Source: a virus
DNA length: 53,727 bases
Reading direction: 5' to 3' (one strand)
IMG/VR virus record: IMGVR_UViG_3300030060_003273
Location: 1-53,727 of that record
The position numbers were made by a program, and so were the translations under genes. Each line of letters opens with the position of its first letter. Position 1 is the stretch's first letter. Below the pieces are notes generated by a model. That model made no database searches, was not told the origin of the DNA, and worked only from the letters and a program-made list of their open reading frames with translations. This document shows, in pieces, positions 1 through 53,727 of the stretch.

Positions 1-2943
1 TGCGAAAGCGGTCCCTGTTGCGAATCTTGCACCTTCTATAGTTAATGTCCTAGTTTCACTATTATCAGCACTTCTCGATAATGTTGTATCTCCTTTAACT
101 TCTAACAATGCAGTGGGGGTGCTAGTCCCAATACCAACATTTCCTCCACTAAATAAAGCGGCATAATTTGTATCTGCCGAACCTACATCAACTGTAAGAC
201 CTGTTGCTGTTGAAGTTCCACTAGTTGCCCCAACAACATCAATATCCATACCTATAACAGTTGATGTTCCTAAACTAGCCGAGTTAACATCTAAGTTAAT
301 TCCAACATCGTTATGTGCGGCTGTTCCTGAACCTGCAACTGTTCTATCAAAATCAACGTGAAGCCCTACTAAATCTTCTGCACCATCTCCAGATGTGTCT
401 GTATTAACCACCATAGATTTACCATCGAAAGTTAATTTAGATTCAGCATCTAATTCAGTTGTAGTAGCACCAACAGTGACAAGTTCATTTTCAGTTGCAC
501 TGTTTAACGCTGTGATAGGACTCGCTACTAAATCAGTTCCATTAATAGCAAATGTTTTACCCGATGCCAAATCTATACCACCATCATCAATATCTAAGAT
601 TTCTACTTCATCTATGTATACAGATATCTTACCATGGTTGGCTGTGCCTGATGCGGTTTTAGTTGTAATTTTAATTTCTTCTGCCGTTTTATTAGAAGCA
701 CCGTTTAATACTTCAATATTCAAAGATTCTGCAGCACCTGTACCCATTTTGAGAGATACATCTGCATTATTAACATCATCATAGATAGTTAAGTCCCCAC
801 CAGTTAAAGCAGTGATTGCTTGTGAAGCATCTACCCCTATAACTGAAGATGATGCTGTAAGACCAGTACCTGCGAATAAAGTTGCTAAAGCACTAACCGC
901 TGTCTTCTGCTCTGTTGACCCGTCCGAATCGAGTGTAGAAAGGAAGTCTCCGTTAGCAGGTGTAACTGTACTCAATTCGGATAAATCCAAAGTTAAGGTA
1001 ACATCACCTGATGTGCCCCCACCTGACAGACCTACTCCAGCAACAACACCTGTAATATCACCCAGTGGGTGCTCTACACAGGTTCTCCACCCGTCATGAC
1101 CTCCTGTAAAGTCTGTTTTAGCCAGATTAGCACAGTTTTCAGTGATTGTGGTATTACCAGCAGCCCCTGCTGCTGTCTGTGTAAGTGTAAGTACACCTGC
1201 ACCGCTATCTGCGACAGAAATCAGAGGGCTACCACCACCGTGCCCGTTAGCATGTTCAATTGCCGCTTTTAATGAAGTGGCGTTAGCAGCAGCCCCACCA
1301 TTCGCATCGAATTGTAAACTAGCAGTGGTTGGTGAGTTTTTAGCGGTATATGTTCTTGATGTTCCATTGGTAGAAATTATAGTAATTGTTTGGTCCTCTG
1401 TAACATTACCTGAAAGAGTGATTGTAGCAGTTGCAGCAGAACTAGCACCGTGATATATGAATTTACCATATTGCCCGTTGCTTAAAGCATGATTCAAACC
1501 AGTTGTATCAAAGGTAACAGCATTACTACCACTGGTAGCAGCATTTTTAATTTCTATGATGTGACCATTAGGGAAAGTACCGTTTGGATTTAGTGTAAGC
1601 GCCCCATTAGTTGGGTCTTTAAAGAAAATATTGGGGCCGTCAAACGTACACGTATCTGCCTGTACAGATTCACCACCTGAAAAGTAGGCAGATGCTGTTA
1701 CATTTGTTAAATTTTCAGTAATTGTTGTATTACCAGCAGAGCCAAGTGTGACTTGTGTTAAAGTTAAGGTACCTGAACTGTCATCTGCTACAGTAATTTT
1801 ACTGGTGGTGTGCCCGTTTGAGTGCTCAATCGCTGACTTTAGTGATGTAGCATTGGCTGCTGCACCGCCATTTGCATCGAACTGTAAACTGGCGGTAGTT
1901 GGAGAATTTTTGGCAGTATATGTTTTAGAAGTACCATCTGTGGATATTATTACTATGGTTTGGTCTTCTGTCACGTTACCAGAAAATGTAATGGTTGCTG
2001 TGGCCGCTTTTGGTTTATCAATTTCAACTTCATTCGGCCCTAATCTATGAGTATGCCTAGTACTACCCATTTTAGCACTATAAAATAATTTAGAATTTAC
2101 AGTGGTACCTGCTTTATTAGCATTTACAGGTGAATAACTCTGCCACATCGCTCCGAATGGTGAAGTAGATAAATTACCTGCTTCAACTCCACTATAGATA
2201 TTATCCAGAGTTTTATTGTTAGCACCATCTATAGCGTTAGCAGCAGTTTCACTACCTAAAGCGCCACCTGTACCTTGTGTAAAGAATATAGGGGTCTGCC
2301 TGTAGTAACATCTCTTATCATGTACTTCTGATGCGTTAAAACCAGCGGGTATAGCACTTGCACTAGCGGCTATAGTCATTCTAACAGTTGCTAACATTAC
2401 ATGTTGATGATTACTAAATGTACCACTTATGTGTGGGTCACTTAGGAATGTAGAAGGTGTAAGAGGAGTATTGGTTAAACTATTAGCAGGTGTACCTAGT
2501 TCATACATCAGGTTGTTATTAGCACTATTACTGGCTACGTATATAGCCACCCACACATCTGTGTTAGCAGAAAAAGGTAGACCTGCTAAAGTAGGTGCAC
2601 TACCACCACTACCTTGATAATTTGCAGTTGTACCTATTGTGAAAGATGCGCTAGAGCCCGGACCATTAGCAAAGTCATAAATTGCCCCATCTATTGCCAC
2701 ATATCCACCTTGCACAGTGACTACTCCACCAGATGTTACAGACACATGTCCCGGTGTAGTGGCACCTACTGCATTTCTATTACTTGCACCTATAGCAAAG
2801 TCTTCTCCACGTATTATACCATTACCGTGAATCGCTCCGTAAAGGCTTGTAAGAGATGGTGAGGTTATTGTGTCTCCGTCTTTAAGACCGTCTGCGTTAG
2901 TAAAGCCGCTTGCTGCTGTATGGCCTGCTAATGGATTTGTCAT
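1..2943 (-). CDS. Tail fibre-like structural protein (3' end outside window)
   Basis: Open from an ATG at 2943 to the window edge, giving 981 codons without a stop, so the C-terminus is missing. A GAGGTGA ribosome-binding site lies just before the start, and the upstream gene ends one base earlier. The protein is rich in Thr, Ser, Gly, Ala and Asn with almost no Cys, as in beta-rich fibres. The N-terminal 150 residues resemble the start of phage fibre or spike proteins. Two copies of a roughly 112-residue module follow at 1672-2007 and 1099-1437. The visible end contains GNVGIGTSTPTALLEVKG, which in many phage fibres precedes a C-terminal intramolecular chaperone (for example peptidase S74). 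That chaperone would lie outside this window, so its presence is an inference. The likely role is host attachment at the distal tail. Fibre-type structural protein: fairly sure; exact function unknown. Confidence 0.8.
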   Translation of the reverse strand, partial: MTNPLAGHTAASGFTNADGLKDGDTITSPSLTSLYGAIHGNGIIRGEDFAIGASNRNAVGATTPGHVSVTSGGVVTVQGGYVAIDGAIYDFANGPGSSASFTIGTTANYQGSGGSAPTLAGLPFSANTDVWVAIYVASNSANNNLMYELGTPANSLTNTPLTPSTFLSDPHISGTFSNHQHVMLATVRMTIAASASAIPAGFNASEVHDKRCYYRQTPIFFTQGTGGALGSETAANAIDGANNKTLDNIYSGVEAGNLSTSPFGAMWQSYSPVNANKAGTTVNSKLFYSAKMGSTRHTHRLGPNEVEIDKPKAATATITFSGNVTEDQTIVIISTDGTSKTYTAKNSPTTASLQFDANGGAAANATSLKSAIEHSNGHTTSKITVADDSSGTLTLTQVTLGSAGNTTITENLTNVTASAYFSGGESVQADTCTFDGPNIFFKDPTNGALTLNPNGTFPNGHIIEIKNAATSGSNAVTFDTTGLNHALSNGQYGKFIYHGASSAATATITLSGNVTEDQTITIISTNGTSRTYTAKNSPTTASLQFDANGGAAANATSLKAAIEHANGHGGGSPLISVADSGAGVLTLTQTAAGAAGNTTITENCANLAKTDFTGGHDGWRTCVEHPLGDITGVVAGVGLSGGGTSGDVTLTLDLSELSTVTPANGDFLSTLDSDGSTEQKTAVSALATLFAGTGLTASSSVIGVDASQAITALTGGDLTIYDDVNNADVSLKMGTGAAESLNIEVLNGASNKTAEEIKITTKTASGTANHGKISVYIDEVEILDIDDGGIDLASGKTFAINGTDLVASPITALNSATENELVTVGATTTELDAESKLTFDGKSMVVNTDTSGDGAEDLVGLHVDFDRTVAGSGTAAHNDVGINLDVNSASLGTSTVIGMDIDVVGATSGTSTATGLTVDVGSADTNYAALFSGGNVGIGTSTPTALLEVKGDTTLSRSADNSETRTLTIEGARFATGTAFA
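1099..1437 (-). repeat. Tail repeat module, copy 2
   Basis: Encodes AATATITLSGNVTEDQTITI, STNGTSRTYTAKNSPTTASL, IEHANGHGGG, LTLTQTAAGAAGNTTI and DFTGG, 113 codons in the fibre gene. It is a near copy of the module at 1672-2007 at protein level, but the DNA shows many silent differences. Confidence 0.85.
1672..2007 (-). repeat. Tail repeat module, copy 1
   Basis: Encodes AATATITFSGNVTEDQTIVI, STDGTSKTYTAKNSPTTASL, IEHSNGHTTSKITV, LTLTQVTLGSAGNTTI and YFSGG, 112 codons. With the copy at 1099-1437 it forms a near-tandem pair separated by about 80 codons. Confidence 0.85.
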
Positions 2944-2944
2944 A

Positions 2945-3298
2945 TTATCTCACCTCCACAAGTATTGAAAACTTTAACTCGTTACCGCTGTTCTTGGTCA
3001 CAGGTTGAACAGTATATCTAAATATTGGAAGAATATCAGTGCTATCTGATGGATTCTTATACTGTAATACTACTTCTCTAATGGGAGTTGTGAATGCAAC
3101 AGTAGTATCTAACTTACCTTCCACTGAAATTGTATGTTCATCAAGTACTTGGACGGAGGGGGTTACTACAACGGATGGCCTACCAGCCCCTCCGTCATCT
3201 GAAGTAGAACTACTACCATCGAATCCAAATACCATTTGGTTTATTTTACCTGCTAATGTTTCTGTCAAATACCTGTGTGCTTCTATTAATATTGGCAT
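2945..3298 (-). CDS. Small tail protein, possible fibre adaptor
   Basis: A 117-residue protein with an ATG at 3298 behind GAGAGGAT. It lies between the hub-like protein and the fibre gene with only 1-2 bases on each side. The N-terminus is helical (about residues 1-25), followed by an acidic Ser/Gly/Asp linker at about 28-40 and a beta-rich remainder containing V..L..EHTISVEG and TPIREVVLQY. The pattern 'helix, flexible linker, beta domain with a REV-type strand' recalls small adaptor proteins that attach fibres to the tail tip. I recognise no specific family. The role is inferred from position and composition. Confidence 0.6.
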   Translation of the reverse strand: MPILIEAHRYLTETLAGKINQMVFGFDGSSSTSDDGGAGRPSVVVTPSVQVLDEHTISVEGKLDTTVAFTTPIREVVLQYKNPSDSTDILPIFRYTVQPVTKNSGNELKFSILVEVR

Positions 3299-3300
3299 AT

Positions 3301-4680
3301 TTATCCTCTCTTAATTAATTCATCTTTTGATTTTGCTGTTCCTATTCTACTATTTGATTGGCTTATTGACCTAACATCTTCTGTCCGACCATGTATACGG
3401 CCACGTGTTTTACTACCAATAATTAACCCTTTAGTGAATCTATTAACTCGTTTGACTTCTATTTTACTTCTAATCTGTATTTGGTCACTAGTTGTCAAAT
3501 TAATAGTGTTAACTTGTTGAGTAGTTTGGTTACCCCTATCAGAGTTATTTGTGACCCCATCTTCTTGAAATTTTTGAAATACATCTTCAATACTACCTGC
3601 TACAGCAGATAAAGTAACATCAGTCATTTTGTTAGTTAAGTCATGTCTTGTTTCTAATACAATACTTTCTTCTACTTCGTTACTATCTGTAAATTTAATT
3701 TGATGTCCGGGGGATATTTTAGAGCCTTTTATAATACCTGTTACCTTTTTAATAGATTTGGCCCTGTTAGCAGTAGCCAATAAGCGCTGACCTATTCTCT
3801 GTGCAGATACCTCAGTAGATGCAGTTGGTACAAATATACCACCTTGTACTTCATTTACTACACCGTCTGTTTGCCTACCTGTGTCCTCTACCCTTACCAC
3901 ATTATCTATGTTGTTAGCCCACTTTTTACCGTATACTGTTACTCTATTTGGAGTGTGTTCTATATTATCAGATGAAGTCCCTCCAGTAACCAAAGAACTA
4001 CTTAGATAATGCTCATTACTTATTTGGTTCTGATGTGTATAATGTAAATTTCCAAATCTATCACCTCTTAAACTCTGACCATCATGTTTGGATATAAACC
4101 TAATAGCAGTTATTGCATCAACATCAAAGAATGAATGTGATAAAAAGTTAGTACTGTGCCTACCCTCGGTCACTTTTGTTGAATTTATACTACTACCTGA
4201 CTGGTCAGCAACTTTCATAGCCAAATCTGTGGTTCTAAACCCTATATCAATAGACTGACCTATTTTAACTAGATTGTCTTCAAAGTCTATGTCAGCAAGG
4301 CTGCGCCCTTTCATATTTGATAGTGAGAATTTGCTACCCTTGGTGGCGGTGGTAGTCGATGTAGAAGGAGCAATTCTGTTTTTGGGATTGCTTTCTGAAA
4401 ATAACAAAACAGGTACATCTATATTACTTTTAAAAATTGAACCACTGTAGTTATTGTTATGTGTTAGTGTAACTTCTTCTTCACCCTCTATTAATCTATA
4501 AGACCTATCATGTGATATATCAAAGTCATTATCCGTTGGTGGTTTGACAACATGGCCTTTAGTACCTTTAGTATATTCACCATGTACAATTGTATTATCT
4601 ATAAATACAGGCCCGAACGATGCTAAAGAGTAAATAGTAGAATCATTTTTACCCGTAATTGTATTATAAGCATTTACCAT
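3301..4680 (-). CDS. Putative tail hub / tail-tip structural protein
   Basis: A 459-residue protein. Its ATG overlaps the TAA of the giant upstream gene by one base (TAATG), and GAGAGTGATATA lies before it, so translation is probably coupled. Residues from about 245 to 375 contain a pattern seen in phage baseplate-hub proteins: RVTVYGKKW, then an Ala/Arg-rich helix (AQRIGQRLLATANRAKSIKK), then TGIIKGSKISPGHQIKF, like the 'x.G.P.l.PGd.v.v' segment of late-control D/gp44-type hubs, followed by a TDVTL strand. The C-terminus is polar and basic (GLIIGSKTRGRIHGRTE). The family match is from pattern memory only. The position between the giant tail protein and the fibre genes supports a tail-tip role. 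Confidence 0.6.
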   Translation of the reverse strand: MVNAYNTITGKNDSTIYSLASFGPVFIDNTIVHGEYTKGTKGHVVKPPTDNDFDISHDRSYRLIEGEEEVTLTHNNNYSGSIFKSNIDVPVLLFSESNPKNRIAPSTSTTTATKGSKFSLSNMKGRSLADIDFEDNLVKIGQSIDIGFRTTDLAMKVADQSGSSINSTKVTEGRHSTNFLSHSFFDVDAITAIRFISKHDGQSLRGDRFGNLHYTHQNQISNEHYLSSSLVTGGTSSDNIEHTPNRVTVYGKKWANNIDNVVRVEDTGRQTDGVVNEVQGGIFVPTASTEVSAQRIGQRLLATANRAKSIKKVTGIIKGSKISPGHQIKFTDSNEVEESIVLETRHDLTNKMTDVTLSAVAGSIEDVFQKFQEDGVTNNSDRGNQTTQQVNTINLTTSDQIQIRSKIEVKRVNRFTKGLIIGSKTRGRIHGRTEDVRSISQSNSRIGTAKSKDELIKRG

Positions 4681-7600
4681 TATATCACTCTCTTTATGTC
4701 TTGCGGGTAACTCAACTGACTATACCTCGCTTTTACATTATAATCGGGTCTATCTTGTTTATCTGTTTCTATTTCGGTAACTCTACGAGGCGCATCAGAA
4801 CGGAAATGCCTCAATGTATTATCTGACATAACCATTCGACCTACACTTTCTGATAGTCCCTTTTCTTTAACTGAGTACAATATTCCACCCACAAAGTCTG
4901 ATTTAATCATACCTGCTGAACCCGAGTCTGTCAAAGTGATAGTAGTATTACCTGCTGAACCTGCAACTGATTGTGTAACATGTACTTCATTACCAATAGA
5001 TTCTGCTATAAAGTCAGATTGGTGTGTAATACAGGCTGCTAAATTGTCAGCGGCTATTTCATTAGATGTAAATGTTAAAGTTTGACTAGATAAACTACCA
5101 CCAGTAGTAGCAGCACTTAATTCAAATGTAGTTGCATCGGTAATTGAAGATACTGTGGCACCTGTAGGTATACCTGTTCCACTAACATTCATACCTATTT
5201 GTAATAATGTAGTACTGTCTATTGTAATAGTAGGGTCATTATTGTAAGCACCTGTGCTGTTAGTAAATGTCAAAGCCCAAGTTTTACCTGATGGGTTTTG
5301 GGCACCTATTGTAAAATTATGAGTGGTCGTCCCAGTAGAAATGAGGGATGCTATATCTCCATTATTCAATTCGCTATAATCTGTTATCGTAATAACGGCT
5401 TTAGCCTTAGCGTCAGTTTCCTTTCTAGTCGATAAGAAATCAGATGTCATAGCCCCTGTGATTAGAGGGCCATGTGCAACAGGCACTGTTAAACTGGTGG
5501 CTGGTGCTAATGCATATACTGGAGAATATGTTCTTGCTGTACGGGCACTAATTGCTTGTAGATTGAACATTCCATATTTACCACCTGATGTAGCACGGTA
5601 AAAGTTATTCCCATTATCAGAGCCATATAAGAAATTAGTTACAGTTACATTATCTAGATTTTCAGTTATAGTAGTGTTACCTGCTGAGCCGACAGTCACC
5701 TGTGTTAGAGTTAACCTGTTTTTACCTATACCTGTACCATCACTATGTTGCTCTACAGTGATTTTATTTTGATGACCTGCTGCATTTTCTATGCAAGTTT
5801 TTAATGCAGTAGCCGCTGCAATTGCATCTGTGTTAATAAACTGTAAACTACCAGCAGTTGTACTACCTTTAGCAGTATATGTTTTAGATGTGCCATCCGT
5901 TGATATTAAAGTGATTGCTTGGTCTACACTACAAGCACCTGAAAATGTAATTGTGGCCCTTGCTTTAGATTGACTTTGAGGTGCGGCAGTCTTTACAGCA
6001 GGTGCATGTCTAAACATCTGCATGTGTGTATTATCCAACGCTCTACTAGGTCTCAGCATAAATTTAATTGATTTATCATAAATATTAGTTCTAGTTTTAG
6101 GACTGTGGTTACTGTCTTGGTAAGGGTTTCCAGAAGGTGTACTGGCTGTTAGATTACCCCAACCTGTGTCATCAAACGGCTCTGCGTAATTACTTACTTC
6201 TAAAACATAGGTTCCTCCTAAAGGCCATATTGTATAACAGTTAGATGATTTTATAACAGCGTTAGTAGGTTGACTTGCCCAACTCATAGATGTCATATCT
6301 AAGTTTAGTAATATTCTATTACCACCTGTGTAAGAACCACCTAGTGCTGCTCTTTGACCTATTTCTCTGTCAGTATGAAGACTGTATGCTTGTGTACCTA
6401 TGGCTACATATTCTCTTTTTTGACCCGTTCTTAAATCACCTAAATTATCTGCATCTATACCTATCCTTGGAGCAGACCTAGATACAGGTTCAAACAAGTC
6501 AACTGCATAACTAAATGTACCTGTTAAAGTTTCAATTCTTCTACTTACACTTGCCTCTGGTTTTAATAAACCGTAATCATCTGCTATACTAAGTCTATCA
6601 CTAATTCCACGTTTAATTTCTGTATCAGCGGGTGCATCATTACTAGCCCTAATCATTCCTTTTCCAAAATTAGGCTCTGCTGTATTAGCAGATAATACCA
6701 TACCTGTGGCTGATGCAGCGTTTGATATATCGTGTAACATACTTTCATTGAATACAGTAGGCCATCTTACTCCTCTACCGTCACCTCTATCTCCTACTCT
6801 AAGTGCAGTTTGTGGATTGAACCAATCTACTTTACTCATATTAGCAACGTCATTATTAGTTGTGTTATCTTCACCACTTAACCTGTCTGTTAAGTCCCCT
6901 TTGAAGATATCAGTGGTTATACGGTCACCTACATTAACATCTAAGTAAGCATCTTCAGGGTCCCAAGCGGGTCTTATTCCAAAACCACGTGCAGGGAATC
7001 TACGTACATCTTCCCCACGAGTGTTACCCCACCAGTCTACCATGTAGTAACGGTGAGCACTAGCAAGTTCGTCTATACCTTTACCCGCATCATCCCCGGG
7101 ATATAACCTTCTAACACTCGATGAGTTTCTAATGGTGCGCACTGGGCAACCAAATGGTCTAGTTATTCTTCTACCATCACTATATCTGACTTGTCTACTT
7201 AGTTGGTCTTCGTTTAACAGAGCAGTAATTTGAGTTAATCTTCCTAGTATACCCTGTTGAACAGATATCAAAGAGTTTGATGAATATTCTGTACTAACAA
7301 TTGTTTCAAAACCTGAACCTGCTCCTAGATAAGTAGATGTATATGCTTCACTTTGTACAAAAGGACCATTATGATAGCCTGCAGAGTTATTAGTCAACAT
7401 GACATTATCTTGTATAACTTGGTTTGATGCACCTGCTATATTATACTGGGCTATATGTGAAATATCAGCGTCTGTGTGTGCCCATGCTATATTATCTAAT
7501 ATTAACCAACCCGCTTGGTCTCCAACGGCTATCTGAGTAGGGTTGTTTTTTACAGCAACAGTATTACCATGACCGTTTGCACTAGTAACTGCTGTTTGTA

Positions 7601-10600
7601 ATTCTAATCTAATACCACCTTTGGTTGTTTCACCATTTGTATTTACATATATTTCAGGTATAGATTCATTAGCATCTTTGTAATCACCTGATGCGTAAGA
7701 ACCACTACTATCAAATACATATTTTCTAATTCTGTCATCTATTGTAGATTTAATAGTTATAGATTCACCATTAATATCACCAATAGTGCCTGTTCTAATT
7801 TGAATTATATACGGGGCTATCTCTAAAAAGGCTCTTGTGTATATAGACCACCTTGGGCGGTTATACGGCTGTCTCAGCCCAAACCTATAGCCAAAACACC
7901 TGTTTCTTTCATAATCTGATAATGAATTGACTTTATTATAAGTTAATTTGGATATACCTTCTGTTGAAGTGCTTGTAATTGATGAATCTTTGTACCCAAA
8001 GCAGTCTAAACTTGTAAGCGGTCCCCAACCTACCATAGCGTCTGCAAACCCATCTAATCGGCTTACAGCAGGCCCTCCTCTACTTCCACCGGGCCAGAAC
8101 CCTATGTAATTATACTGATTCCCGTCTGTAAATCCTGTTACAGTTAGTGTACTTGTAGCAGCAGTGGAGGAAATAGTTACATTACCAGCACTGCCAGCAG
8201 TTGCCTGTGTTAATAATAGAGTATCTGGAGTTGTATCTGTATTAAGAGTATTATCGTCATCGGTTATTTCAACTAATATCTTACCATTATGACCATCACT
8301 GTGCTCAATTGCCATTTTTAATCGCATTGCTATAGCACTAGCAGTAGCATCATTTTGTATTCTTACAATTCTTTCAGTGCCTGTTCCTACAACCGCTGTG
8401 TCAGTAGGAGCAGCACCATCATCAAATGTATAAGCCCTAACAGTACCATCTGTAGATGTTATTGTAATTACTTTAGCATCATAGTCGGCATCATCTGCTG
8501 ATAAACACTTAATTCTAGCCACTGATTGGTAATTACCACCTTGTGGGTTGAGAGTAACAGAGCCATCCACTATAGCATCTATGACAGCAGCAGTGCTAGA
8601 TGCACCTGTATTGTTAATGGCTGTTCCATTAGCGGCTATGCTAGGGGGAGCAGGTGCAGTCATAGATAAATTGAAAGGCCCTTTACTTGCTGCATAGAAG
8701 AAGTCATGATAATGTATAGTTTCAAAGTGCTCAGGTATATTGTTATAACCAACTTTGTCAACAGGCGTATCTGCTGCTCCATTTTTATCGTAAAATCCTC
8801 TACTACTATCATCACTGTACCAAGTAAATGGCCTTCCTAAATTAGGGTGCCAAGCACATAAAAATGCATCAGGGCTGTGTAGACTATTAGTATCTCTAGT
8901 GCCATGTAGTAATTGAGGTAATGTTCTTGTAGCAATGCTTTTATCAGAATTAGTATAAATTTCACCTGCTTCTCTATTGTCATATGGCCCTGATAATTTA
9001 AGGTATACACGGTTAGGACCAGATGCTGAAACCATTGCATCTAGAACTGTTGAAAAGTTATCTGATGGTACACCATTTTCCCAACCTACTACCCCTATAA
9101 AATAATCTGACTTTGCTAATGTTTCTGTAGGAGAATTAGCATCACTAGTTGCCCCTGTTCTATACAAGTAAGTTGCCAACCTTCTTTTACCACTACTATC
9201 AGTATATTCAAGATATTCACCGTAACTTGGACGAACTGGGAATAAATCAGCATTATTAACTGCTATTTTGTAATATGTGAATGTAAGTTCTATTAATGAA
9301 TTAGTAGCAGTAGTATCATTATTAACTCTGAACAAAGTGTCACTATCTATCTGTGTAACATAACTATTAGCGGCAATCCCTGTACCTGTAACAGTCATAC
9401 CTACAGATATTTTATTCATGTCAGCAGCATTTTCTAATTTAATAATTTTAGGATTGCCTCCAAAGGTAGCAGCACTACCTGCTGAATGGTTAGTTGCAAC
9501 TGTTAAGTAAACTGTATCTGTTCTTATTTGGTTACTGTCTTCCCAAACAGTACATACAGGAGTTAAACTTCTGTTTCTATAATGATTTTCATACACATCC
9601 AAGTAACTAGATGGGTAACCACCTAAAGTTATTTGACCACCAATTGCTCCAAATGTGTTACGGGATACTTCATAATAGTTGTCAGGTTTTAACCATTCTA
9701 AATTACGCCATCTTGATGCTGCTACGGAGTTTACACCTTCACTATGAACTACTGACCACCAAGGTACGGTTAGTGTATATCCCGGGGTAGCCTTTTGGAA
9801 CATGTTAGGGTGATAAGGTAAACTTCTACGAGTAAAATGAGGTGATGTATTTTCATTAACACCTAGAGAATTGTATAAACCTAGTGTAGGTATATTGGTA
9901 AACTGGCTACCTGCATCTGGTTCCATATCTAACATTACTTCGTTAATTATTATTTCACAGCCTCTAATGTCAGCCATAGTAGCCTCTGCTAAAACTAATG
10001 TATATGCCCCGTATAAACCACTTACATCATGTTCAATTGCTATAACTGTGTTTACCTGTTGGGTTGTAAGGCTTGAAGTATAACTTGATGTTTGAGAAGG
10101 TGCTAATGTGGCACTACTAGCATTATTATGAAAACCTGTTATTTGTGCAGAAAATAAATTAGGTTGGATTATAATTTGATAGGCTCCTGTTTCCATAGGG
10201 TCAGGGAAGTGCTGGTTAAGTGTATAAGCACCCGCTGCTTCTAATACTATACTATGACCACCTTGTGCGTTTATAGCACCAGCATCACCAACACTGGCTG
10301 CTATACCATAACCTTCGTATTTAATTTTAGTTTCAGTTAATAATGTAAATGCACCACCATGTATATCACTAGGGCTGTGAGCAGCAGTAGGTGTTGAAAA
10401 CCAAATTAAAGGATGTAAGTAAGATAAATTATTACCTGAGTCCGTAGGTGATGTTATATCTGCTTCTAAGTATTCTGTTGATTGATTTTCAGCAAGTTTA
10501 CATGATTGATGTAAATCAAACATACGTTGGTAAGCAGGGTGGGCATAATGCCCGGGCATAATAGCCATTGTTGGTGTAACATAATTATGACCCATACGAG

Positions 10601-13600
10601 GTATAGGTATGGGTGTTAATTTTTGGGTTGTCAACTGTGATTTAACTGAAGTACCCGCTATGTTCTCCCAATCTGTGTTAGGCATATCTGGACTATTACC
10701 ACTAAACTCACTATGGTCTCTTAGTCTTCTAGATGCAAAGAACCTAGTTGTACCAGCAGGTACATAGTAAGAAGGGTATATTTTAATGTCGCTCGTACTA
10801 GCATCTGCTATAAATTCATCATAGTTAGGTGCTGTAACCACACCCGCAAAGGTAAAAGTAGAATGTGTATAACCCGTATAAGAGCATAATGTAGATTTTC
10901 CAGTCGATGTATCTTCAACTCTAAAGAATCTTCTACCACCTGAGTTTTCAGCAGTATCATTCCATATAGCATTGGCTTCATCTGTTGTAAGAGTAGGGCC
11001 AGTTGCTGCTACAAAGTTAGTGCTACTAAGTCCAGTACCGTATGTTAAATTACCTTTGCTTTCTCTTTTTGTAGAACTATGCCCCATCTTAGTTATATGA
11101 AAATACAAAGCCCTATCGTGTGCTTCATAAGTGGTTATTAACGAAGCATAGTCATTAGTGTGAGAAGAAAAGTTATCAATATTAGAAAATGGAAAATCAG
11201 TAACTGGTGTACCATCAGTCATTGTTTGTGAAATATGCTCCCAGCCTAAATTTTCCCAATTAGGGTAAGCACGTGGTCCTTTCATGTAACCACTAAATGG
11301 TGATGTTATTTTTGTAAAATTAGAATCGGATGTGCTTGTGATACTATTCCAATTAAAGTTCATACCACCACTACCCCAAGTTTCACTTTGGTCAGCCTGT
11401 ATTCTATCAAACCCTGACCTAATGATTATATTACCCGGTATATCATCAGGGTCTGGTAGTTTAATTTTCATATTAGGTGTTAAACCAGTGCCTGCAATAG
11501 AAGGTGAAAGCCCGTCTATTTCTCTATCAGATACATGTCTAAAATCATAAATAATTGTGCCAAATGGCGAACCACCTTCTATTGTATGGGTTTGACCTGT
11601 ATCATCTGTAACTACCATTTCTTGGAATTGTAAATCTTCATTAGGTATAGCCAAAGCATTTCTAACTTCAAATGGATGCTGTTGTGCTACTTGTGGGTGA
11701 GATATTTCTTGTGCTTGTATAATAGGGAACATGGCAGAGTTAGTTGTTTCAAAACTAAATCTACAGTTTCCATATATTGTTTCATGCTCAATGTGTGATA
11801 GTGCCCCAGCAGATGTTGTACGTGCAGTTCTTGGCACCATACCTAATCCACGAGAATTAGCAGAAGGCATATTTAAATTTCCTCCATCCATTCGTTTCCA
11901 AACTATGTGCTCTACATTGAAATTTTGAGCCGCTGACCTATGTTTATAGAAGCCATGTAATCCATAATAAGGCCCGCTAATTTGAGGGCTGTCTGCTTGC
12001 ACTGAATTAAATGCACTAATACAATCTTTTCTTACATCTGCAGAATCTAACTCATGCTTTCTCATACCGGGGACCATGTCAACATCCCAAAATAAATCAC
12101 CAGTTGGGCTTTGACAAGGGGTTGCTAATTCTAAAGTAGCGTTAGTAGCGTTAGCGTGCCAATAATCTTCGTTAGCAGTATCAGGATAAGTAGCACTGTT
12201 CCAAGGTAAAGTTTGAGAAGTATGTATTAAGGCTTCTACATTAGGTCCTCCTGTTGCAGGGCCAACATAACGGGATTTGTTAAACACCTTTGTGGTGTCT
12301 ACTAAAGTAGTACCAGCACTCGCTAAGTGGTTATTAGTTGATTGAGAAACAGGATGCGAAAACTGAGGGTTATTAGGGTATAAAGCATGACCTGTACCTG
12401 ATGTGTTAGTTAACCCACTAGGAACAGCCGCCCTAACATATATCCAGTCTCCTGTGCATAAAACCCCATCTCTATCTGCTTTAGCGATAAGTGGTAATTC
12501 ACTTTCATGAGTTACTGCAATTAGATGCCTGCTTGATAAATTCATTGAACAGAAATCATTTAACAAAGCAGAACTAGCATCACTACCACTTGCTGGTAAA
12601 GATGCCCCAAAACAATTGTCAGCAGGTCCATAGGGGCTAAACCCAAGGAAACTATGCCATGCTCCTTTACCTGCTGGATTTTGTAAAACATCATTAGAAT
12701 AGGAATTTAGATAGGAATATGCTTCTCCATGCCAACCTACAGCACCTACTGGTTTAGTTCTGTCAACAGCATCAACTAACCCACTAAAGTGAACTTGAGT
12801 CATATGCAAACGAGTAGTACTGTCGCTACCTCTGTTGTTATATTGATGGGTGCCTGTTTTTGACCAGACATATACCTCATGAGCAGCATCGTTAGAAAAG
12901 GCAGCCATTTCACTATTATCATATGGATTTCTTGGGTCTGTGTCAGCCATCATCGAATGTTTGGCTAAAGTAAATACACCTGTACCAGAATTGTATGTAA
13001 TATAAGGTGCATAGAAAACACCTCCACCATCTTTCTTAACTATCCTTAGCCAGCCATATTCAGGTATAGGTTTAGCACCACTTGCGGCCATGGTGATATA
13101 ACCCGCTGTACTACCACTATGTGCTACATAAGCACAACCAGATAATTTATACCAACCATATTTATCTTGATTGTGACCAGTTTGGAAAGATGGTAAGAAA
13201 GTACCACCAATAGCCTTCAGCGGGTCAGAGCCCGGGTATGTATTGATAGCGGCTGCTACTACAGCGGCTAGTTCCTCTGCGTTTTGACAGCGTGTTGCAT
13301 CAACAATCATATAATCCGAGTACAAAGATGTAGATGCTGTTGCACCATATGCAGTAGCCAACTGAGCAGCGACTCTGAATGAAGTGGCATTGTAATTAGC
13401 CTCATTAGTACTTGCCCCAGAACTATTCATTGCTTTTATCCCAGTTACAGGGTGGTTAGGATTTCTCAGTACGTGGTTATCTAAAAAGTTTCCACCGGGG
13501 TGGTATCCACCGTCCATATACCAACACATACTTGCTAAACGAGTGGTGGATAAACCACTTGCTCCAAAGGCTGTACCTGCTGCATTTTGCACACCATTAG

Positions 13601-16600
13601 AAGTAAAAGTATGAGCATAAGGTGTATTTTTATTACTACCATCAACTACATAATCTGATAAAAATCTACCAGATGTTGCTGCATCGTGTCTATAACCTAC
13701 AGCATTACTACTATGTACACCTGATATTAGATTAGGACTGCCTTGAGCAGGCTCCCAATTCATTACATAGTTCCAACCTTCTAAGTTATTAATTTGGTAA
13801 GTAAAACTATTAGGAAGATATGCCTTTGTACCAGACATTGCATCTCCACCGTTGTGAATAGGATTTGGTAGGAATGTTTCATAACTGCTACCTTGTGAAG
13901 TATGTACGGGTACACTATACAAATTACCAGCCGTTGTTATTCTAGTAGATGGTAATGGTTCTGTAGCAGCCGTGTTGTGTGGTATAGATTGCCCCGGGCC
14001 AAATATCATGTAAGTAGTATGAGTTTGCTCATTAACATCAAAACTACTCGTACCTATACCTTGATTATACCTAGCGTGAGGATGTGCGAACCTAATTATA
14101 ACAGGACTAGGTCTTGTTACTTTTACTCTATCTGCATCAGATGCGTCAGTTCCATATGTTACACCTGTATGTGCTGTAGAACCACTTTGACCTGCGTTTA
14201 AATCAAAAGACAATAAAGCATCTTGGTTAAAGAAAGGAGGTGCAACATCTCCTTTATGTTGGTCTAGATATGCTGTTCCCGGAAACATTGCTAACATAGC
14301 ATTAGCATCAAGTAGTGTAAATGCACCAGAATTCTCACCTATGTTTTGAAGACCTGTGCAACCTGTTGGTCCACTAGAATAAGGGTGTGTGTAGAAATCA
14401 GAATAATCATTGTTAGAGCCGTCATTAATATCCATAACAACTCCAGAGAAACCACCACCAAAGAATAGTGGTACCCAATGGTCAGGGCTGTCTCTAGCCC
14501 CTCTAAAATATAAGAATGGGCTAGACCTTGTGCTACCTGCTCTACGAATGCCATCCACTTTCATACTATTCTTTACAGCACCATATCTTGAAAACACTAT
14601 ATTATCAAGTGAATGAGTAGCATCTAAAGCATTTCTTGTCGTTTCAAAATTAGTAGAATTATCCGTAGATGCAAATTTTAAATTTAAAGCAGCATAATTA
14701 TTACCAGAGGCATCAGTTTTAGATTCCACAATAGTAAAGTCTTCGTCATTTATCCAAGCAGTAACTCTTTCTCCCCAAGATGCAGCCACGTTAGTAGAAC
14801 CCGGTGTTACGAATAAAAAGAAATTTTCAGAACTGACTGTAAGTAAAGAACTAGTCATATTACCATCATCTACATCTATCATGTAATTATTAATTGATGG
14901 TATGATATGGTCACCTTCGTGTCTTCTGTATTTTTCACCTCTTAGATTTTGTTGCCATACTTCCGTGCTCACTACATTATTCTGAGAATTAACTAATACA
15001 GGTGTAGCGGTGTTAGCATTAGAGCCTCTATACTTAGTTGTAATATGTAATACAGTTTCAGGAATATAACCAACATCTAACCTTTTACCATCATCTATTT
15101 CTGTAGTGCTGAGTCCACCTAAATGATTAGCGCCCACCGCTGATGCTTCTGAGGCACCTCCCTGTAGACCCCAATCTTTACCTTTGGTTACATCGAATAA
15201 ATGTCTTAAAGGCATTACTCCTTTAGCGTGGGCTTTTACTCTAATGGCATTTTTACCTACACCCCATTCACCTAATGTCTTACCATCGGCTGCATACATA
15301 TTTCTACAGTCAAAAGATGTGTCTTCCAATCTATCACTGTTAGGGTCATCCATTTTAATAGCGTGCTCAACTGCGGCAGCGATTACTTCATCTGTAAGTA
15401 AACTTGTCCAATTGACCCTTGGGCTTACTAAATAGGTGGCATCACTAATGGTGCCTGCTCTATGAGTTATGTCGTAAAAGAAGTGTTTATTGCTTCCCCC
15501 ACCATCTTTATCATAATGACTTCTAGATGAATACGATACTATTACTCCTGTATTACCACTTGCTGTATTAAGTTCTATTACACCTTCTTCAGGAAAACCA
15601 AGATAACCTAATACATCAGAACTGGATAACTCTCCTCCATTATCATATGGGTCTGCTAATACTAACTCTAGATTATTATTAGTGCTATCATATGTTACAG
15701 CCGCTGATATTCCAACAGCAGGTGAAGGGTAAGTTTGCCATCTGTTACCTTTACGTAATTTTTCTGCACCTGCTGTTACTCTACCACAAGCATCTCCTTT
15801 TCCTACCATGTGCCTTCCAATTGTAAATCCACCTTGGCCTACATCTCTATCATCAAACCAAATTACTATTTCATCATCTATTGTAGGTGGTAATATTTTA
15901 TTACCGTCTCCTATTCTTTGACCATATTCTCTGTATACCATTCTGATAGTGTGTGATTTACCTCTATGGTCTACAAATCTTATACCATAAAATGGGTTAT
16001 TGCCTATATTATATGGTTTTAAATCTTCATTAGGGATATGAGGAGCAACTGTAGTAGTAGTAATTAGAGCATTTGTAACACCCGCTACTTCTCCATATAC
16101 AGAATTAAACCTAGCAGAACTAGCATCTGCAGGGAATCCCCATTTGGAACAATCAGGTCCCCACCCGGGTATACCCGCTTGTGTCATACCACCAAAATTT
16201 ATTCTTGCTTTGGCTTGAGTGCCTACTCTCAACCCATTAACTAATACAGAGTCTGGATTTTTGGTCTCAAAAGATTCTGACAACACTGTATTTGAGCCTC
16301 TACCAGTCGCTAGTTCAGGTCCCTGTGTAACTAATAATGTACTTGTACCATCATAATCTGAACCTAAATCCATATTGTTACGGAATCCTTCTTCTACTTC
16401 TTCAGGAGGTAACATCTCCTTTAATGTTGTAATAGGGGCAAATGGTCTACCATGTCTGTTAATTGGCATAGGAGCAGGGTGCATATTTTCCCCAGCAATT
16501 TCTCCCGGTTGGCACCAGTAGTTACGCATACGACCACCATGCCCAATTAAAAACTGAGGTTGGTAAGGTGTTTGTGCTTTACTATTGTCTAACCAAGTAC

Positions 16601-19600
16601 AGAAATTTCTACCACTAGCACCGGGTATAGTACTGTGAATAATAATACTAAATCCTTTATTACCATTAGTATCTAAAACAACCCTACCTAAATGTGCTCT
16701 AACATAACCCATGTGTGTGCCCCTATCATGGCTAGTAAATGCTGAAGAATCATCCCAGAAAGGAGCAGGGTCATGAGTGGAACCACTTGCAGAAAAATCT
16801 GCGTTTTGATGAGGTGCAGTTGGGTCTTTCAATCGGTTTGTACTATCTCCCTTTACCCCTACAGAAGTAAGGTCAAATCTTTCACTTTCTCCTAAATATT
16901 GGTCAGCAGGTCTTCTTGCATGACTTTGTCCATTTTTAGCACCCGCTTGATTAATTAACCTAACAACTTCATTAGCCGCTGCTTCTATATCAGTAACACC
17001 TTCTTTAACACCAACCTCTCCTAAATCTACAGATAGTCTACGTACAAAATCCATATCTGTCCAGTGCTTTAAGTATTGTAATCTAGATTCTTTATGATTT
17101 GTTAAAGATAATTTTGAGTTCCTGATACCCTTTAATGCTAAGAAAGCAGGTATTACCCTTGTACCGTCAGGTGTATCAAAGAAAGTGGATTGCTCTCTAT
17201 AACTACTATTGCTTGCATTTACTTGTAAATGCTTTTCATAAGCATATGTACCACTAATAACAGCATCATTTGTACGAGGTGTAATACCGTTAGAGCCTAT
17301 ATCAGGGTTATGACCATGATTTACATTACCTGTAGGGAAAGCAGAACCTCTGTTAGTTGTATCAAATGCATGAGCATAAGTAGATTCTATAAATTCTGAC
17401 CTTTGTGAGGCACTAGTAAAGTGTTTATTCTGACTTGCATATCCGGGAGGAACATCTAATAGGCTTACGGCTGCATTTGCTTCATCAGATGTATTGGCAA
17501 ATACTCCGCCTACATTAGGGCCTGTAGCACTACCTATTTTTACAGCATCAGGGGAAGATTGTACTTGCATCCATATATCTTGGAAAGCAATAAATTCTCT
17601 ATCATGCGCTACATCGTAGAGTAGTACACGTGTAAACTCCTCTGTACATTGATAAGGGTCGATAAATGCAACCATGGGTCTATCTCTGTTTGCACTAGTA
17701 TTCTGTACGTCAGATGCTATACACAATTTATGTAATTCAATACTTTTGTTTACATGTTGTGCAAAGTTTTTAGCAGTTTCTATACAAGTATTACCAATTA
17801 AAAAGTTTTCTAAAGGCACACTATCTCTAGGGTTACTATTTGTAGAGGCTTTACCACCATTAAATTCAGTATGTACTATGTTTTCATTAAGCACACCTCT
17901 ACTTTTACAAAAGTAACCTTCAATTGCATGTGGATTAGTATAATGCATATTCATCCATACAGTATCACCGTGCCTTAATCCACCGGGAGCATAAGGGTTA
18001 GCCCATGCTAAATTAATAATACCTAAATGACCATTGTCCCAAGGCTCATTTAATGATATAGGTTCAGCATTACTGCTTAATGCAGTTCTGCTATAAAAGT
18101 CCCAAGCAATTATTTCAGTTCCTACAGCAGGTGGGGCGGATGCCCAATCACCTGTATTAGATAGAGCAATAGTATTACCTGACCTTGTTGCATAATAAGC
18201 GTATTTAGCAGTACCTGATTCATCAACCCAAGCCAACCTTATTTCATAAGTGTTAGTTGTACCAGCCAATGGGAAATTAGATGCATCCTCTAATACTAAA
18301 TCACTACCTGCAAATGATACAACCTTTGTCTTAGCCAAACCTGATTTTATTCTGTCAAGATGAGGGTTAGTGGTAGGACCTGCTCTAAACTCTACAGCGG
18401 ATGCATATTGTTTCATACCATAATCTACATTGCCACCTTGTGTCATCATGTTAGCCCTGTCAAAATAATAAGGTCTTCTTCCTTCATAACCTACACTAGA
18501 TAGTAATGGGTTATCTGCTATTGTTTCGTAGTTAGAATCTTGTATTCCCGGGGCAGGTGTAAGCATAGCACCTACTTCTAAATCTCTTAGGAAGTTTTTA
18601 GAAAATACATTTGTGGCATAATTATCTCCACCTGTACCACCCCATATTTGTAGATAATGATTTGAAGTATCTACACTTTCATACAGCACCCATTCTCCAT
18701 TAGGTAGATAGGCCCTTCTTGGTCTTATACTACCTGATATACCTGCAACAGCGGCAGCACTAGTTTGAGGATTAGGGAATACCTTAGCATTTTCTAAAAA
18801 CACTCTACGGTCAGCCGTATCATAAGGTTTTACAATTTTAGTACCAGAACGGTGAGCATTTGTATTAATTGCATAAGAATATGCACTATTTACTTCAGGG
18901 TCCTGTGGTAGAATTGCATCTGCTCGTCTACCTACAGGATTGGGTGCCCAACTGTGCGCTGTATATGTAGCATCAACATGTAATCTCATACTGTTATCAG
19001 GGCCCGGGAATATACCACGTTCTATATCATCAAAGAAAAACTCCTCAAATAGTGGTATTTCTACCATAGCCCGAGTGCTTGCATATTGTGTACCTAACTG
19101 ATAATCATGCTGTACACTACTCACAGATTGAAATAACCTATCATTAACTGTTGTACCATCTGCACATATATTATCAGGGTTGAATTTATCATCTAATTGT
19201 AATATAGCACCTGACGTAAAACCAGTTGCTGAAACCCAAGCCGCAAAACTATCTGCTTCTGTCCCATCTGCAAGAATATAATCTCCTTTACCAAGATGAC
19301 CTGTGCCCGCTACTAATGTAAACACATTACCTGTTCTAGAAGTATAAGATACTGATGCAAATTTAGGAGGAGATTCTGTAATTGATATGTCAGAACTTGT
19401 TAATCTATTTGTATCTCTAACTGGTAAATACAATCTACCTACTGTGGGAAAACCATACGCTCCCCAAGATGCAAGCGCATCTGAATTATTGTTAAGAGGA
19501 TTTACTGTAATGCTAGAAGGGCTTCCTGTGGTATGACTTACAACTTTAGTTGAATTATCTCTACGTGTATTCCAACCTAATCTTGATAGTGCAGATGGGT

Positions 19601-22600
19601 CCCAAGTATCTTTGGTGTTTAGTGCACCTTGCCCGGGGCCTCCTAATGTAACAGTTACAACAGGCGCTCCCGGCATAATCTCTTTTACAATATGAGAATC
19701 TGGTGAGCCAGATGCCTCTAAATCAATAGAGGTGCCTGCAATGTCACTATTTACTCCATGGCAAACCATAGTAACATTAGAGTTATTATCACTTCCAAAA
19801 GACAATAATCTACCTTTAGACATTAAATAATGAATATTGAACTTGTCATCTACTTTTAATTTACTTAACTGAGAGTGTTTAGTTTTATCAGATGGTTGAA
19901 CAAATATTTTATAACCACCACTATTACTTACTGAATCAATAATATCAAACCCACCATGTGTTCCTCCACGCCCACCTGTAGAAGGGGGTGGTGGCCTCCA
20001 AGGTGGTTGGTTGTAAATTTCCTCTTTTGCTAAAACTTCTTTTAAAATACCACTGCTAAATGTTATTAAAGTGTGAGTAACAGCAGATATAGTCCCTAAT
20101 TCTGTTCCTCTACTATTGAATGCTTTACCACCAACTGCGAAGTGAGATACAGCGCTTTCTCCATATACAGGTATTTCTGTGTCGCCTAGCGCTACACTTC
20201 TACAACGGAAAGAATCTACATATACACCTGTAGAGTAATCAAGGTCTGGTTTTTCTCCTATTTTTATACCATCAAATCCTAATGTTCTCTCAGAATCACT
20301 AGAAGATTGCCCTATTGTCAATTGATTAAATACAGAATTGTGGGTAGTATTGTTTACATTTGCAGTTGTAACACCTGTTGGGTTAAGTTGACCTATGTCT
20401 CCAGAATGTGATGGGAAGTAATTAGCAGGCGTTTGGCTAGTATCTACTGAATCTTGCCCATTATTTTCATAATCTACTCCTCCTGTATCATCACCATTAA
20501 AATCTCCAGAGTCTAAACTAAATTCAGAAGTAGACTGAAATTCTATTATACCACCGGGTGCGTGTAGCCTAGTAATTTTATCTGAAGAATTTAAATCACT
20601 GTGCACTATATCTATAATTTGACTTCCTGAAGACAAAACCGTACTAACATCAGGTAATGTTTTTTCAACTAATAATACACCACCATTTAATTTTCTTTTA
20701 ACAATATTACCAGTTACGGCTAGTGTCTTAAATGCAGAGTTAAAGTCTGCTGATGCAAAAGAGCCACCGGGTAAAGAAAAGGTCAACCGATTATCTGAGT
20801 GGCTAATAGTAGCAATTACCGCTGAACCTACATCAAATACAGCGGGCTCATCATTAATTACTAATTCAGTTGCAGGTATAGTAGAACCATCTTTACCAAA
20901 TGGTTTGACATTGGTGCAAGTAACATATACATTAGTACTTATATCTGCGCTAATTTTATCACTAGCAGCGTATTTTACAGTCTCACCTGTCATGTCGATA
21001 GCGTTGTAATGTACTTCTATGAAAGGAGCATACCCTTCGTCTGTTAAACTAGGAACTTCTAATAACGCTATTCTTGACTCTGAAACAGGAGTTAAGTGTT
21101 TAATATAAGTTTTAGAATTTATATCATTAGATATATTTGTTAAGTTATGACCATTTAAAGATTTTAATATAAATGGTAAAGGGTCAAATTGGATAGAGGT
21201 GCTATTATCTTTAATACCTACTCCACCTATTGCTAATAGACTTCTAGAACTAGTTTGCAAACCAGCCATACCGTTTTCAATAGCCATAAATGCATCAGAA
21301 CTAGAAACCACAGATGTCACACTTTGTGAAGGCTTTGTATCATAAAGAGATATTTGGGAGTTCATTGCTACTTGGTCTCTTACAGTAGAGTAATGGTCTG
21401 GGAATTGTACTTCAAATACATCAGATATACCATCTACTTTTTGAGTTATAGATTCATTTACAGGGTTAGGTAATATACCCATGTAAGGATTGCTTTTTAC
21501 ATGGTTTAGGTAGTGTCTACCTGTATGACCAATTAGTAACTTTTTATCAACTACTGGTGTCAATGAATCTGATATACCTGTAACTACAGCATTATATTGA
21601 TTATTGTTATTTATAGTTTCACTTAATCTACCTATGGTTTCTCTAACTGCCATATCTAAAGATGTAACTATACCGTGGTTTTCATATATACTTTCATCAA
21701 TTATAACCTGACCTGCTCTGTAAGCAAACTGTGTAGCCGTCCCTGATGGTTGATGGGGCTCACCCATACCGTTGTCAATTAAACAATCTCCCATAATTAA
21801 AACTGCTTCAGATGTAGATGTACGGGTATGAATTAAACCTCTTCTTCCTGTAGAAGTACTAGCCACATAATCAAGGTGTATACTCTCAATGATGATAGTG
21901 CCCGCACTACTATCTATACTTTTAATTCTAACTCTTTCAGGTGGTAAATTATTGGGTTTACCTGTTGTGCGGTCATACCCTAAAGGGTTGATAAGTAAAT
22001 TATAAGGGACATGGGGTATACTAACAGTAGAAGTAGCCCCGTCTGTATATCTAGCCGCTTTATAAGAACCATTAGAATGGGGTGATGCAGTTAAGTCTAA
22101 ACTTGTAGTACTAGTAGATGTATCTCCTAATATAGTTTTTATTAAATCTGCTGCGGCTGTTGCACCTATGTTAATAGTTGAAGCGGAATTACTTGCACTT
22201 ACAGTAGGTATAGTTATAATAGTTTCAACAGGTGATACAGGCTCTTGAAATCTCCAAAGACCTAGAGTAGAATCACTCTTAACAGGTGCATGAGGCTCTG
22301 ATGCTATATCAGATGCCCCTTTAGACCAATGTATAGATTCAATAATACCTCTGAACTCACCACCTCTACCTCCTAAAAATATACGACCATCATTTAAAAC
22401 CAATTTGTGTATCTCTGTAAAATCATGGGCTACTGCTATTTCTCCATTTACATATATAACTAAATTTTTACCGTTAAAGGTAACTACTACCTGTAATAGT
22501 TCTCTATGACCCAGTGTAAATGCTGATACATTATTCTTATTAGTGTTGTAAGCATCAAATGAATTTACAGCATCTAAAGAAGTATGAGGATATATTAAAC

Positions 22601-23000
22601 CATCCCAGCCTTTTATTTGACCATATCTATTAATTACAGGATTAGCAGAAGAAATAGTTTCGTTAAAAGTATGACCCCCTTCAACTGCATTAAGTGATAT
22701 ATCTAAAGTAACAGGAGCAGGTGCTGTAGGGCTACCGATAGATAACTTTAACAAATTTTCATACTCAAATATTACACCACCTTGGTCAGGTATAACCCAA
22801 GCCTCTAATGTAAAATTATTAACAGTAGTAGTATTGTTAACATTAACTTCACTTTGTTCTAATATTTGTAAATGTGAAAATGATTTTTCTCCACCGGGTA
22901 ATGTTTTACCTGTTTTAGCAAATAAACCATTAGGTACTATAACAGCGTCTGTAATGCCGTTAAAGAACATTGCATAACCGGGGTCTGAAATTACTGTCAT
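4680..23000 (-). CDS. Giant tail/fibre structural protein (6106 aa) with N-terminal LamG-like domain
   Basis: This gene fills one third of the window. I place the start at the ATG at 23000, which has GAGGAG seven bases upstream and begins 10 bases after the previous stop. A TTG start at 23093 would overlap the upstream gene by 83 bases and lacks support. Roughly residues 10-260 look like a LamG/concanavalin-type jellyroll (NFTLEAWVIP, VVVTFNGKNLVIYVNGEIA, then GLWRF). The long middle is rich in Gly, Ser, Thr, Asn, Asp, Tyr, His and Trp, without recognisable catalytic motifs or membrane segments. The C-terminal third carries four copies, one degenerate, of a roughly 110-residue module also found in the fibre gene. 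Two short G-M-x-V-x-G-T-G-I elements lie near 9380 and 5180. It follows the tail-tip genes, so it is probably a very long extracellular tail appendage or tip protein. The function of the middle region is unknown. Confidence 0.88.
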   Translation of the reverse strand: MTVISDPGYAMFFNGITDAVIVPNGLFAKTGKTLPGGEKSFSHLQILEQSEVNVNNTTTVNNFTLEAWVIPDQGGVIFEYENLLKLSIGSPTAPAPVTLDISLNAVEGGHTFNETISSANPVINRYGQIKGWDGLIYPHTSLDAVNSFDAYNTNKNNVSAFTLGHRELLQVVVTFNGKNLVIYVNGEIAVAHDFTEIHKLVLNDGRIFLGGRGGEFRGIIESIHWSKGASDIASEPHAPVKSDSTLGLWRFQEPVSPVETIITIPTVSASNSASTINIGATAAADLIKTILGDTSTSTTSLDLTASPHSNGSYKAARYTDGATSTVSIPHVPYNLLINPLGYDRTTGKPNNLPPERVRIKSIDSSAGTIIIESIHLDYVASTSTGRRGLIHTRTSTSEAVLIMGDCLIDNGMGEPHQPSGTATQFAYRAGQVIIDESIYENHGIVTSLDMAVRETIGRLSETINNNNQYNAVVTGISDSLTPVVDKKLLIGHTGRHYLNHVKSNPYMGILPNPVNESITQKVDGISDVFEVQFPDHYSTVRDQVAMNSQISLYDTKPSQSVTSVVSSSDAFMAIENGMAGLQTSSRSLLAIGGVGIKDNSTSIQFDPLPFILKSLNGHNLTNISNDINSKTYIKHLTPVSESRIALLEVPSLTDEGYAPFIEVHYNAIDMTGETVKYAASDKISADISTNVYVTCTNVKPFGKDGSTIPATELVINDEPAVFDVGSAVIATISHSDNRLTFSLPGGSFASADFNSAFKTLAVTGNIVKRKLNGGVLLVEKTLPDVSTVLSSGSQIIDIVHSDLNSSDKITRLHAPGGIIEFQSTSEFSLDSGDFNGDDTGGVDYENNGQDSVDTSQTPANYFPSHSGDIGQLNPTGVTTANVNNTTHNSVFNQLTIGQSSSDSERTLGFDGIKIGEKPDLDYSTGVYVDSFRCRSVALGDTEIPVYGESAVSHFAVGGKAFNSRGTELGTISAVTHTLITFSSGILKEVLAKEEIYNQPPWRPPPPSTGGRGGTHGGFDIIDSVSNSGGYKIFVQPSDKTKHSQLSKLKVDDKFNIHYLMSKGRLLSFGSDNNSNVTMVCHGVNSDIAGTSIDLEASGSPDSHIVKEIMPGAPVVTVTLGGPGQGALNTKDTWDPSALSRLGWNTRRDNSTKVVSHTTGSPSSITVNPLNNNSDALASWGAYGFPTVGRLYLPVRDTNRLTSSDISITESPPKFASVSYTSRTGNVFTLVAGTGHLGKGDYILADGTEADSFAAWVSATGFTSGAILQLDDKFNPDNICADGTTVNDRLFQSVSSVQHDYQLGTQYASTRAMVEIPLFEEFFFDDIERGIFPGPDNSMRLHVDATYTAHSWAPNPVGRRADAILPQDPEVNSAYSYAINTNAHRSGTKIVKPYDTADRRVFLENAKVFPNPQTSAAAVAGISGSIRPRRAYLPNGEWVLYESVDTSNHYLQIWGGTGGDNYATNVFSKNFLRDLEVGAMLTPAPGIQDSNYETIADNPLLSSVGYEGRRPYYFDRANMMTQGGNVDYGMKQYASAVEFRAGPTTNPHLDRIKSGLAKTKVVSFAGSDLVLEDASNFPLAGTTNTYEIRLAWVDESGTAKYAYYATRSGNTIALSNTGDWASAPPAVGTEIIAWDFYSRTALSSNAEPISLNEPWDNGHLGIINLAWANPYAPGGLRHGDTVWMNMHYTNPHAIEGYFCKSRGVLNENIVHTEFNGGKASTNSNPRDSVPLENFLIGNTCIETAKNFAQHVNKSIELHKLCIASDVQNTSANRDRPMVAFIDPYQCTEEFTRVLLYDVAHDREFIAFQDIWMQVQSSPDAVKIGSATGPNVGGVFANTSDEANAAVSLLDVPPGYASQNKHFTSASQRSEFIESTYAHAFDTTNRGSAFPTGNVNHGHNPDIGSNGITPRTNDAVISGTYAYEKHLQVNASNSSYREQSTFFDTPDGTRVIPAFLALKGIRNSKLSLTNHKESRLQYLKHWTDMDFVRRLSVDLGEVGVKEGVTDIEAAANEVVRLINQAGAKNGQSHARRPADQYLGESERFDLTSVGVKGDSTNRLKDPTAPHQNADFSASGSTHDPAPFWDDSSAFTSHDRGTHMGYVRAHLGRVVLDTNGNKGFSIIIHSTIPGASGRNFCTWLDNSKAQTPYQPQFLIGHGGRMRNYWCQPGEIAGENMHPAPMPINRHGRPFAPITTLKEMLPPEEVEEGFRNNMDLGSDYDGTSTLLVTQGPELATGRGSNTVLSESFETKNPDSVLVNGLRVGTQAKARINFGGMTQAGIPGWGPDCSKWGFPADASSARFNSVYGEVAGVTNALITTTTVAPHIPNEDLKPYNIGNNPFYGIRFVDHRGKSHTIRMVYREYGQRIGDGNKILPPTIDDEIVIWFDDRDVGQGGFTIGRHMVGKGDACGRVTAGAEKLRKGNRWQTYPSPAVGISAAVTYDSTNNNLELVLADPYDNGGELSSSDVLGYLGFPEEGVIELNTASGNTGVIVSYSSRSHYDKDGGGSNKHFFYDITHRAGTISDATYLVSPRVNWTSLLTDEVIAAAVEHAIKMDDPNSDRLEDTSFDCRNMYAADGKTLGEWGVGKNAIRVKAHAKGVMPLRHLFDVTKGKDWGLQGGASEASAVGANHLGGLSTTEIDDGKRLDVGYIPETVLHITTKYRGSNANTATPVLVNSQNNVVSTEVWQQNLRGEKYRRHEGDHIIPSINNYMIDVDDGNMTSSLLTVSSENFFLFVTPGSTNVAASWGERVTAWINDEDFTIVESKTDASGNNYAALNLKFASTDNSTNFETTRNALDATHSLDNIVFSRYGAVKNSMKVDGIRRAGSTRSSPFLYFRGARDSPDHWVPLFFGGGFSGVVMDINDGSNNDYSDFYTHPYSSGPTGCTGLQNIGENSGAFTLLDANAMLAMFPGTAYLDQHKGDVAPPFFNQDALLSFDLNAGQSGSTAHTGVTYGTDASDADRVKVTRPSPVIIRFAHPHARYNQGIGTSSFDVNEQTHTTYMIFGPGQSIPHNTAATEPLPSTRITTAGNLYSVPVHTSQGSSYETFLPNPIHNGGDAMSGTKAYLPNSFTYQINNLEGWNYVMNWEPAQGSPNLISGVHSSNAVGYRHDAATSGRFLSDYVVDGSNKNTPYAHTFTSNGVQNAAGTAFGASGLSTTRLASMCWYMDGGYHPGGNFLDNHVLRNPNHPVTGIKAMNSSGASTNEANYNATSFRVAAQLATAYGATASTSLYSDYMIVDATRCQNAEELAAVVAAAINTYPGSDPLKAIGGTFLPSFQTGHNQDKYGWYKLSGCAYVAHSGSTAGYITMAASGAKPIPEYGWLRIVKKDGGGVFYAPYITYNSGTGVFTLAKHSMMADTDPRNPYDNSEMAAFSNDAAHEVYVWSKTGTHQYNNRGSDSTTRLHMTQVHFSGLVDAVDRTKPVGAVGWHGEAYSYLNSYSNDVLQNPAGKGAWHSFLGFSPYGPADNCFGASLPASGSDASSALLNDFCSMNLSSRHLIAVTHESELPLIAKADRDGVLCTGDWIYVRAAVPSGLTNTSGTGHALYPNNPQFSHPVSQSTNNHLASAGTTLVDTTKVFNKSRYVGPATGGPNVEALIHTSQTLPWNSATYPDTANEDYWHANATNATLELATPCQSPTGDLFWDVDMVPGMRKHELDSADVRKDCISAFNSVQADSPQISGPYYGLHGFYKHRSAAQNFNVEHIVWKRMDGGNLNMPSANSRGLGMVPRTARTTSAGALSHIEHETIYGNCRFSFETTNSAMFPIIQAQEISHPQVAQQHPFEVRNALAIPNEDLQFQEMVVTDDTGQTHTIEGGSPFGTIIYDFRHVSDREIDGLSPSIAGTGLTPNMKIKLPDPDDIPGNIIIRSGFDRIQADQSETWGSGGMNFNWNSITSTSDSNFTKITSPFSGYMKGPRAYPNWENLGWEHISQTMTDGTPVTDFPFSNIDNFSSHTNDYASLITTYEAHDRALYFHITKMGHSSTKRESKGNLTYGTGLSSTNFVAATGPTLTTDEANAIWNDTAENSGGRRFFRVEDTSTGKSTLCSYTGYTHSTFTFAGVVTAPNYDEFIADASTSDIKIYPSYYVPAGTTRFFASRRLRDHSEFSGNSPDMPNTDWENIAGTSVKSQLTTQKLTPIPIPRMGHNYVTPTMAIMPGHYAHPAYQRMFDLHQSCKLAENQSTEYLEADITSPTDSGNNLSYLHPLIWFSTPTAAHSPSDIHGGAFTLLTETKIKYEGYGIAASVGDAGAINAQGGHSIVLEAAGAYTLNQHFPDPMETGAYQIIIQPNLFSAQITGFHNNASSATLAPSQTSSYTSSLTTQQVNTVIAIEHDVSGLYGAYTLVLAEATMADIRGCEIIINEVMLDMEPDAGSQFTNIPTLGLYNSLGVNENTSPHFTRRSLPYHPNMFQKATPGYTLTVPWWSVVHSEGVNSVAASRWRNLEWLKPDNYYEVSRNTFGAIGGQITLGGYPSSYLDVYENHYRNRSLTPVCTVWEDSNQIRTDTVYLTVATNHSAGSAATFGGNPKIIKLENAADMNKISVGMTVTGTGIAANSYVTQIDSDTLFRVNNDTTATNSLIELTFTYYKIAVNNADLFPVRPSYGEYLEYTDSSGKRRLATYLYRTGATSDANSPTETLAKSDYFIGVVGWENGVPSDNFSTVLDAMVSASGPNRVYLKLSGPYDNREAGEIYTNSDKSIATRTLPQLLHGTRDTNSLHSPDAFLCAWHPNLGRPFTWYSDDSSRGFYDKNGAADTPVDKVGYNNIPEHFETIHYHDFFYAASKGPFNLSMTAPAPPSIAANGTAINNTGASSTAAVIDAIVDGSVTLNPQGGNYQSVARIKCLSADDADYDAKVITITSTDGTVRAYTFDDGAAPTDTAVVGTGTERIVRIQNDATASAIAMRLKMAIEHSDGHNGKILVEITDDDNTLNTDTTPDTLLLTQATAGSAGNVTISSTAATSTLTVTGFTDGNQYNYIGFWPGGSRGGPAVSRLDGFADAMVGWGPLTSLDCFGYKDSSITSTSTEGISKLTYNKVNSLSDYERNRCFGYRFGLRQPYNRPRWSIYTRAFLEIAPYIIQIRTGTIGDINGESITIKSTIDDRIRKYVFDSSGSYASGDYKDANESIPEIYVNTNGETTKGGIRLELQTAVTSANGHGNTVAVKNNPTQIAVGDQAGWLILDNIAWAHTDADISHIAQYNIAGASNQVIQDNVMLTNNSAGYHNGPFVQSEAYTSTYLGAGSGFETIVSTEYSSNSLISVQQGILGRLTQITALLNEDQLSRQVRYSDGRRITRPFGCPVRTIRNSSSVRRLYPGDDAGKGIDELASAHRYYMVDWWGNTRGEDVRRFPARGFGIRPAWDPEDAYLDVNVGDRITTDIFKGDLTDRLSGEDNTTNNDVANMSKVDWFNPQTALRVGDRGDGRGVRWPTVFNESMLHDISNAASATGMVLSANTAEPNFGKGMIRASNDAPADTEIKRGISDRLSIADDYGLLKPEASVSRRIETLTGTFSYAVDLFEPVSRSAPRIGIDADNLGDLRTGQKREYVAIGTQAYSLHTDREIGQRAALGGSYTGGNRILLNLDMTSMSWASQPTNAVIKSSNCYTIWPLGGTYVLEVSNYAEPFDDTGWGNLTASTPSGNPYQDSNHSPKTRTNIYDKSIKFMLRPSRALDNTHMQMFRHAPAVKTAAPQSQSKARATITFSGACSVDQAITLISTDGTSKTYTAKGSTTAGSLQFINTDAIAAATALKTCIENAAGHQNKITVEQHSDGTGIGKNRLTLTQVTVGSAGNTTITENLDNVTVTNFLYGSDNGNNFYRATSGGKYGMFNLQAISARTARTYSPVYALAPATSLTVPVAHGPLITGAMTSDFLSTRKETDAKAKAVITITDYSELNNGDIASLISTGTTTHNFTIGAQNPSGKTWALTFTNSTGAYNNDPTITIDSTTLLQIGMNVSGTGIPTGATVSSITDATTFELSAATTGGSLSSQTLTFTSNEIAADNLAACITHQSDFIAESIGNEVHVTQSVAGSAGNTTITLTDSGSAGMIKSDFVGGILYSVKEKGLSESVGRMVMSDNTLRHFRSDAPRRVTEIETDKQDRPDYNVKARYSQLSYPQDIKRVI
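4884..5408 (-). repeat. Tail repeat module, copy 6 (expanded)
   Basis: Encodes a copy near the end of the giant protein: AKAVITITDYSEL, IASLISTGTTTHNFTIGA, LAACITHQSDF, VHVTQSVAGSAGNTTI and SDFVGGI. It is about 175 codons rather than 112, because a segment with QIGMNVSGTGIPTGATV is inserted between the second and third strands. Boundaries are approximate. Confidence 0.7.
5616..5963 (-). repeat. Tail repeat module, copy 5
   Basis: Encodes ARATITFSGACSVDQ, ITLISTDGTSKTYTAKGST, ALKTCIENAAGHQNKITVEQ and LTLTQVTVGSAGNTTITENL. It is the closest relative of the two copies in the fibre gene at the left edge, despite lying in a different gene. Confidence 0.8.
7490..7810 (-). repeat. Tail repeat module, degenerate copy 4
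   Basis: Encodes IQIRTGTIGDINGESITIKS, RKYVFDSSGSY, IRLELQTAVTSANGHGNTVA and GWLILDN. The strand-strand-helix-HG order of the module is kept, but the terminal T-Q-x-x-x-G-S-A-G-N signature is lost. Boundaries are approximate. Confidence 0.5.
8119..8519 (-). repeat. Tail repeat module, copy 3
   Basis: Encodes ARIKCLSADDADYDAKVITI, TSTDGTVRAYTFDDGA, AMRLKMAIEHSDGHNGKILV, LLLTQATAGSAGNVTI and GFTDGNQYN. The T-S/T-D-G-T, I-E-H-x-x-G-H and T-Q-x-x-x-G-S-A-G-N landmarks are all present. Confidence 0.75.
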
Positions 23001-23006
23001 ATTTTT

Positions 23007-23012
23007 CTCCTC
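23007..23012 (-). promoter_or_regulatory. Ribosome-binding site fixing the start of the giant gene
   Basis: GAGGAG on the minus strand, seven bases before the ATG at 23000. It overlaps the TGA of the upstream gene (23011-23013). It favours the 6106-residue product over the 31-residue longer TTG-initiated reading. Confidence 0.75.
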
Positions 23013-24882
23013 ATGGTGATATTGATTGATGTACTGCTGATAATAGCATGTTAAAAGTATATTCTGTGTCCCCTGCTTGGTAGTTAATATCAAGTTTAGA
23101 CGCTATAATTCTTATCCCACCTTTATTGCCCATAGAACCTTCATTTATTGCGATTGCTATATCCCCCAATATATTACCAACTACTGTGTGTAAACCCTGT
23201 AATATATCACCCACTGTTCCCATAGAATCAAAAAGTTGGTCTATTACGTTATCAGAGGCTGTATCTTCTTCTACTTCTGCATTTTTAAATTTTAAAATTT
23301 CCATAACTTCAGAGGCAGGTCTTGTATTACCAACAGAAGTTTTTTGGTCTTCTGGTATAGAGCCATATGTTAAAAAGAAATTTCTTACTTCAGGACTAAC
23401 AGTGTTAGATGTAATGAGAGATTGATATGGTATCTGTATACCCGCTATTTCAGTAGGGCTGTTAATTGGAGAATTAGCAAATAAACCAAGTAAATTTTGT
23501 GCTTTATCACCTGCTGATAGCACAACATTACTCTTACCTTGTGATATACCCCCACTAAATTTAGTAGCATTTATAGGTGAATTACTTGTTGTATCTGCAG
23601 AATAAATCCTACCTACACCATAATCTGAAGGTTTAGATGTAACCCCACCTGTACCTGCTTCTCCATAAAGTTCTAAAGGTGTTAAATTATCATAATGGGA
23701 TGTTTTAATACCACCTTCTTTGTCAAACACATCACCAACTTCATCTCTTTGAACATCAACCCCCTTTATATTAGAACCTGTCCCTGTAACAGAGGCAGTA
23801 AAAGCATGTGCCACAGTTTTACCACCTGTTGATATAACATCAAAATCTGATACTTCTAAATTACTATTAATTGCTGCCTCAATTGCTTTGGCTAAACCTG
23901 CACATGGAGAACTGTTTACAGGAGAATCGCTAGTTGGGTTTGAAAATATACCTTTAATTGGTATCTTGATAGTGGGTATAACATTACCACTTTGTTGAGT
24001 GAGTTTGGTACCTGATACTAAACTAGCATTTACCGAACTCCCCAGTGTAGAATAAGCAGAATTAGCAGTGCCATCAAATATGAATACTATAGGAGTTCCT
24101 TTTCTCACAGCAGAGGGTTTACCATTATGAGCCCAGTGAAAAGGTACGAGTGCAAATCCCATACCATCTAAATAATCTTCAACACTTAATCTGTATATTT
24201 TCTCACCAATTTCCAAACCCCTAGTGGCAGGCGATGATAATATTAAACTACCCTCACCCGTAGGTAAACTAGTTGAATGGTTCATAGTATTAGAGCCAGT
24301 TCTTACAAAACCACTTGATACTAACTTTATGTTAGAATTATATACACTATCTCCTGATAATTGATTATTTGCAGATGCAAATAAATTATGTGTTGACCGT
24401 CCTGTTTTAGAATAAGTAGACATACCAGTCCATAATTGTGAGTTGGCTTTGGTTTTTCTAATATGGGCTTGTATTATACTAGTTTTACTTATTGATGCAC
24501 CTGAGTCTTGAGTAAAAAGTTTAGAAGTAGTGGTTGCATAGAACCTATGGTCCATTGCCCCCATCTGTCTAGATATACCACTACTTGCATTTCTAGCGAA
24601 TGTTGGATAAAGAGGGAAAGTGCTTATTCTACAAGTATCAGGTGTACCTTGTGAAATAGAAGCCCCTTCTGCTTCATCGGCTAGAACACCTCTAATGTTA
24701 ATAACAGTGCTAGGTATATTGAGGTCCAATCCAATCTTTTTAGCATCACTTACTGGTATAGAAAAAACAGATATATTTCTTTCAGTTGTGACTGATAAAT
24801 CTGTGACATCTAAATAAATAGGATGTAACTCAGGTGGAAATACACTATTATCTCTACGAATTAATTTTACTCTTATAGCCAT
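23011..24882 (-). CDS. Tail-tip/baseplate-type protein, short paralogue
   Basis: A 623-residue protein. I use the ATG at 24882, which has GGTGTGAT just before it and leaves four bases after the upstream stop. A longer reading from 24897 would overlap the upstream gene. It is clearly related to the next gene upstream (24887-28192). Near the N-terminus, KKIGLDLNIPSTVINIRGVL matches the partner's NVGIDLNMPRIQFAVTGVI. Near the C-terminus, SAGDKAQNLLGL matches SAGDKAQDLMGL, GIQIPYQS matches GIQIPYVT, and NFFLTYGS matches NFYITYGS. Both end in a beta segment with a Y.F/YEF..(L)..AV pattern. The Gly/Ser/Thr-rich middle lacks the LamG-like domain of the partner. Position after the tape-measure slot suggests a distal tail or tip protein. 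Confidence 0.78.
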   Translation of the reverse strand: MAIRVKLIRRDNSVFPPELHPIYLDVTDLSVTTERNISVFSIPVSDAKKIGLDLNIPSTVINIRGVLADEAEGASISQGTPDTCRISTFPLYPTFARNASSGISRQMGAMDHRFYATTTSKLFTQDSGASISKTSIIQAHIRKTKANSQLWTGMSTYSKTGRSTHNLFASANNQLSGDSVYNSNIKLVSSGFVRTGSNTMNHSTSLPTGEGSLILSSPATRGLEIGEKIYRLSVEDYLDGMGFALVPFHWAHNGKPSAVRKGTPIVFIFDGTANSAYSTLGSSVNASLVSGTKLTQQSGNVIPTIKIPIKGIFSNPTSDSPVNSSPCAGLAKAIEAAINSNLEVSDFDVISTGGKTVAHAFTASVTGTGSNIKGVDVQRDEVGDVFDKEGGIKTSHYDNLTPLELYGEAGTGGVTSKPSDYGVGRIYSADTTSNSPINATKFSGGISQGKSNVVLSAGDKAQNLLGLFANSPINSPTEIAGIQIPYQSLITSNTVSPEVRNFFLTYGSIPEDQKTSVGNTRPASEVMEILKFKNAEVEEDTASDNVIDQLFDSMGTVGDILQGLHTVVGNILGDIAIAINEGSMGNKGGIRIIASKLDINYQAGDTEYTFNMLLSAVHQSISP

Positions 24883-24886
24883 AATA

Positions 24887-27800
24887 TCACACCACAAAGT
24901 CTACGGCTGCCATAGCCAAATCAAATTCATAAAGCCTATCTTCTGCATTGAATCTTACTTCTAAAGTCTCAACTGCTGCTTTTATACCACTCATTCTAGG
25001 TCCATTTTCATAAGGTACAAATGGAGAGGATGCGTGTGTTGTATTATTAGCAGCATTCATTTCAATCCACTTTTTAGAGCCATAAGTGATATAAAAATTA
25101 CGTTGGTCTTTTAATAAACGATTGGTACTGTTTACTCTTTGTACAGTTCCACGTGCAGTTCCACCTGTTGTACTAGTGTTTACAGCAACAGTAAATTCTC
25201 TTTCACTACCAACTGCTGTTATAATTTGTTCACCGTTTAATAAACTAGAAGAGTTTTTAATTTCAACCGTATCACCTATTTTAAAATCATGTTCATTAGC
25301 AGTTATTATAACAGTATTACTACTAACTGATGTTTTCTTAGATATTGGATAAACAGGTTCATCTATTGTAGCAATGTTAGATGTAGTAACATAAGGTATT
25401 TGTATACCATGTATATAATCTTGAAAAGCAATACTGTTGCCAACACCAAGTGTTTCAGTAGCAGTCATCACACCATCTAAAATTTTAGTAAATATATTAT
25501 TAGTGCCTACAAAACCCGGTAAGTTACCTTGGTAGAAATTTTGCATATTAGCCGCAAGTCCCATTAAATCCTGTGCCTTATCACCTGCTGATTTAACATT
25601 AGATGCTGCCCTACCTCCTGTAAAATTTTTAAAGTTGGGTTTAATAAAACCTATATTACTTTTGTAAAATAACATGTTGTTTTTAATAATTCTAAGATTT
25701 TCTCCATTTTCTCCGGGGGTTAAAGCACCTGCAACTTTTTGTGTAATTATAACTCTACCATGCTGAGTGCCTGCTCCACCCCTTACCACCCTAGCGCTAA
25801 ATGCATCACTAAGTTTTGTTTGAGGAATGAAGACTTTTGCACCTTGTGTAGGGGTAAACGCTGTGTTTTCTAAAACTAATTGAGATGCTGTAAATGATTT
25901 AACATAACCTAAAAATACATCAGGTGTACTAGCATTTTCGGTAAATATATACTCACCGTTTTGTAATATATCTGAATAAGATAAAGTAACTGAATTTGTA
26001 GGTTGTGTCACAGCGTTGTATTTATCTACTGTAGTTGGAGTACCTATAGTTCTACCAGAATCGTTTAGTAAGTTACTAACAGGTTTAGCACCTAGTTTTG
26101 CTACATCATGTCTGAAAATACCCGTAGTAGATGTTTCTCCTGATAATGTAACTGCCCTTGCTATCTTGTAAGCCAAATATTCTATAGGGCTTTTAGCACC
26201 ACCTAAGTCTCTTTGTATGGTAGTATTATCATAAGTTTCAGGAGGATTCATTAAATCATAAACTGGTATTACAACTACAGGTTTACCGTATTGGCTATTT
26301 TGAGAATCAGAACTGCTGTCAGTCCAATCTTCAAATTGAATAGGCCAAAAAGTATTCGCTGCATTAAATTCCTTTATAGCACGTGAGCCATTCATCCTTA
26401 ATATCCATATTTTAGTATAAGAAGAATGATTGCCTGCATTCCATGATTCTAAACCTGTAGAGGCTTTAGTGTGACCTGAACTACTAATTGTAACTGAATT
26501 GCTAGTCCAACTTTGTAATCTTCCTAACATAACTGGTGTTCCTAATTCAGTATCACTTGTTGAGGCTACTAATATGTAATTTCTATTTGAAGGTGAACTA
26601 GCAAACACTTCAATGGGTTCTAGACCAGTTGTCCCATAAGTATCACCACTAATACTACCAGTATTAATTGATAAGCCTGAAAATGTAGGTCTGTTAACAT
26701 AACCGTATGGTTCTTGGGGTGTAGGCTGCCTATTGGCGTTTAAATAAAACCTAACATAGTAATTATTGTTTGCAGCACTACTATTTGTTGCTGGTAAACT
26801 ATAAGGGTTAGTTGAGTTTTCTCCAAAGGATAGTCCCCATTTATTGATAAGATAGGCTTCTACTTTCCACCTATCTCCATCACTTAATACTCTTGGGTAG
26901 ATTAAAACCTCTGCTATATGGCCTATGAAGCCCTCAGTGGTAGTGCTACTACTACTAGCAGTTCCACCATCTGTACCAGCCCCTCCAATAACAGTGACTT
27001 TGTGATTACTTGATGCGGCTATATCTTGAAGCCCATTACCCTCCGTAAAGTAAACTGATTCGGCTAAGGCTCCTCCATTACTATTCCAACACTCTGCAGT
27101 ATCTTGTGTGGGAGAGGCATCTAACCTTAATACTGATAAACCTAATGAGTTTGTATCAAAGCCTACTTTATGAGTATGTACTTCTTTTACAGTATCATCA
27201 TTAGTTGTATAAGGACTACTTAATGAGCCTTGAGCAGTGCCTGCAGTGTGCACTTCCCATGTCAAATTACCTCCAAACTGAGTAGACCAATTAGCACCCG
27301 CTTTATAAGATGCTTTCAAAAGCCAGCCTGCCCCATCTTCTCTATCTTTATTATCAATAATTGCATCTTCAGAGTCGCCTCTTTGACCGTTACCAGAAAC
27401 TACAAATACAGTTTGGTTTTTTAATTGATGGGCACACTTTTGACTTCCTTGGCTCATACCAGTTGTACTCATTTTTAAATAACATTCTGAACTACCATCA
27501 AAATATATACTAGGTAATCCGTTAAAAGATTTAGCATGTACTTTAGGTTTATTTGATTCACTAGTTGTAAAAGATGGTGTCACAAATAAGTTACTTTCCC
27601 CTGTTACTACTACTTCACTAGAAGGTGCTTTGTTAGTCCAAGTAGTGACTTCTGTGTTACCACTAGATTCAGCAAAGTCATTAGCATCTAACCACAAAGC
27701 CATACCTGCGATAGGTGTGGTAGGCGGTCCTGTATTACCATCACCACCTGTATATCTCCAATGTGCTAACGGTAAATCAAACCATTTGCCATCTAAATCT

Positions 27801-28192
27801 TTGACATCTGTAACGACAGGTAAACCTGTTGTATCTGATACAGCATCACCACCATCCCATTTGTCCATTTCACCGCAACCAAATGTGTTTGGTAATAAAG
27901 AACTATATTGAGTACCGTAGTCTGTAGATAAAAACCCTACATCAATTTCTGCAACTGCTCCTTCCCCAGCATCATTACTAGCAGCATCGTCTGTAATCAC
28001 ACCTGTTACTGCAAACTGAATACGAGGCATATTCAAATCTATACCTACGTTTTGACCCATTCTCAAAGGTATGGGTATTTGGGAGTGCTCTCTTTCTACA
28101 GTTATATTATAACCAGTAGCATCTAAAGAAATGGTATTACCATTTTCCTGTACCAATCTGATTGGTAATTTATTTAGACGCTTATCAACCAT
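24887..28192 (-). CDS. Tail-tip/baseplate-type protein with LamG-like domain, long paralogue
   Basis: A 1101-residue protein; ATG at 28192 with GAGGAG seven bases upstream. Residues 1-80 (RLVQENGNTISLDATGYNIT, then NVGIDLNMPRIQFAVTGVI) look like the N-terminal beta domain of phage distal-tail proteins. Residues about 162-453 resemble a LamG-type jellyroll: GMALWLDANDF, V.TWTNKA, LPSIYFDGSS, TVFVVSG, GHIAEVLIYPRVLSDGDR, then AYLINKWGL. Such domains commonly bind glycans. The region from about 950 carries a small beta unit (HDFKIGDTVEI...LLNGEQIITAV...FTVAV). The C-terminus matches the neighbouring 623-residue protein. I infer a tip or baseplate protein whose insert contacts the cell surface. 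Confidence 0.8.
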   Translation of the reverse strand: MVDKRLNKLPIRLVQENGNTISLDATGYNITVEREHSQIPIPLRMGQNVGIDLNMPRIQFAVTGVITDDAASNDAGEGAVAEIDVGFLSTDYGTQYSSLLPNTFGCGEMDKWDGGDAVSDTTGLPVVTDVKDLDGKWFDLPLAHWRYTGGDGNTGPPTTPIAGMALWLDANDFAESSGNTEVTTWTNKAPSSEVVVTGESNLFVTPSFTTSESNKPKVHAKSFNGLPSIYFDGSSECYLKMSTTGMSQGSQKCAHQLKNQTVFVVSGNGQRGDSEDAIIDNKDREDGAGWLLKASYKAGANWSTQFGGNLTWEVHTAGTAQGSLSSPYTTNDDTVKEVHTHKVGFDTNSLGLSVLRLDASPTQDTAECWNSNGGALAESVYFTEGNGLQDIAASSNHKVTVIGGAGTDGGTASSSSTTTEGFIGHIAEVLIYPRVLSDGDRWKVEAYLINKWGLSFGENSTNPYSLPATNSSAANNNYYVRFYLNANRQPTPQEPYGYVNRPTFSGLSINTGSISGDTYGTTGLEPIEVFASSPSNRNYILVASTSDTELGTPVMLGRLQSWTSNSVTISSSGHTKASTGLESWNAGNHSSYTKIWILRMNGSRAIKEFNAANTFWPIQFEDWTDSSSDSQNSQYGKPVVVIPVYDLMNPPETYDNTTIQRDLGGAKSPIEYLAYKIARAVTLSGETSTTGIFRHDVAKLGAKPVSNLLNDSGRTIGTPTTVDKYNAVTQPTNSVTLSYSDILQNGEYIFTENASTPDVFLGYVKSFTASQLVLENTAFTPTQGAKVFIPQTKLSDAFSARVVRGGAGTQHGRVIITQKVAGALTPGENGENLRIIKNNMLFYKSNIGFIKPNFKNFTGGRAASNVKSAGDKAQDLMGLAANMQNFYQGNLPGFVGTNNIFTKILDGVMTATETLGVGNSIAFQDYIHGIQIPYVTTSNIATIDEPVYPISKKTSVSSNTVIITANEHDFKIGDTVEIKNSSSLLNGEQIITAVGSEREFTVAVNTSTTGGTARGTVQRVNSTNRLLKDQRNFYITYGSKKWIEMNAANNTTHASSPFVPYENGPRMSGIKAAVETLEVRFNAEDRLYEFDLAMAAVDFVV

Positions 28193-28194
28193 GC

Positions 28195-28674
28195 TTATGC
28201 TCCTCTGTTATACCCACCACTCGATAATGGTCCACCCATTTTACTTTTTAATTCTCTAGCAACCATTTTGCTAATGTCTTTAGCCAACTTTTCTTTGTCA
28301 GTTTTATCTGTTACACCACTAACATCTATCTTGATTGTGCCTATTTCTACTTTATTAGTAGTGCCAGACTGCATTCCTCTAGATTGTTGGCCTCCCATTT
28401 GTGCAGTATTGGTTTCTTTTTGTAATTTCTTAACTTCTTTTAGACTATTATGAAAACCATCTAATGATTTATTAGCATCTTTGAATGCATCTGTCTTACC
28501 CATTTCTTTGAAGCCTTTTGTAAAATCACTAGTTCTTGCCCTAACTGTATCCATATCACGGTTAAAATTACCCATTCGCTTTTCTAGTAGTTTAAACTTA
28601 TCTTGTGCATTTTCAATTTCCATTCTAAAAGTCTTCATTGCTTCTACACTTCTAGGGTCTATTTTTTCATCCAT
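28195..28674 (-). CDS. Short tape-measure-like coiled-coil protein
   Basis: A 159-residue protein. The ATG at 28674 has an ideal GAGGTGA just upstream; a GTG at 28683 would sit inside that site. It directly follows the tail chaperone pair, the place of the tape measure gene in siphovirus and myovirus operons. Residues 1-95 are charged and helical with heptad-like spacing (NAQDKFKLLEKRMGNFNRDM). A Gln/Gly/Ser linker follows, then VEIGTIKIDVSGVTDKTDKE and an amphipathic helix. That end resembles the C-terminus of some tape measure proteins. A tape measure normally has 600 or more residues and hydrophobic segments; neither is present. It may be a miniature tape measure, or a fragment whose long part has been lost. 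Confidence 0.65.
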   Translation of the reverse strand: MDEKIDPRSVEAMKTFRMEIENAQDKFKLLEKRMGNFNRDMDTVRARTSDFTKGFKEMGKTDAFKDANKSLDGFHNSLKEVKKLQKETNTAQMGGQQSRGMQSGTTNKVEIGTIKIDVSGVTDKTDKEKLAKDISKMVARELKSKMGGPLSSGGYNRGA

Positions 28675-28679
28675 TTTAT

Positions 28680-28910
28680 TCACCTCAATGGCGGCACATT
28701 ATCATAATTTAGATATACGCCTTCGCCCTTGTCGCTATGAGACTCCACTTGGTTCATTGCTATTGCCCAAGATACTGATTGCTCTAATTCTTTTAACGAC
28801 ATATTATTCACATCCCTTATTGTCCATCCATAGTTTTTCATTAATACATAAGTCATTGATTCTAAATTTAAGCGAAGTCTTTCTTTTTCAGGTATTTTCC
28901 TCCCATTCAT
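28680..28910 (-). CDS. Chaperone T-like segment, possible independent 76-aa product
   Basis: A 76-codon reading frame from an ATG at 28910, in the -1 frame relative to the upstream chaperone. The protein is helical (ERLRLNLESMTYVLMKNYGW, then IRDVNNMSLKELEQSVSWAI), like the second half of two-part tail chaperones. AAGGA lies four bases before the ATG, so it could be made alone as well as in the frameshift fusion. I consider the fusion its main form. Confidence 0.6.
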   Translation of the reverse strand: MNGRKIPEKERLRLNLESMTYVLMKNYGWTIRDVNNMSLKELEQSVSWAIAMNQVESHSDKGEGVYLNYDNVPPLR

Positions 28911-29239
28911 AAAATCCTTTACAAGTCTGACTCCGCTTTGGAAAAACCCAGCATCCCAATCATCTCCTCTGGTGATGGTAATAAATCACTAATTGCTTTA
29001 CCCGCTTCAGGGCTAAGCATCATCATTTCTTCTTTAGTTAAAGTAGGTATGGTTACCCAGTTTCTAAAAGCATATTCCCAATAAGTAGGAAGGTCTAATC
29101 CCTTTCCTCTCATTAAAGCCTGCGCTGCTATTTGCATATCTAAAAAGGTTAAGTCTTTTATAAAGACTTCAAATTTACCTTCTGATATATCTATCTCATA
29201 CTTCTTTTGCTCCGTTGTTTTCACTAGGTGTTTCTTCAT
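28680..29239 (-). CDS. Tail assembly chaperone G-GT fusion made by -1 frameshift (predicted)
   Basis: The frame of the 106-residue chaperone runs from 29239 to the slippery heptamer at 28943-28949. A one-base backward slip then continues without a stop through FFQSGVRLVKDF into the frame that holds the 76-codon reading frame ending at 28680. The fusion would have about 186 residues: 99 before the slip, 87 after. This is the arrangement of lambda G/GT, where the fusion and the short form together load the tape measure during tail assembly. The position just before the tape-measure slot agrees. Frame, heptamer and lack of an intervening stop are read from the sequence; the slippage itself is inferred. 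Confidence 0.78.
28919..29239 (-). CDS. Tail assembly chaperone (G-like short form)
   Basis: A 106-residue protein with an ATG at 29239, AAGGAG about ten bases upstream, and a 44-base overlap with the SAP-domain gene. The first 35 residues form a beta hairpin (KYEIDISEGKFEVFIKDLTF), followed by helical, aromatic-containing sequence (MQIAAQALMRGKG, TYWEYAFRNWV). It ends in an acidic helix with LLPSPEEMIGMLGF. Size, layout and place between tail tube and tape-measure slot fit tail assembly chaperones of the lambda gpG type. It acts in the cytoplasm during tail assembly and would not be expected in the virion. Seven codons after the slippery site it stops at TAA. Confidence 0.75.
   Translation of the reverse strand: MKKHLVKTTEQKKYEIDISEGKFEVFIKDLTFLDMQIAAQALMRGKGLDLPTYWEYAFRNWVTIPTLTKEEMMMLSPEAGKAISDLLPSPEEMIGMLGFSKAESDL
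28943..28949 (-). promoter_or_regulatory. Programmed -1 ribosomal frameshift site GGGTTTT
   Basis: On the minus strand the heptamer G GGT TTT fits the X XXY YYZ rule, and its last six bases are zero-frame codons GGT and TTT, seven codons before the stop. Slipping back one base leads into the open frame of the T-like segment. I did not find a convincing stimulatory hairpin downstream. Confidence 0.75.
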
Positions 29240-29621
29240 ACTTACTTACTCCTTCTTCTAATACTGAGGCAGCCGCCTGTACCCAAGCGGGGTCCTCATT
29301 TTCCTCTGCTGTAGAGACTTGTTCAGTGGCTTCAGCATCGGATTCTTCTAATTTTAGAATCAAATCTTGTTTGTTACCTTTGGTAGGTAACCCTCTTTGT
29401 TTTAGTATATCTTTTAACTCAACTACTTTCATATCTTCGTAGTTATTAATGAATGTTATATTTTCTGGAGCATCGGGTATAATTTCTTCAGCAAATGGAT
29501 TGTCAGTAGGTTTACCTGCTTCTGGGTCAAATATTTCTATTTCTTCCACTACCTCTACTAACTCTACTTTCTTTTCAAAAGTAGGCCAGTTTACAGGGGG
29601 TAGTGCTCTTTTCATAGGCAT
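29196..29621 (-). CDS. SAP-domain protein
   Basis: A 141-residue acidic protein; ATG at 29621 (a second ATG two codons later is possible) preceded by GAGTTGAT. Residues about 62-95 match the SAP fold: VVELKDILKQRGLPTKGNKQ followed by DLILKLEESD. SAP domains are small helix-extended-helix units that usually bind nucleic acid. In phage structural operons similar small domains also occur in head or tail completion proteins. The rest is low-complexity, Glu-rich and probably disordered. It lies between the tail tube and chaperone genes and overlaps the chaperone start by 44 bases. The SAP call is fairly sure; the role in the virion or in assembly is unknown. Confidence 0.75.
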   Translation of the reverse strand: MPMKRALPPVNWPTFEKKVELVEVVEEIEIFDPEAGKPTDNPFAEEIIPDAPENITFINNYEDMKVVELKDILKQRGLPTKGNKQDLILKLEESDAEATEQVSTAEENEDPAWVQAAASVLEEGVSKYEETPSENNGAKEV

Positions 29622-29630
29622 AATATCAAC

Positions 29631-31649
29631 TCAACAGTGGAACAAAGTATCTACTGATACTACCTTTACGTTTTTCATTCTCAATTTAATCTTAGATTGT
29701 AATAACCCTTTATCATCAGGCACAGGTATAGGTGCTTCTGTAATTACATAATCGTCAACTAATATTCTTAGAGATGGTGTAGAACCTGTACTACCTGTAG
29801 TAGGCTTTGTAAAATTTAAATTTATTATACTACCTGTAGAACCTACAGTACCAGTTACATTTCTATGAGTCCTTAACTCATTCCATAATAATGAATCTCC
29901 AATGTAAACGTCAACTTCCATTTCAAACTCTTCACGACCTTCTCTGATGATTGCTGCATTTCTAGTACCACCATAAGGGATTTGTTTCTTAGTTCTACCA
30001 GCATCATTCACATCATCAGGTATAGGATTACCCTGTGTAACGTGATATAATTCAGTGCCTGTTTTACCTCTTAATTCAAAGCCCGCTATGTTGGCAATTT
30101 GTTGACCAAACATCTCAATTGACCCATTATAGAACATAAACGGCTTTTCACTACCGTCTGCAATACCTGATATTTTACGCTTAACAGCAGTTTCCGCTGT
30201 GTTTTGAAACATTCTGTGTGCTATGTATCTATCACCGGGTGTGCTTTCTAATCTACCTGTATCTGTATAACAAGATAAAGCATCATATACAGCACGGAAT
30301 TTGAGTTCAGCATCAACAGTTGACGATATTTCAAATTCTGCTATTTTACATCCTTTGAATACACGAGTAAGTTGTTTACTGTCATTCGCTCCACCGGGAG
30401 TACCTGCTCCCCCATCCTCATAACTATGTGAACCTACGTCACGATTACGCACTGAATGCTCTATACAGAAAGAAGGTATTGTGTCTCCTGAAAATAATAA
30501 TCTTTTGACAGGATTTTGTATACTTTTGTCAGAATGAACATGAGGACTACCAGTGGAATTATCTGCTGCAAATCTAACAGCATATACCGCATCTGTATCA
30601 ACATGGCTAAAATTAAATGGGTCATCTATAAACACTCTAAAATCATCTGAACCAATGGGTTCTAGACTTACTACTCTTCTAATTTCATGAGTTTCTGTAG
30701 ATTCAAAATGGTGAGCGTCAGAAACTAAACTACTGGCGCTTGATGCACCGGGCCAAGTATCAGTAGAACCTTCTTCTGCATTTTTATGATATACTGTAGG
30801 AACTCTAGTTTCATCTTTAATTAAAATGTAGTCACCTACAGTCAATGTATGGTCACCACCAAATGTATCATCAGTAACATCTACATATGTTTGACCGGGT
30901 TGAACATCTCCTACCAAATCCCCTGCTTTACTATAACCATTAGCCAATAATGAGGGCGCATCAATAACTTCTCTACCTAAACAGTAGTACAACCATCTAG
31001 GAGAATGTAAAGGCATTTCTAATGAGCCGCCTGTATGACTTAACCTACCGGGTTGAAGTATACTGGTTTGTCTACCCAACCCTACTACATGATGCTGATG
31101 TAACTCTACCTTAGTGTCAGGCAATGTCATAAAGGATGCAAGCCCTATAAACTGGTCAATTGCTGATGTTTCTAAAGAAGTTGCAGCATTATCGTGTACA
31201 AAACCACTACCCGGAAAGTGTTCTATTGAAGGAACACCTGTAGTATGAATAAACATAACATCACCTGTTGCAGATGAAATTGATGCTACAGAATCAATAG
31301 TAGGTACTACCTTTAAAACGGTAGGTCCTGATGTAGAAGTATGGTCAACTATTGTAAACACTCTTGAGTCATCACCTGTGTAACTATAGTTTACAAAGTT
31401 ACCACTACCTGTTGAATGGAATGAAAACCTTGTACCAATTAACATACCCAGAGGTACTTGTAAAACACCAGTAGCATCAAATAAACCTGCATTAGTAGTA
31501 ATACCAGCAAAGGTAATGGTACTAAAATCAGGGGTAGATGCACTATAAGTGGCAGTCCAAGTACAAGGGTCACCATGTGTAATATGTATACCAGTCTCAT
31601 GACCCATCGTAACTTCTGAGACATCTCCCTTGTAAAACGTACTTGGCAT
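29631..31649 (-). CDS. Major tail tube-like protein, enlarged
   Basis: A 672-residue protein with an ATG at 31649 behind a clear GAGGTGA. The C-terminal half follows the layout of siphovirus tail tube proteins: IPSFCIEHSVRN, FKGCKIAEFEISSTVDAELK, IEMFGQQIANIAGFEL, then EEFEMEVDVYIGDSLLWNEL and a closing beta strand (LQSKIKLRMKNVKVVSVD). It lies between a tail-terminator candidate and the tail chaperones, the usual place for the tube gene. At 672 residues it is several times longer than the usual 150-350. The extra N-terminal beta-rich part (residues about 1-330) may project from the tube as decoration. The tube assignment rests on position and the C-terminal pattern. Confidence 0.72.
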   Translation of the reverse strand: MPSTFYKGDVSEVTMGHETGIHITHGDPCTWTATYSASTPDFSTITFAGITTNAGLFDATGVLQVPLGMLIGTRFSFHSTGSGNFVNYSYTGDDSRVFTIVDHTSTSGPTVLKVVPTIDSVASISSATGDVMFIHTTGVPSIEHFPGSGFVHDNAATSLETSAIDQFIGLASFMTLPDTKVELHQHHVVGLGRQTSILQPGRLSHTGGSLEMPLHSPRWLYYCLGREVIDAPSLLANGYSKAGDLVGDVQPGQTYVDVTDDTFGGDHTLTVGDYILIKDETRVPTVYHKNAEEGSTDTWPGASSASSLVSDAHHFESTETHEIRRVVSLEPIGSDDFRVFIDDPFNFSHVDTDAVYAVRFAADNSTGSPHVHSDKSIQNPVKRLLFSGDTIPSFCIEHSVRNRDVGSHSYEDGGAGTPGGANDSKQLTRVFKGCKIAEFEISSTVDAELKFRAVYDALSCYTDTGRLESTPGDRYIAHRMFQNTAETAVKRKISGIADGSEKPFMFYNGSIEMFGQQIANIAGFELRGKTGTELYHVTQGNPIPDDVNDAGRTKKQIPYGGTRNAAIIREGREEFEMEVDVYIGDSLLWNELRTHRNVTGTVGSTGSIINLNFTKPTTGSTGSTPSLRILVDDYVITEAPIPVPDDKGLLQSKIKLRMKNVKVVSVDTLFHC

Positions 31650-31660
31650 ATTTGGTCACC

Positions 31661-32107
31661 TCATGGAATTAGTTCTCCTAATATCACTACCTCTATTTGG
31701 AATGTGAACCTAAACAACTTCTTTGACCTATCGCTTAAATCAGTTCTTGTTTTAAATACTAATCTATCAAAGTTAGTTGCGTCCCCTTTTCTATTAGTAT
31801 GTATGAGTCTACGTATTTCATTTTCCATTTTTTGAATTCTAGACCTGCTTCTTGTAGTACGTGCATCCACAGTTATGTTTAACCTTGTAGTAACGTAGTT
31901 GTAAAATAAATCAGGCGCTTCTTCATTGTGTGCTGTTTCATAAAGCACGATATAATCAGAACGAGACAAATCTAAACGCTTACCTCTTTCTGGACCTTCG
32001 CTGGCAACATCAATTATAACAGGTTTAATGTTATCAGTATTAGCACGATTCCAAGTTTCTAAAATAGTCTTTATTGAATCAATACCTTCGTTCCACGTTG
32101 CTACCAT
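31661..32107 (-). CDS. Tail terminator / head-tail completion-type protein
   Basis: A 148-residue protein. I chose the ATG at 32107, preceded by GGATAGTGAAATT and seven bases after the upstream stop; a TTG at 32122 would overlap that gene. The sequence begins with a helix (WNEGIDSIKTILETWNRANT), then a strand (KPVIIDVA), LSRSDYIVLYE, a strand LNITVDARTTRSRSRIQKME, a basic helix and a final beta pair ending VVILGEL. That alpha-beta order, with a central 'RT..SR.RI..ME.EI.R' helix, resembles tail-completion proteins (gpU/HK97 gp10 type). These close the tail tube at the head end. Its place between the connector and tube genes agrees. Confidence 0.65.
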   Translation of the reverse strand: MVATWNEGIDSIKTILETWNRANTDNIKPVIIDVASEGPERGKRLDLSRSDYIVLYETAHNEEAPDLFYNYVTTRLNITVDARTTRSRSRIQKMENEIRRLIHTNRKGDATNFDRLVFKTRTDLSDRSKKLFRFTFQIEVVILGELIP

Positions 32108-32114
32108 AATTTCA

Positions 32115-33731
32115 CTATCCAAAAATCACTATCTCTTTATATCTATTTAGAATCTCATTTGCCTCTCTTCTGTATAATTGTACCTTAGATGCTAAATCTA
32201 TATTTTGTGTGCCTTCTGGAATTAGGACGCTTCTATCATCTGACATTAATAATTCAGCGGCTACTAGTTTAGTAGTGGCTTCTTCAATAGCCTTTTCTAC
32301 ATACCTTTCTCCATAAATGTAAGATACCTTTACAGCATTCCATTCAAAGAAAGGATATGAGTTGTTAAAGTAAATTATACCCATTTCTGAATCTATCCAC
32401 CAATCTTTAAGCCTAGCGTGGTCTCCACTAGTAGAACCTCCTACTAAATCTAATTGGAAAAGATTTTGAGTAAGGGTACCACCAATATCAGACAGACCAC
32501 TACCTACTACAATAGTACACCCTGTAAATGAAGTATCGGTCACACCTGTATAACTAAACACATCTCCACTAGTATCTACACAAACACCAGCCTTTGCAAA
32601 ACCATTCGTTGAATCTACATTAATCGTAGTGGAAGCAAGGCTACTGAATGTTGCAGTATTGACCTTAGTTTGTGACAAAACTATATTACTGTCTGTAGTA
32701 ACTATAGAGCAAGCCTCTCCACCTTTAGTTTCTCTCATGCTAGTTACCTTTATTTCACCTGCACCATAATCTGAATTTGCTGTTGCTAAAAACTCATTAT
32801 GTACAGCCACATTACTAGTAGAGCCTTCTACGGTAAATGTAGGTGAAAAATTAACTGCTGCTTTACTAACCCTGTCTTCTTTATTAACAAGGTCAGCAAA
32901 AGTTTGTGCACTAGTTACTCTGTCAAAATCAACTGACCATTGTGAAGTAGTAGAACTTCCTAATGCTCCAGCAGTCAACACAGCGGCTGAACCGTTACCC
33001 GGAGACATTACTATTGATTTACCCGCTAACGCTCTTATGTCTTCAGGTAATTGTATACGTGCCTCTGCACCACATATCTCACGATAATCATCACCTTGCC
33101 ATAATTCTATACGCAACATTTGCTGAACATTCCTAAACAATAGGGGGGTAGTACCTACATAATCTGTATAATATCTCCTCCTATAAGGTTTGTAAGTATC
33201 AAAATTGATGTATTCTGCACTAACCAAGTATGGTCTCCATGCATTGTGAGTAAGATTGTCTATCCTATCTTGGATTTCTAATATACGAGCCTCTACTGTG
33301 CTACGCTTCATACCTCTTGTTTTACCGTTAGTAAATGAGGCTTGATTCTGAATGTAAGTATTGTCCGCTACCGCTACATCTGTCAAGTCAACATGAGTAG
33401 CAATGGTAGCACTACCAGAAGAATTTATATCTTTCAGATTAAGTTTTACACCATTGTTACCTCCACTGACAATAGTGTCAATTTCCCCCGTAAAGCCGAT
33501 AGGATATGCATCACTGTAAACTAAAATGGTATCTCCTACTACAAAACCGTGCTCTCGGTAATCTGCCCCAGTCACGAACACAGCGTTAGCAACGGTGTCA
33601 GCACTAGCCAACACTGCTTCGCCCGGTCCAATACCAAGTAACTCAGCAACTTTCTGAGCAGTTGTATATACTACTGTATCGGGATTAAGAGGTCTTGTTT
33701 CTGCTTCCCCCGGGGAAAATATCATAGGCAT
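32115..33731 (-). CDS. Head-tail connector/adaptor protein with large insertion
   Basis: A 538-residue protein. GGAGG sits ten bases before the ATG at 33731; a GTG at 33737 and an ATG at 33725 are alternatives. It overlaps the preceding gene's end. The N-terminus (TAQKVAELLGI) and C-terminus (YGERYVEKAIEEATTKLVAA, then a helix ending RYKEIVIFG) are helical, as in gp6-type connector proteins that bind under the portal. Between them lie small beta units (GFVVGDTILVYSD, TTINVDSTNGFAKAGV, VFSYTGVTDTSFTGCTI). The combination of helical ends, WRPYLVSAEYINFDTYKPYR and an aromatic strand IIYFNNSYPF suggests a head-tail adaptor with inserted domains. Function is inferred from pattern and position. Confidence 0.6.
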   Translation of the reverse strand: MPMIFSPGEAETRPLNPDTVVYTTAQKVAELLGIGPGEAVLASADTVANAVFVTGADYREHGFVVGDTILVYSDAYPIGFTGEIDTIVSGGNNGVKLNLKDINSSGSATIATHVDLTDVAVADNTYIQNQASFTNGKTRGMKRSTVEARILEIQDRIDNLTHNAWRPYLVSAEYINFDTYKPYRRRYYTDYVGTTPLLFRNVQQMLRIELWQGDDYREICGAEARIQLPEDIRALAGKSIVMSPGNGSAAVLTAGALGSSTTSQWSVDFDRVTSAQTFADLVNKEDRVSKAAVNFSPTFTVEGSTSNVAVHNEFLATANSDYGAGEIKVTSMRETKGGEACSIVTTDSNIVLSQTKVNTATFSSLASTTINVDSTNGFAKAGVCVDTSGDVFSYTGVTDTSFTGCTIVVGSGLSDIGGTLTQNLFQLDLVGGSTSGDHARLKDWWIDSEMGIIYFNNSYPFFEWNAVKVSYIYGERYVEKAIEEATTKLVAAELLMSDDRSVLIPEGTQNIDLASKVQLYRREANEILNRYKEIVIFG

Positions 33732-36040
33732 GACCACATATCCTCCAGTATTGATTTTAACAATTGGTCACCTAAAGAGTACCCTATCAATGAATTTTGT
33801 ATTACTTCACCTGTTACTGGGTCAACACTTAGTTCAGGAGGTTCCTCTATACCTTGCCTTTCCTTTAATTGCCCCACAGTTTCATCTAAAGGTTGGAAAC
33901 CTTTAGGTAATTGAGTTAATGGGGATTGTGAGGTATCTTCTTGGAAGTCTGCATCACGACCTGTAGTAACTTGGGTTAGTTCAGGTTCATTACCTACATA
34001 ACCAGCATTGGTCAAAGCATTTTGGTAATCTATTGAAAATTTACTTGCTGTGCCAGCATCAATAAGCCCCTGTTCTTCTTGATTTCTTAAATTTTCTAAC
34101 TGTTCTTCAAACACTTGTTGAACAGGTAATTGAGATTCAGTGGCACTTTGCATTAAATCATTTAATACATTTGCTGCACCTACATCCTTTACACCTTGTT
34201 CAAACTCTACATTAAATTGCTTTTGACCATCATCTGGCTTTGCTGCTGCCCTACGTGCTTTAGCATCCTGTATTGCCATCATACGTGCATCCTCTTCTTC
34301 ATCACTAACTGCTTGACCAGTAGCAGTTAAAGGTTGACCACTAACACCTACTCTTTTAGGGAATTTTATATTAGCATAAGGGTCTTCTTTCTCTTTACTA
34401 GGTAACTTTAGTTTTTCACCCATTATGCTTACTTCAGGTTCATCAAACTTTAACCCTTCATCTTCTAAGTCTTCTATAGTATCATCCAGCGCATCATGTA
34501 AACTAAAATTAAAGTCTTGCATTTTATCTTTAATTCTTTTAATTGCATCTTGTTGTGCTTCTTCTGGTACAAGCATACCATCTAATAATTGTGCAATTCT
34601 TCTATTTTCTTTATTTTTTGGATGGTTTGGTGGAAGATTAGCCCCCAACTGAGTTCCATAAGATGCTGGGTCTACAACTGATTCTTGAACTTTAACCCTT
34701 GTTGCCCCTAGATTTACTTCATCTCCTCTTAGCGCCTGACTTCTAAATTCAGGTGTCATGGCTGATTTAGGAAATGCTAACTGCACGCCTAACTTACCTA
34801 ATATGTTATTATGGTCTGCTCTTATAGCATTTGTAATTGTATCTATCAAACCATCTTGAAACATATTTTTTTCTTCTGCAGCACTTATTTGCTTTTCAGA
34901 GCCTGCTCCTTTTCCTTCATCTGCAGTATATTCACCTGATTCTGGTCTAACCTTTTTACGTCTTTGTTTTTTAGAACGGGGTTTAAAACCAGTCCATTCT
35001 TTCTCTAAACCTTTAATACCTGTAAGGTCTTCTAATAAATGCAAGCCAGATTTATATGCTGTCCCTTTTCCACCAGTAGTATAAAAGTCATCTTCACTTG
35101 TATCTCCTTCTATAAATCGCTCTTCACCTATACCTATAGGTAATTCACCCTTATGATAAATTAGATTCTTTACCATATCTCTTAGATTGATTGCTCCTTC
35201 AGTAGAACCTTTACCACGCTTTTTCTTACCAGTTTCTGGGTCAGTTAGAAGGTCCCCTTTACCACGCATGATAATTTCATGAAGGTCTTTGAAAGTTGGG
35301 TCAGTATGAAAAGGCTCCATAGGGTCACCACTATGAATTAAGGTAGGGTTAGATGGGTCACTATCTTGACCAGCAACCCCAGCACCAGCCATTTCATTTA
35401 CATATTGACCGTAATCTTGGTCATACACTCTACGTTTTGTTGTTTCAGTAGGGTCTGCTCTTGCTGGTCTAATAGTATCACGACCAGCACCTCCGTACTT
35501 TTGTCTCTTACCTCTACCCATTACACCTATTTTTTCTTTAGGTTTGTTTATTCTTCTTTGCTCTTCTAGAATATTAACAGGTCTGTGCTCTGCTGCTTTA
35601 CCTGATGTACCGGGCCCTACTCTTGTTTGTGTACTTAACCTCGTACTTTCTTTTCTATCAATGGGCTCATCTTCTGAATCTGGTCTACGCTCAATCACGT
35701 TACCTTGTCTATCTGTATAAGTTTCATAACCTACTTCACCCGGTGCTGATGTTTGTCTAGCAATACTATCAGCCCTTTCTCCTAAAACTCTTAATTCATT
35801 AACAGCATCTTTATATTGTTGAGAATCTTTACCGTGTTCATTTTCAACATCTCTTAATTCTAATTCTTTTTGATTCATCTGCCTCTTAACTTGTTCTTCT
35901 AGTTTCTCCCTTTCACTAGCCCTTACATCTACAAGTTTACCTTTACGCCTTTTGACTGCGGTGCCAAATCTTTTAGCACCTTCTCCGGGTTTAAGCGCAC
36001 GCTTTTTCTTTTTAGGAGCCTTGACTAATATATTTGACAT
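33722..36040 (-). CDS. Large charged, largely disordered virion protein
   Basis: A 772-residue protein with an ATG at 36040 behind AGGAGG, overlapping the upstream TAA by one base. The N-terminus is strongly basic (ILVKAPKKKKRALKPGEG). Residues about 40-75 form a charged coiled coil (EKLEEQVKRQMNQKELELRD). The rest alternates Lys/Arg/Glu/Asp/Gly/Gln-rich stretches with short helices (QDAIKRIKDKMQDFNFSLHD, DALDDTIEDLEDEGLKF) and appears mostly disordered. No enzyme motifs are visible. The first residues (ILVKAP) match the start of the gene at 52263-53048. The protein lies between head and connector genes and may be an internal or injected protein. I do not recognise a family. Confidence 0.75.
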   Translation of the reverse strand: MSNILVKAPKKKKRALKPGEGAKRFGTAVKRRKGKLVDVRASEREKLEEQVKRQMNQKELELRDVENEHGKDSQQYKDAVNELRVLGERADSIARQTSAPGEVGYETYTDRQGNVIERRPDSEDEPIDRKESTRLSTQTRVGPGTSGKAAEHRPVNILEEQRRINKPKEKIGVMGRGKRQKYGGAGRDTIRPARADPTETTKRRVYDQDYGQYVNEMAGAGVAGQDSDPSNPTLIHSGDPMEPFHTDPTFKDLHEIIMRGKGDLLTDPETGKKKRGKGSTEGAINLRDMVKNLIYHKGELPIGIGEERFIEGDTSEDDFYTTGGKGTAYKSGLHLLEDLTGIKGLEKEWTGFKPRSKKQRRKKVRPESGEYTADEGKGAGSEKQISAAEEKNMFQDGLIDTITNAIRADHNNILGKLGVQLAFPKSAMTPEFRSQALRGDEVNLGATRVKVQESVVDPASYGTQLGANLPPNHPKNKENRRIAQLLDGMLVPEEAQQDAIKRIKDKMQDFNFSLHDALDDTIEDLEDEGLKFDEPEVSIMGEKLKLPSKEKEDPYANIKFPKRVGVSGQPLTATGQAVSDEEEDARMMAIQDAKARRAAAKPDDGQKQFNVEFEQGVKDVGAANVLNDLMQSATESQLPVQQVFEEQLENLRNQEEQGLIDAGTASKFSIDYQNALTNAGYVGNEPELTQVTTGRDADFQEDTSQSPLTQLPKGFQPLDETVGQLKERQGIEEPPELSVDPVTGEVIQNSLIGYSLGDQLLKSILEDMWSCL

Positions 36041-36321
36041 TATTCTTTTCCTCCTAAATTAAAATCTAATTTTGCTCCACAAGCCTGACATTTTTCTGCC
36101 CAACAGAAATAAAGTAACCCGCACTTAGTACACCTAGTACCTGCGCTTATATTAACTACGTCACCCGCTTTTCTATTGCGGACACGTTGTTTTTTAGTGA
36201 TTCCTTCTAAAGGGTTATCTTCATTGAATACAGAGCCGCTACCGTATGATTCAGCAAGTCTAATACCACGTTTCTCAAGTCTTTCAATTTCTTTAAACCC
36301 GAGAGCGTTGTACTTCTGCAT
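36040..36321 (-). CDS. Small zinc-ribbon protein
   Basis: A 93-residue protein; ATG at 36321 after GAGGGATATGA. Residues 1-30 form a helix (FKEIERLEKRGIRLAESYGS) and a basic stretch KKQRVRNRK follows at 43-51. The C-terminus has Cys64, Cys67, Cys78 and Cys81 in a CxxC-x10-CxxC arrangement (TRCTKCGLLYFCWAEKCQAC), a zinc ribbon. Such ribbons occur in nucleic-acid-binding proteins and are especially common in archaea and their viruses. It is translationally coupled to the 772-residue protein. Role in the virion unknown. Confidence 0.7.
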   Translation of the reverse strand: MQKYNALGFKEIERLEKRGIRLAESYGSGSVFNEDNPLEGITKKQRVRNRKAGDVVNISAGTRCTKCGLLYFCWAEKCQACGAKLDFNLGGKE

Positions 36322-36339
36322 TCATATCCCTCACTCTCA

Positions 36340-36783
36340 TCAAGCACCTGCAAAGAACGTATAACAAATCTCATTACGTGGACTCCAACAAACATTTACT
36401 TTATCATCAGCATCTGCCGCTGTAAAGCCATTTTGAAGAGCCAAACCATAAGCCATAAAACTTGGGTCTGATACAAATAATTCTTGATTGTCAACTATTG
36501 CAAATCTTAATCCTGTACCATCGTTAAATGTAATTGCCGTAGCACTACCTACTGCTGTTGTAGTTCCTAAGAATTGTACAGGGTTACCTGATACTGCTGT
36601 GTTTTGTGCAAATACGTCTTGCCCTACTGCAATTAAGGTCCTAACATCTGCTGAACCTTTAGCAGTATCGTCTACTGTGATTGCGCTAGTAGTTTCTGCT
36701 GCATAACCTGATGCGTTATTGACAAAGACACTGGTGCCATAAGGCCCCGGTCCGCCAAATCTTATAGTTGCTATTGTAGGCAT
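36340..36783 (-). CDS. Small beta-rich structural protein
   Basis: A 147-residue protein with an ATG at 36783 behind GGCGGTGA. It is Ala/Thr/Gly/Val-rich, with strand-like runs (IATIRFGGPGPYGTSVFVN, AITVDD, LRFAIVDNQELFV), and contains two Cys near the C-terminus (NVCWSPRNEICYTF). No family is recognised. It belongs to a run of three small beta-rich proteins downstream of the major capsid gene, so a capsid decoration or head-completion role is likely but not shown. Confidence 0.68.
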   Translation of the reverse strand: MPTIATIRFGGPGPYGTSVFVNNASGYAAETTSAITVDDTAKGSADVRTLIAVGQDVFAQNTAVSGNPVQFLGTTTAVGSATAITFNDGTGLRFAIVDNQELFVSDPSFMAYGLALQNGFTAADADDKVNVCWSPRNEICYTFFAGA

Positions 36784-36797
36784 CTTAAGTCACCGCC

Positions 36798-37331
36798 TTA
36801 GCGCTGACCTAAAATCCACCATCTACCATCTTCTACTGATACTGTAGATGTTGCGCTTCTGTTTCCGCATTCAAATATTACTAAACTGTTGGATTCATCT
36901 ATTGAAACATCTAATGATGTTGAAATTAAAGTTTCAGACGGTTTGTTAGCGCCCATAATAAAATAATTTTCATTATTAGCATGTCCTACTGTAAGCCCCG
37001 GTGCTGCTAAAGTTATTTGAGTATCAGAATCAACTGATGCAATTACTCCAAGTCTAACACCTGATGAGTTGTAAACAGTTTGACCTGCTGCTAAGTGTTC
37101 CCTTGCTTCTACTGTGTCTACTGTTAATACAGTATCACCAGCGGCTACATTACCATTATTTACTTTAATACCTGTATCAGTTATAGAAGTCAAATGACCC
37201 CCTGCTGCTAATACACTGCTTAAGTGGTCTGCGAATGATACTTCTGTTCCACCATCTGTGAAAGTTCCTGTCATCATATAGAGGTCTCCCAATACATGAA
37301 TTCTTGTGTCTGTTGTTGTGCTAAATGCCAT
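36798..37331 (-). CDS. Beta-rich capsid decoration-like protein
   Basis: A 177-residue protein with an ATG at 37331 and GGAGATGA just upstream, the same site type as the capsid gene. It contains a central unit (NVAAGDTVLTVDTVEAREHL, then AGQTVYNSSGVRLGVIAS and DTQITLAAPGL) resembling the small SH3-like beta units common in phage structural proteins. It ends with a strand pair (NSLVIFECGN, ATSTVSVEDGRWWIL). It may be a capsid-surface or head-stabilising protein. The assignment is by composition and neighbourhood only. Confidence 0.65.
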   Translation of the reverse strand: MAFSTTTDTRIHVLGDLYMMTGTFTDGGTEVSFADHLSSVLAAGGHLTSITDTGIKVNNGNVAAGDTVLTVDTVEAREHLAAGQTVYNSSGVRLGVIASVDSDTQITLAAPGLTVGHANNENYFIMGANKPSETLISTSLDVSIDESNSLVIFECGNRSATSTVSVEDGRWWILGQR

Positions 37332-37333
37332 AA

Positions 37334-37711
37334 TTATTCATCTCCTTTATTTTCTTCAATTGCCTGTTCTTCTGCCGCTTGTTCTGGCTCAGGTTCAGGT
37401 GGGTTAAGAACTTTATCAACCGATTTCAATAATGATGTCTTTGTTGCATATCCACTAGGGTTTGCATCATGTTCTTTTAACCAAGCACGAATGTCCTTAA
37501 TTGTCCATCCTTTATCTGGTATTCCATCATTTAATTCATCAGTTGTAACGCCCTCATCACCTTCGACAAGGAAGTTCCCTGAAAGTTCTCTCCTGTTAGT
37601 GTTAAGCCATTCTTGAGATACTTCTTCAGGGACTCCCCTAATCCATTCACCTGCGGCCTTATCACGCTTTATACAAGCGTAAAATGGTCCCATGTATGTT
37701 ACTTTAGGCAA
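37334..37711 (-). CDS. Head protein with HeH/LEM-like domain
   Basis: A 125-residue protein. I favour the TTG at 37711, since GGTGAT lies four bases before it, as in neighbouring genes. A GTG at 37720, inside that site, and an ATG at 37693 are alternatives. Residues 1-60 begin VTYMGPFYACIKRDKAAGEW, a pattern seen in small phage head proteins. Residues about 67-102 (KGWTIKDIRAWLKEHDANPS, then ATKTSLLKSV) fit the helix-extended-helix HeH/LEM-like fold. The tail is Pro/Glu-rich and probably disordered. It sits just after the decoration-like gene that follows the capsid protein. HeH domains in phages are found in head or connector proteins; the precise role is unknown. Confidence 0.68.
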   Translation of the reverse strand: MPKVTYMGPFYACIKRDKAAGEWIRGVPEEVSQEWLNTNRRELSGNFLVEGDEGVTTDELNDGIPDKGWTIKDIRAWLKEHDANPSGYATKTSLLKSVDKVLNPPEPEPEQAAEEQAIEENKGDE

Positions 37712-37721
37712 TTGAATCACC

Positions 37722-38153
37722 TTAGACTACTACTAGCCAAAGTTCCATTGCAGTGTTATCATCAGTTGTACCGTCATTAGTTGCTTCCATATCGAATGTT
37801 AGTACTAAATCACTAGTATGTACAATTCCTATATTCGCTGTTGCATCTGCTCTTTGTGCTACAAATGATACAATTTTACTACATTGACCTGAAAGAGTAA
37901 GTGTTTCTCCTTCATCCATTGCATTATCTAATGTTAACATAATTAACCTTGGATTGAATCTGTTGCTTCCATCAGTGTTTGATGCTGAAAACTCATCTAC
38001 TCCACCACCGGGATATGTTGTTCCAAACCCTTTTTGCCATTCTGTTTCATCTTGGTCTACCCCACCTTGTAATTGTAAATCTAAATTTACAGTTACTGTT
38101 CCAGTACCGGGTTGTGCATATGTTATTCCTCTATGTGTTAAACTTGTTGCCAT
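37722..38153 (-). CDS. Putative capsid decoration protein
   Basis: A 143-residue protein; ATG at 38153 with GGAGATGA upstream, directly after the major capsid gene. It is beta-rich, acidic and lacks Lys after residue 70 (TVTVNLDLQLQGGVDQDE, RLIMLTLDNAMDEGETLTLS, DLVLTFDMEATNDG, ELWLVVV). Size, composition and position immediately after the capsid gene match trimeric decoration (head-stabilising) proteins of HK97-type phages. Sequence homology cannot be confirmed here. Confidence 0.65.
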   Translation of the reverse strand: MATSLTHRGITYAQPGTGTVTVNLDLQLQGGVDQDETEWQKGFGTTYPGGGVDEFSASNTDGSNRFNPRLIMLTLDNAMDEGETLTLSGQCSKIVSFVAQRADATANIGIVHTSDLVLTFDMEATNDGTTDDNTAMELWLVVV

Positions 38154-38190
38154 AATTTTTCATCTCCTTATTTTTTTTCTCCATTTATCC

Positions 38191-39321
38191 TCACTTAAGG
38201 TCACGGATTGAACCTTGACCTCCAAAGAAAGTTGTCCATACTTCACCCATTGTTCTGTAAAGCCCTTCTTGACCTAGTCTGTTAATTGCAAACGGGTCAC
38301 CAGTTTCGATACCACTTTCAAAATATTGTGTAGGAATTCCAGTACTAAAGTACAAATAATCTGTATCAAGCATATAAATTCTGCTTAGACTATCTTTTGC
38401 TACATCTTTGGAAGGAATGATTGGTACTCCATTGTATGTTGCTACAACGAATCCCGCTTCAACACCGGGTACACCCTTTACACCATTGTATGTTGGTGTA
38501 ACTCTTCTTTCTTCCATGAATCTTTGTTGTGTTTGTAACAATTGTTGAATTCTCATCAATGTATCATATCCAGTTAACATAACTTTTGGATTTCCACCAC
38601 GTACCCATAGTTTTTGGAATAAGTCATCTAAGTGGTCTAAACTTAAAGTTCTGTTAGTACTACCTGTGTCAGCGTTACCTTCAGCAAATGACCATGAGTT
38701 TGCACTTCTGTCAATACTGTAGATATCTTCGTCTGCTGCATCATAGTGTGTTCCTGATGTCATTGCTGTACTATCAGCCACAGTAACTCTGTCAAGTGAT
38801 TCTATATCATTACCAGCAACTGTGCTTACATCTTGTAATAGCATTTGGTTGATGTGTTCTGCATGGTGTTTACCCATTTCTTCTTTTAGAACACTTCTTA
38901 TGTCACCTAGACCATCATCCTTATCAGAAAGGAAAATTGCTACTTCTGACATGTCAAAAGCGTGAGCAATTGTTTTTGGTTTTGCTGCAACATGTTGGAA
39001 TGTTGGTTTTGTTGTGTCTGGTAGTGTACCATTTTCTGCAATACCGCCACCAACTGATGTTGATGGTTTTGCAGTTACAACACGCCATCCGCTTCTGTCC
39101 CAAGGTTTCTTAGGTAGAATACTAAATGCGTTAAATTCTTGGTTTAGTTGTGACCAAACTTTTCGTCCATATATTGCTTGGTATGTACCTGCTGTTGTAC
39201 TTAGCATAGGTGCATCTGCTTTCAGTAGTTCTGAACCACTGTAAGAGTAACCCATTGCGTTTCCAGCACCGTAGTAGTACCTTTCCAAGTCTTGTACTGT
39301 TCTTACATAATTTCTTGCCAT
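38191..39321 (-). CDS. Major capsid protein (HK97 fold expected)
   Basis: A 376-residue protein with an ATG at 39321 and GGAGATG nine bases upstream. It follows the protease-scaffold gene, the standard position. The N-terminal arm (ARNYVRTVQDLERYYYG) leads to a charged, aromatic E-loop-like stretch (FSILPKKPWDRSGWRVVTAK). Then come LKEEMGKHHAEHINQMLLQD, typical of the spine helix region, and LDHLDDLFQKLWVRGGNPKV...LTGYDTLMRIQQLLQ, typical of the A-domain. VATYNGVPIIPSKDV and RIYMLDTDYLYF are classic capsid strands. There is no long N-terminal extension that could act as a scaffold, in line with a separate scaffold in the preceding gene. It forms the icosahedral shell. Confidence 0.85.
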   Translation of the reverse strand: MARNYVRTVQDLERYYYGAGNAMGYSYSGSELLKADAPMLSTTAGTYQAIYGRKVWSQLNQEFNAFSILPKKPWDRSGWRVVTAKPSTSVGGGIAENGTLPDTTKPTFQHVAAKPKTIAHAFDMSEVAIFLSDKDDGLGDIRSVLKEEMGKHHAEHINQMLLQDVSTVAGNDIESLDRVTVADSTAMTSGTHYDAADEDIYSIDRSANSWSFAEGNADTGSTNRTLSLDHLDDLFQKLWVRGGNPKVMLTGYDTLMRIQQLLQTQQRFMEERRVTPTYNGVKGVPGVEAGFVVATYNGVPIIPSKDVAKDSLSRIYMLDTDYLYFSTGIPTQYFESGIETGDPFAINRLGQEGLYRTMGEVWTTFFGGQGSIRDLK

Positions 39322-39358
39322 ATTTTTTCATCTCCATTTATTTTTTTATATTTGGAAT

Positions 39359-40279
39359 TTAATTCCATACACTCCCTGCTAATCTGTGAACATCATTCCA
39401 GTCCATGTTAGCCATTTCTTCAGAAGTTGGTATTTCTACTTTTGAAATATTACCTGCTGATTTCATGATTGGTTCTGCACTTTGTGTTGATAAAGCATCA
39501 ATTCTGCTTCCTAATGATTGAATAGCCTTTTGGATTTCTCCTAATGGACCACGTGCATCAAAGGAAGATGCTGCTCTTGCATCTCTTTCTGCAGTTTGTT
39601 CTTTTGCTAATCTGTCACTAAATACTGAATTTAAACTTGATTTAAATTGTTCTTCTTGTGCTGCTGCTTTGAAAACTTCGTAAGCCGCTTCTATTTCAGT
39701 TGCACTTACATTGTCAGGTGAAAGGAAAGATTTTGAAACCTTTCCACCACTGCTTAATCCAGCACGAGAAAGAGCATTTGTTGAAGGAGAGCCATTTTCT
39801 GTTGCTCTACCTTTAACTTGGCCTGCAAAGTAATCTGCTCCATCAACAGAGGCTGGGTTATCAAATCCGCCAAGTTGTGCTTTTTCTAAATCATCAAAGT
39901 GGTTTCTTGCACCAGCAATGTCAACACCTTGTCCTTTAAGGGTGCTTTCCATCCAGTTTAAGTAATCACTTGTTATTACATCACTGTATTCAGATTTTTC
40001 TGTTTTTTCTTTGTCTTTAGCATCTTCATCTTCTTCTTTTTCCATATGAGAGCCATATCCTTTTTCTTTATTTTCATTCATTTTATCATTGTCTCCGTTT
40101 TCTTTAGAGTCATCATCGTTTGAGTCTTCACCATCTTTTTTATCTTTTGGCTTTAGGAATTCAGGCATTTCTTTAGCAACATCGTCTGCTGCAGGTCCAT
40201 TTTCCATAGTATCCAATTTCTTATTCAATCGGTCAAGAACGCTAGATAGTTCCCCTAATGCGTCTGTTTCATTGTTCAT
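39359..40279 (-). CDS. Nested scaffold protein from internal start in the protease gene (predicted)
   Basis: An ATG at codon 179 of the protease gene (40279), in frame with it, is preceded by AAAGGAGGAT with eight bases between AGGAGG and the ATG. This is the best ribosome-binding site in the window, although it lies inside a gene. Initiation here would give 306 residues without the protease domain: helix, acidic segment and C-terminal helices, the usual make-up of an HK97-type scaffold. The arrangement equals lambda C/Nu3. The start lies right after the protease domain ends. Independent production is inferred from the site, not proven. Confidence 0.72.
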   Translation of the reverse strand: MNNETDALGELSSVLDRLNKKLDTMENGPAADDVAKEMPEFLKPKDKKDGEDSNDDDSKENGDNDKMNENKEKGYGSHMEKEEDEDAKDKEKTEKSEYSDVITSDYLNWMESTLKGQGVDIAGARNHFDDLEKAQLGGFDNPASVDGADYFAGQVKGRATENGSPSTNALSRAGLSSGGKVSKSFLSPDNVSATEIEAAYEVFKAAAQEEQFKSSLNSVFSDRLAKEQTAERDARAASSFDARGPLGEIQKAIQSLGSRIDALSTQSAEPIMKSAGNISKVEIPTSEEMANMDWNDVHRLAGSVWN

Positions 40280-40813
40280 TGTTGTATCCTCCTTTAATAT
40301 TCGGAATGTTGCTTCGGGATTAATCCCTTTTTCACAAATAGTAACCTCGTGTAATTCTAGTTTTGAAATCTCGGTATAATTACCGTGCTCGGCATCATGC
40401 TTGTTAATGCGCTTAAATGCCTGTCCTCCAATACTAAAACCTCTAAGGGTACCTTTGCGAATTTGATTTGCGACTTCACGAGCCTTTTCGATGTCGTCAC
40501 GTAATTTGATAACTACAAACATACCTGAATCATCTACTCCAGATTTCCACACACGTCCTTCATTATCTGTATAATCTTTTATTACTTCACCTACTTGTAT
40601 ATTAGAATGTGCTAATTGTACATTTCTATAGTTAGATGCTTTCATAAAATCTCCAAATGCATTTTTTAATGCACCTGATGTAATTTTGTCTCCCTGCTTG
40701 TCTACCATTTCTACACTAGCATAACCTGCGATTACTAAGTCGTTTGAAGACTTAATAATATGCAAACCACCATCTTCTATAGAAGGGCTGCGTAAAAGCG
40801 CTGCGGAAGCCAT
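39359..40813 (-). CDS. Prohead protease fused to scaffold-like C-terminal region
   Basis: A 484-residue protein; ATG at 40813 with GGTGG upstream. Residues about 15-170 match the HK97-type (S78) prohead serine protease: VIAGYASVEMVDKQGDKI, His69 in VQLAHSNIQVGEVI, and Ser127 in RGFSIGGQA. KLELHEVTICEKGINPEA follows and probably holds the third catalytic residue. Residues 179-484 form a scaffold-like region: a leucine-rich helix, a highly acidic Asp/Glu/Lys segment (about 205-275) and helices to the C-terminus (FKAAAQEEQFKSSLNSVF, IQKAIQSLGSRIDALS). The enzyme cleaves scaffold and capsid precursors during head maturation. The C-terminal motif IPTSEEMANMDWNDVHRLA is shared with the gene at 46976-47326. 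Confidence 0.88.
   Translation of the reverse strand: MASAALLRSPSIEDGGLHIIKSSNDLVIAGYASVEMVDKQGDKITSGALKNAFGDFMKASNYRNVQLAHSNIQVGEVIKDYTDNEGRVWKSGVDDSGMFVVIKLRDDIEKAREVANQIRKGTLRGFSIGGQAFKRINKHDAEHGNYTEISKLELHEVTICEKGINPEATFRILKEDTTMNNETDALGELSSVLDRLNKKLDTMENGPAADDVAKEMPEFLKPKDKKDGEDSNDDDSKENGDNDKMNENKEKGYGSHMEKEEDEDAKDKEKTEKSEYSDVITSDYLNWMESTLKGQGVDIAGARNHFDDLEKAQLGGFDNPASVDGADYFAGQVKGRATENGSPSTNALSRAGLSSGGKVSKSFLSPDNVSATEIEAAYEVFKAAAQEEQFKSSLNSVFSDRLAKEQTAERDARAASSFDARGPLGEIQKAIQSLGSRIDALSTQSAEPIMKSAGNISKVEIPTSEEMANMDWNDVHRLAGSVWN
40288..40293 (-). promoter_or_regulatory. Strong internal ribosome-binding site for the nested scaffold
   Basis: AGGAGG on the minus strand within AAAGGAGGAT (40286-40295), eight bases before the in-frame ATG at 40279. 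Genuine gene starts around it mostly carry weaker GGTGG or GGAGATG sites. Confidence 0.72.
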
Positions 40814-40841
40814 TAAACCACCAAAGTCTAATTCATACTAC

Positions 40842-43800
40842 TTAAGACGTTTGTATCACAGCAGAATCTTTGTCCACATGTAAATGGGCCATTTCTTCTT
40901 CAGTATCTAATTCTAAATCAATAGACTGCGGCTTATCACCCGTCTTAGGTTGGTATTCTTCTAACTCCTCGTTTGGTCTTGGGCGACCATCATAGTCAGG
41001 AAGTGTGCTTTGGTCCCTAGTTCTAGTAGGACCTGTAGGGGATTGAACTGGGGTAGCCATATCAATTCCTAGACCTTTAGCACCTGTAAATGCATGACCT
41101 ACACTACCTATTGATTTTTCAATAGCCTTAAGTGCTCTAACTGTGGTATCCCAATAGTTTGAATCTTTTACCTTTTTAGGTTTAATAAGAGGTTTACCAT
41201 CACCTTTGCTTTGATGCACCTCTGCTTTTTCTTCATCTTCTCTAATATCTAAATTACCTTTTAACATAATGCCCGCAATAGGTGACCAAAACGGTCTTTG
41301 TGATTCAGCCATTCTAATTAACAAACTACTTTTTGATTTAGGAGAATGTACAAACCAATTTTCACCACTATTAGTTGCCTTGTAAATTACTTCACCTTGT
41401 TGAAACTCTACCATAATATGTCTATCAGACCTTTTAATTTGATGGGGCCATTGTTCAGGAATTGATTTTGTAAAAGCAGCCAGTGTTTCTCTACTAGCCA
41501 AAGGCTCTCCCTCTGCTTCGCTTTCAATATTACCAGCGTGTATAGTATATATATCAGATTCATTTTGTGTAAATGAAGTAACACTATCCATTGTAACTTT
41601 TACAGAATCTCCTACATTAAATTCTTTATCACTGTGAAATACAGTTCCTACATCCATGTAAGTTTCTCCATCTACTTCTTTAGCCCTATCTCCAATTTCA
41701 TCTCCATCTATAACTGGACCCATGCCTAATCTGTAAGTGTATTCTCCATCTCCTTTTTTATCTAATACTATTAAGTTAATGTCTTTACCGGGTTTGAGAA
41801 GTACCCATTTAGGATGTCGCTTTTCTCCTAGCATGTAAGTTGACTTGGCATCACGAAGTAGAATACGCTCTCCTTCTTTTTCTAAATCTTTGATTGTGTG
41901 TGACAAACCAGCATCATCTGTAAATCGTGTATTATAAGCCCCCGGTAACAATACATTTTCATGACTTTCCATACCACCTCTTAATATTCTAAGACGGTCT
42001 TGTGAAGGCTCATCGTGTACATCTTTATCATCAAATTCAATTATATCGAATACATGACATTCTTTACCTACCATAACTACATCAATAAAGAAATCTTTGT
42101 CAGTGGTTTTCTTAATAGATTTTACTAAATCATCATTTAATTCAGCAGACTTACCACTTACTCCTTCCCAAGCCTTAACTGTATCTCCATTTCTACGAAT
42201 AAAATATCTTTCACCTTCAGGCATAACACTTGCAACCCAATCCCCACTAAACCCTTTTAATTGTTCTATATCATCTAACTCAAAAATACGATGCATTGGT
42301 TGTAAAGGTGGGGGCTGCTCTGCATTAAACTTCAATAATAAATCTGAATTGGTCAAAGATGCAAGTGAATGTTTACCTTTGACCATGTGTTCCCAACCTC
42401 TGTCTTTTGGACTGGTGCCGTGCAAACTATGTAAACGCTGAGATGCTGGTACTTCGTCCATTGGTATAGCCCCCTGTCTGTTATGGGGGCCGAATTGACT
42501 TATGAACTGATTGATGTAGTTATCATTAAGCCCCATACTTTTGAATATTTGTCTATAGAACTCTTTAGGTAAACTAAGTAATTTTGATTCATAATCTCCT
42601 TCCTCAAAGTGCACATGCCCGTCTTTACCCATAACAGGTCTAAGATTAGGTCTACGTAAATGACCATGGTCTAATCTTAATGCTGGGGAATTCAAAATAC
42701 TACTTAGAGCATGACCATGAGGTGTACCTGCATCTCCTATCGGCACAGGTCCTTCACTAGTAATGTCATCACGCTTAAGTTCTCTATTATCAGAGTCACC
42801 TATTAAAATAGAATCTAATTTTTGATGAGTATTCCATCTATCCGCATCTGTGCTTGCTGCAGCAGTGTATTCATCACTTCCTCCGCTTCTCCTCATAGGT
42901 TCGTTACTCATGTGGTTTTCTGAATGTCTATGTGGGGCCATAACATGATGTACACCTACCCCTCTTAGAGCATCATCTTGACCTTCCATTATACGCCTTA
43001 AGGCTTCAACCATCCTACTAGGTTTAGATAATCTTGCTCTATCATCAGGGTCTCCTCTATATTTTGATTTACCTCTACTAACACCTTTTGAACTATGAGC
43101 ATCATAAAAATCATGCGCTGTGTCAATTGCATCAGGTATTACTTCTGAAGATTGGTTAGGAAAAATAGATGATGGAGGGTGCTTACCTATCATATCAGCG
43201 ATTTTCATAACAGAGAATTCTTTATCATAATCACCACCACTTAATCTTTCAATCTTATCAAATACATCATGTGCTAACCTTTGGTGAAAAGGGTCTTCAC
43301 TGTCAAGTCCTAGTAAATTGTAAATGTTTTCATAATTCTCTCCAGCAGTACCCATGCTTAGTTTACTTTCACTACCATGAACTAAGTTAGCCAAATTACC
43401 ATGATGGGCTTGTCCAACAATTGGCCTTGTGTCAGGTCTTTTTGCTAAACCATGTGATGTTTCGTTATGTATAATATTAGAATTACTATTACCATAAGTG
43501 GTAGCGGCTGATGCTATAGCCTGTATATTAGCAACTGTTGTGTTAAAATCACCGGGTACAATAGGGCTTTTACCTTGCTTTATAGCCTCGTGTATTAGTT
43601 TACCAGTTAATCTCGCAGTGGCTTGTAAATCAGATATTCGCTTCATATCAGTAGAATCATGCCCTTGAGTTTTCAAATCCATAAAGTCAGAGGCAGGTAC
43701 CCCTTCATCTTCCCTGCTAAGTTGTTTTTCCGCCTCTATAATTTTTTGATACATATCTCTGTATTTAGGAGAATCTTCACCATAGCGCTCACCAATACGT

Positions 43801-46529
43801 GCTAATGTACCTACTAAATTGTCAAGTACATCTTCCGCTTCAGTTGCAGTACCCTCACCTTCTCTTTGACCACTTAGGAATTTTCCAGATGCCTCTTTCT
43901 TTCTCTTACCCATCAGTTCGTATAAAGAATTAAGTGTGGGTACAGGTAATTTTTCTTCTGGGATAGTTTCTAAATCATTATGACCTGTCCATAAATGGTC
44001 TTGTGGGTCTAATGGGTCTGAAAGCACACCCATCTGCGCAGCAATAGATGCACTATGATTTGCAGGTACTGTTAATGGATTACCTGCTTCAAAAGGAGTT
44101 GACTGCCTAGTAAATGGGTTTCTATAATGGTCATAACTTCTTTTAGTACCAGTACCTGTGCCTCTAGCAGTTTCACCTTCATATTGACTTTCTTTTAAAG
44201 CCTTCATAGATGGGGTCCTTAATCTCTTTTCAGCCGGAGTTCTTGCCATGTAATGCTTTCTATAATCCTTATAAGTTGAATTTACAGTAGGTCCATCTAG
44301 ACTTGCTCCTCCTGTAGCAATATCTCCTTTAGCCCCTGCTACCCCTGTCTCAATCCTAGTGTTATTTTGACTCAACGCTTGGGTCGGAAAAGTATCTAAC
44401 AACTTTGCTTTCTCTCCCACTTCTGAAAATTTTACTTCACCTGTTAAAGAGTCTTTAATACGCTTTCTTTTAGGGTAGCGTGCTCTTTCTAAAGATAGAT
44501 TACTGAAAGGCCCAAACAAACCACCTGTCGTTATGTCAGGGTTATAAACATCATCCATTCTCCCATATGGGTCATCTAGTGGTATATGGGGCCTTATTGC
44601 ACCTGATACAAATTGAGGCATTGGCTCTGTCATCCCCGACACACGTTTTGTACCATACTGACTTAGAAACTGCTCATCCGTTATAGAAGAAAAATCTTTG
44701 CCAAGGTCATGGGTTTTCATACCATATAATGAATGCGAATAACTACCTTCTTTTTTATGAGCAGTCATATCATGTAATATATCCATTAATGCATCATGAT
44801 GTCTACCCATACCTCCTAGATGCCGATAAGGTTGTCTCCAATGAGTAGCCAAAGTTGTATTATCATCTGCATGTTCATGGCTGTCAGGGTCTACCCAACC
44901 TGCTCTATGATACGCTATTGAATTTCTTGCCTTTCTACCAGCATACATACTGGATGCTTTATCTTCAAGTGATTTTATAGTGTTATTGAAATATTCCATC
45001 AACTCTGGTTTATCTACATATTGCTCTAAGGCTTCGCCAAGTTCTTCAGGGCTTAATTTATTGGTTTCATCTACTTTATCAGGTGCATTTAAAGGATGTA
45101 ATACATTTTTTAATGAATTAGGGTCCCAGTCTAAACCGTAAAAAGGGTGCTCACCTTCTCTATAAAATACACCAGTTTCAGGGTCAATTCCCGCTAAAGC
45201 ACGAATGGTTGAAATTGATAAATGGTCGTCATCTTTTGGTTTTGCTACAAATTCTTTATCTTTAACGTGCCAATTAGGTAAAAATTTTAAATTACTATTT
45301 GTTAAATCATTGAACTGCTCTAGTAATTTATCATACATAGAGTCATCACTCCTTCTTAATAAACTATTTATCAACATAGGATTTAAACTACCAGTGCTTA
45401 ATGGTATTTTTTGATGTTCTATATTTTCACCTGTAACATCGGGGTCTCTTCCCCACCAATCGTATAAGCCACCAAACCGTTGGTAATTATTACGCTTCAA
45501 TCTACCCATTCTTAAATTACCTAAACTGGTTGTAACAACCCTTCCTTCTTTTGTGTTTGAGTCTGTTCCATGCTCATATAAATGATTATAAATTTTAGTG
45601 CGGTCTTCGGGAGATTCTAACTCTAAGCCTAAATGGTAACAATTATGACCTAGCCCTGTCATATGACCGTTTTCATCTACTTCTTGAGATAGCCACCCAT
45701 CTATCAATTCTTGCATGTGCCTTGTTCTTAATTCCTTTTCTGTAGGCTCTTCGTCTGTTGGTACAGTTTGTAAATTATCCTTTTTCCAATTTTCGTAATG
45801 TTTATTGAACCTTTGAGCATTAGTATTGAAAGTTTTACCTAACATGTTATTATTAATTATCATATGTGGTTGATTAGTATCTTTGTCAACAGCATGTTGC
45901 TTTTCCCAAGCCATTTCTTTATCATGGTCATCCTCCGCTTTAGATTGACCTATTTTGTTACCATTCTCATTATAATTTTGATGATAATAAAAGTCAACAA
46001 GCCTTTCACACCAAGCAGGCATTAAACCAAACTCAGGGTGATGCTTTGTCGCAGATAATGGATGTAAATCTGTACTCAACGGATTATCAGATGGGTGGTT
46101 ATAATCACCATGTTGAGGTTGTGCTAAACGGGGACTCATGCCAGTTCTACCAGCGGTTTGCTCTGATTCAGGGAGTATTGTACGATTGTAAAAGGTACTA
46201 CCCTGTCCACTTTGATGTGCAGGCTGTACTATACTAAAAGCACCACCACCTTTGGATGCACCGGGTGACCATTCATCTAATTTGGGCATATCAGCACCTC
46301 CAAAAGCAATCTGTTCTGTTTCATCTTCAACTTGTTTTAGAACAGGTTTTAACATCTTCTGTAGAGTACTGTCAATACTCTCATTAGGTATATCTATACC
46401 ATGCCTTGAGAGATTAAGTAATGAGAAATAATATTCAGCGGCTGCATCAGCCTTTCCTATATTGTCTATTATAGACTTAAAAAATGTATTACGGTGGCGA
46501 TTATAGATATCTAAAGCAGATTCACGCAC
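40842..46529 (-). CDS. Large virion-cluster protein with degenerate ATP-dependent DNA ligase-like domain
   Basis: A 1895-residue protein, apparently starting at GTG 46529 with GGTGGT six bases upstream. Residues 1-1400 are polar, His/Asp/Lys-rich and without a recognised fold. Residues about 1415-1680 follow an ATP-dependent DNA ligase. At 1431-1441, WVASVMPEGER has the spacing of motif I (W.A..KxDGxR), but Met1436 and Glu1438 replace the nucleophile Lys and Asp. Then come FFIDVVMVGKECHVFDIIEF (motif III region, DGE lost), EGERILLRDAKSTYMLG (motif IV, 1552-1568), KWVLLKP (motif V, 1574-1580) and an OB-fold-like part with YMDVGTVFHSDKEF. Without the lysine it should not form an enzyme-AMP, so it is probably a nucleic-acid-binding or structural relic. 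Its gene lies between the portal and protease genes, suggesting a head-internal or injected protein. Confidence 0.82.
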   Translation of the reverse strand: MRESALDIYNRHRNTFFKSIIDNIGKADAAAEYYFSLLNLSRHGIDIPNESIDSTLQKMLKPVLKQVEDETEQIAFGGADMPKLDEWSPGASKGGGAFSIVQPAHQSGQGSTFYNRTILPESEQTAGRTGMSPRLAQPQHGDYNHPSDNPLSTDLHPLSATKHHPEFGLMPAWCERLVDFYYHQNYNENGNKIGQSKAEDDHDKEMAWEKQHAVDKDTNQPHMIINNNMLGKTFNTNAQRFNKHYENWKKDNLQTVPTDEEPTEKELRTRHMQELIDGWLSQEVDENGHMTGLGHNCYHLGLELESPEDRTKIYNHLYEHGTDSNTKEGRVVTTSLGNLRMGRLKRNNYQRFGGLYDWWGRDPDVTGENIEHQKIPLSTGSLNPMLINSLLRRSDDSMYDKLLEQFNDLTNSNLKFLPNWHVKDKEFVAKPKDDDHLSISTIRALAGIDPETGVFYREGEHPFYGLDWDPNSLKNVLHPLNAPDKVDETNKLSPEELGEALEQYVDKPELMEYFNNTIKSLEDKASSMYAGRKARNSIAYHRAGWVDPDSHEHADDNTTLATHWRQPYRHLGGMGRHHDALMDILHDMTAHKKEGSYSHSLYGMKTHDLGKDFSSITDEQFLSQYGTKRVSGMTEPMPQFVSGAIRPHIPLDDPYGRMDDVYNPDITTGGLFGPFSNLSLERARYPKRKRIKDSLTGEVKFSEVGEKAKLLDTFPTQALSQNNTRIETGVAGAKGDIATGGASLDGPTVNSTYKDYRKHYMARTPAEKRLRTPSMKALKESQYEGETARGTGTGTKRSYDHYRNPFTRQSTPFEAGNPLTVPANHSASIAAQMGVLSDPLDPQDHLWTGHNDLETIPEEKLPVPTLNSLYELMGKRKKEASGKFLSGQREGEGTATEAEDVLDNLVGTLARIGERYGEDSPKYRDMYQKIIEAEKQLSREDEGVPASDFMDLKTQGHDSTDMKRISDLQATARLTGKLIHEAIKQGKSPIVPGDFNTTVANIQAIASAATTYGNSNSNIIHNETSHGLAKRPDTRPIVGQAHHGNLANLVHGSESKLSMGTAGENYENIYNLLGLDSEDPFHQRLAHDVFDKIERLSGGDYDKEFSVMKIADMIGKHPPSSIFPNQSSEVIPDAIDTAHDFYDAHSSKGVSRGKSKYRGDPDDRARLSKPSRMVEALRRIMEGQDDALRGVGVHHVMAPHRHSENHMSNEPMRRSGGSDEYTAAASTDADRWNTHQKLDSILIGDSDNRELKRDDITSEGPVPIGDAGTPHGHALSSILNSPALRLDHGHLRRPNLRPVMGKDGHVHFEEGDYESKLLSLPKEFYRQIFKSMGLNDNYINQFISQFGPHNRQGAIPMDEVPASQRLHSLHGTSPKDRGWEHMVKGKHSLASLTNSDLLLKFNAEQPPPLQPMHRIFELDDIEQLKGFSGDWVASVMPEGERYFIRRNGDTVKAWEGVSGKSAELNDDLVKSIKKTTDKDFFIDVVMVGKECHVFDIIEFDDKDVHDEPSQDRLRILRGGMESHENVLLPGAYNTRFTDDAGLSHTIKDLEKEGERILLRDAKSTYMLGEKRHPKWVLLKPGKDINLIVLDKKGDGEYTYRLGMGPVIDGDEIGDRAKEVDGETYMDVGTVFHSDKEFNVGDSVKVTMDSVTSFTQNESDIYTIHAGNIESEAEGEPLASRETLAAFTKSIPEQWPHQIKRSDRHIMVEFQQGEVIYKATNSGENWFVHSPKSKSSLLIRMAESQRPFWSPIAGIMLKGNLDIREDEEKAEVHQSKGDGKPLIKPKKVKDSNYWDTTVRALKAIEKSIGSVGHAFTGAKGLGIDMATPVQSPTGPTRTRDQSTLPDYDGRPRPNEELEEYQPKTGDKPQSIDLELDTEEEMAHLHVDKDSAVIQTS

Positions 46530-46542
46530 ACCAACACCACCA

Positions 46543-46974
46543 TCAAACGTGGCGGGATAATCGGTCTATAGATTTAGTAATGATATCTAATTGATTTTGC
46601 CTTCCATCTGTACCTAGTGTTTTAGTTAATGCAGGTGGTTGTTCATCACTACCAATCTCATGACTACCTAGTGTTGATTCATTTGTTGGATAGTGAGTAT
46701 TGTAAGCACCAAAGACATCTACATTTTCAGATGTAGCCCCTTTGTTAGCCACATCTTCAGATTCTATCAAAGAGTTATTAGTAGTATAGTGTGCACTTCT
46801 AATAGGGGTGTTTCCACCAGTTTCACTAGCAAACATAGAAGGTCCTACTTTAGAGCCCTCTGTTGTTTTATATTCAGGTTGTGAAGACCTTTTGGCTATT
46901 CTGTCTGCTACCTTTTTAGTTTCTTTTAAAATAGCATCAAATTTTTCGTCTCTTGGTTCAAATCTTGGTTTCAT
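46543..46974 (-). CDS. Small polar protein of the head gene cluster
   Basis: A 143-residue protein. The ATG at 46974 has AGGTGA seven bases upstream; the GTG at 46983 lies within that site. It begins with a basic helix (FEPRDEKFDAILKETKKVAD), continues with Ser/Thr/Asn-rich, probably disordered sequence, and ends in a short helix (LDIITKSIDRLSRHV). No family is recognised. It is one of three small genes between the portal and the 1895-residue protein, spaced by 1-14 bases. Confidence 0.62.
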   Translation of the reverse strand: MKPRFEPRDEKFDAILKETKKVADRIAKRSSQPEYKTTEGSKVGPSMFASETGGNTPIRSAHYTTNNSLIESEDVANKGATSENVDVFGAYNTHYPTNESTLGSHEIGSDEQPPALTKTLGTDGRQNQLDIITKSIDRLSRHV

Positions 46975-46975
46975 T

Positions 46976-47326
46976 TTATTCACCTATTCCTTTAGCACTT
47001 TCTGCAAGTGCATGTATATCTTCCCATTTCATATTATGAAATTCTTCATTAGTTGCTGGGATTGCTATGCCACTTTCATCAATGGCTTTTAAGATATTAT
47101 CTCCCCCTCCTCTAAATATGTCATCTCTTACATCTTCTGCTATTGGTGTACTCATTGGTACAAATCCCATTTTCTTTAACAAACCAGTAGGATTAGTCAT
47201 ATTTTGTTTAATTAATTGGTTTTCAATCTTTAGTGATTCAATTGTTGCGTCCATTGCTTCCATTTTATTAATTAAAACTTCAACTAACTTTTCTGCAGCA
47301 TTACCCTCTTCTAACTGCTCTGTCAT
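46976..47326 (-). CDS. Small coiled-coil protein sharing a C-terminal motif with the scaffold
   Basis: A 116-residue protein; ATG at 47326 after GGTGAT. Residues about 8-45 form a coiled coil (LVEVLINKMEAMDATIESLK), followed by a Pro-containing hinge (NPTGLLKKMGFVPMSTP). The C-terminal stretch IPATNEEFHNMKWEDIHALA closely resembles the last residues of the protease-scaffold protein (IPTSEEMANMDWNDVHRLA). Because the end of a scaffold often binds the capsid protein, this could be an accessory scaffold or a portal-associated assembly factor. That role is inference; the shared motif is plain in the sequences. Confidence 0.66.
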   Translation of the reverse strand: MTEQLEEGNAAEKLVEVLINKMEAMDATIESLKIENQLIKQNMTNPTGLLKKMGFVPMSTPIAEDVRDDIFRGGGDNILKAIDESGIAIPATNEEFHNMKWEDIHALAESAKGIGE

Positions 47327-47334
47327 TAAATCAC

Positions 47335-47715
47335 CTATTGTAGTGTCCTGTTACTTTGCGGTCTCATAATACTACCTATACGGTTAGTACGAATAGTTCC
47401 GGGTAACACATCATTAGAGTGTTTGTGCACTTTTTCTACTTGACTAAACTTACTTACAGGGAATCCACCTGCAAATATATCATTAACACCTTTTGTACTT
47501 TCTTGTTTATTAATCATACTTTCAATATCAGTTGATAAATAGTCTGCATATTTCATAATTTCATTGATGTGGTTTCTAGCAGAACTGGAATCACTTTGTT
47601 CTATTGCTTTGTAAAATTCATCCACATGAACTTTCATTTTCCGAGCCATCGGGTCTAACTTTAACAAATCGGCCATGCTCCACCCAACACCTCTAATATA
47701 TTGAACCTTTCTCAT
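47335..47715 (-). CDS. Small helical protein after the portal gene
   Basis: A 126-residue protein; its ATG at 47715 overlaps the portal TGA in an ATGA junction, with GGGGAG just before. Residues 12-80 are predicted helical (SMADLLKLDPMARKMKVHVD, IEQSDSSSARNHINEIMKYA). The C-terminal 45 residues are basic and polar (GTIRTNRIGSIMRPQSNRT). I recognise no family. Translational coupling to the portal suggests a portal-associated or head-assembly role. Confidence 0.62.
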   Translation of the reverse strand: MRKVQYIRGVGWSMADLLKLDPMARKMKVHVDEFYKAIEQSDSSSARNHINEIMKYADYLSTDIESMINKQESTKGVNDIFAGGFPVSKFSQVEKVHKHSNDVLPGTIRTNRIGSIMRPQSNRTLQ

Positions 47716-49460
47716 GCTCCCCTGTATCTACCTGCGTTCTGAACCGCATTAGATGTCTGTTCCATTAACCCCGGTGTAGGGCCTCTTTGCTGCACAGAAG
47801 ACACTGGAGAGCCTGAGCCTGCTGTTGTTCTATTTTGGGGACTTGCTGGACCACGGTTTCTCATTCCCACACCTTGCCCACCGGGGTTTTGTAGACCCGC
47901 TTGAGCCTGTGCTCCCATAGCACCTGCTAATTGTGGTGGGATATTACGACCCGGTAAAGCACCGGGTTGACCCATGCCACCGCCCATCATCATACCGCCC
48001 ATACCTCCACCCATTCCGGGTTGTTGCATTTGCTGACCCGGTGGTGGTTGTTGGTAAACGAATCTAATATCTCTAGTACCTTCTTCTAACAATTCTGCAT
48101 GATATCCTAACATAGCCATACGCTGAGCAATATTAACTTCCATTTCATCTCTACGTAGTCTTGTAATTTCATCTTCTTCTTCTGATGGGTATAATGTAAT
48201 TTTCCAGTCAGATACATTCATTTCTTTCATTAATCTAGGAAATAAATTTTCAGTATATACTTTATGACCAAATTCTACTGCACGATTTGTAACTAATACT
48301 TGTAAACCTTCATTGTTCAGACCGCCAGATTTACCAGTGTCCATCATAAATACATTTGACACTCCATAAAATGATGCTATGCGTTGCCTCATTTCATCTC
48401 TTGTAGCAGTATATTGCATTTCTTCCATAGTGTCCATAAACTTAACCCAGTTAACTCCACCACGACCTGTAGTAGATTCTATACCAATTTTAGGAATATA
48501 ATGTGGGTCTCTTTCAAGTTTCTCATCAACACCTTTCCAGAAAGATTTCATAGATTCTAAGTTATCTGTTGTAATTGAAATTAAACCTCTAGGCATTCTA
48601 CGTTTAGAATACATAGTATACATGTAATTATCCATAGCAGTCAGAGTCATTGCTTGTCTCCATAATGTAGAGACAGGAGAGCGACCATACAATTTACTAG
48701 GATTATATTTAGACACATGCAATACTTCTCCATCTAAATAATATTGAGTTTTTCCAGAGCCTGCTGTATTTACATAATGTACATCTTCTAGTTTGTGACC
48801 ACAGATGTTACATTCTTTTTCTTGTTCATGATACCCTCTAACTTCATCTCGGTGTATAGGGCAAACTCTAAATCTTCCCCCACGAACTCCTCTTTTATCA
48901 GCGACTATTCTCATAAAGATAGGGTCACCACGCATAACCTCTTTTACTCTATAAAATACAGGTTCATTACTTTCTTCATCAATATAATATTCTTTGATTA
49001 AAATCATAAAAGCATCATCTGTAATATTTAAATCATATTCTATTTCTCTTAAAACATCTAAAAATGATTGGTCCATTGAGTTTCTTTCTTCTAAAAACCA
49101 TCTTGGATAAATTAACTCACCAGCATCAGGGGTCTTTAAATCAGAACTTGGACACTCTTTACAAACTTCTACATCATGTTGATACTCTGCGTCACAGTCT
49201 ACACATTTTTTATGAAAAGCCTTTTCCCAATAATAACCACGTCTAAATATTTCTTGTTGTAAAGTAGTAAGTACAGTTCTAAGAATTAAACACTCATTAG
49301 ATACAGCGTACAATGCAGGTAAAGTAACACCCTGTACTAACACTGGTTCTTGTATACCAGTGGTCCAAAGTGGCATTGTAGGAGCAGGTGTTGGTCTACG
49401 TTTGAATGGTGATGCTAATGCTGATAAAAACTTACCAACTCTTGATTTTTCTTCTGCCAT
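47712..49460 (-). CDS. Portal protein with two zinc-binding clusters
   Basis: A 582-residue protein; ATG at 49460 with GGAGGG upstream. A GTG at 49478 would precede the site and is less likely. Typical portal features are LPALYAVSNECLILRTVLTT, YYLDGEVLHVSKYNPSKLYG, RSPVSTLWRQAMTLTAMDNY and RQRIASFYGVSNVFM...GGLNNEGLQV. The wing region carries four-residue clusters Cys86/Cys89/Cys100/Cys103 and Cys200/His203/Cys217/Cys220, which look like zinc sites. The last 115 residues are Gly/Gln/Pro/Met-rich and probably disordered. The portal forms the ring at the capsid vertex used for DNA packaging and exit. It normally follows the terminase; here a LAGLIDADG-type gene lies between. Confidence 0.85.
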   Translation of the reverse strand: MAEEKSRVGKFLSALASPFKRRPTPAPTMPLWTTGIQEPVLVQGVTLPALYAVSNECLILRTVLTTLQQEIFRRGYYWEKAFHKKCVDCDAEYQHDVEVCKECPSSDLKTPDAGELIYPRWFLEERNSMDQSFLDVLREIEYDLNITDDAFMILIKEYYIDEESNEPVFYRVKEVMRGDPIFMRIVADKRGVRGGRFRVCPIHRDEVRGYHEQEKECNICGHKLEDVHYVNTAGSGKTQYYLDGEVLHVSKYNPSKLYGRSPVSTLWRQAMTLTAMDNYMYTMYSKRRMPRGLISITTDNLESMKSFWKGVDEKLERDPHYIPKIGIESTTGRGGVNWVKFMDTMEEMQYTATRDEMRQRIASFYGVSNVFMMDTGKSGGLNNEGLQVLVTNRAVEFGHKVYTENLFPRLMKEMNVSDWKITLYPSEEEDEITRLRRDEMEVNIAQRMAMLGYHAELLEEGTRDIRFVYQQPPPGQQMQQPGMGGGMGGMMMGGGMGQPGALPGRNIPPQLAGAMGAQAQAGLQNPGGQGVGMRNRGPASPQNRTTAGSGSPVSSVQQRGPTPGLMEQTSNAVQNAGRYRGA

Positions 49461-50764
49461 TATAATCCCTCCATCCACTTACCGATAATGTCCTTGTCTA
49501 TGCCCCAACTATTCAAAGATTGTTCTGCTTTAGTAGTTCCATCCCAATTAAGATATTGTACAACTTTCTTTAATTCATCTTTACGGGAGTTATCCTTTTC
49601 ATCTAAGTATTTTAAAACAGCCTTTGCTTGCTTTTCCTTCATACATAGATGAGGTAATAACCCTGTTAGTAATTTTTTAAGGTCATCTTTTGAATAAAAT
49701 GATATACGGTGTTGGCTTCTTTGCCCGTTTTTGTATATCTTCTGGTCTAGTTGTAATATACCACAACCTAACTCTTTGTGTAAATGCTCACAATGTAACC
49801 TACCTCGTTCACCCGTTGCGATAAAAGAAGCACGAGGTTCACCTCTATCAGTAATGTATATACTACCATCAGCATCTAAGAAGCCAGCACTATATCCCCA
49901 TATATCTGCACCCTTTAACACTAAGCCATCAGATTTTATTAAAACATAAAATTGTTCATTTGTATTAGTATTACGTGCACCTTTGATAATATTCATTTCT
50001 TCTCCATACATTTTTAGTAATTGTGACAATTGAGTAGGGGTTGCACCACTGCGACCTTGTAACAATGTGTTATTTTCAATAATTGCTCTAGTGGTCATAG
50101 GCCCCCTTTCTGATAGTTCTTTCTTTACAACATCTAACCAAGTTATTTGTTTAGGTGATAAACTATCAATTTGATGTAATGTTTTTTTCCATATTTTACG
50201 AGCGTCTTTCTTGGTACCCATAGCCTTGACCCAAGCATTTTGTTCTTCTTCACCCCACACATCTTCAAATTCATCTAACATTTTCAAAGACTTTTCAGCA
50301 TTATCCCACATATCACATGCTCTTAACAGAGATACTTGTCTACTTTTATGAAATAACCTTAATGATTTTAAATCTCTATCATCTAATCCAAGATTTCGGA
50401 TTGTATCTTGTTTATCAATAGCCCAAGATATATTATTTAAAGTGGCTTTTACCTCTTGTTCTTTGATAATTCTAATCGTTTTAACAAGTTCATCAATTTC
50501 ACTCTTTAATAATTTATTATGCCGTCTTTGCTTCTTTAATTGCTTTACTAAAGTAGATGCATTTTTACCAGTATAGGCTTTCAACCAACCATCACCTGTT
50601 GGTGGAAAAGGTAATTTAGTTTTATTAACCTTTTCCACTGGTAACTGCAAAGCACTTTTAATTATACTATTTGCATTATTATAATCACCATTAATATGAG
50701 GATGCTTAATTAACATATCCTCAAAACTGTTTTCATCACTACTTACAGACAACGAACTCCACAT
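49460..50764 (-). CDS. LAGLIDADG-type homing endonuclease-like protein
   Basis: A 434-residue protein; ATG at 50764 with GAGAGGG upstream (an ATG at 50779 lacks such a site). Residues 290-302 read GYSAGFLDADGSI, a clear LAGLIDADG motif with the conserved Asp. The following strands fit the fold (RASFIATGERGRLHCEHLHK, GCGILQLDQKIYKNGQR, HRISFYSKDDLKKLLTGLLP). Only one motif is visible, so it may work as a dimer. Residues 70-105 form a basic coiled coil, and 205-275 look like a winged helix (LSERGPMTTRAIIENNTLLQ). It sits as a free-standing gene between terminase and portal, overlapping the portal start by one base and the terminase end slightly. Its action is probably on DNA, with spread into other genomes or regulation possible; activity not shown. 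Confidence 0.78.
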   Translation of the reverse strand: MWSSLSVSSDENSFEDMLIKHPHINGDYNNANSIIKSALQLPVEKVNKTKLPFPPTGDGWLKAYTGKNASTLVKQLKKQRRHNKLLKSEIDELVKTIRIIKEQEVKATLNNISWAIDKQDTIRNLGLDDRDLKSLRLFHKSRQVSLLRACDMWDNAEKSLKMLDEFEDVWGEEEQNAWVKAMGTKKDARKIWKKTLHQIDSLSPKQITWLDVVKKELSERGPMTTRAIIENNTLLQGRSGATPTQLSQLLKMYGEEMNIIKGARNTNTNEQFYVLIKSDGLVLKGADIWGYSAGFLDADGSIYITDRGEPRASFIATGERGRLHCEHLHKELGCGILQLDQKIYKNGQRSQHRISFYSKDDLKKLLTGLLPHLCMKEKQAKAVLKYLDEKDNSRKDELKKVVQYLNWDGTTKAEQSLNSWGIDKDIIGKWMEGL

Positions 50765-50775
50765 ATTTTTCCCTC

Positions 50776-52266
50776 TCATATACTAAACCATTTTGGCTTT
50801 TGACTAGATTTCTGTCCACCTGTTAACCAACTGTCAAACCCGGGGAATTCTTCATCGTCAAGTAGCACAATATTACCACGGAACTCTTTTGTTGCCCAAT
50901 TAGCAAGTGCCAGAGCCATGGCTAGGTCATCGTGTACACCCACACTCTCCAGTCGACCGTTCTTATTCATTCCGAATCTATTCAATTGGGTTTCCAATGT
51001 TCTTGTAAACTCTTTACTTTTCTCATTTCCCCATGGAGTTTTGATTTTTCCTTGCTCAAATGCCATTAAAAGTGACATAAACATACTTTCTTTACGTTGT
51101 CTAGTAGTCATAACAGTCTTAACAGGTATATCATCCCTCATATCTTTGAGTTCTGCTTCAAACATACGCTGAAAGTTATTACCTTCTAACTCAATTAATT
51201 CAGGAGTGAACCTACTATTAAGTAATATAATGCTTCTTTTCTGTGCATTACCTGATAAACCCTTTTGATTGATTGCGTGTATCAATTGTTTCTCGTTACC
51301 ATCAGGTGGAGTACGTAAAACTACCATAGCAGTGTAGTCAGCATTAGCATCAGAGGCAATAGCAGGGTCCCAACCTATGAAATGTTGACCAAAAATACCT
51401 GCTACATCCCCATTTTCATCGTATTCTGACTCTGCTTTTTCCAATAATACTAGGTTTTCATCCCTTGCACTCTCTAAAATATCCGCTGGGAACATACTAG
51501 ATAGGTCATGAATAGGCTCACATAGGTACTCACGAGCGAATTTTATGGCTGGCATAGACGCTTCACGCACTTTTAGAGCGTCTAAAGGCCATCTTCCGGG
51601 CCATAATGGTTCCCCATTTGGCAAAATAGCAGGGTATGTTTCCACTGTAAAGGTGTCTTTTTCCTCTAATTCAGCGTATAAATCGTTGTAACTGAAGGGT
51701 GTACCCACCATCATAAGGCGAGAACTGTGGTGCAGAACAGGTAAAAGTACTGCATAGAACCAATCTGCGGCTCTTTGTAGTTCAGATGCTGATGTTCCCC
51801 ATAGAATATCGTCACAAACTACCACATCAGGGTGGAAACCACGAGTAGCACCACCCACTGACTTAGCCATAATACGACTACCATTGCTAAAATCGAAGTA
51901 AGATTTAGCCCAAGGACGACCTGCAGGCTTTAAATGCCTCAAAATAGGGGTATTTTCAATTAAATTTCTTATCAAACGCATGTGTTCAAGGGTCTGTTCT
52001 AATGAATGTGAGAACACCATTATGTGTGTTTTTGGTGTAAAAGTCGCTAACCATAGTGCATATGACATAAAAAGAGTAGATTTACCGTGGTCACGAGATG
52101 CTTTAACACAATAAAAGCGGTTTTCGTTCAAACCTTTCTCCCATTGCCCATGGTGAGTAGAATAATCAAACCCTAATATATCTTCAAAGAAGTATTTGAA
52201 TGATTTTTTAGATTGTTCCCAGTCGATTTGTTTGACTAAATCTGCGATTGGGGTATTATCATTCAT
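50776..52266 (-). CDS. terL: Terminase large subunit
   Basis: A 496-residue protein, the usual length, with an ATG at 52266 behind GAGGTACC. The ATPase domain has a Walker A-type loop KASRDHGKST (residues 55-64), HIMVFSHSLEQT, and a Walker B-type VVVCDD (148-153), followed by GTSA and the SRLMMVGTPF coupling motif (182-191). The nuclease domain has Asp300 in GWDPAIASDANADYTAMVVL, Glu361 in IELEGNN and Asp446/447 in VGVHDDLAMALALA, the acidic metal-binding triad of the RNase H-like fold. The protein cuts concatemeric DNA and pumps it through the portal. It overlaps the upstream gene by an ATGA junction. Confidence 0.95.
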   Translation of the reverse strand: MNDNTPIADLVKQIDWEQSKKSFKYFFEDILGFDYSTHHGQWEKGLNENRFYCVKASRDHGKSTLFMSYALWLATFTPKTHIMVFSHSLEQTLEHMRLIRNLIENTPILRHLKPAGRPWAKSYFDFSNGSRIMAKSVGGATRGFHPDVVVCDDILWGTSASELQRAADWFYAVLLPVLHHSSRLMMVGTPFSYNDLYAELEEKDTFTVETYPAILPNGEPLWPGRWPLDALKVREASMPAIKFAREYLCEPIHDLSSMFPADILESARDENLVLLEKAESEYDENGDVAGIFGQHFIGWDPAIASDANADYTAMVVLRTPPDGNEKQLIHAINQKGLSGNAQKRSIILLNSRFTPELIELEGNNFQRMFEAELKDMRDDIPVKTVMTTRQRKESMFMSLLMAFEQGKIKTPWGNEKSKEFTRTLETQLNRFGMNKNGRLESVGVHDDLAMALALANWATKEFRGNIVLLDDEEFPGFDSWLTGGQKSSQKPKWFSI

Positions 52267-53048
52267 GCTGGTACCTCTGGTGCTAATTGACTAGTCTGAC
52301 CAAAATTTTCACCAGCCTTTCGTGCATTCTCTTCCATTATCTTTCGCTTTATTTCTTCAGCAGTGGGAATTTCACCTTCTTCATTAGGTCCAAACCCTGC
52401 TAAACGTGGCGTAACAGGTTTTACTTCGTGACCTGCTGCCACACCTGTTTTATTATCCACAACAGGCCCCGGATTAGTAACAGTTGTTTCAGGAGTTTCT
52501 AAACGAGGTGTAGGTGTTAGAGCAGCAGCCGATAAATTTGTAGGGTTTTCTACCCTTTGACCTTTGACCCCCACTGTCCCCCTAACTACATCACCAACAG
52601 TTCCTCTTGTTGTTTCTGCAGCCTCTTCATAAGGGTTTTTAGAATCTTGCCGAGCAAGTTCTCTTCTAACATCTCGTCTAATCCGCTGCCGCTTCCTTTC
52701 TATTTTTTTCTCGTCTGCATATACTTGTTGAGGTGTTCGCTTCTTTGGTCTGTTCAATCTATCTATTAAAGCCCTATAACCAATAGTTACTGGATTACTA
52801 TCTATTAAACTTCTACCTGCTTGTTCACCTGTAGCAGCACCACCTTGTATACCACCAATTAAACTCATTAGGCTTTTGTGATTTCCAGCAGCGCCCAAAG
52901 CCCCACCAGCGATTTTACCTAAATAGGCTGCAAGCCTTGCTGGTATGGTACTCTTTCTACCTTCTCCACCTCCGTACATAAACTGTACATTACCTTGTGA
53001 ATCCACCATAGTCTGTTGCCGAGGAGCCTTAACTAATATTTTACCCAT
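52263..53048 (-). CDS. Basic protein with glycine-rich hydrophobic segment, next to terminase
   Basis: A 261-residue protein; ATG at 53048 with GGGGG five bases upstream, overlapping the preceding gene by eight bases. It starts GKILVKAPRQQTM, sharing ILVKAP with the gene at 33722-36040. Residues about 38-85 form a glycine-rich hydrophobic segment (RLAAYLGKIAGGALGAAGNH, then LMSLIGGIQGGAATGEQAG), which could insert in a membrane or pack as glycine-zipper helices. A very basic helix follows (EKKIERKRQRIRRDVRRELA). The rest is Pro/Glu/Thr-rich and disordered. No family is recognised. The mix of glycine zipper and basic helix would suit an internal or injected protein, but this is inference. Confidence 0.7.
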   Translation of the reverse strand: MGKILVKAPRQQTMVDSQGNVQFMYGGGEGRKSTIPARLAAYLGKIAGGALGAAGNHKSLMSLIGGIQGGAATGEQAGRSLIDSNPVTIGYRALIDRLNRPKKRTPQQVYADEKKIERKRQRIRRDVRRELARQDSKNPYEEAAETTRGTVGDVVRGTVGVKGQRVENPTNLSAAALTPTPRLETPETTVTNPGPVVDNKTGVAAGHEVKPVTPRLAGFGPNEEGEIPTAEEIKRKIMEENARKAGENFGQTSQLAPEVPA

Positions 53049-53727
53049 GAATTGCCCCCATTGCTACTTTTATTGCTTTTACTATAGTGTCAGAAACATT
53101 CCAGTCCTGTGCTAATTGGTCCCAGTCTCCTTTAGATGAATGTATTGCCCATACATCATGTGAAGTTAGGTTAATAGATTTAGCAAATAAACCTATATCT
53201 AAAGATGAATTTAATGGTGATTGTGGAAGATGTTTTTTAATTGTTGAATCAACCGCTGCTTCTTGCAATTGTATTTTCTCCATTGTTTTTTGTATATCAT
53301 CAATGGCTCTACGAATATCCCTTTCACTTCTATATACTAACATAGGGTCAGGTTGGTTAATATCAAAAAACGCTTGTCCCGGTTGGGCTGCTGCGACCTC
53401 TCTTCTTGCTCTAAATTCAGATATATCACTGCCTTGCATTTGTTGATACTGTCGTAATTCTTCAGGTGTTAAACCTGCAATTGGCTCTCTTGAAGCCTGT
53501 TCTTCTGGAGTAGCCCTACGAGTTTGCATAGGTGTCTGTGGTTGCATCAATTGAGGTTGTTGCTGTGGCTGCGGTGCTGCCCTACCTGTTCCCGGCAATG
53601 CTAATTTATCTGCTGTCATCACATAATCGTGCCATTTAGAATCAGGGTGAATTGCGTGGTTTATACCTTGAGGTGATTGCACTGTTTGTGTTAAAGGTCG
53701 CATGGGTTTGCTATAATCATGCGCTGT
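53041..53727 (-). CDS. Candidate terminase small subunit or DNA-binding head protein (5' partial)
   Basis: The frame remains open from its stop at 53041 to the window edge. An ATG at 53703 has no ribosome-binding site before it, and the eight codons upstream (TAHDYSKP) look coding, so the start probably lies outside the window; 228 residues are visible. The N-terminus is Pro/Gln-rich (PQPQQQPQLMQPQTPMQTRR). A coiled coil follows (RDIRRAIDDIQKTMEKIQLQ). The last 45 residues (SHDVWAIHSSKGDWDQLAQD, then WNVSDTIVKAIKVA) fit a helix-turn-helix in which W-D-Q-L-A-x-x-W-x-V-S matches the pattern of small terminases. Being two genes upstream of terL agrees. Family not confirmed. Confidence 0.62.
   Translation of the reverse strand, partial: TAHDYSKPMRPLTQTVQSPQGINHAIHPDSKWHDYVMTADKLALPGTGRAAPQPQQQPQLMQPQTPMQTRRATPEEQASREPIAGLTPEELRQYQQMQGSDISEFRARREVAAAQPGQAFFDINQPDPMLVYRSERDIRRAIDDIQKTMEKIQLQEAAVDSTIKKHLPQSPLNSSLDIGLFAKSINLTSHDVWAIHSSKGDWDQLAQDWNVSDTIVKAIKVAMGAIHG

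Follow-up and report, generated by a model that had tools for sequence, protein, structure and literature searches.

A DNA ligase-like core predicted to be non-catalytic in a head-cluster protein of magrovirus-like viruses

What does a DNA ligase-like domain without its catalytic lysine do in a very large protein encoded among the head genes of a tailed virus? A sequence-only reading of this locus had proposed that a ligase fold is re-used there for structural DNA binding or DNA-end holding in the head. The proposal was followed up by profile searches, structure prediction, alignment of homologues and comparison of gene order in related virus records.

Genomic setting of the pseudo-ligase gene

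The window, i.e. the whole stretch of DNA that was analysed, is a partial virus record of 53.7 kb whose minus strand holds a tailed-virus morphogenesis module in the order TerL, HNH-like protein, portal, three small genes, the 1895-aa protein, protease and major capsid protein (MCP) (Table 1). The gene sits between portal and protease as had been claimed, with the three small genes separating it from the portal, and the order from portal through the small genes, pseudo-ligase gene and protease to MCP was the same in every sufficiently long locus. The 439-aa HNH-like gene precedes the portal in most homologous loci, and HVTV-1 gp111 (HNH) occupies the same place.

Table 1. Features of the morphogenesis module and of the 1895-aa protein, in window coordinates
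Feature	Coordinates	Strand	Basis or remark
Pseudo-ligase head-cluster protein, 1895 aa	40842..46529	-	ORF, GTG start; homologues with same gene order
N-terminal region, fast-evolving, residues 1-1387	42369..46529	-	~25% identity among homologues
Motif I position MPEGER, residues 1436-1441	42207..42224	-	no nucleophile lysine; 195/195 copies hydrophobic at 1436
Motif III position IDVV, residues 1482-1485	42075..42086	-	no catalytic Glu; column 1485 I/V/F/T/M/L
Motif IV position ERILLRD, residues 1554-1560	41850..41870	-	Glu variable, RD kept
Motif V position KWVLLK, residues 1574-1579	41793..41810	-	KW invariant, second Lys variable
Nucleotidyltransferase-like (NTase) domain, residues ~1405-1588	41766..42317	-	PF01068; AlphaFold; fold search
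OB-like domain, residues ~1589-1680	41490..41765	-	lies within the part aligned to ligase folds (21-310 of the model)
Small extra beta/alpha domain after OB, residues ~1681-1760	41250..41489	-	pLDDT 77-88; barely covered by fold search
Conserved C-terminal tail peptide GLGID.ATP.ESP.GPT...PD.D, residues 1819-1847	40989..41075	-	near-invariant in 57 diverse rows; modelled disordered
S78 prohead protease	39359..40813	-	PF04586, phrog_23555
Major capsid protein (SU10-type/HK97)	38191..39321	-	PF17236, phrog_24667; Druskaviridae MCP identity 33-35%
Portal protein	47712..49478	-	PF04860, phrog_18178
HNH-like protein, 439 aa, between TerL and portal	49460..50779	-	phrog_5046
TerL	50776..52266	-	minus-strand morphogenesis module

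The Druskaviridae MCPs related to that of the window include those of HVTV-1 (35% identity) and HCTV-5. In the homologous record G006, which is 100,986 bp long, genes were recognised for PolB, an RFC-like AAA ATPase, one ERCC4 and one PD-(D/E)XK nuclease, GroEL and a protein resembling HMG-CoA lyase; the set is of the type described for magroviruses, which are Poseidoniales-associated viruses (PMC10768690, PMC10160649). The traits of Magrovirales (a genome of ~90-110 kb, PolB, ERCC4, GroEL, HMG-CoA lyase and a Druskaviridae-related MCP) were found in G006, and in the window itself through its MCP. The source viruses are accordingly assigned as magrovirus-like from the gene content of G006 together with the MCP, the window being partial, and their hosts are probably abundant ocean archaea. 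No relatives of the ligase-like module were detected in the GTDB genomes scanned, so that host genomes provide no host link, and tblastn of the whole 1895-aa protein against INPHARED phages returned no match.

Elsewhere in the window, a 6137-aa ORF in the tail region (4680-23093, minus strand) resembles Laminin_G_3/concanavalin-like domains weakly, at an E value of 0.0013 that misses the cut-off, and G006 has a 5489-aa ORF in the corresponding region. In G011:C1:73771-74918 and G018:C1:29184-30328, unlike in the other records, two reading frames share the PolB match; an aoguangvirid genome map also labels a split PolB (NTD/CTD) (PMC10768690).

Ligase fold and catalytic positions

When the C-terminal fragment was searched, residues 1488-1577 matched PF01068 with 27.3 bits against a cut-off of 26.2. 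A profile of 51 diverse homologues matched the Thermococcus sibiricus ligase 4eq5 with an E value of 7e-6, the motif I lysine of 4eq5 being aligned to the Met1436 column. AlphaFold2 modelled residues ~1411-1680 with pLDDT mostly of 81-96 (69 around residues 1561-1570), and this second model matched DNA ligases in Foldseek with an E value of 1e-13; a first model, built with 20 homologues, gave an agreeing ligase fold. Fold alignment to DNA ligases reached a Z score of up to 19.5 over ~268 residues with an overall rmsd of 5-13 Å, and the NTase domain alone gave a Z score of 18.4 with 2.3 Å over 168 residues; the high overall rmsd probably reflects differing NTase/OB hinge positions in the model and the ligases. 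The best match in a viral structure library was an 827-aa protein, 26% identical. The capping enzyme 1ckm ranked 50th in Foldseek with the first model, and the top matches listed for the second model are all DNA ligases; mRNA-capping enzymes may be relatives, the closest listed folds being those of DNA ligases. Consequently, the ligase-like domain with an OB-like tail that had been read from sequence is borne out by the Pfam, profile, Foldseek and Z-score results, structure prediction and fold search having recovered a nucleotidyltransferase (DNA ligase) fold and no unrelated one, and residues ~1405-1680 are predicted to form a DNA ligase core (NTase + OB).

The low PF01068 scores across the family (about 12-33 bits) could be put down to chance similarity or to a pseudogene domain in decay. 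This reading is contradicted by the Z scores and by the selection data given below, the 192 related stretches that one pattern scan found in IMG/VR also speak against it, and its probability is considered negligible.

The core thus shares with ATP-dependent DNA ligases (archaeal, LIG1, LIG3) an NTase and OB fold of PF01068 type but differs from them in its fusion to a head-cluster protein of 1,390 residues and in the loss of the nucleophile lysine and of the motif III glutamate. The cap-binding domain of snurportin-1 has a guanylyltransferase-like fold without catalysis and binds the m3G cap. It is an earlier example of a dead nucleotidyltransferase fold retained for binding; unlike the viral core, it is capping-enzyme-like, has no ligase OB domain and acts in eukaryotic nuclear import, and its profile match was not significant (E 0.17).

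MPEGER was found at residues 1436-1441, exactly as read, where the KxDGxR of motif I is expected (residues 1431-1445 are WVASVMPEGERYFIR); this motif and its nucleophile lysine are defined in PMC4609770. Lysine occupies position 1436 in none of 195 aligned copies, and the residue varies but is always hydrophobic (M80, W52, Y31, F23, L6, I3); the copies include overlapping extracts of the same contig, with 140 distinct motif combinations among 204 rows. Gly1439 is kept in 194/195 and Arg1441 in 185/195 of the copies. KxDGxR and, in the motif III region, DGE were each absent from all 180 cores. The claimed loss of DGE from motif III holds for the glutamate, replaced by I, V, F, T, M or L at column 1485 in all sequences, while the aspartate is still there in most. 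Similarly, the claim that motifs IV and V persist stands for the basic residue 1559 (R in 200/203) and for the invariant KW with the first motif V lysine (1574), and not for Glu1554 (D60/E53/K42/G14 and others) or the second motif V lysine, Lys1579 (R66/K42/S36/Q24 and others), which vary in the family. The RxDK pattern of motif VI is missing from most cores; an R-x-D-K string occurs in 5/180, counted at any position after the start of the OB domain.

Homologues with a lysine at 1436 and an intact motif III were sought and none was found. In two divergent clades, AFYDGER and SKWYDGKR, motif I is canonical except that an aromatic residue replaces the lysine, and the SKWYDGKR clade also retains motif III as LDGI or IDGI. 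The register of the alignment is therefore fixed by a motif I that is otherwise intact. Motif I is recognisable by its G and R, motif III by its D, motif V by its KW and motif IIIa as FD-like, and since catalytic side chains have been replaced within intact motifs, the alignment suggests that the ancestor was an active ligase.

The protein could nonetheless still be an enzyme if adenylyl transfer proceeded through another residue, such as the lysine one residue upstream in the KWYDGKR clade, where a KxxDGxR pattern is present in 26/180 cores. This lysine is missing outside that clade, which has itself lost the motif III glutamate (LDGI, IDGI) and in which R usually stands for the second lysine of motif V. 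A shifted nucleophile is thus unlikely in that clade, and retained enzymatic activity in general is regarded as very improbable.

Constraint on the core and its candidate partners

The conserved module begins abruptly near residue 1388. Among 15 pairs of close relatives, dN/dS (Nei-Gojobori) was 0.00-0.083 in the core versus 0.09-0.35 for the stretch of the gene that precedes it, the latter range omitting one pair with saturated N-terminal dS. The ligase-like domain is under very strong purifying selection and is not decaying, and decay was therefore rejected. An antisense ORF on the plus strand (42097-42441) overlaps the conserved coding region and is taken as chance. In the N-terminal parts of 29 members, no consistent Pfam or PHROG match was found, only scattered weak ones; a HExxH string occurs there in 30/180 sequences and is not a family feature.

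Thus, with a predicted ligase fold, loss of catalytic residues in all relatives, a place in the head cluster and strong selection, the core appears to be re-used non-catalytically. On sequence and model grounds it is judged to be a pseudoenzyme with an enzyme fold, which has lost catalytic residues and, in all likelihood, catalysis while purifying selection is kept. Of the original proposal, non-catalytic re-use in the head is upheld by fold, residue loss, gene order and selection, and DNA or DNA-end holding stands as one candidate for the role.

One tentative possibility is that, within the head, the dead core binds duplex DNA or the ends of DNA, as a genome anchor, an end protector or a packaging clamp. 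It is plausible because the NTase and OB domains, which encircle DNA in ligases, are both retained along with the basic R-H-P-K-W loop, nearly invariant beside the former active site, and it agrees with the portal-to-protease location of the gene. Both domains are on the other hand net acidic (family median charges of -6 for NTase and -4 for OB), although the core of the active haloviral ligase of HGTV-1 is acidic too, and charge consequently does not decide the matter.

Protein docking is equally plausible and is held just as tentatively: the core would serve as a module for the portal, terminase, protease or capsid in head assembly. The very low dN/dS, the fixed neighbour genes and the near-invariant tail peptide (GLGID..TP.ESP.GPT...PD.D) are all consistent with such a role, and the tail peptide itself looks like a candidate docking element from its conservation.

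A further explanation comes from HVTV-1 (Druskaviridae), in which gp113-gp116 occupy the same portal-to-protease interval in a virus with a related MCP, but with zeta-toxin/ART-like and HExxH proteins instead of a ligase-like domain. Two large proteins of this interval, gp113 (6146-9292) and gp115 (10539-14480; both in L041), carry between them a HExxH motif and a zeta-toxin annotation with an ART-like C-terminus, and are possible packaged enzymes; an ADP-ribosyltransferase is also reported in PMC8651126. Since the same interval holds large enzyme-bearing proteins there, the pseudo-ligase protein could sit inside the head, leave it together with the DNA and act on the host cell, in which case the dead core would bind a ligand of host or viral origin. 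However, PF01068 had no match anywhere in HVTV-1, no sequence similarity was found between the pseudo-ligase protein and gp112-gp116, gp119, gp121 or vir519 proteins, and the core evolves more slowly than the rest of the protein, unlike the usual effector under conflict. The data are matched about equally by DNA binding, by protein docking and by an ejected internal head protein, the last of which is nevertheless rated unlikely as a specific explanation.

Considered by partner, duplex DNA or a DNA end and a protein of the virus (the portal, the terminase or the protease, for example) are each conceivable with limited confidence, and a nucleotide or other ligand seems distinctly less likely than either.

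In an ancestor of the sampled magroviruses, a ligase core of NTase and OB domains may have become joined to the C-terminal end of a large head-cluster protein, after which it would have lost the residues for adenylyl transfer and become a rigid non-catalytic module. The protein, presumably co-produced with portal, protease and capsid, would act in assembling the head or packaging the genome; the dead core would provide a docking surface, while the fast-evolving ~1,390-residue N-terminal part would do variable work. The core would perform no DNA ligation, and it would be the host ligase that closes nicks in the viral genome. This proposal of a captured core that lost catalysis and was kept as a non-catalytic head-cluster module is considered probable as a whole, with good support for the non-catalytic role in the head.

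The ligase annotated in magroviruses

No second PF01068 gene was found in 54 virus records carrying the pseudo-ligase gene, whose contigs may be incomplete (17 are at least 82 kb long, most of these with PolB); two of the 54 gave no PF01068 match at all despite carrying the gene. NAD-dependent ligase (PF01653) was absent from the 14 records searched and RNA ligase (PF09414) from the 18 searched, in 17 of which PolB is present, hence the replication module is there. In the same PF01068 search the active-type haloviral ligase of HGTV-1 scored 93 bits versus the low family scores given above, and a true ligase should therefore not have escaped.

An ATP-dependent DNA ligase is annotated for magroviruses in PMC7318539 and PMC10160649 and in the ICTV profiles of Aoguangviridae and Apasviridae, both of which count it in the replisome; according to PMC10160649, almost all magrovirus vOTUs encode DNA ligase. 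In a group A magrovirus, one paper places this 'ATP-dependent DNA ligase' beside the prohead protease. Since this is the arrangement found here, we infer that the annotation means the present gene. The published ligase resembles the pseudo-ligase in adjoining the prohead protease, the pseudo-ligase being the sole ligase-like gene found in the 54 related records, but it is described as a part of the replisome, whereas the pseudo-ligase belongs to the head cluster and has lost its catalytic residues. The published ligase is probably, in large part at least, this dead domain. In the titles and abstracts of the open-access literature searched, no catalytically dead ligase was described in these viruses. 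That the dead ligase is a fixed head part gripping the packaged genome or its end non-covalently, and that the magrovirus replisome has no ligase of its own, is as a combined reading rather doubtful.

Pseudoenzymes of nucleotidyltransferase fold are a known kind, and what is unusual is the place of this one in a head-gene cluster; if true, the finding would represent an unusual re-use of a replication-enzyme fold among the head genes of a tailed virus, in a module that is sharply bounded, strongly conserved and directly expressible and testable. Magroviruses reportedly rank with the most abundant viruses in sunlit ocean waters and are described with a near-complete replisome including an ATP-dependent DNA ligase. 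Taken together, if the published ligase is the dead domain, both that annotation and the independence from host ligation drawn from it would need correction.
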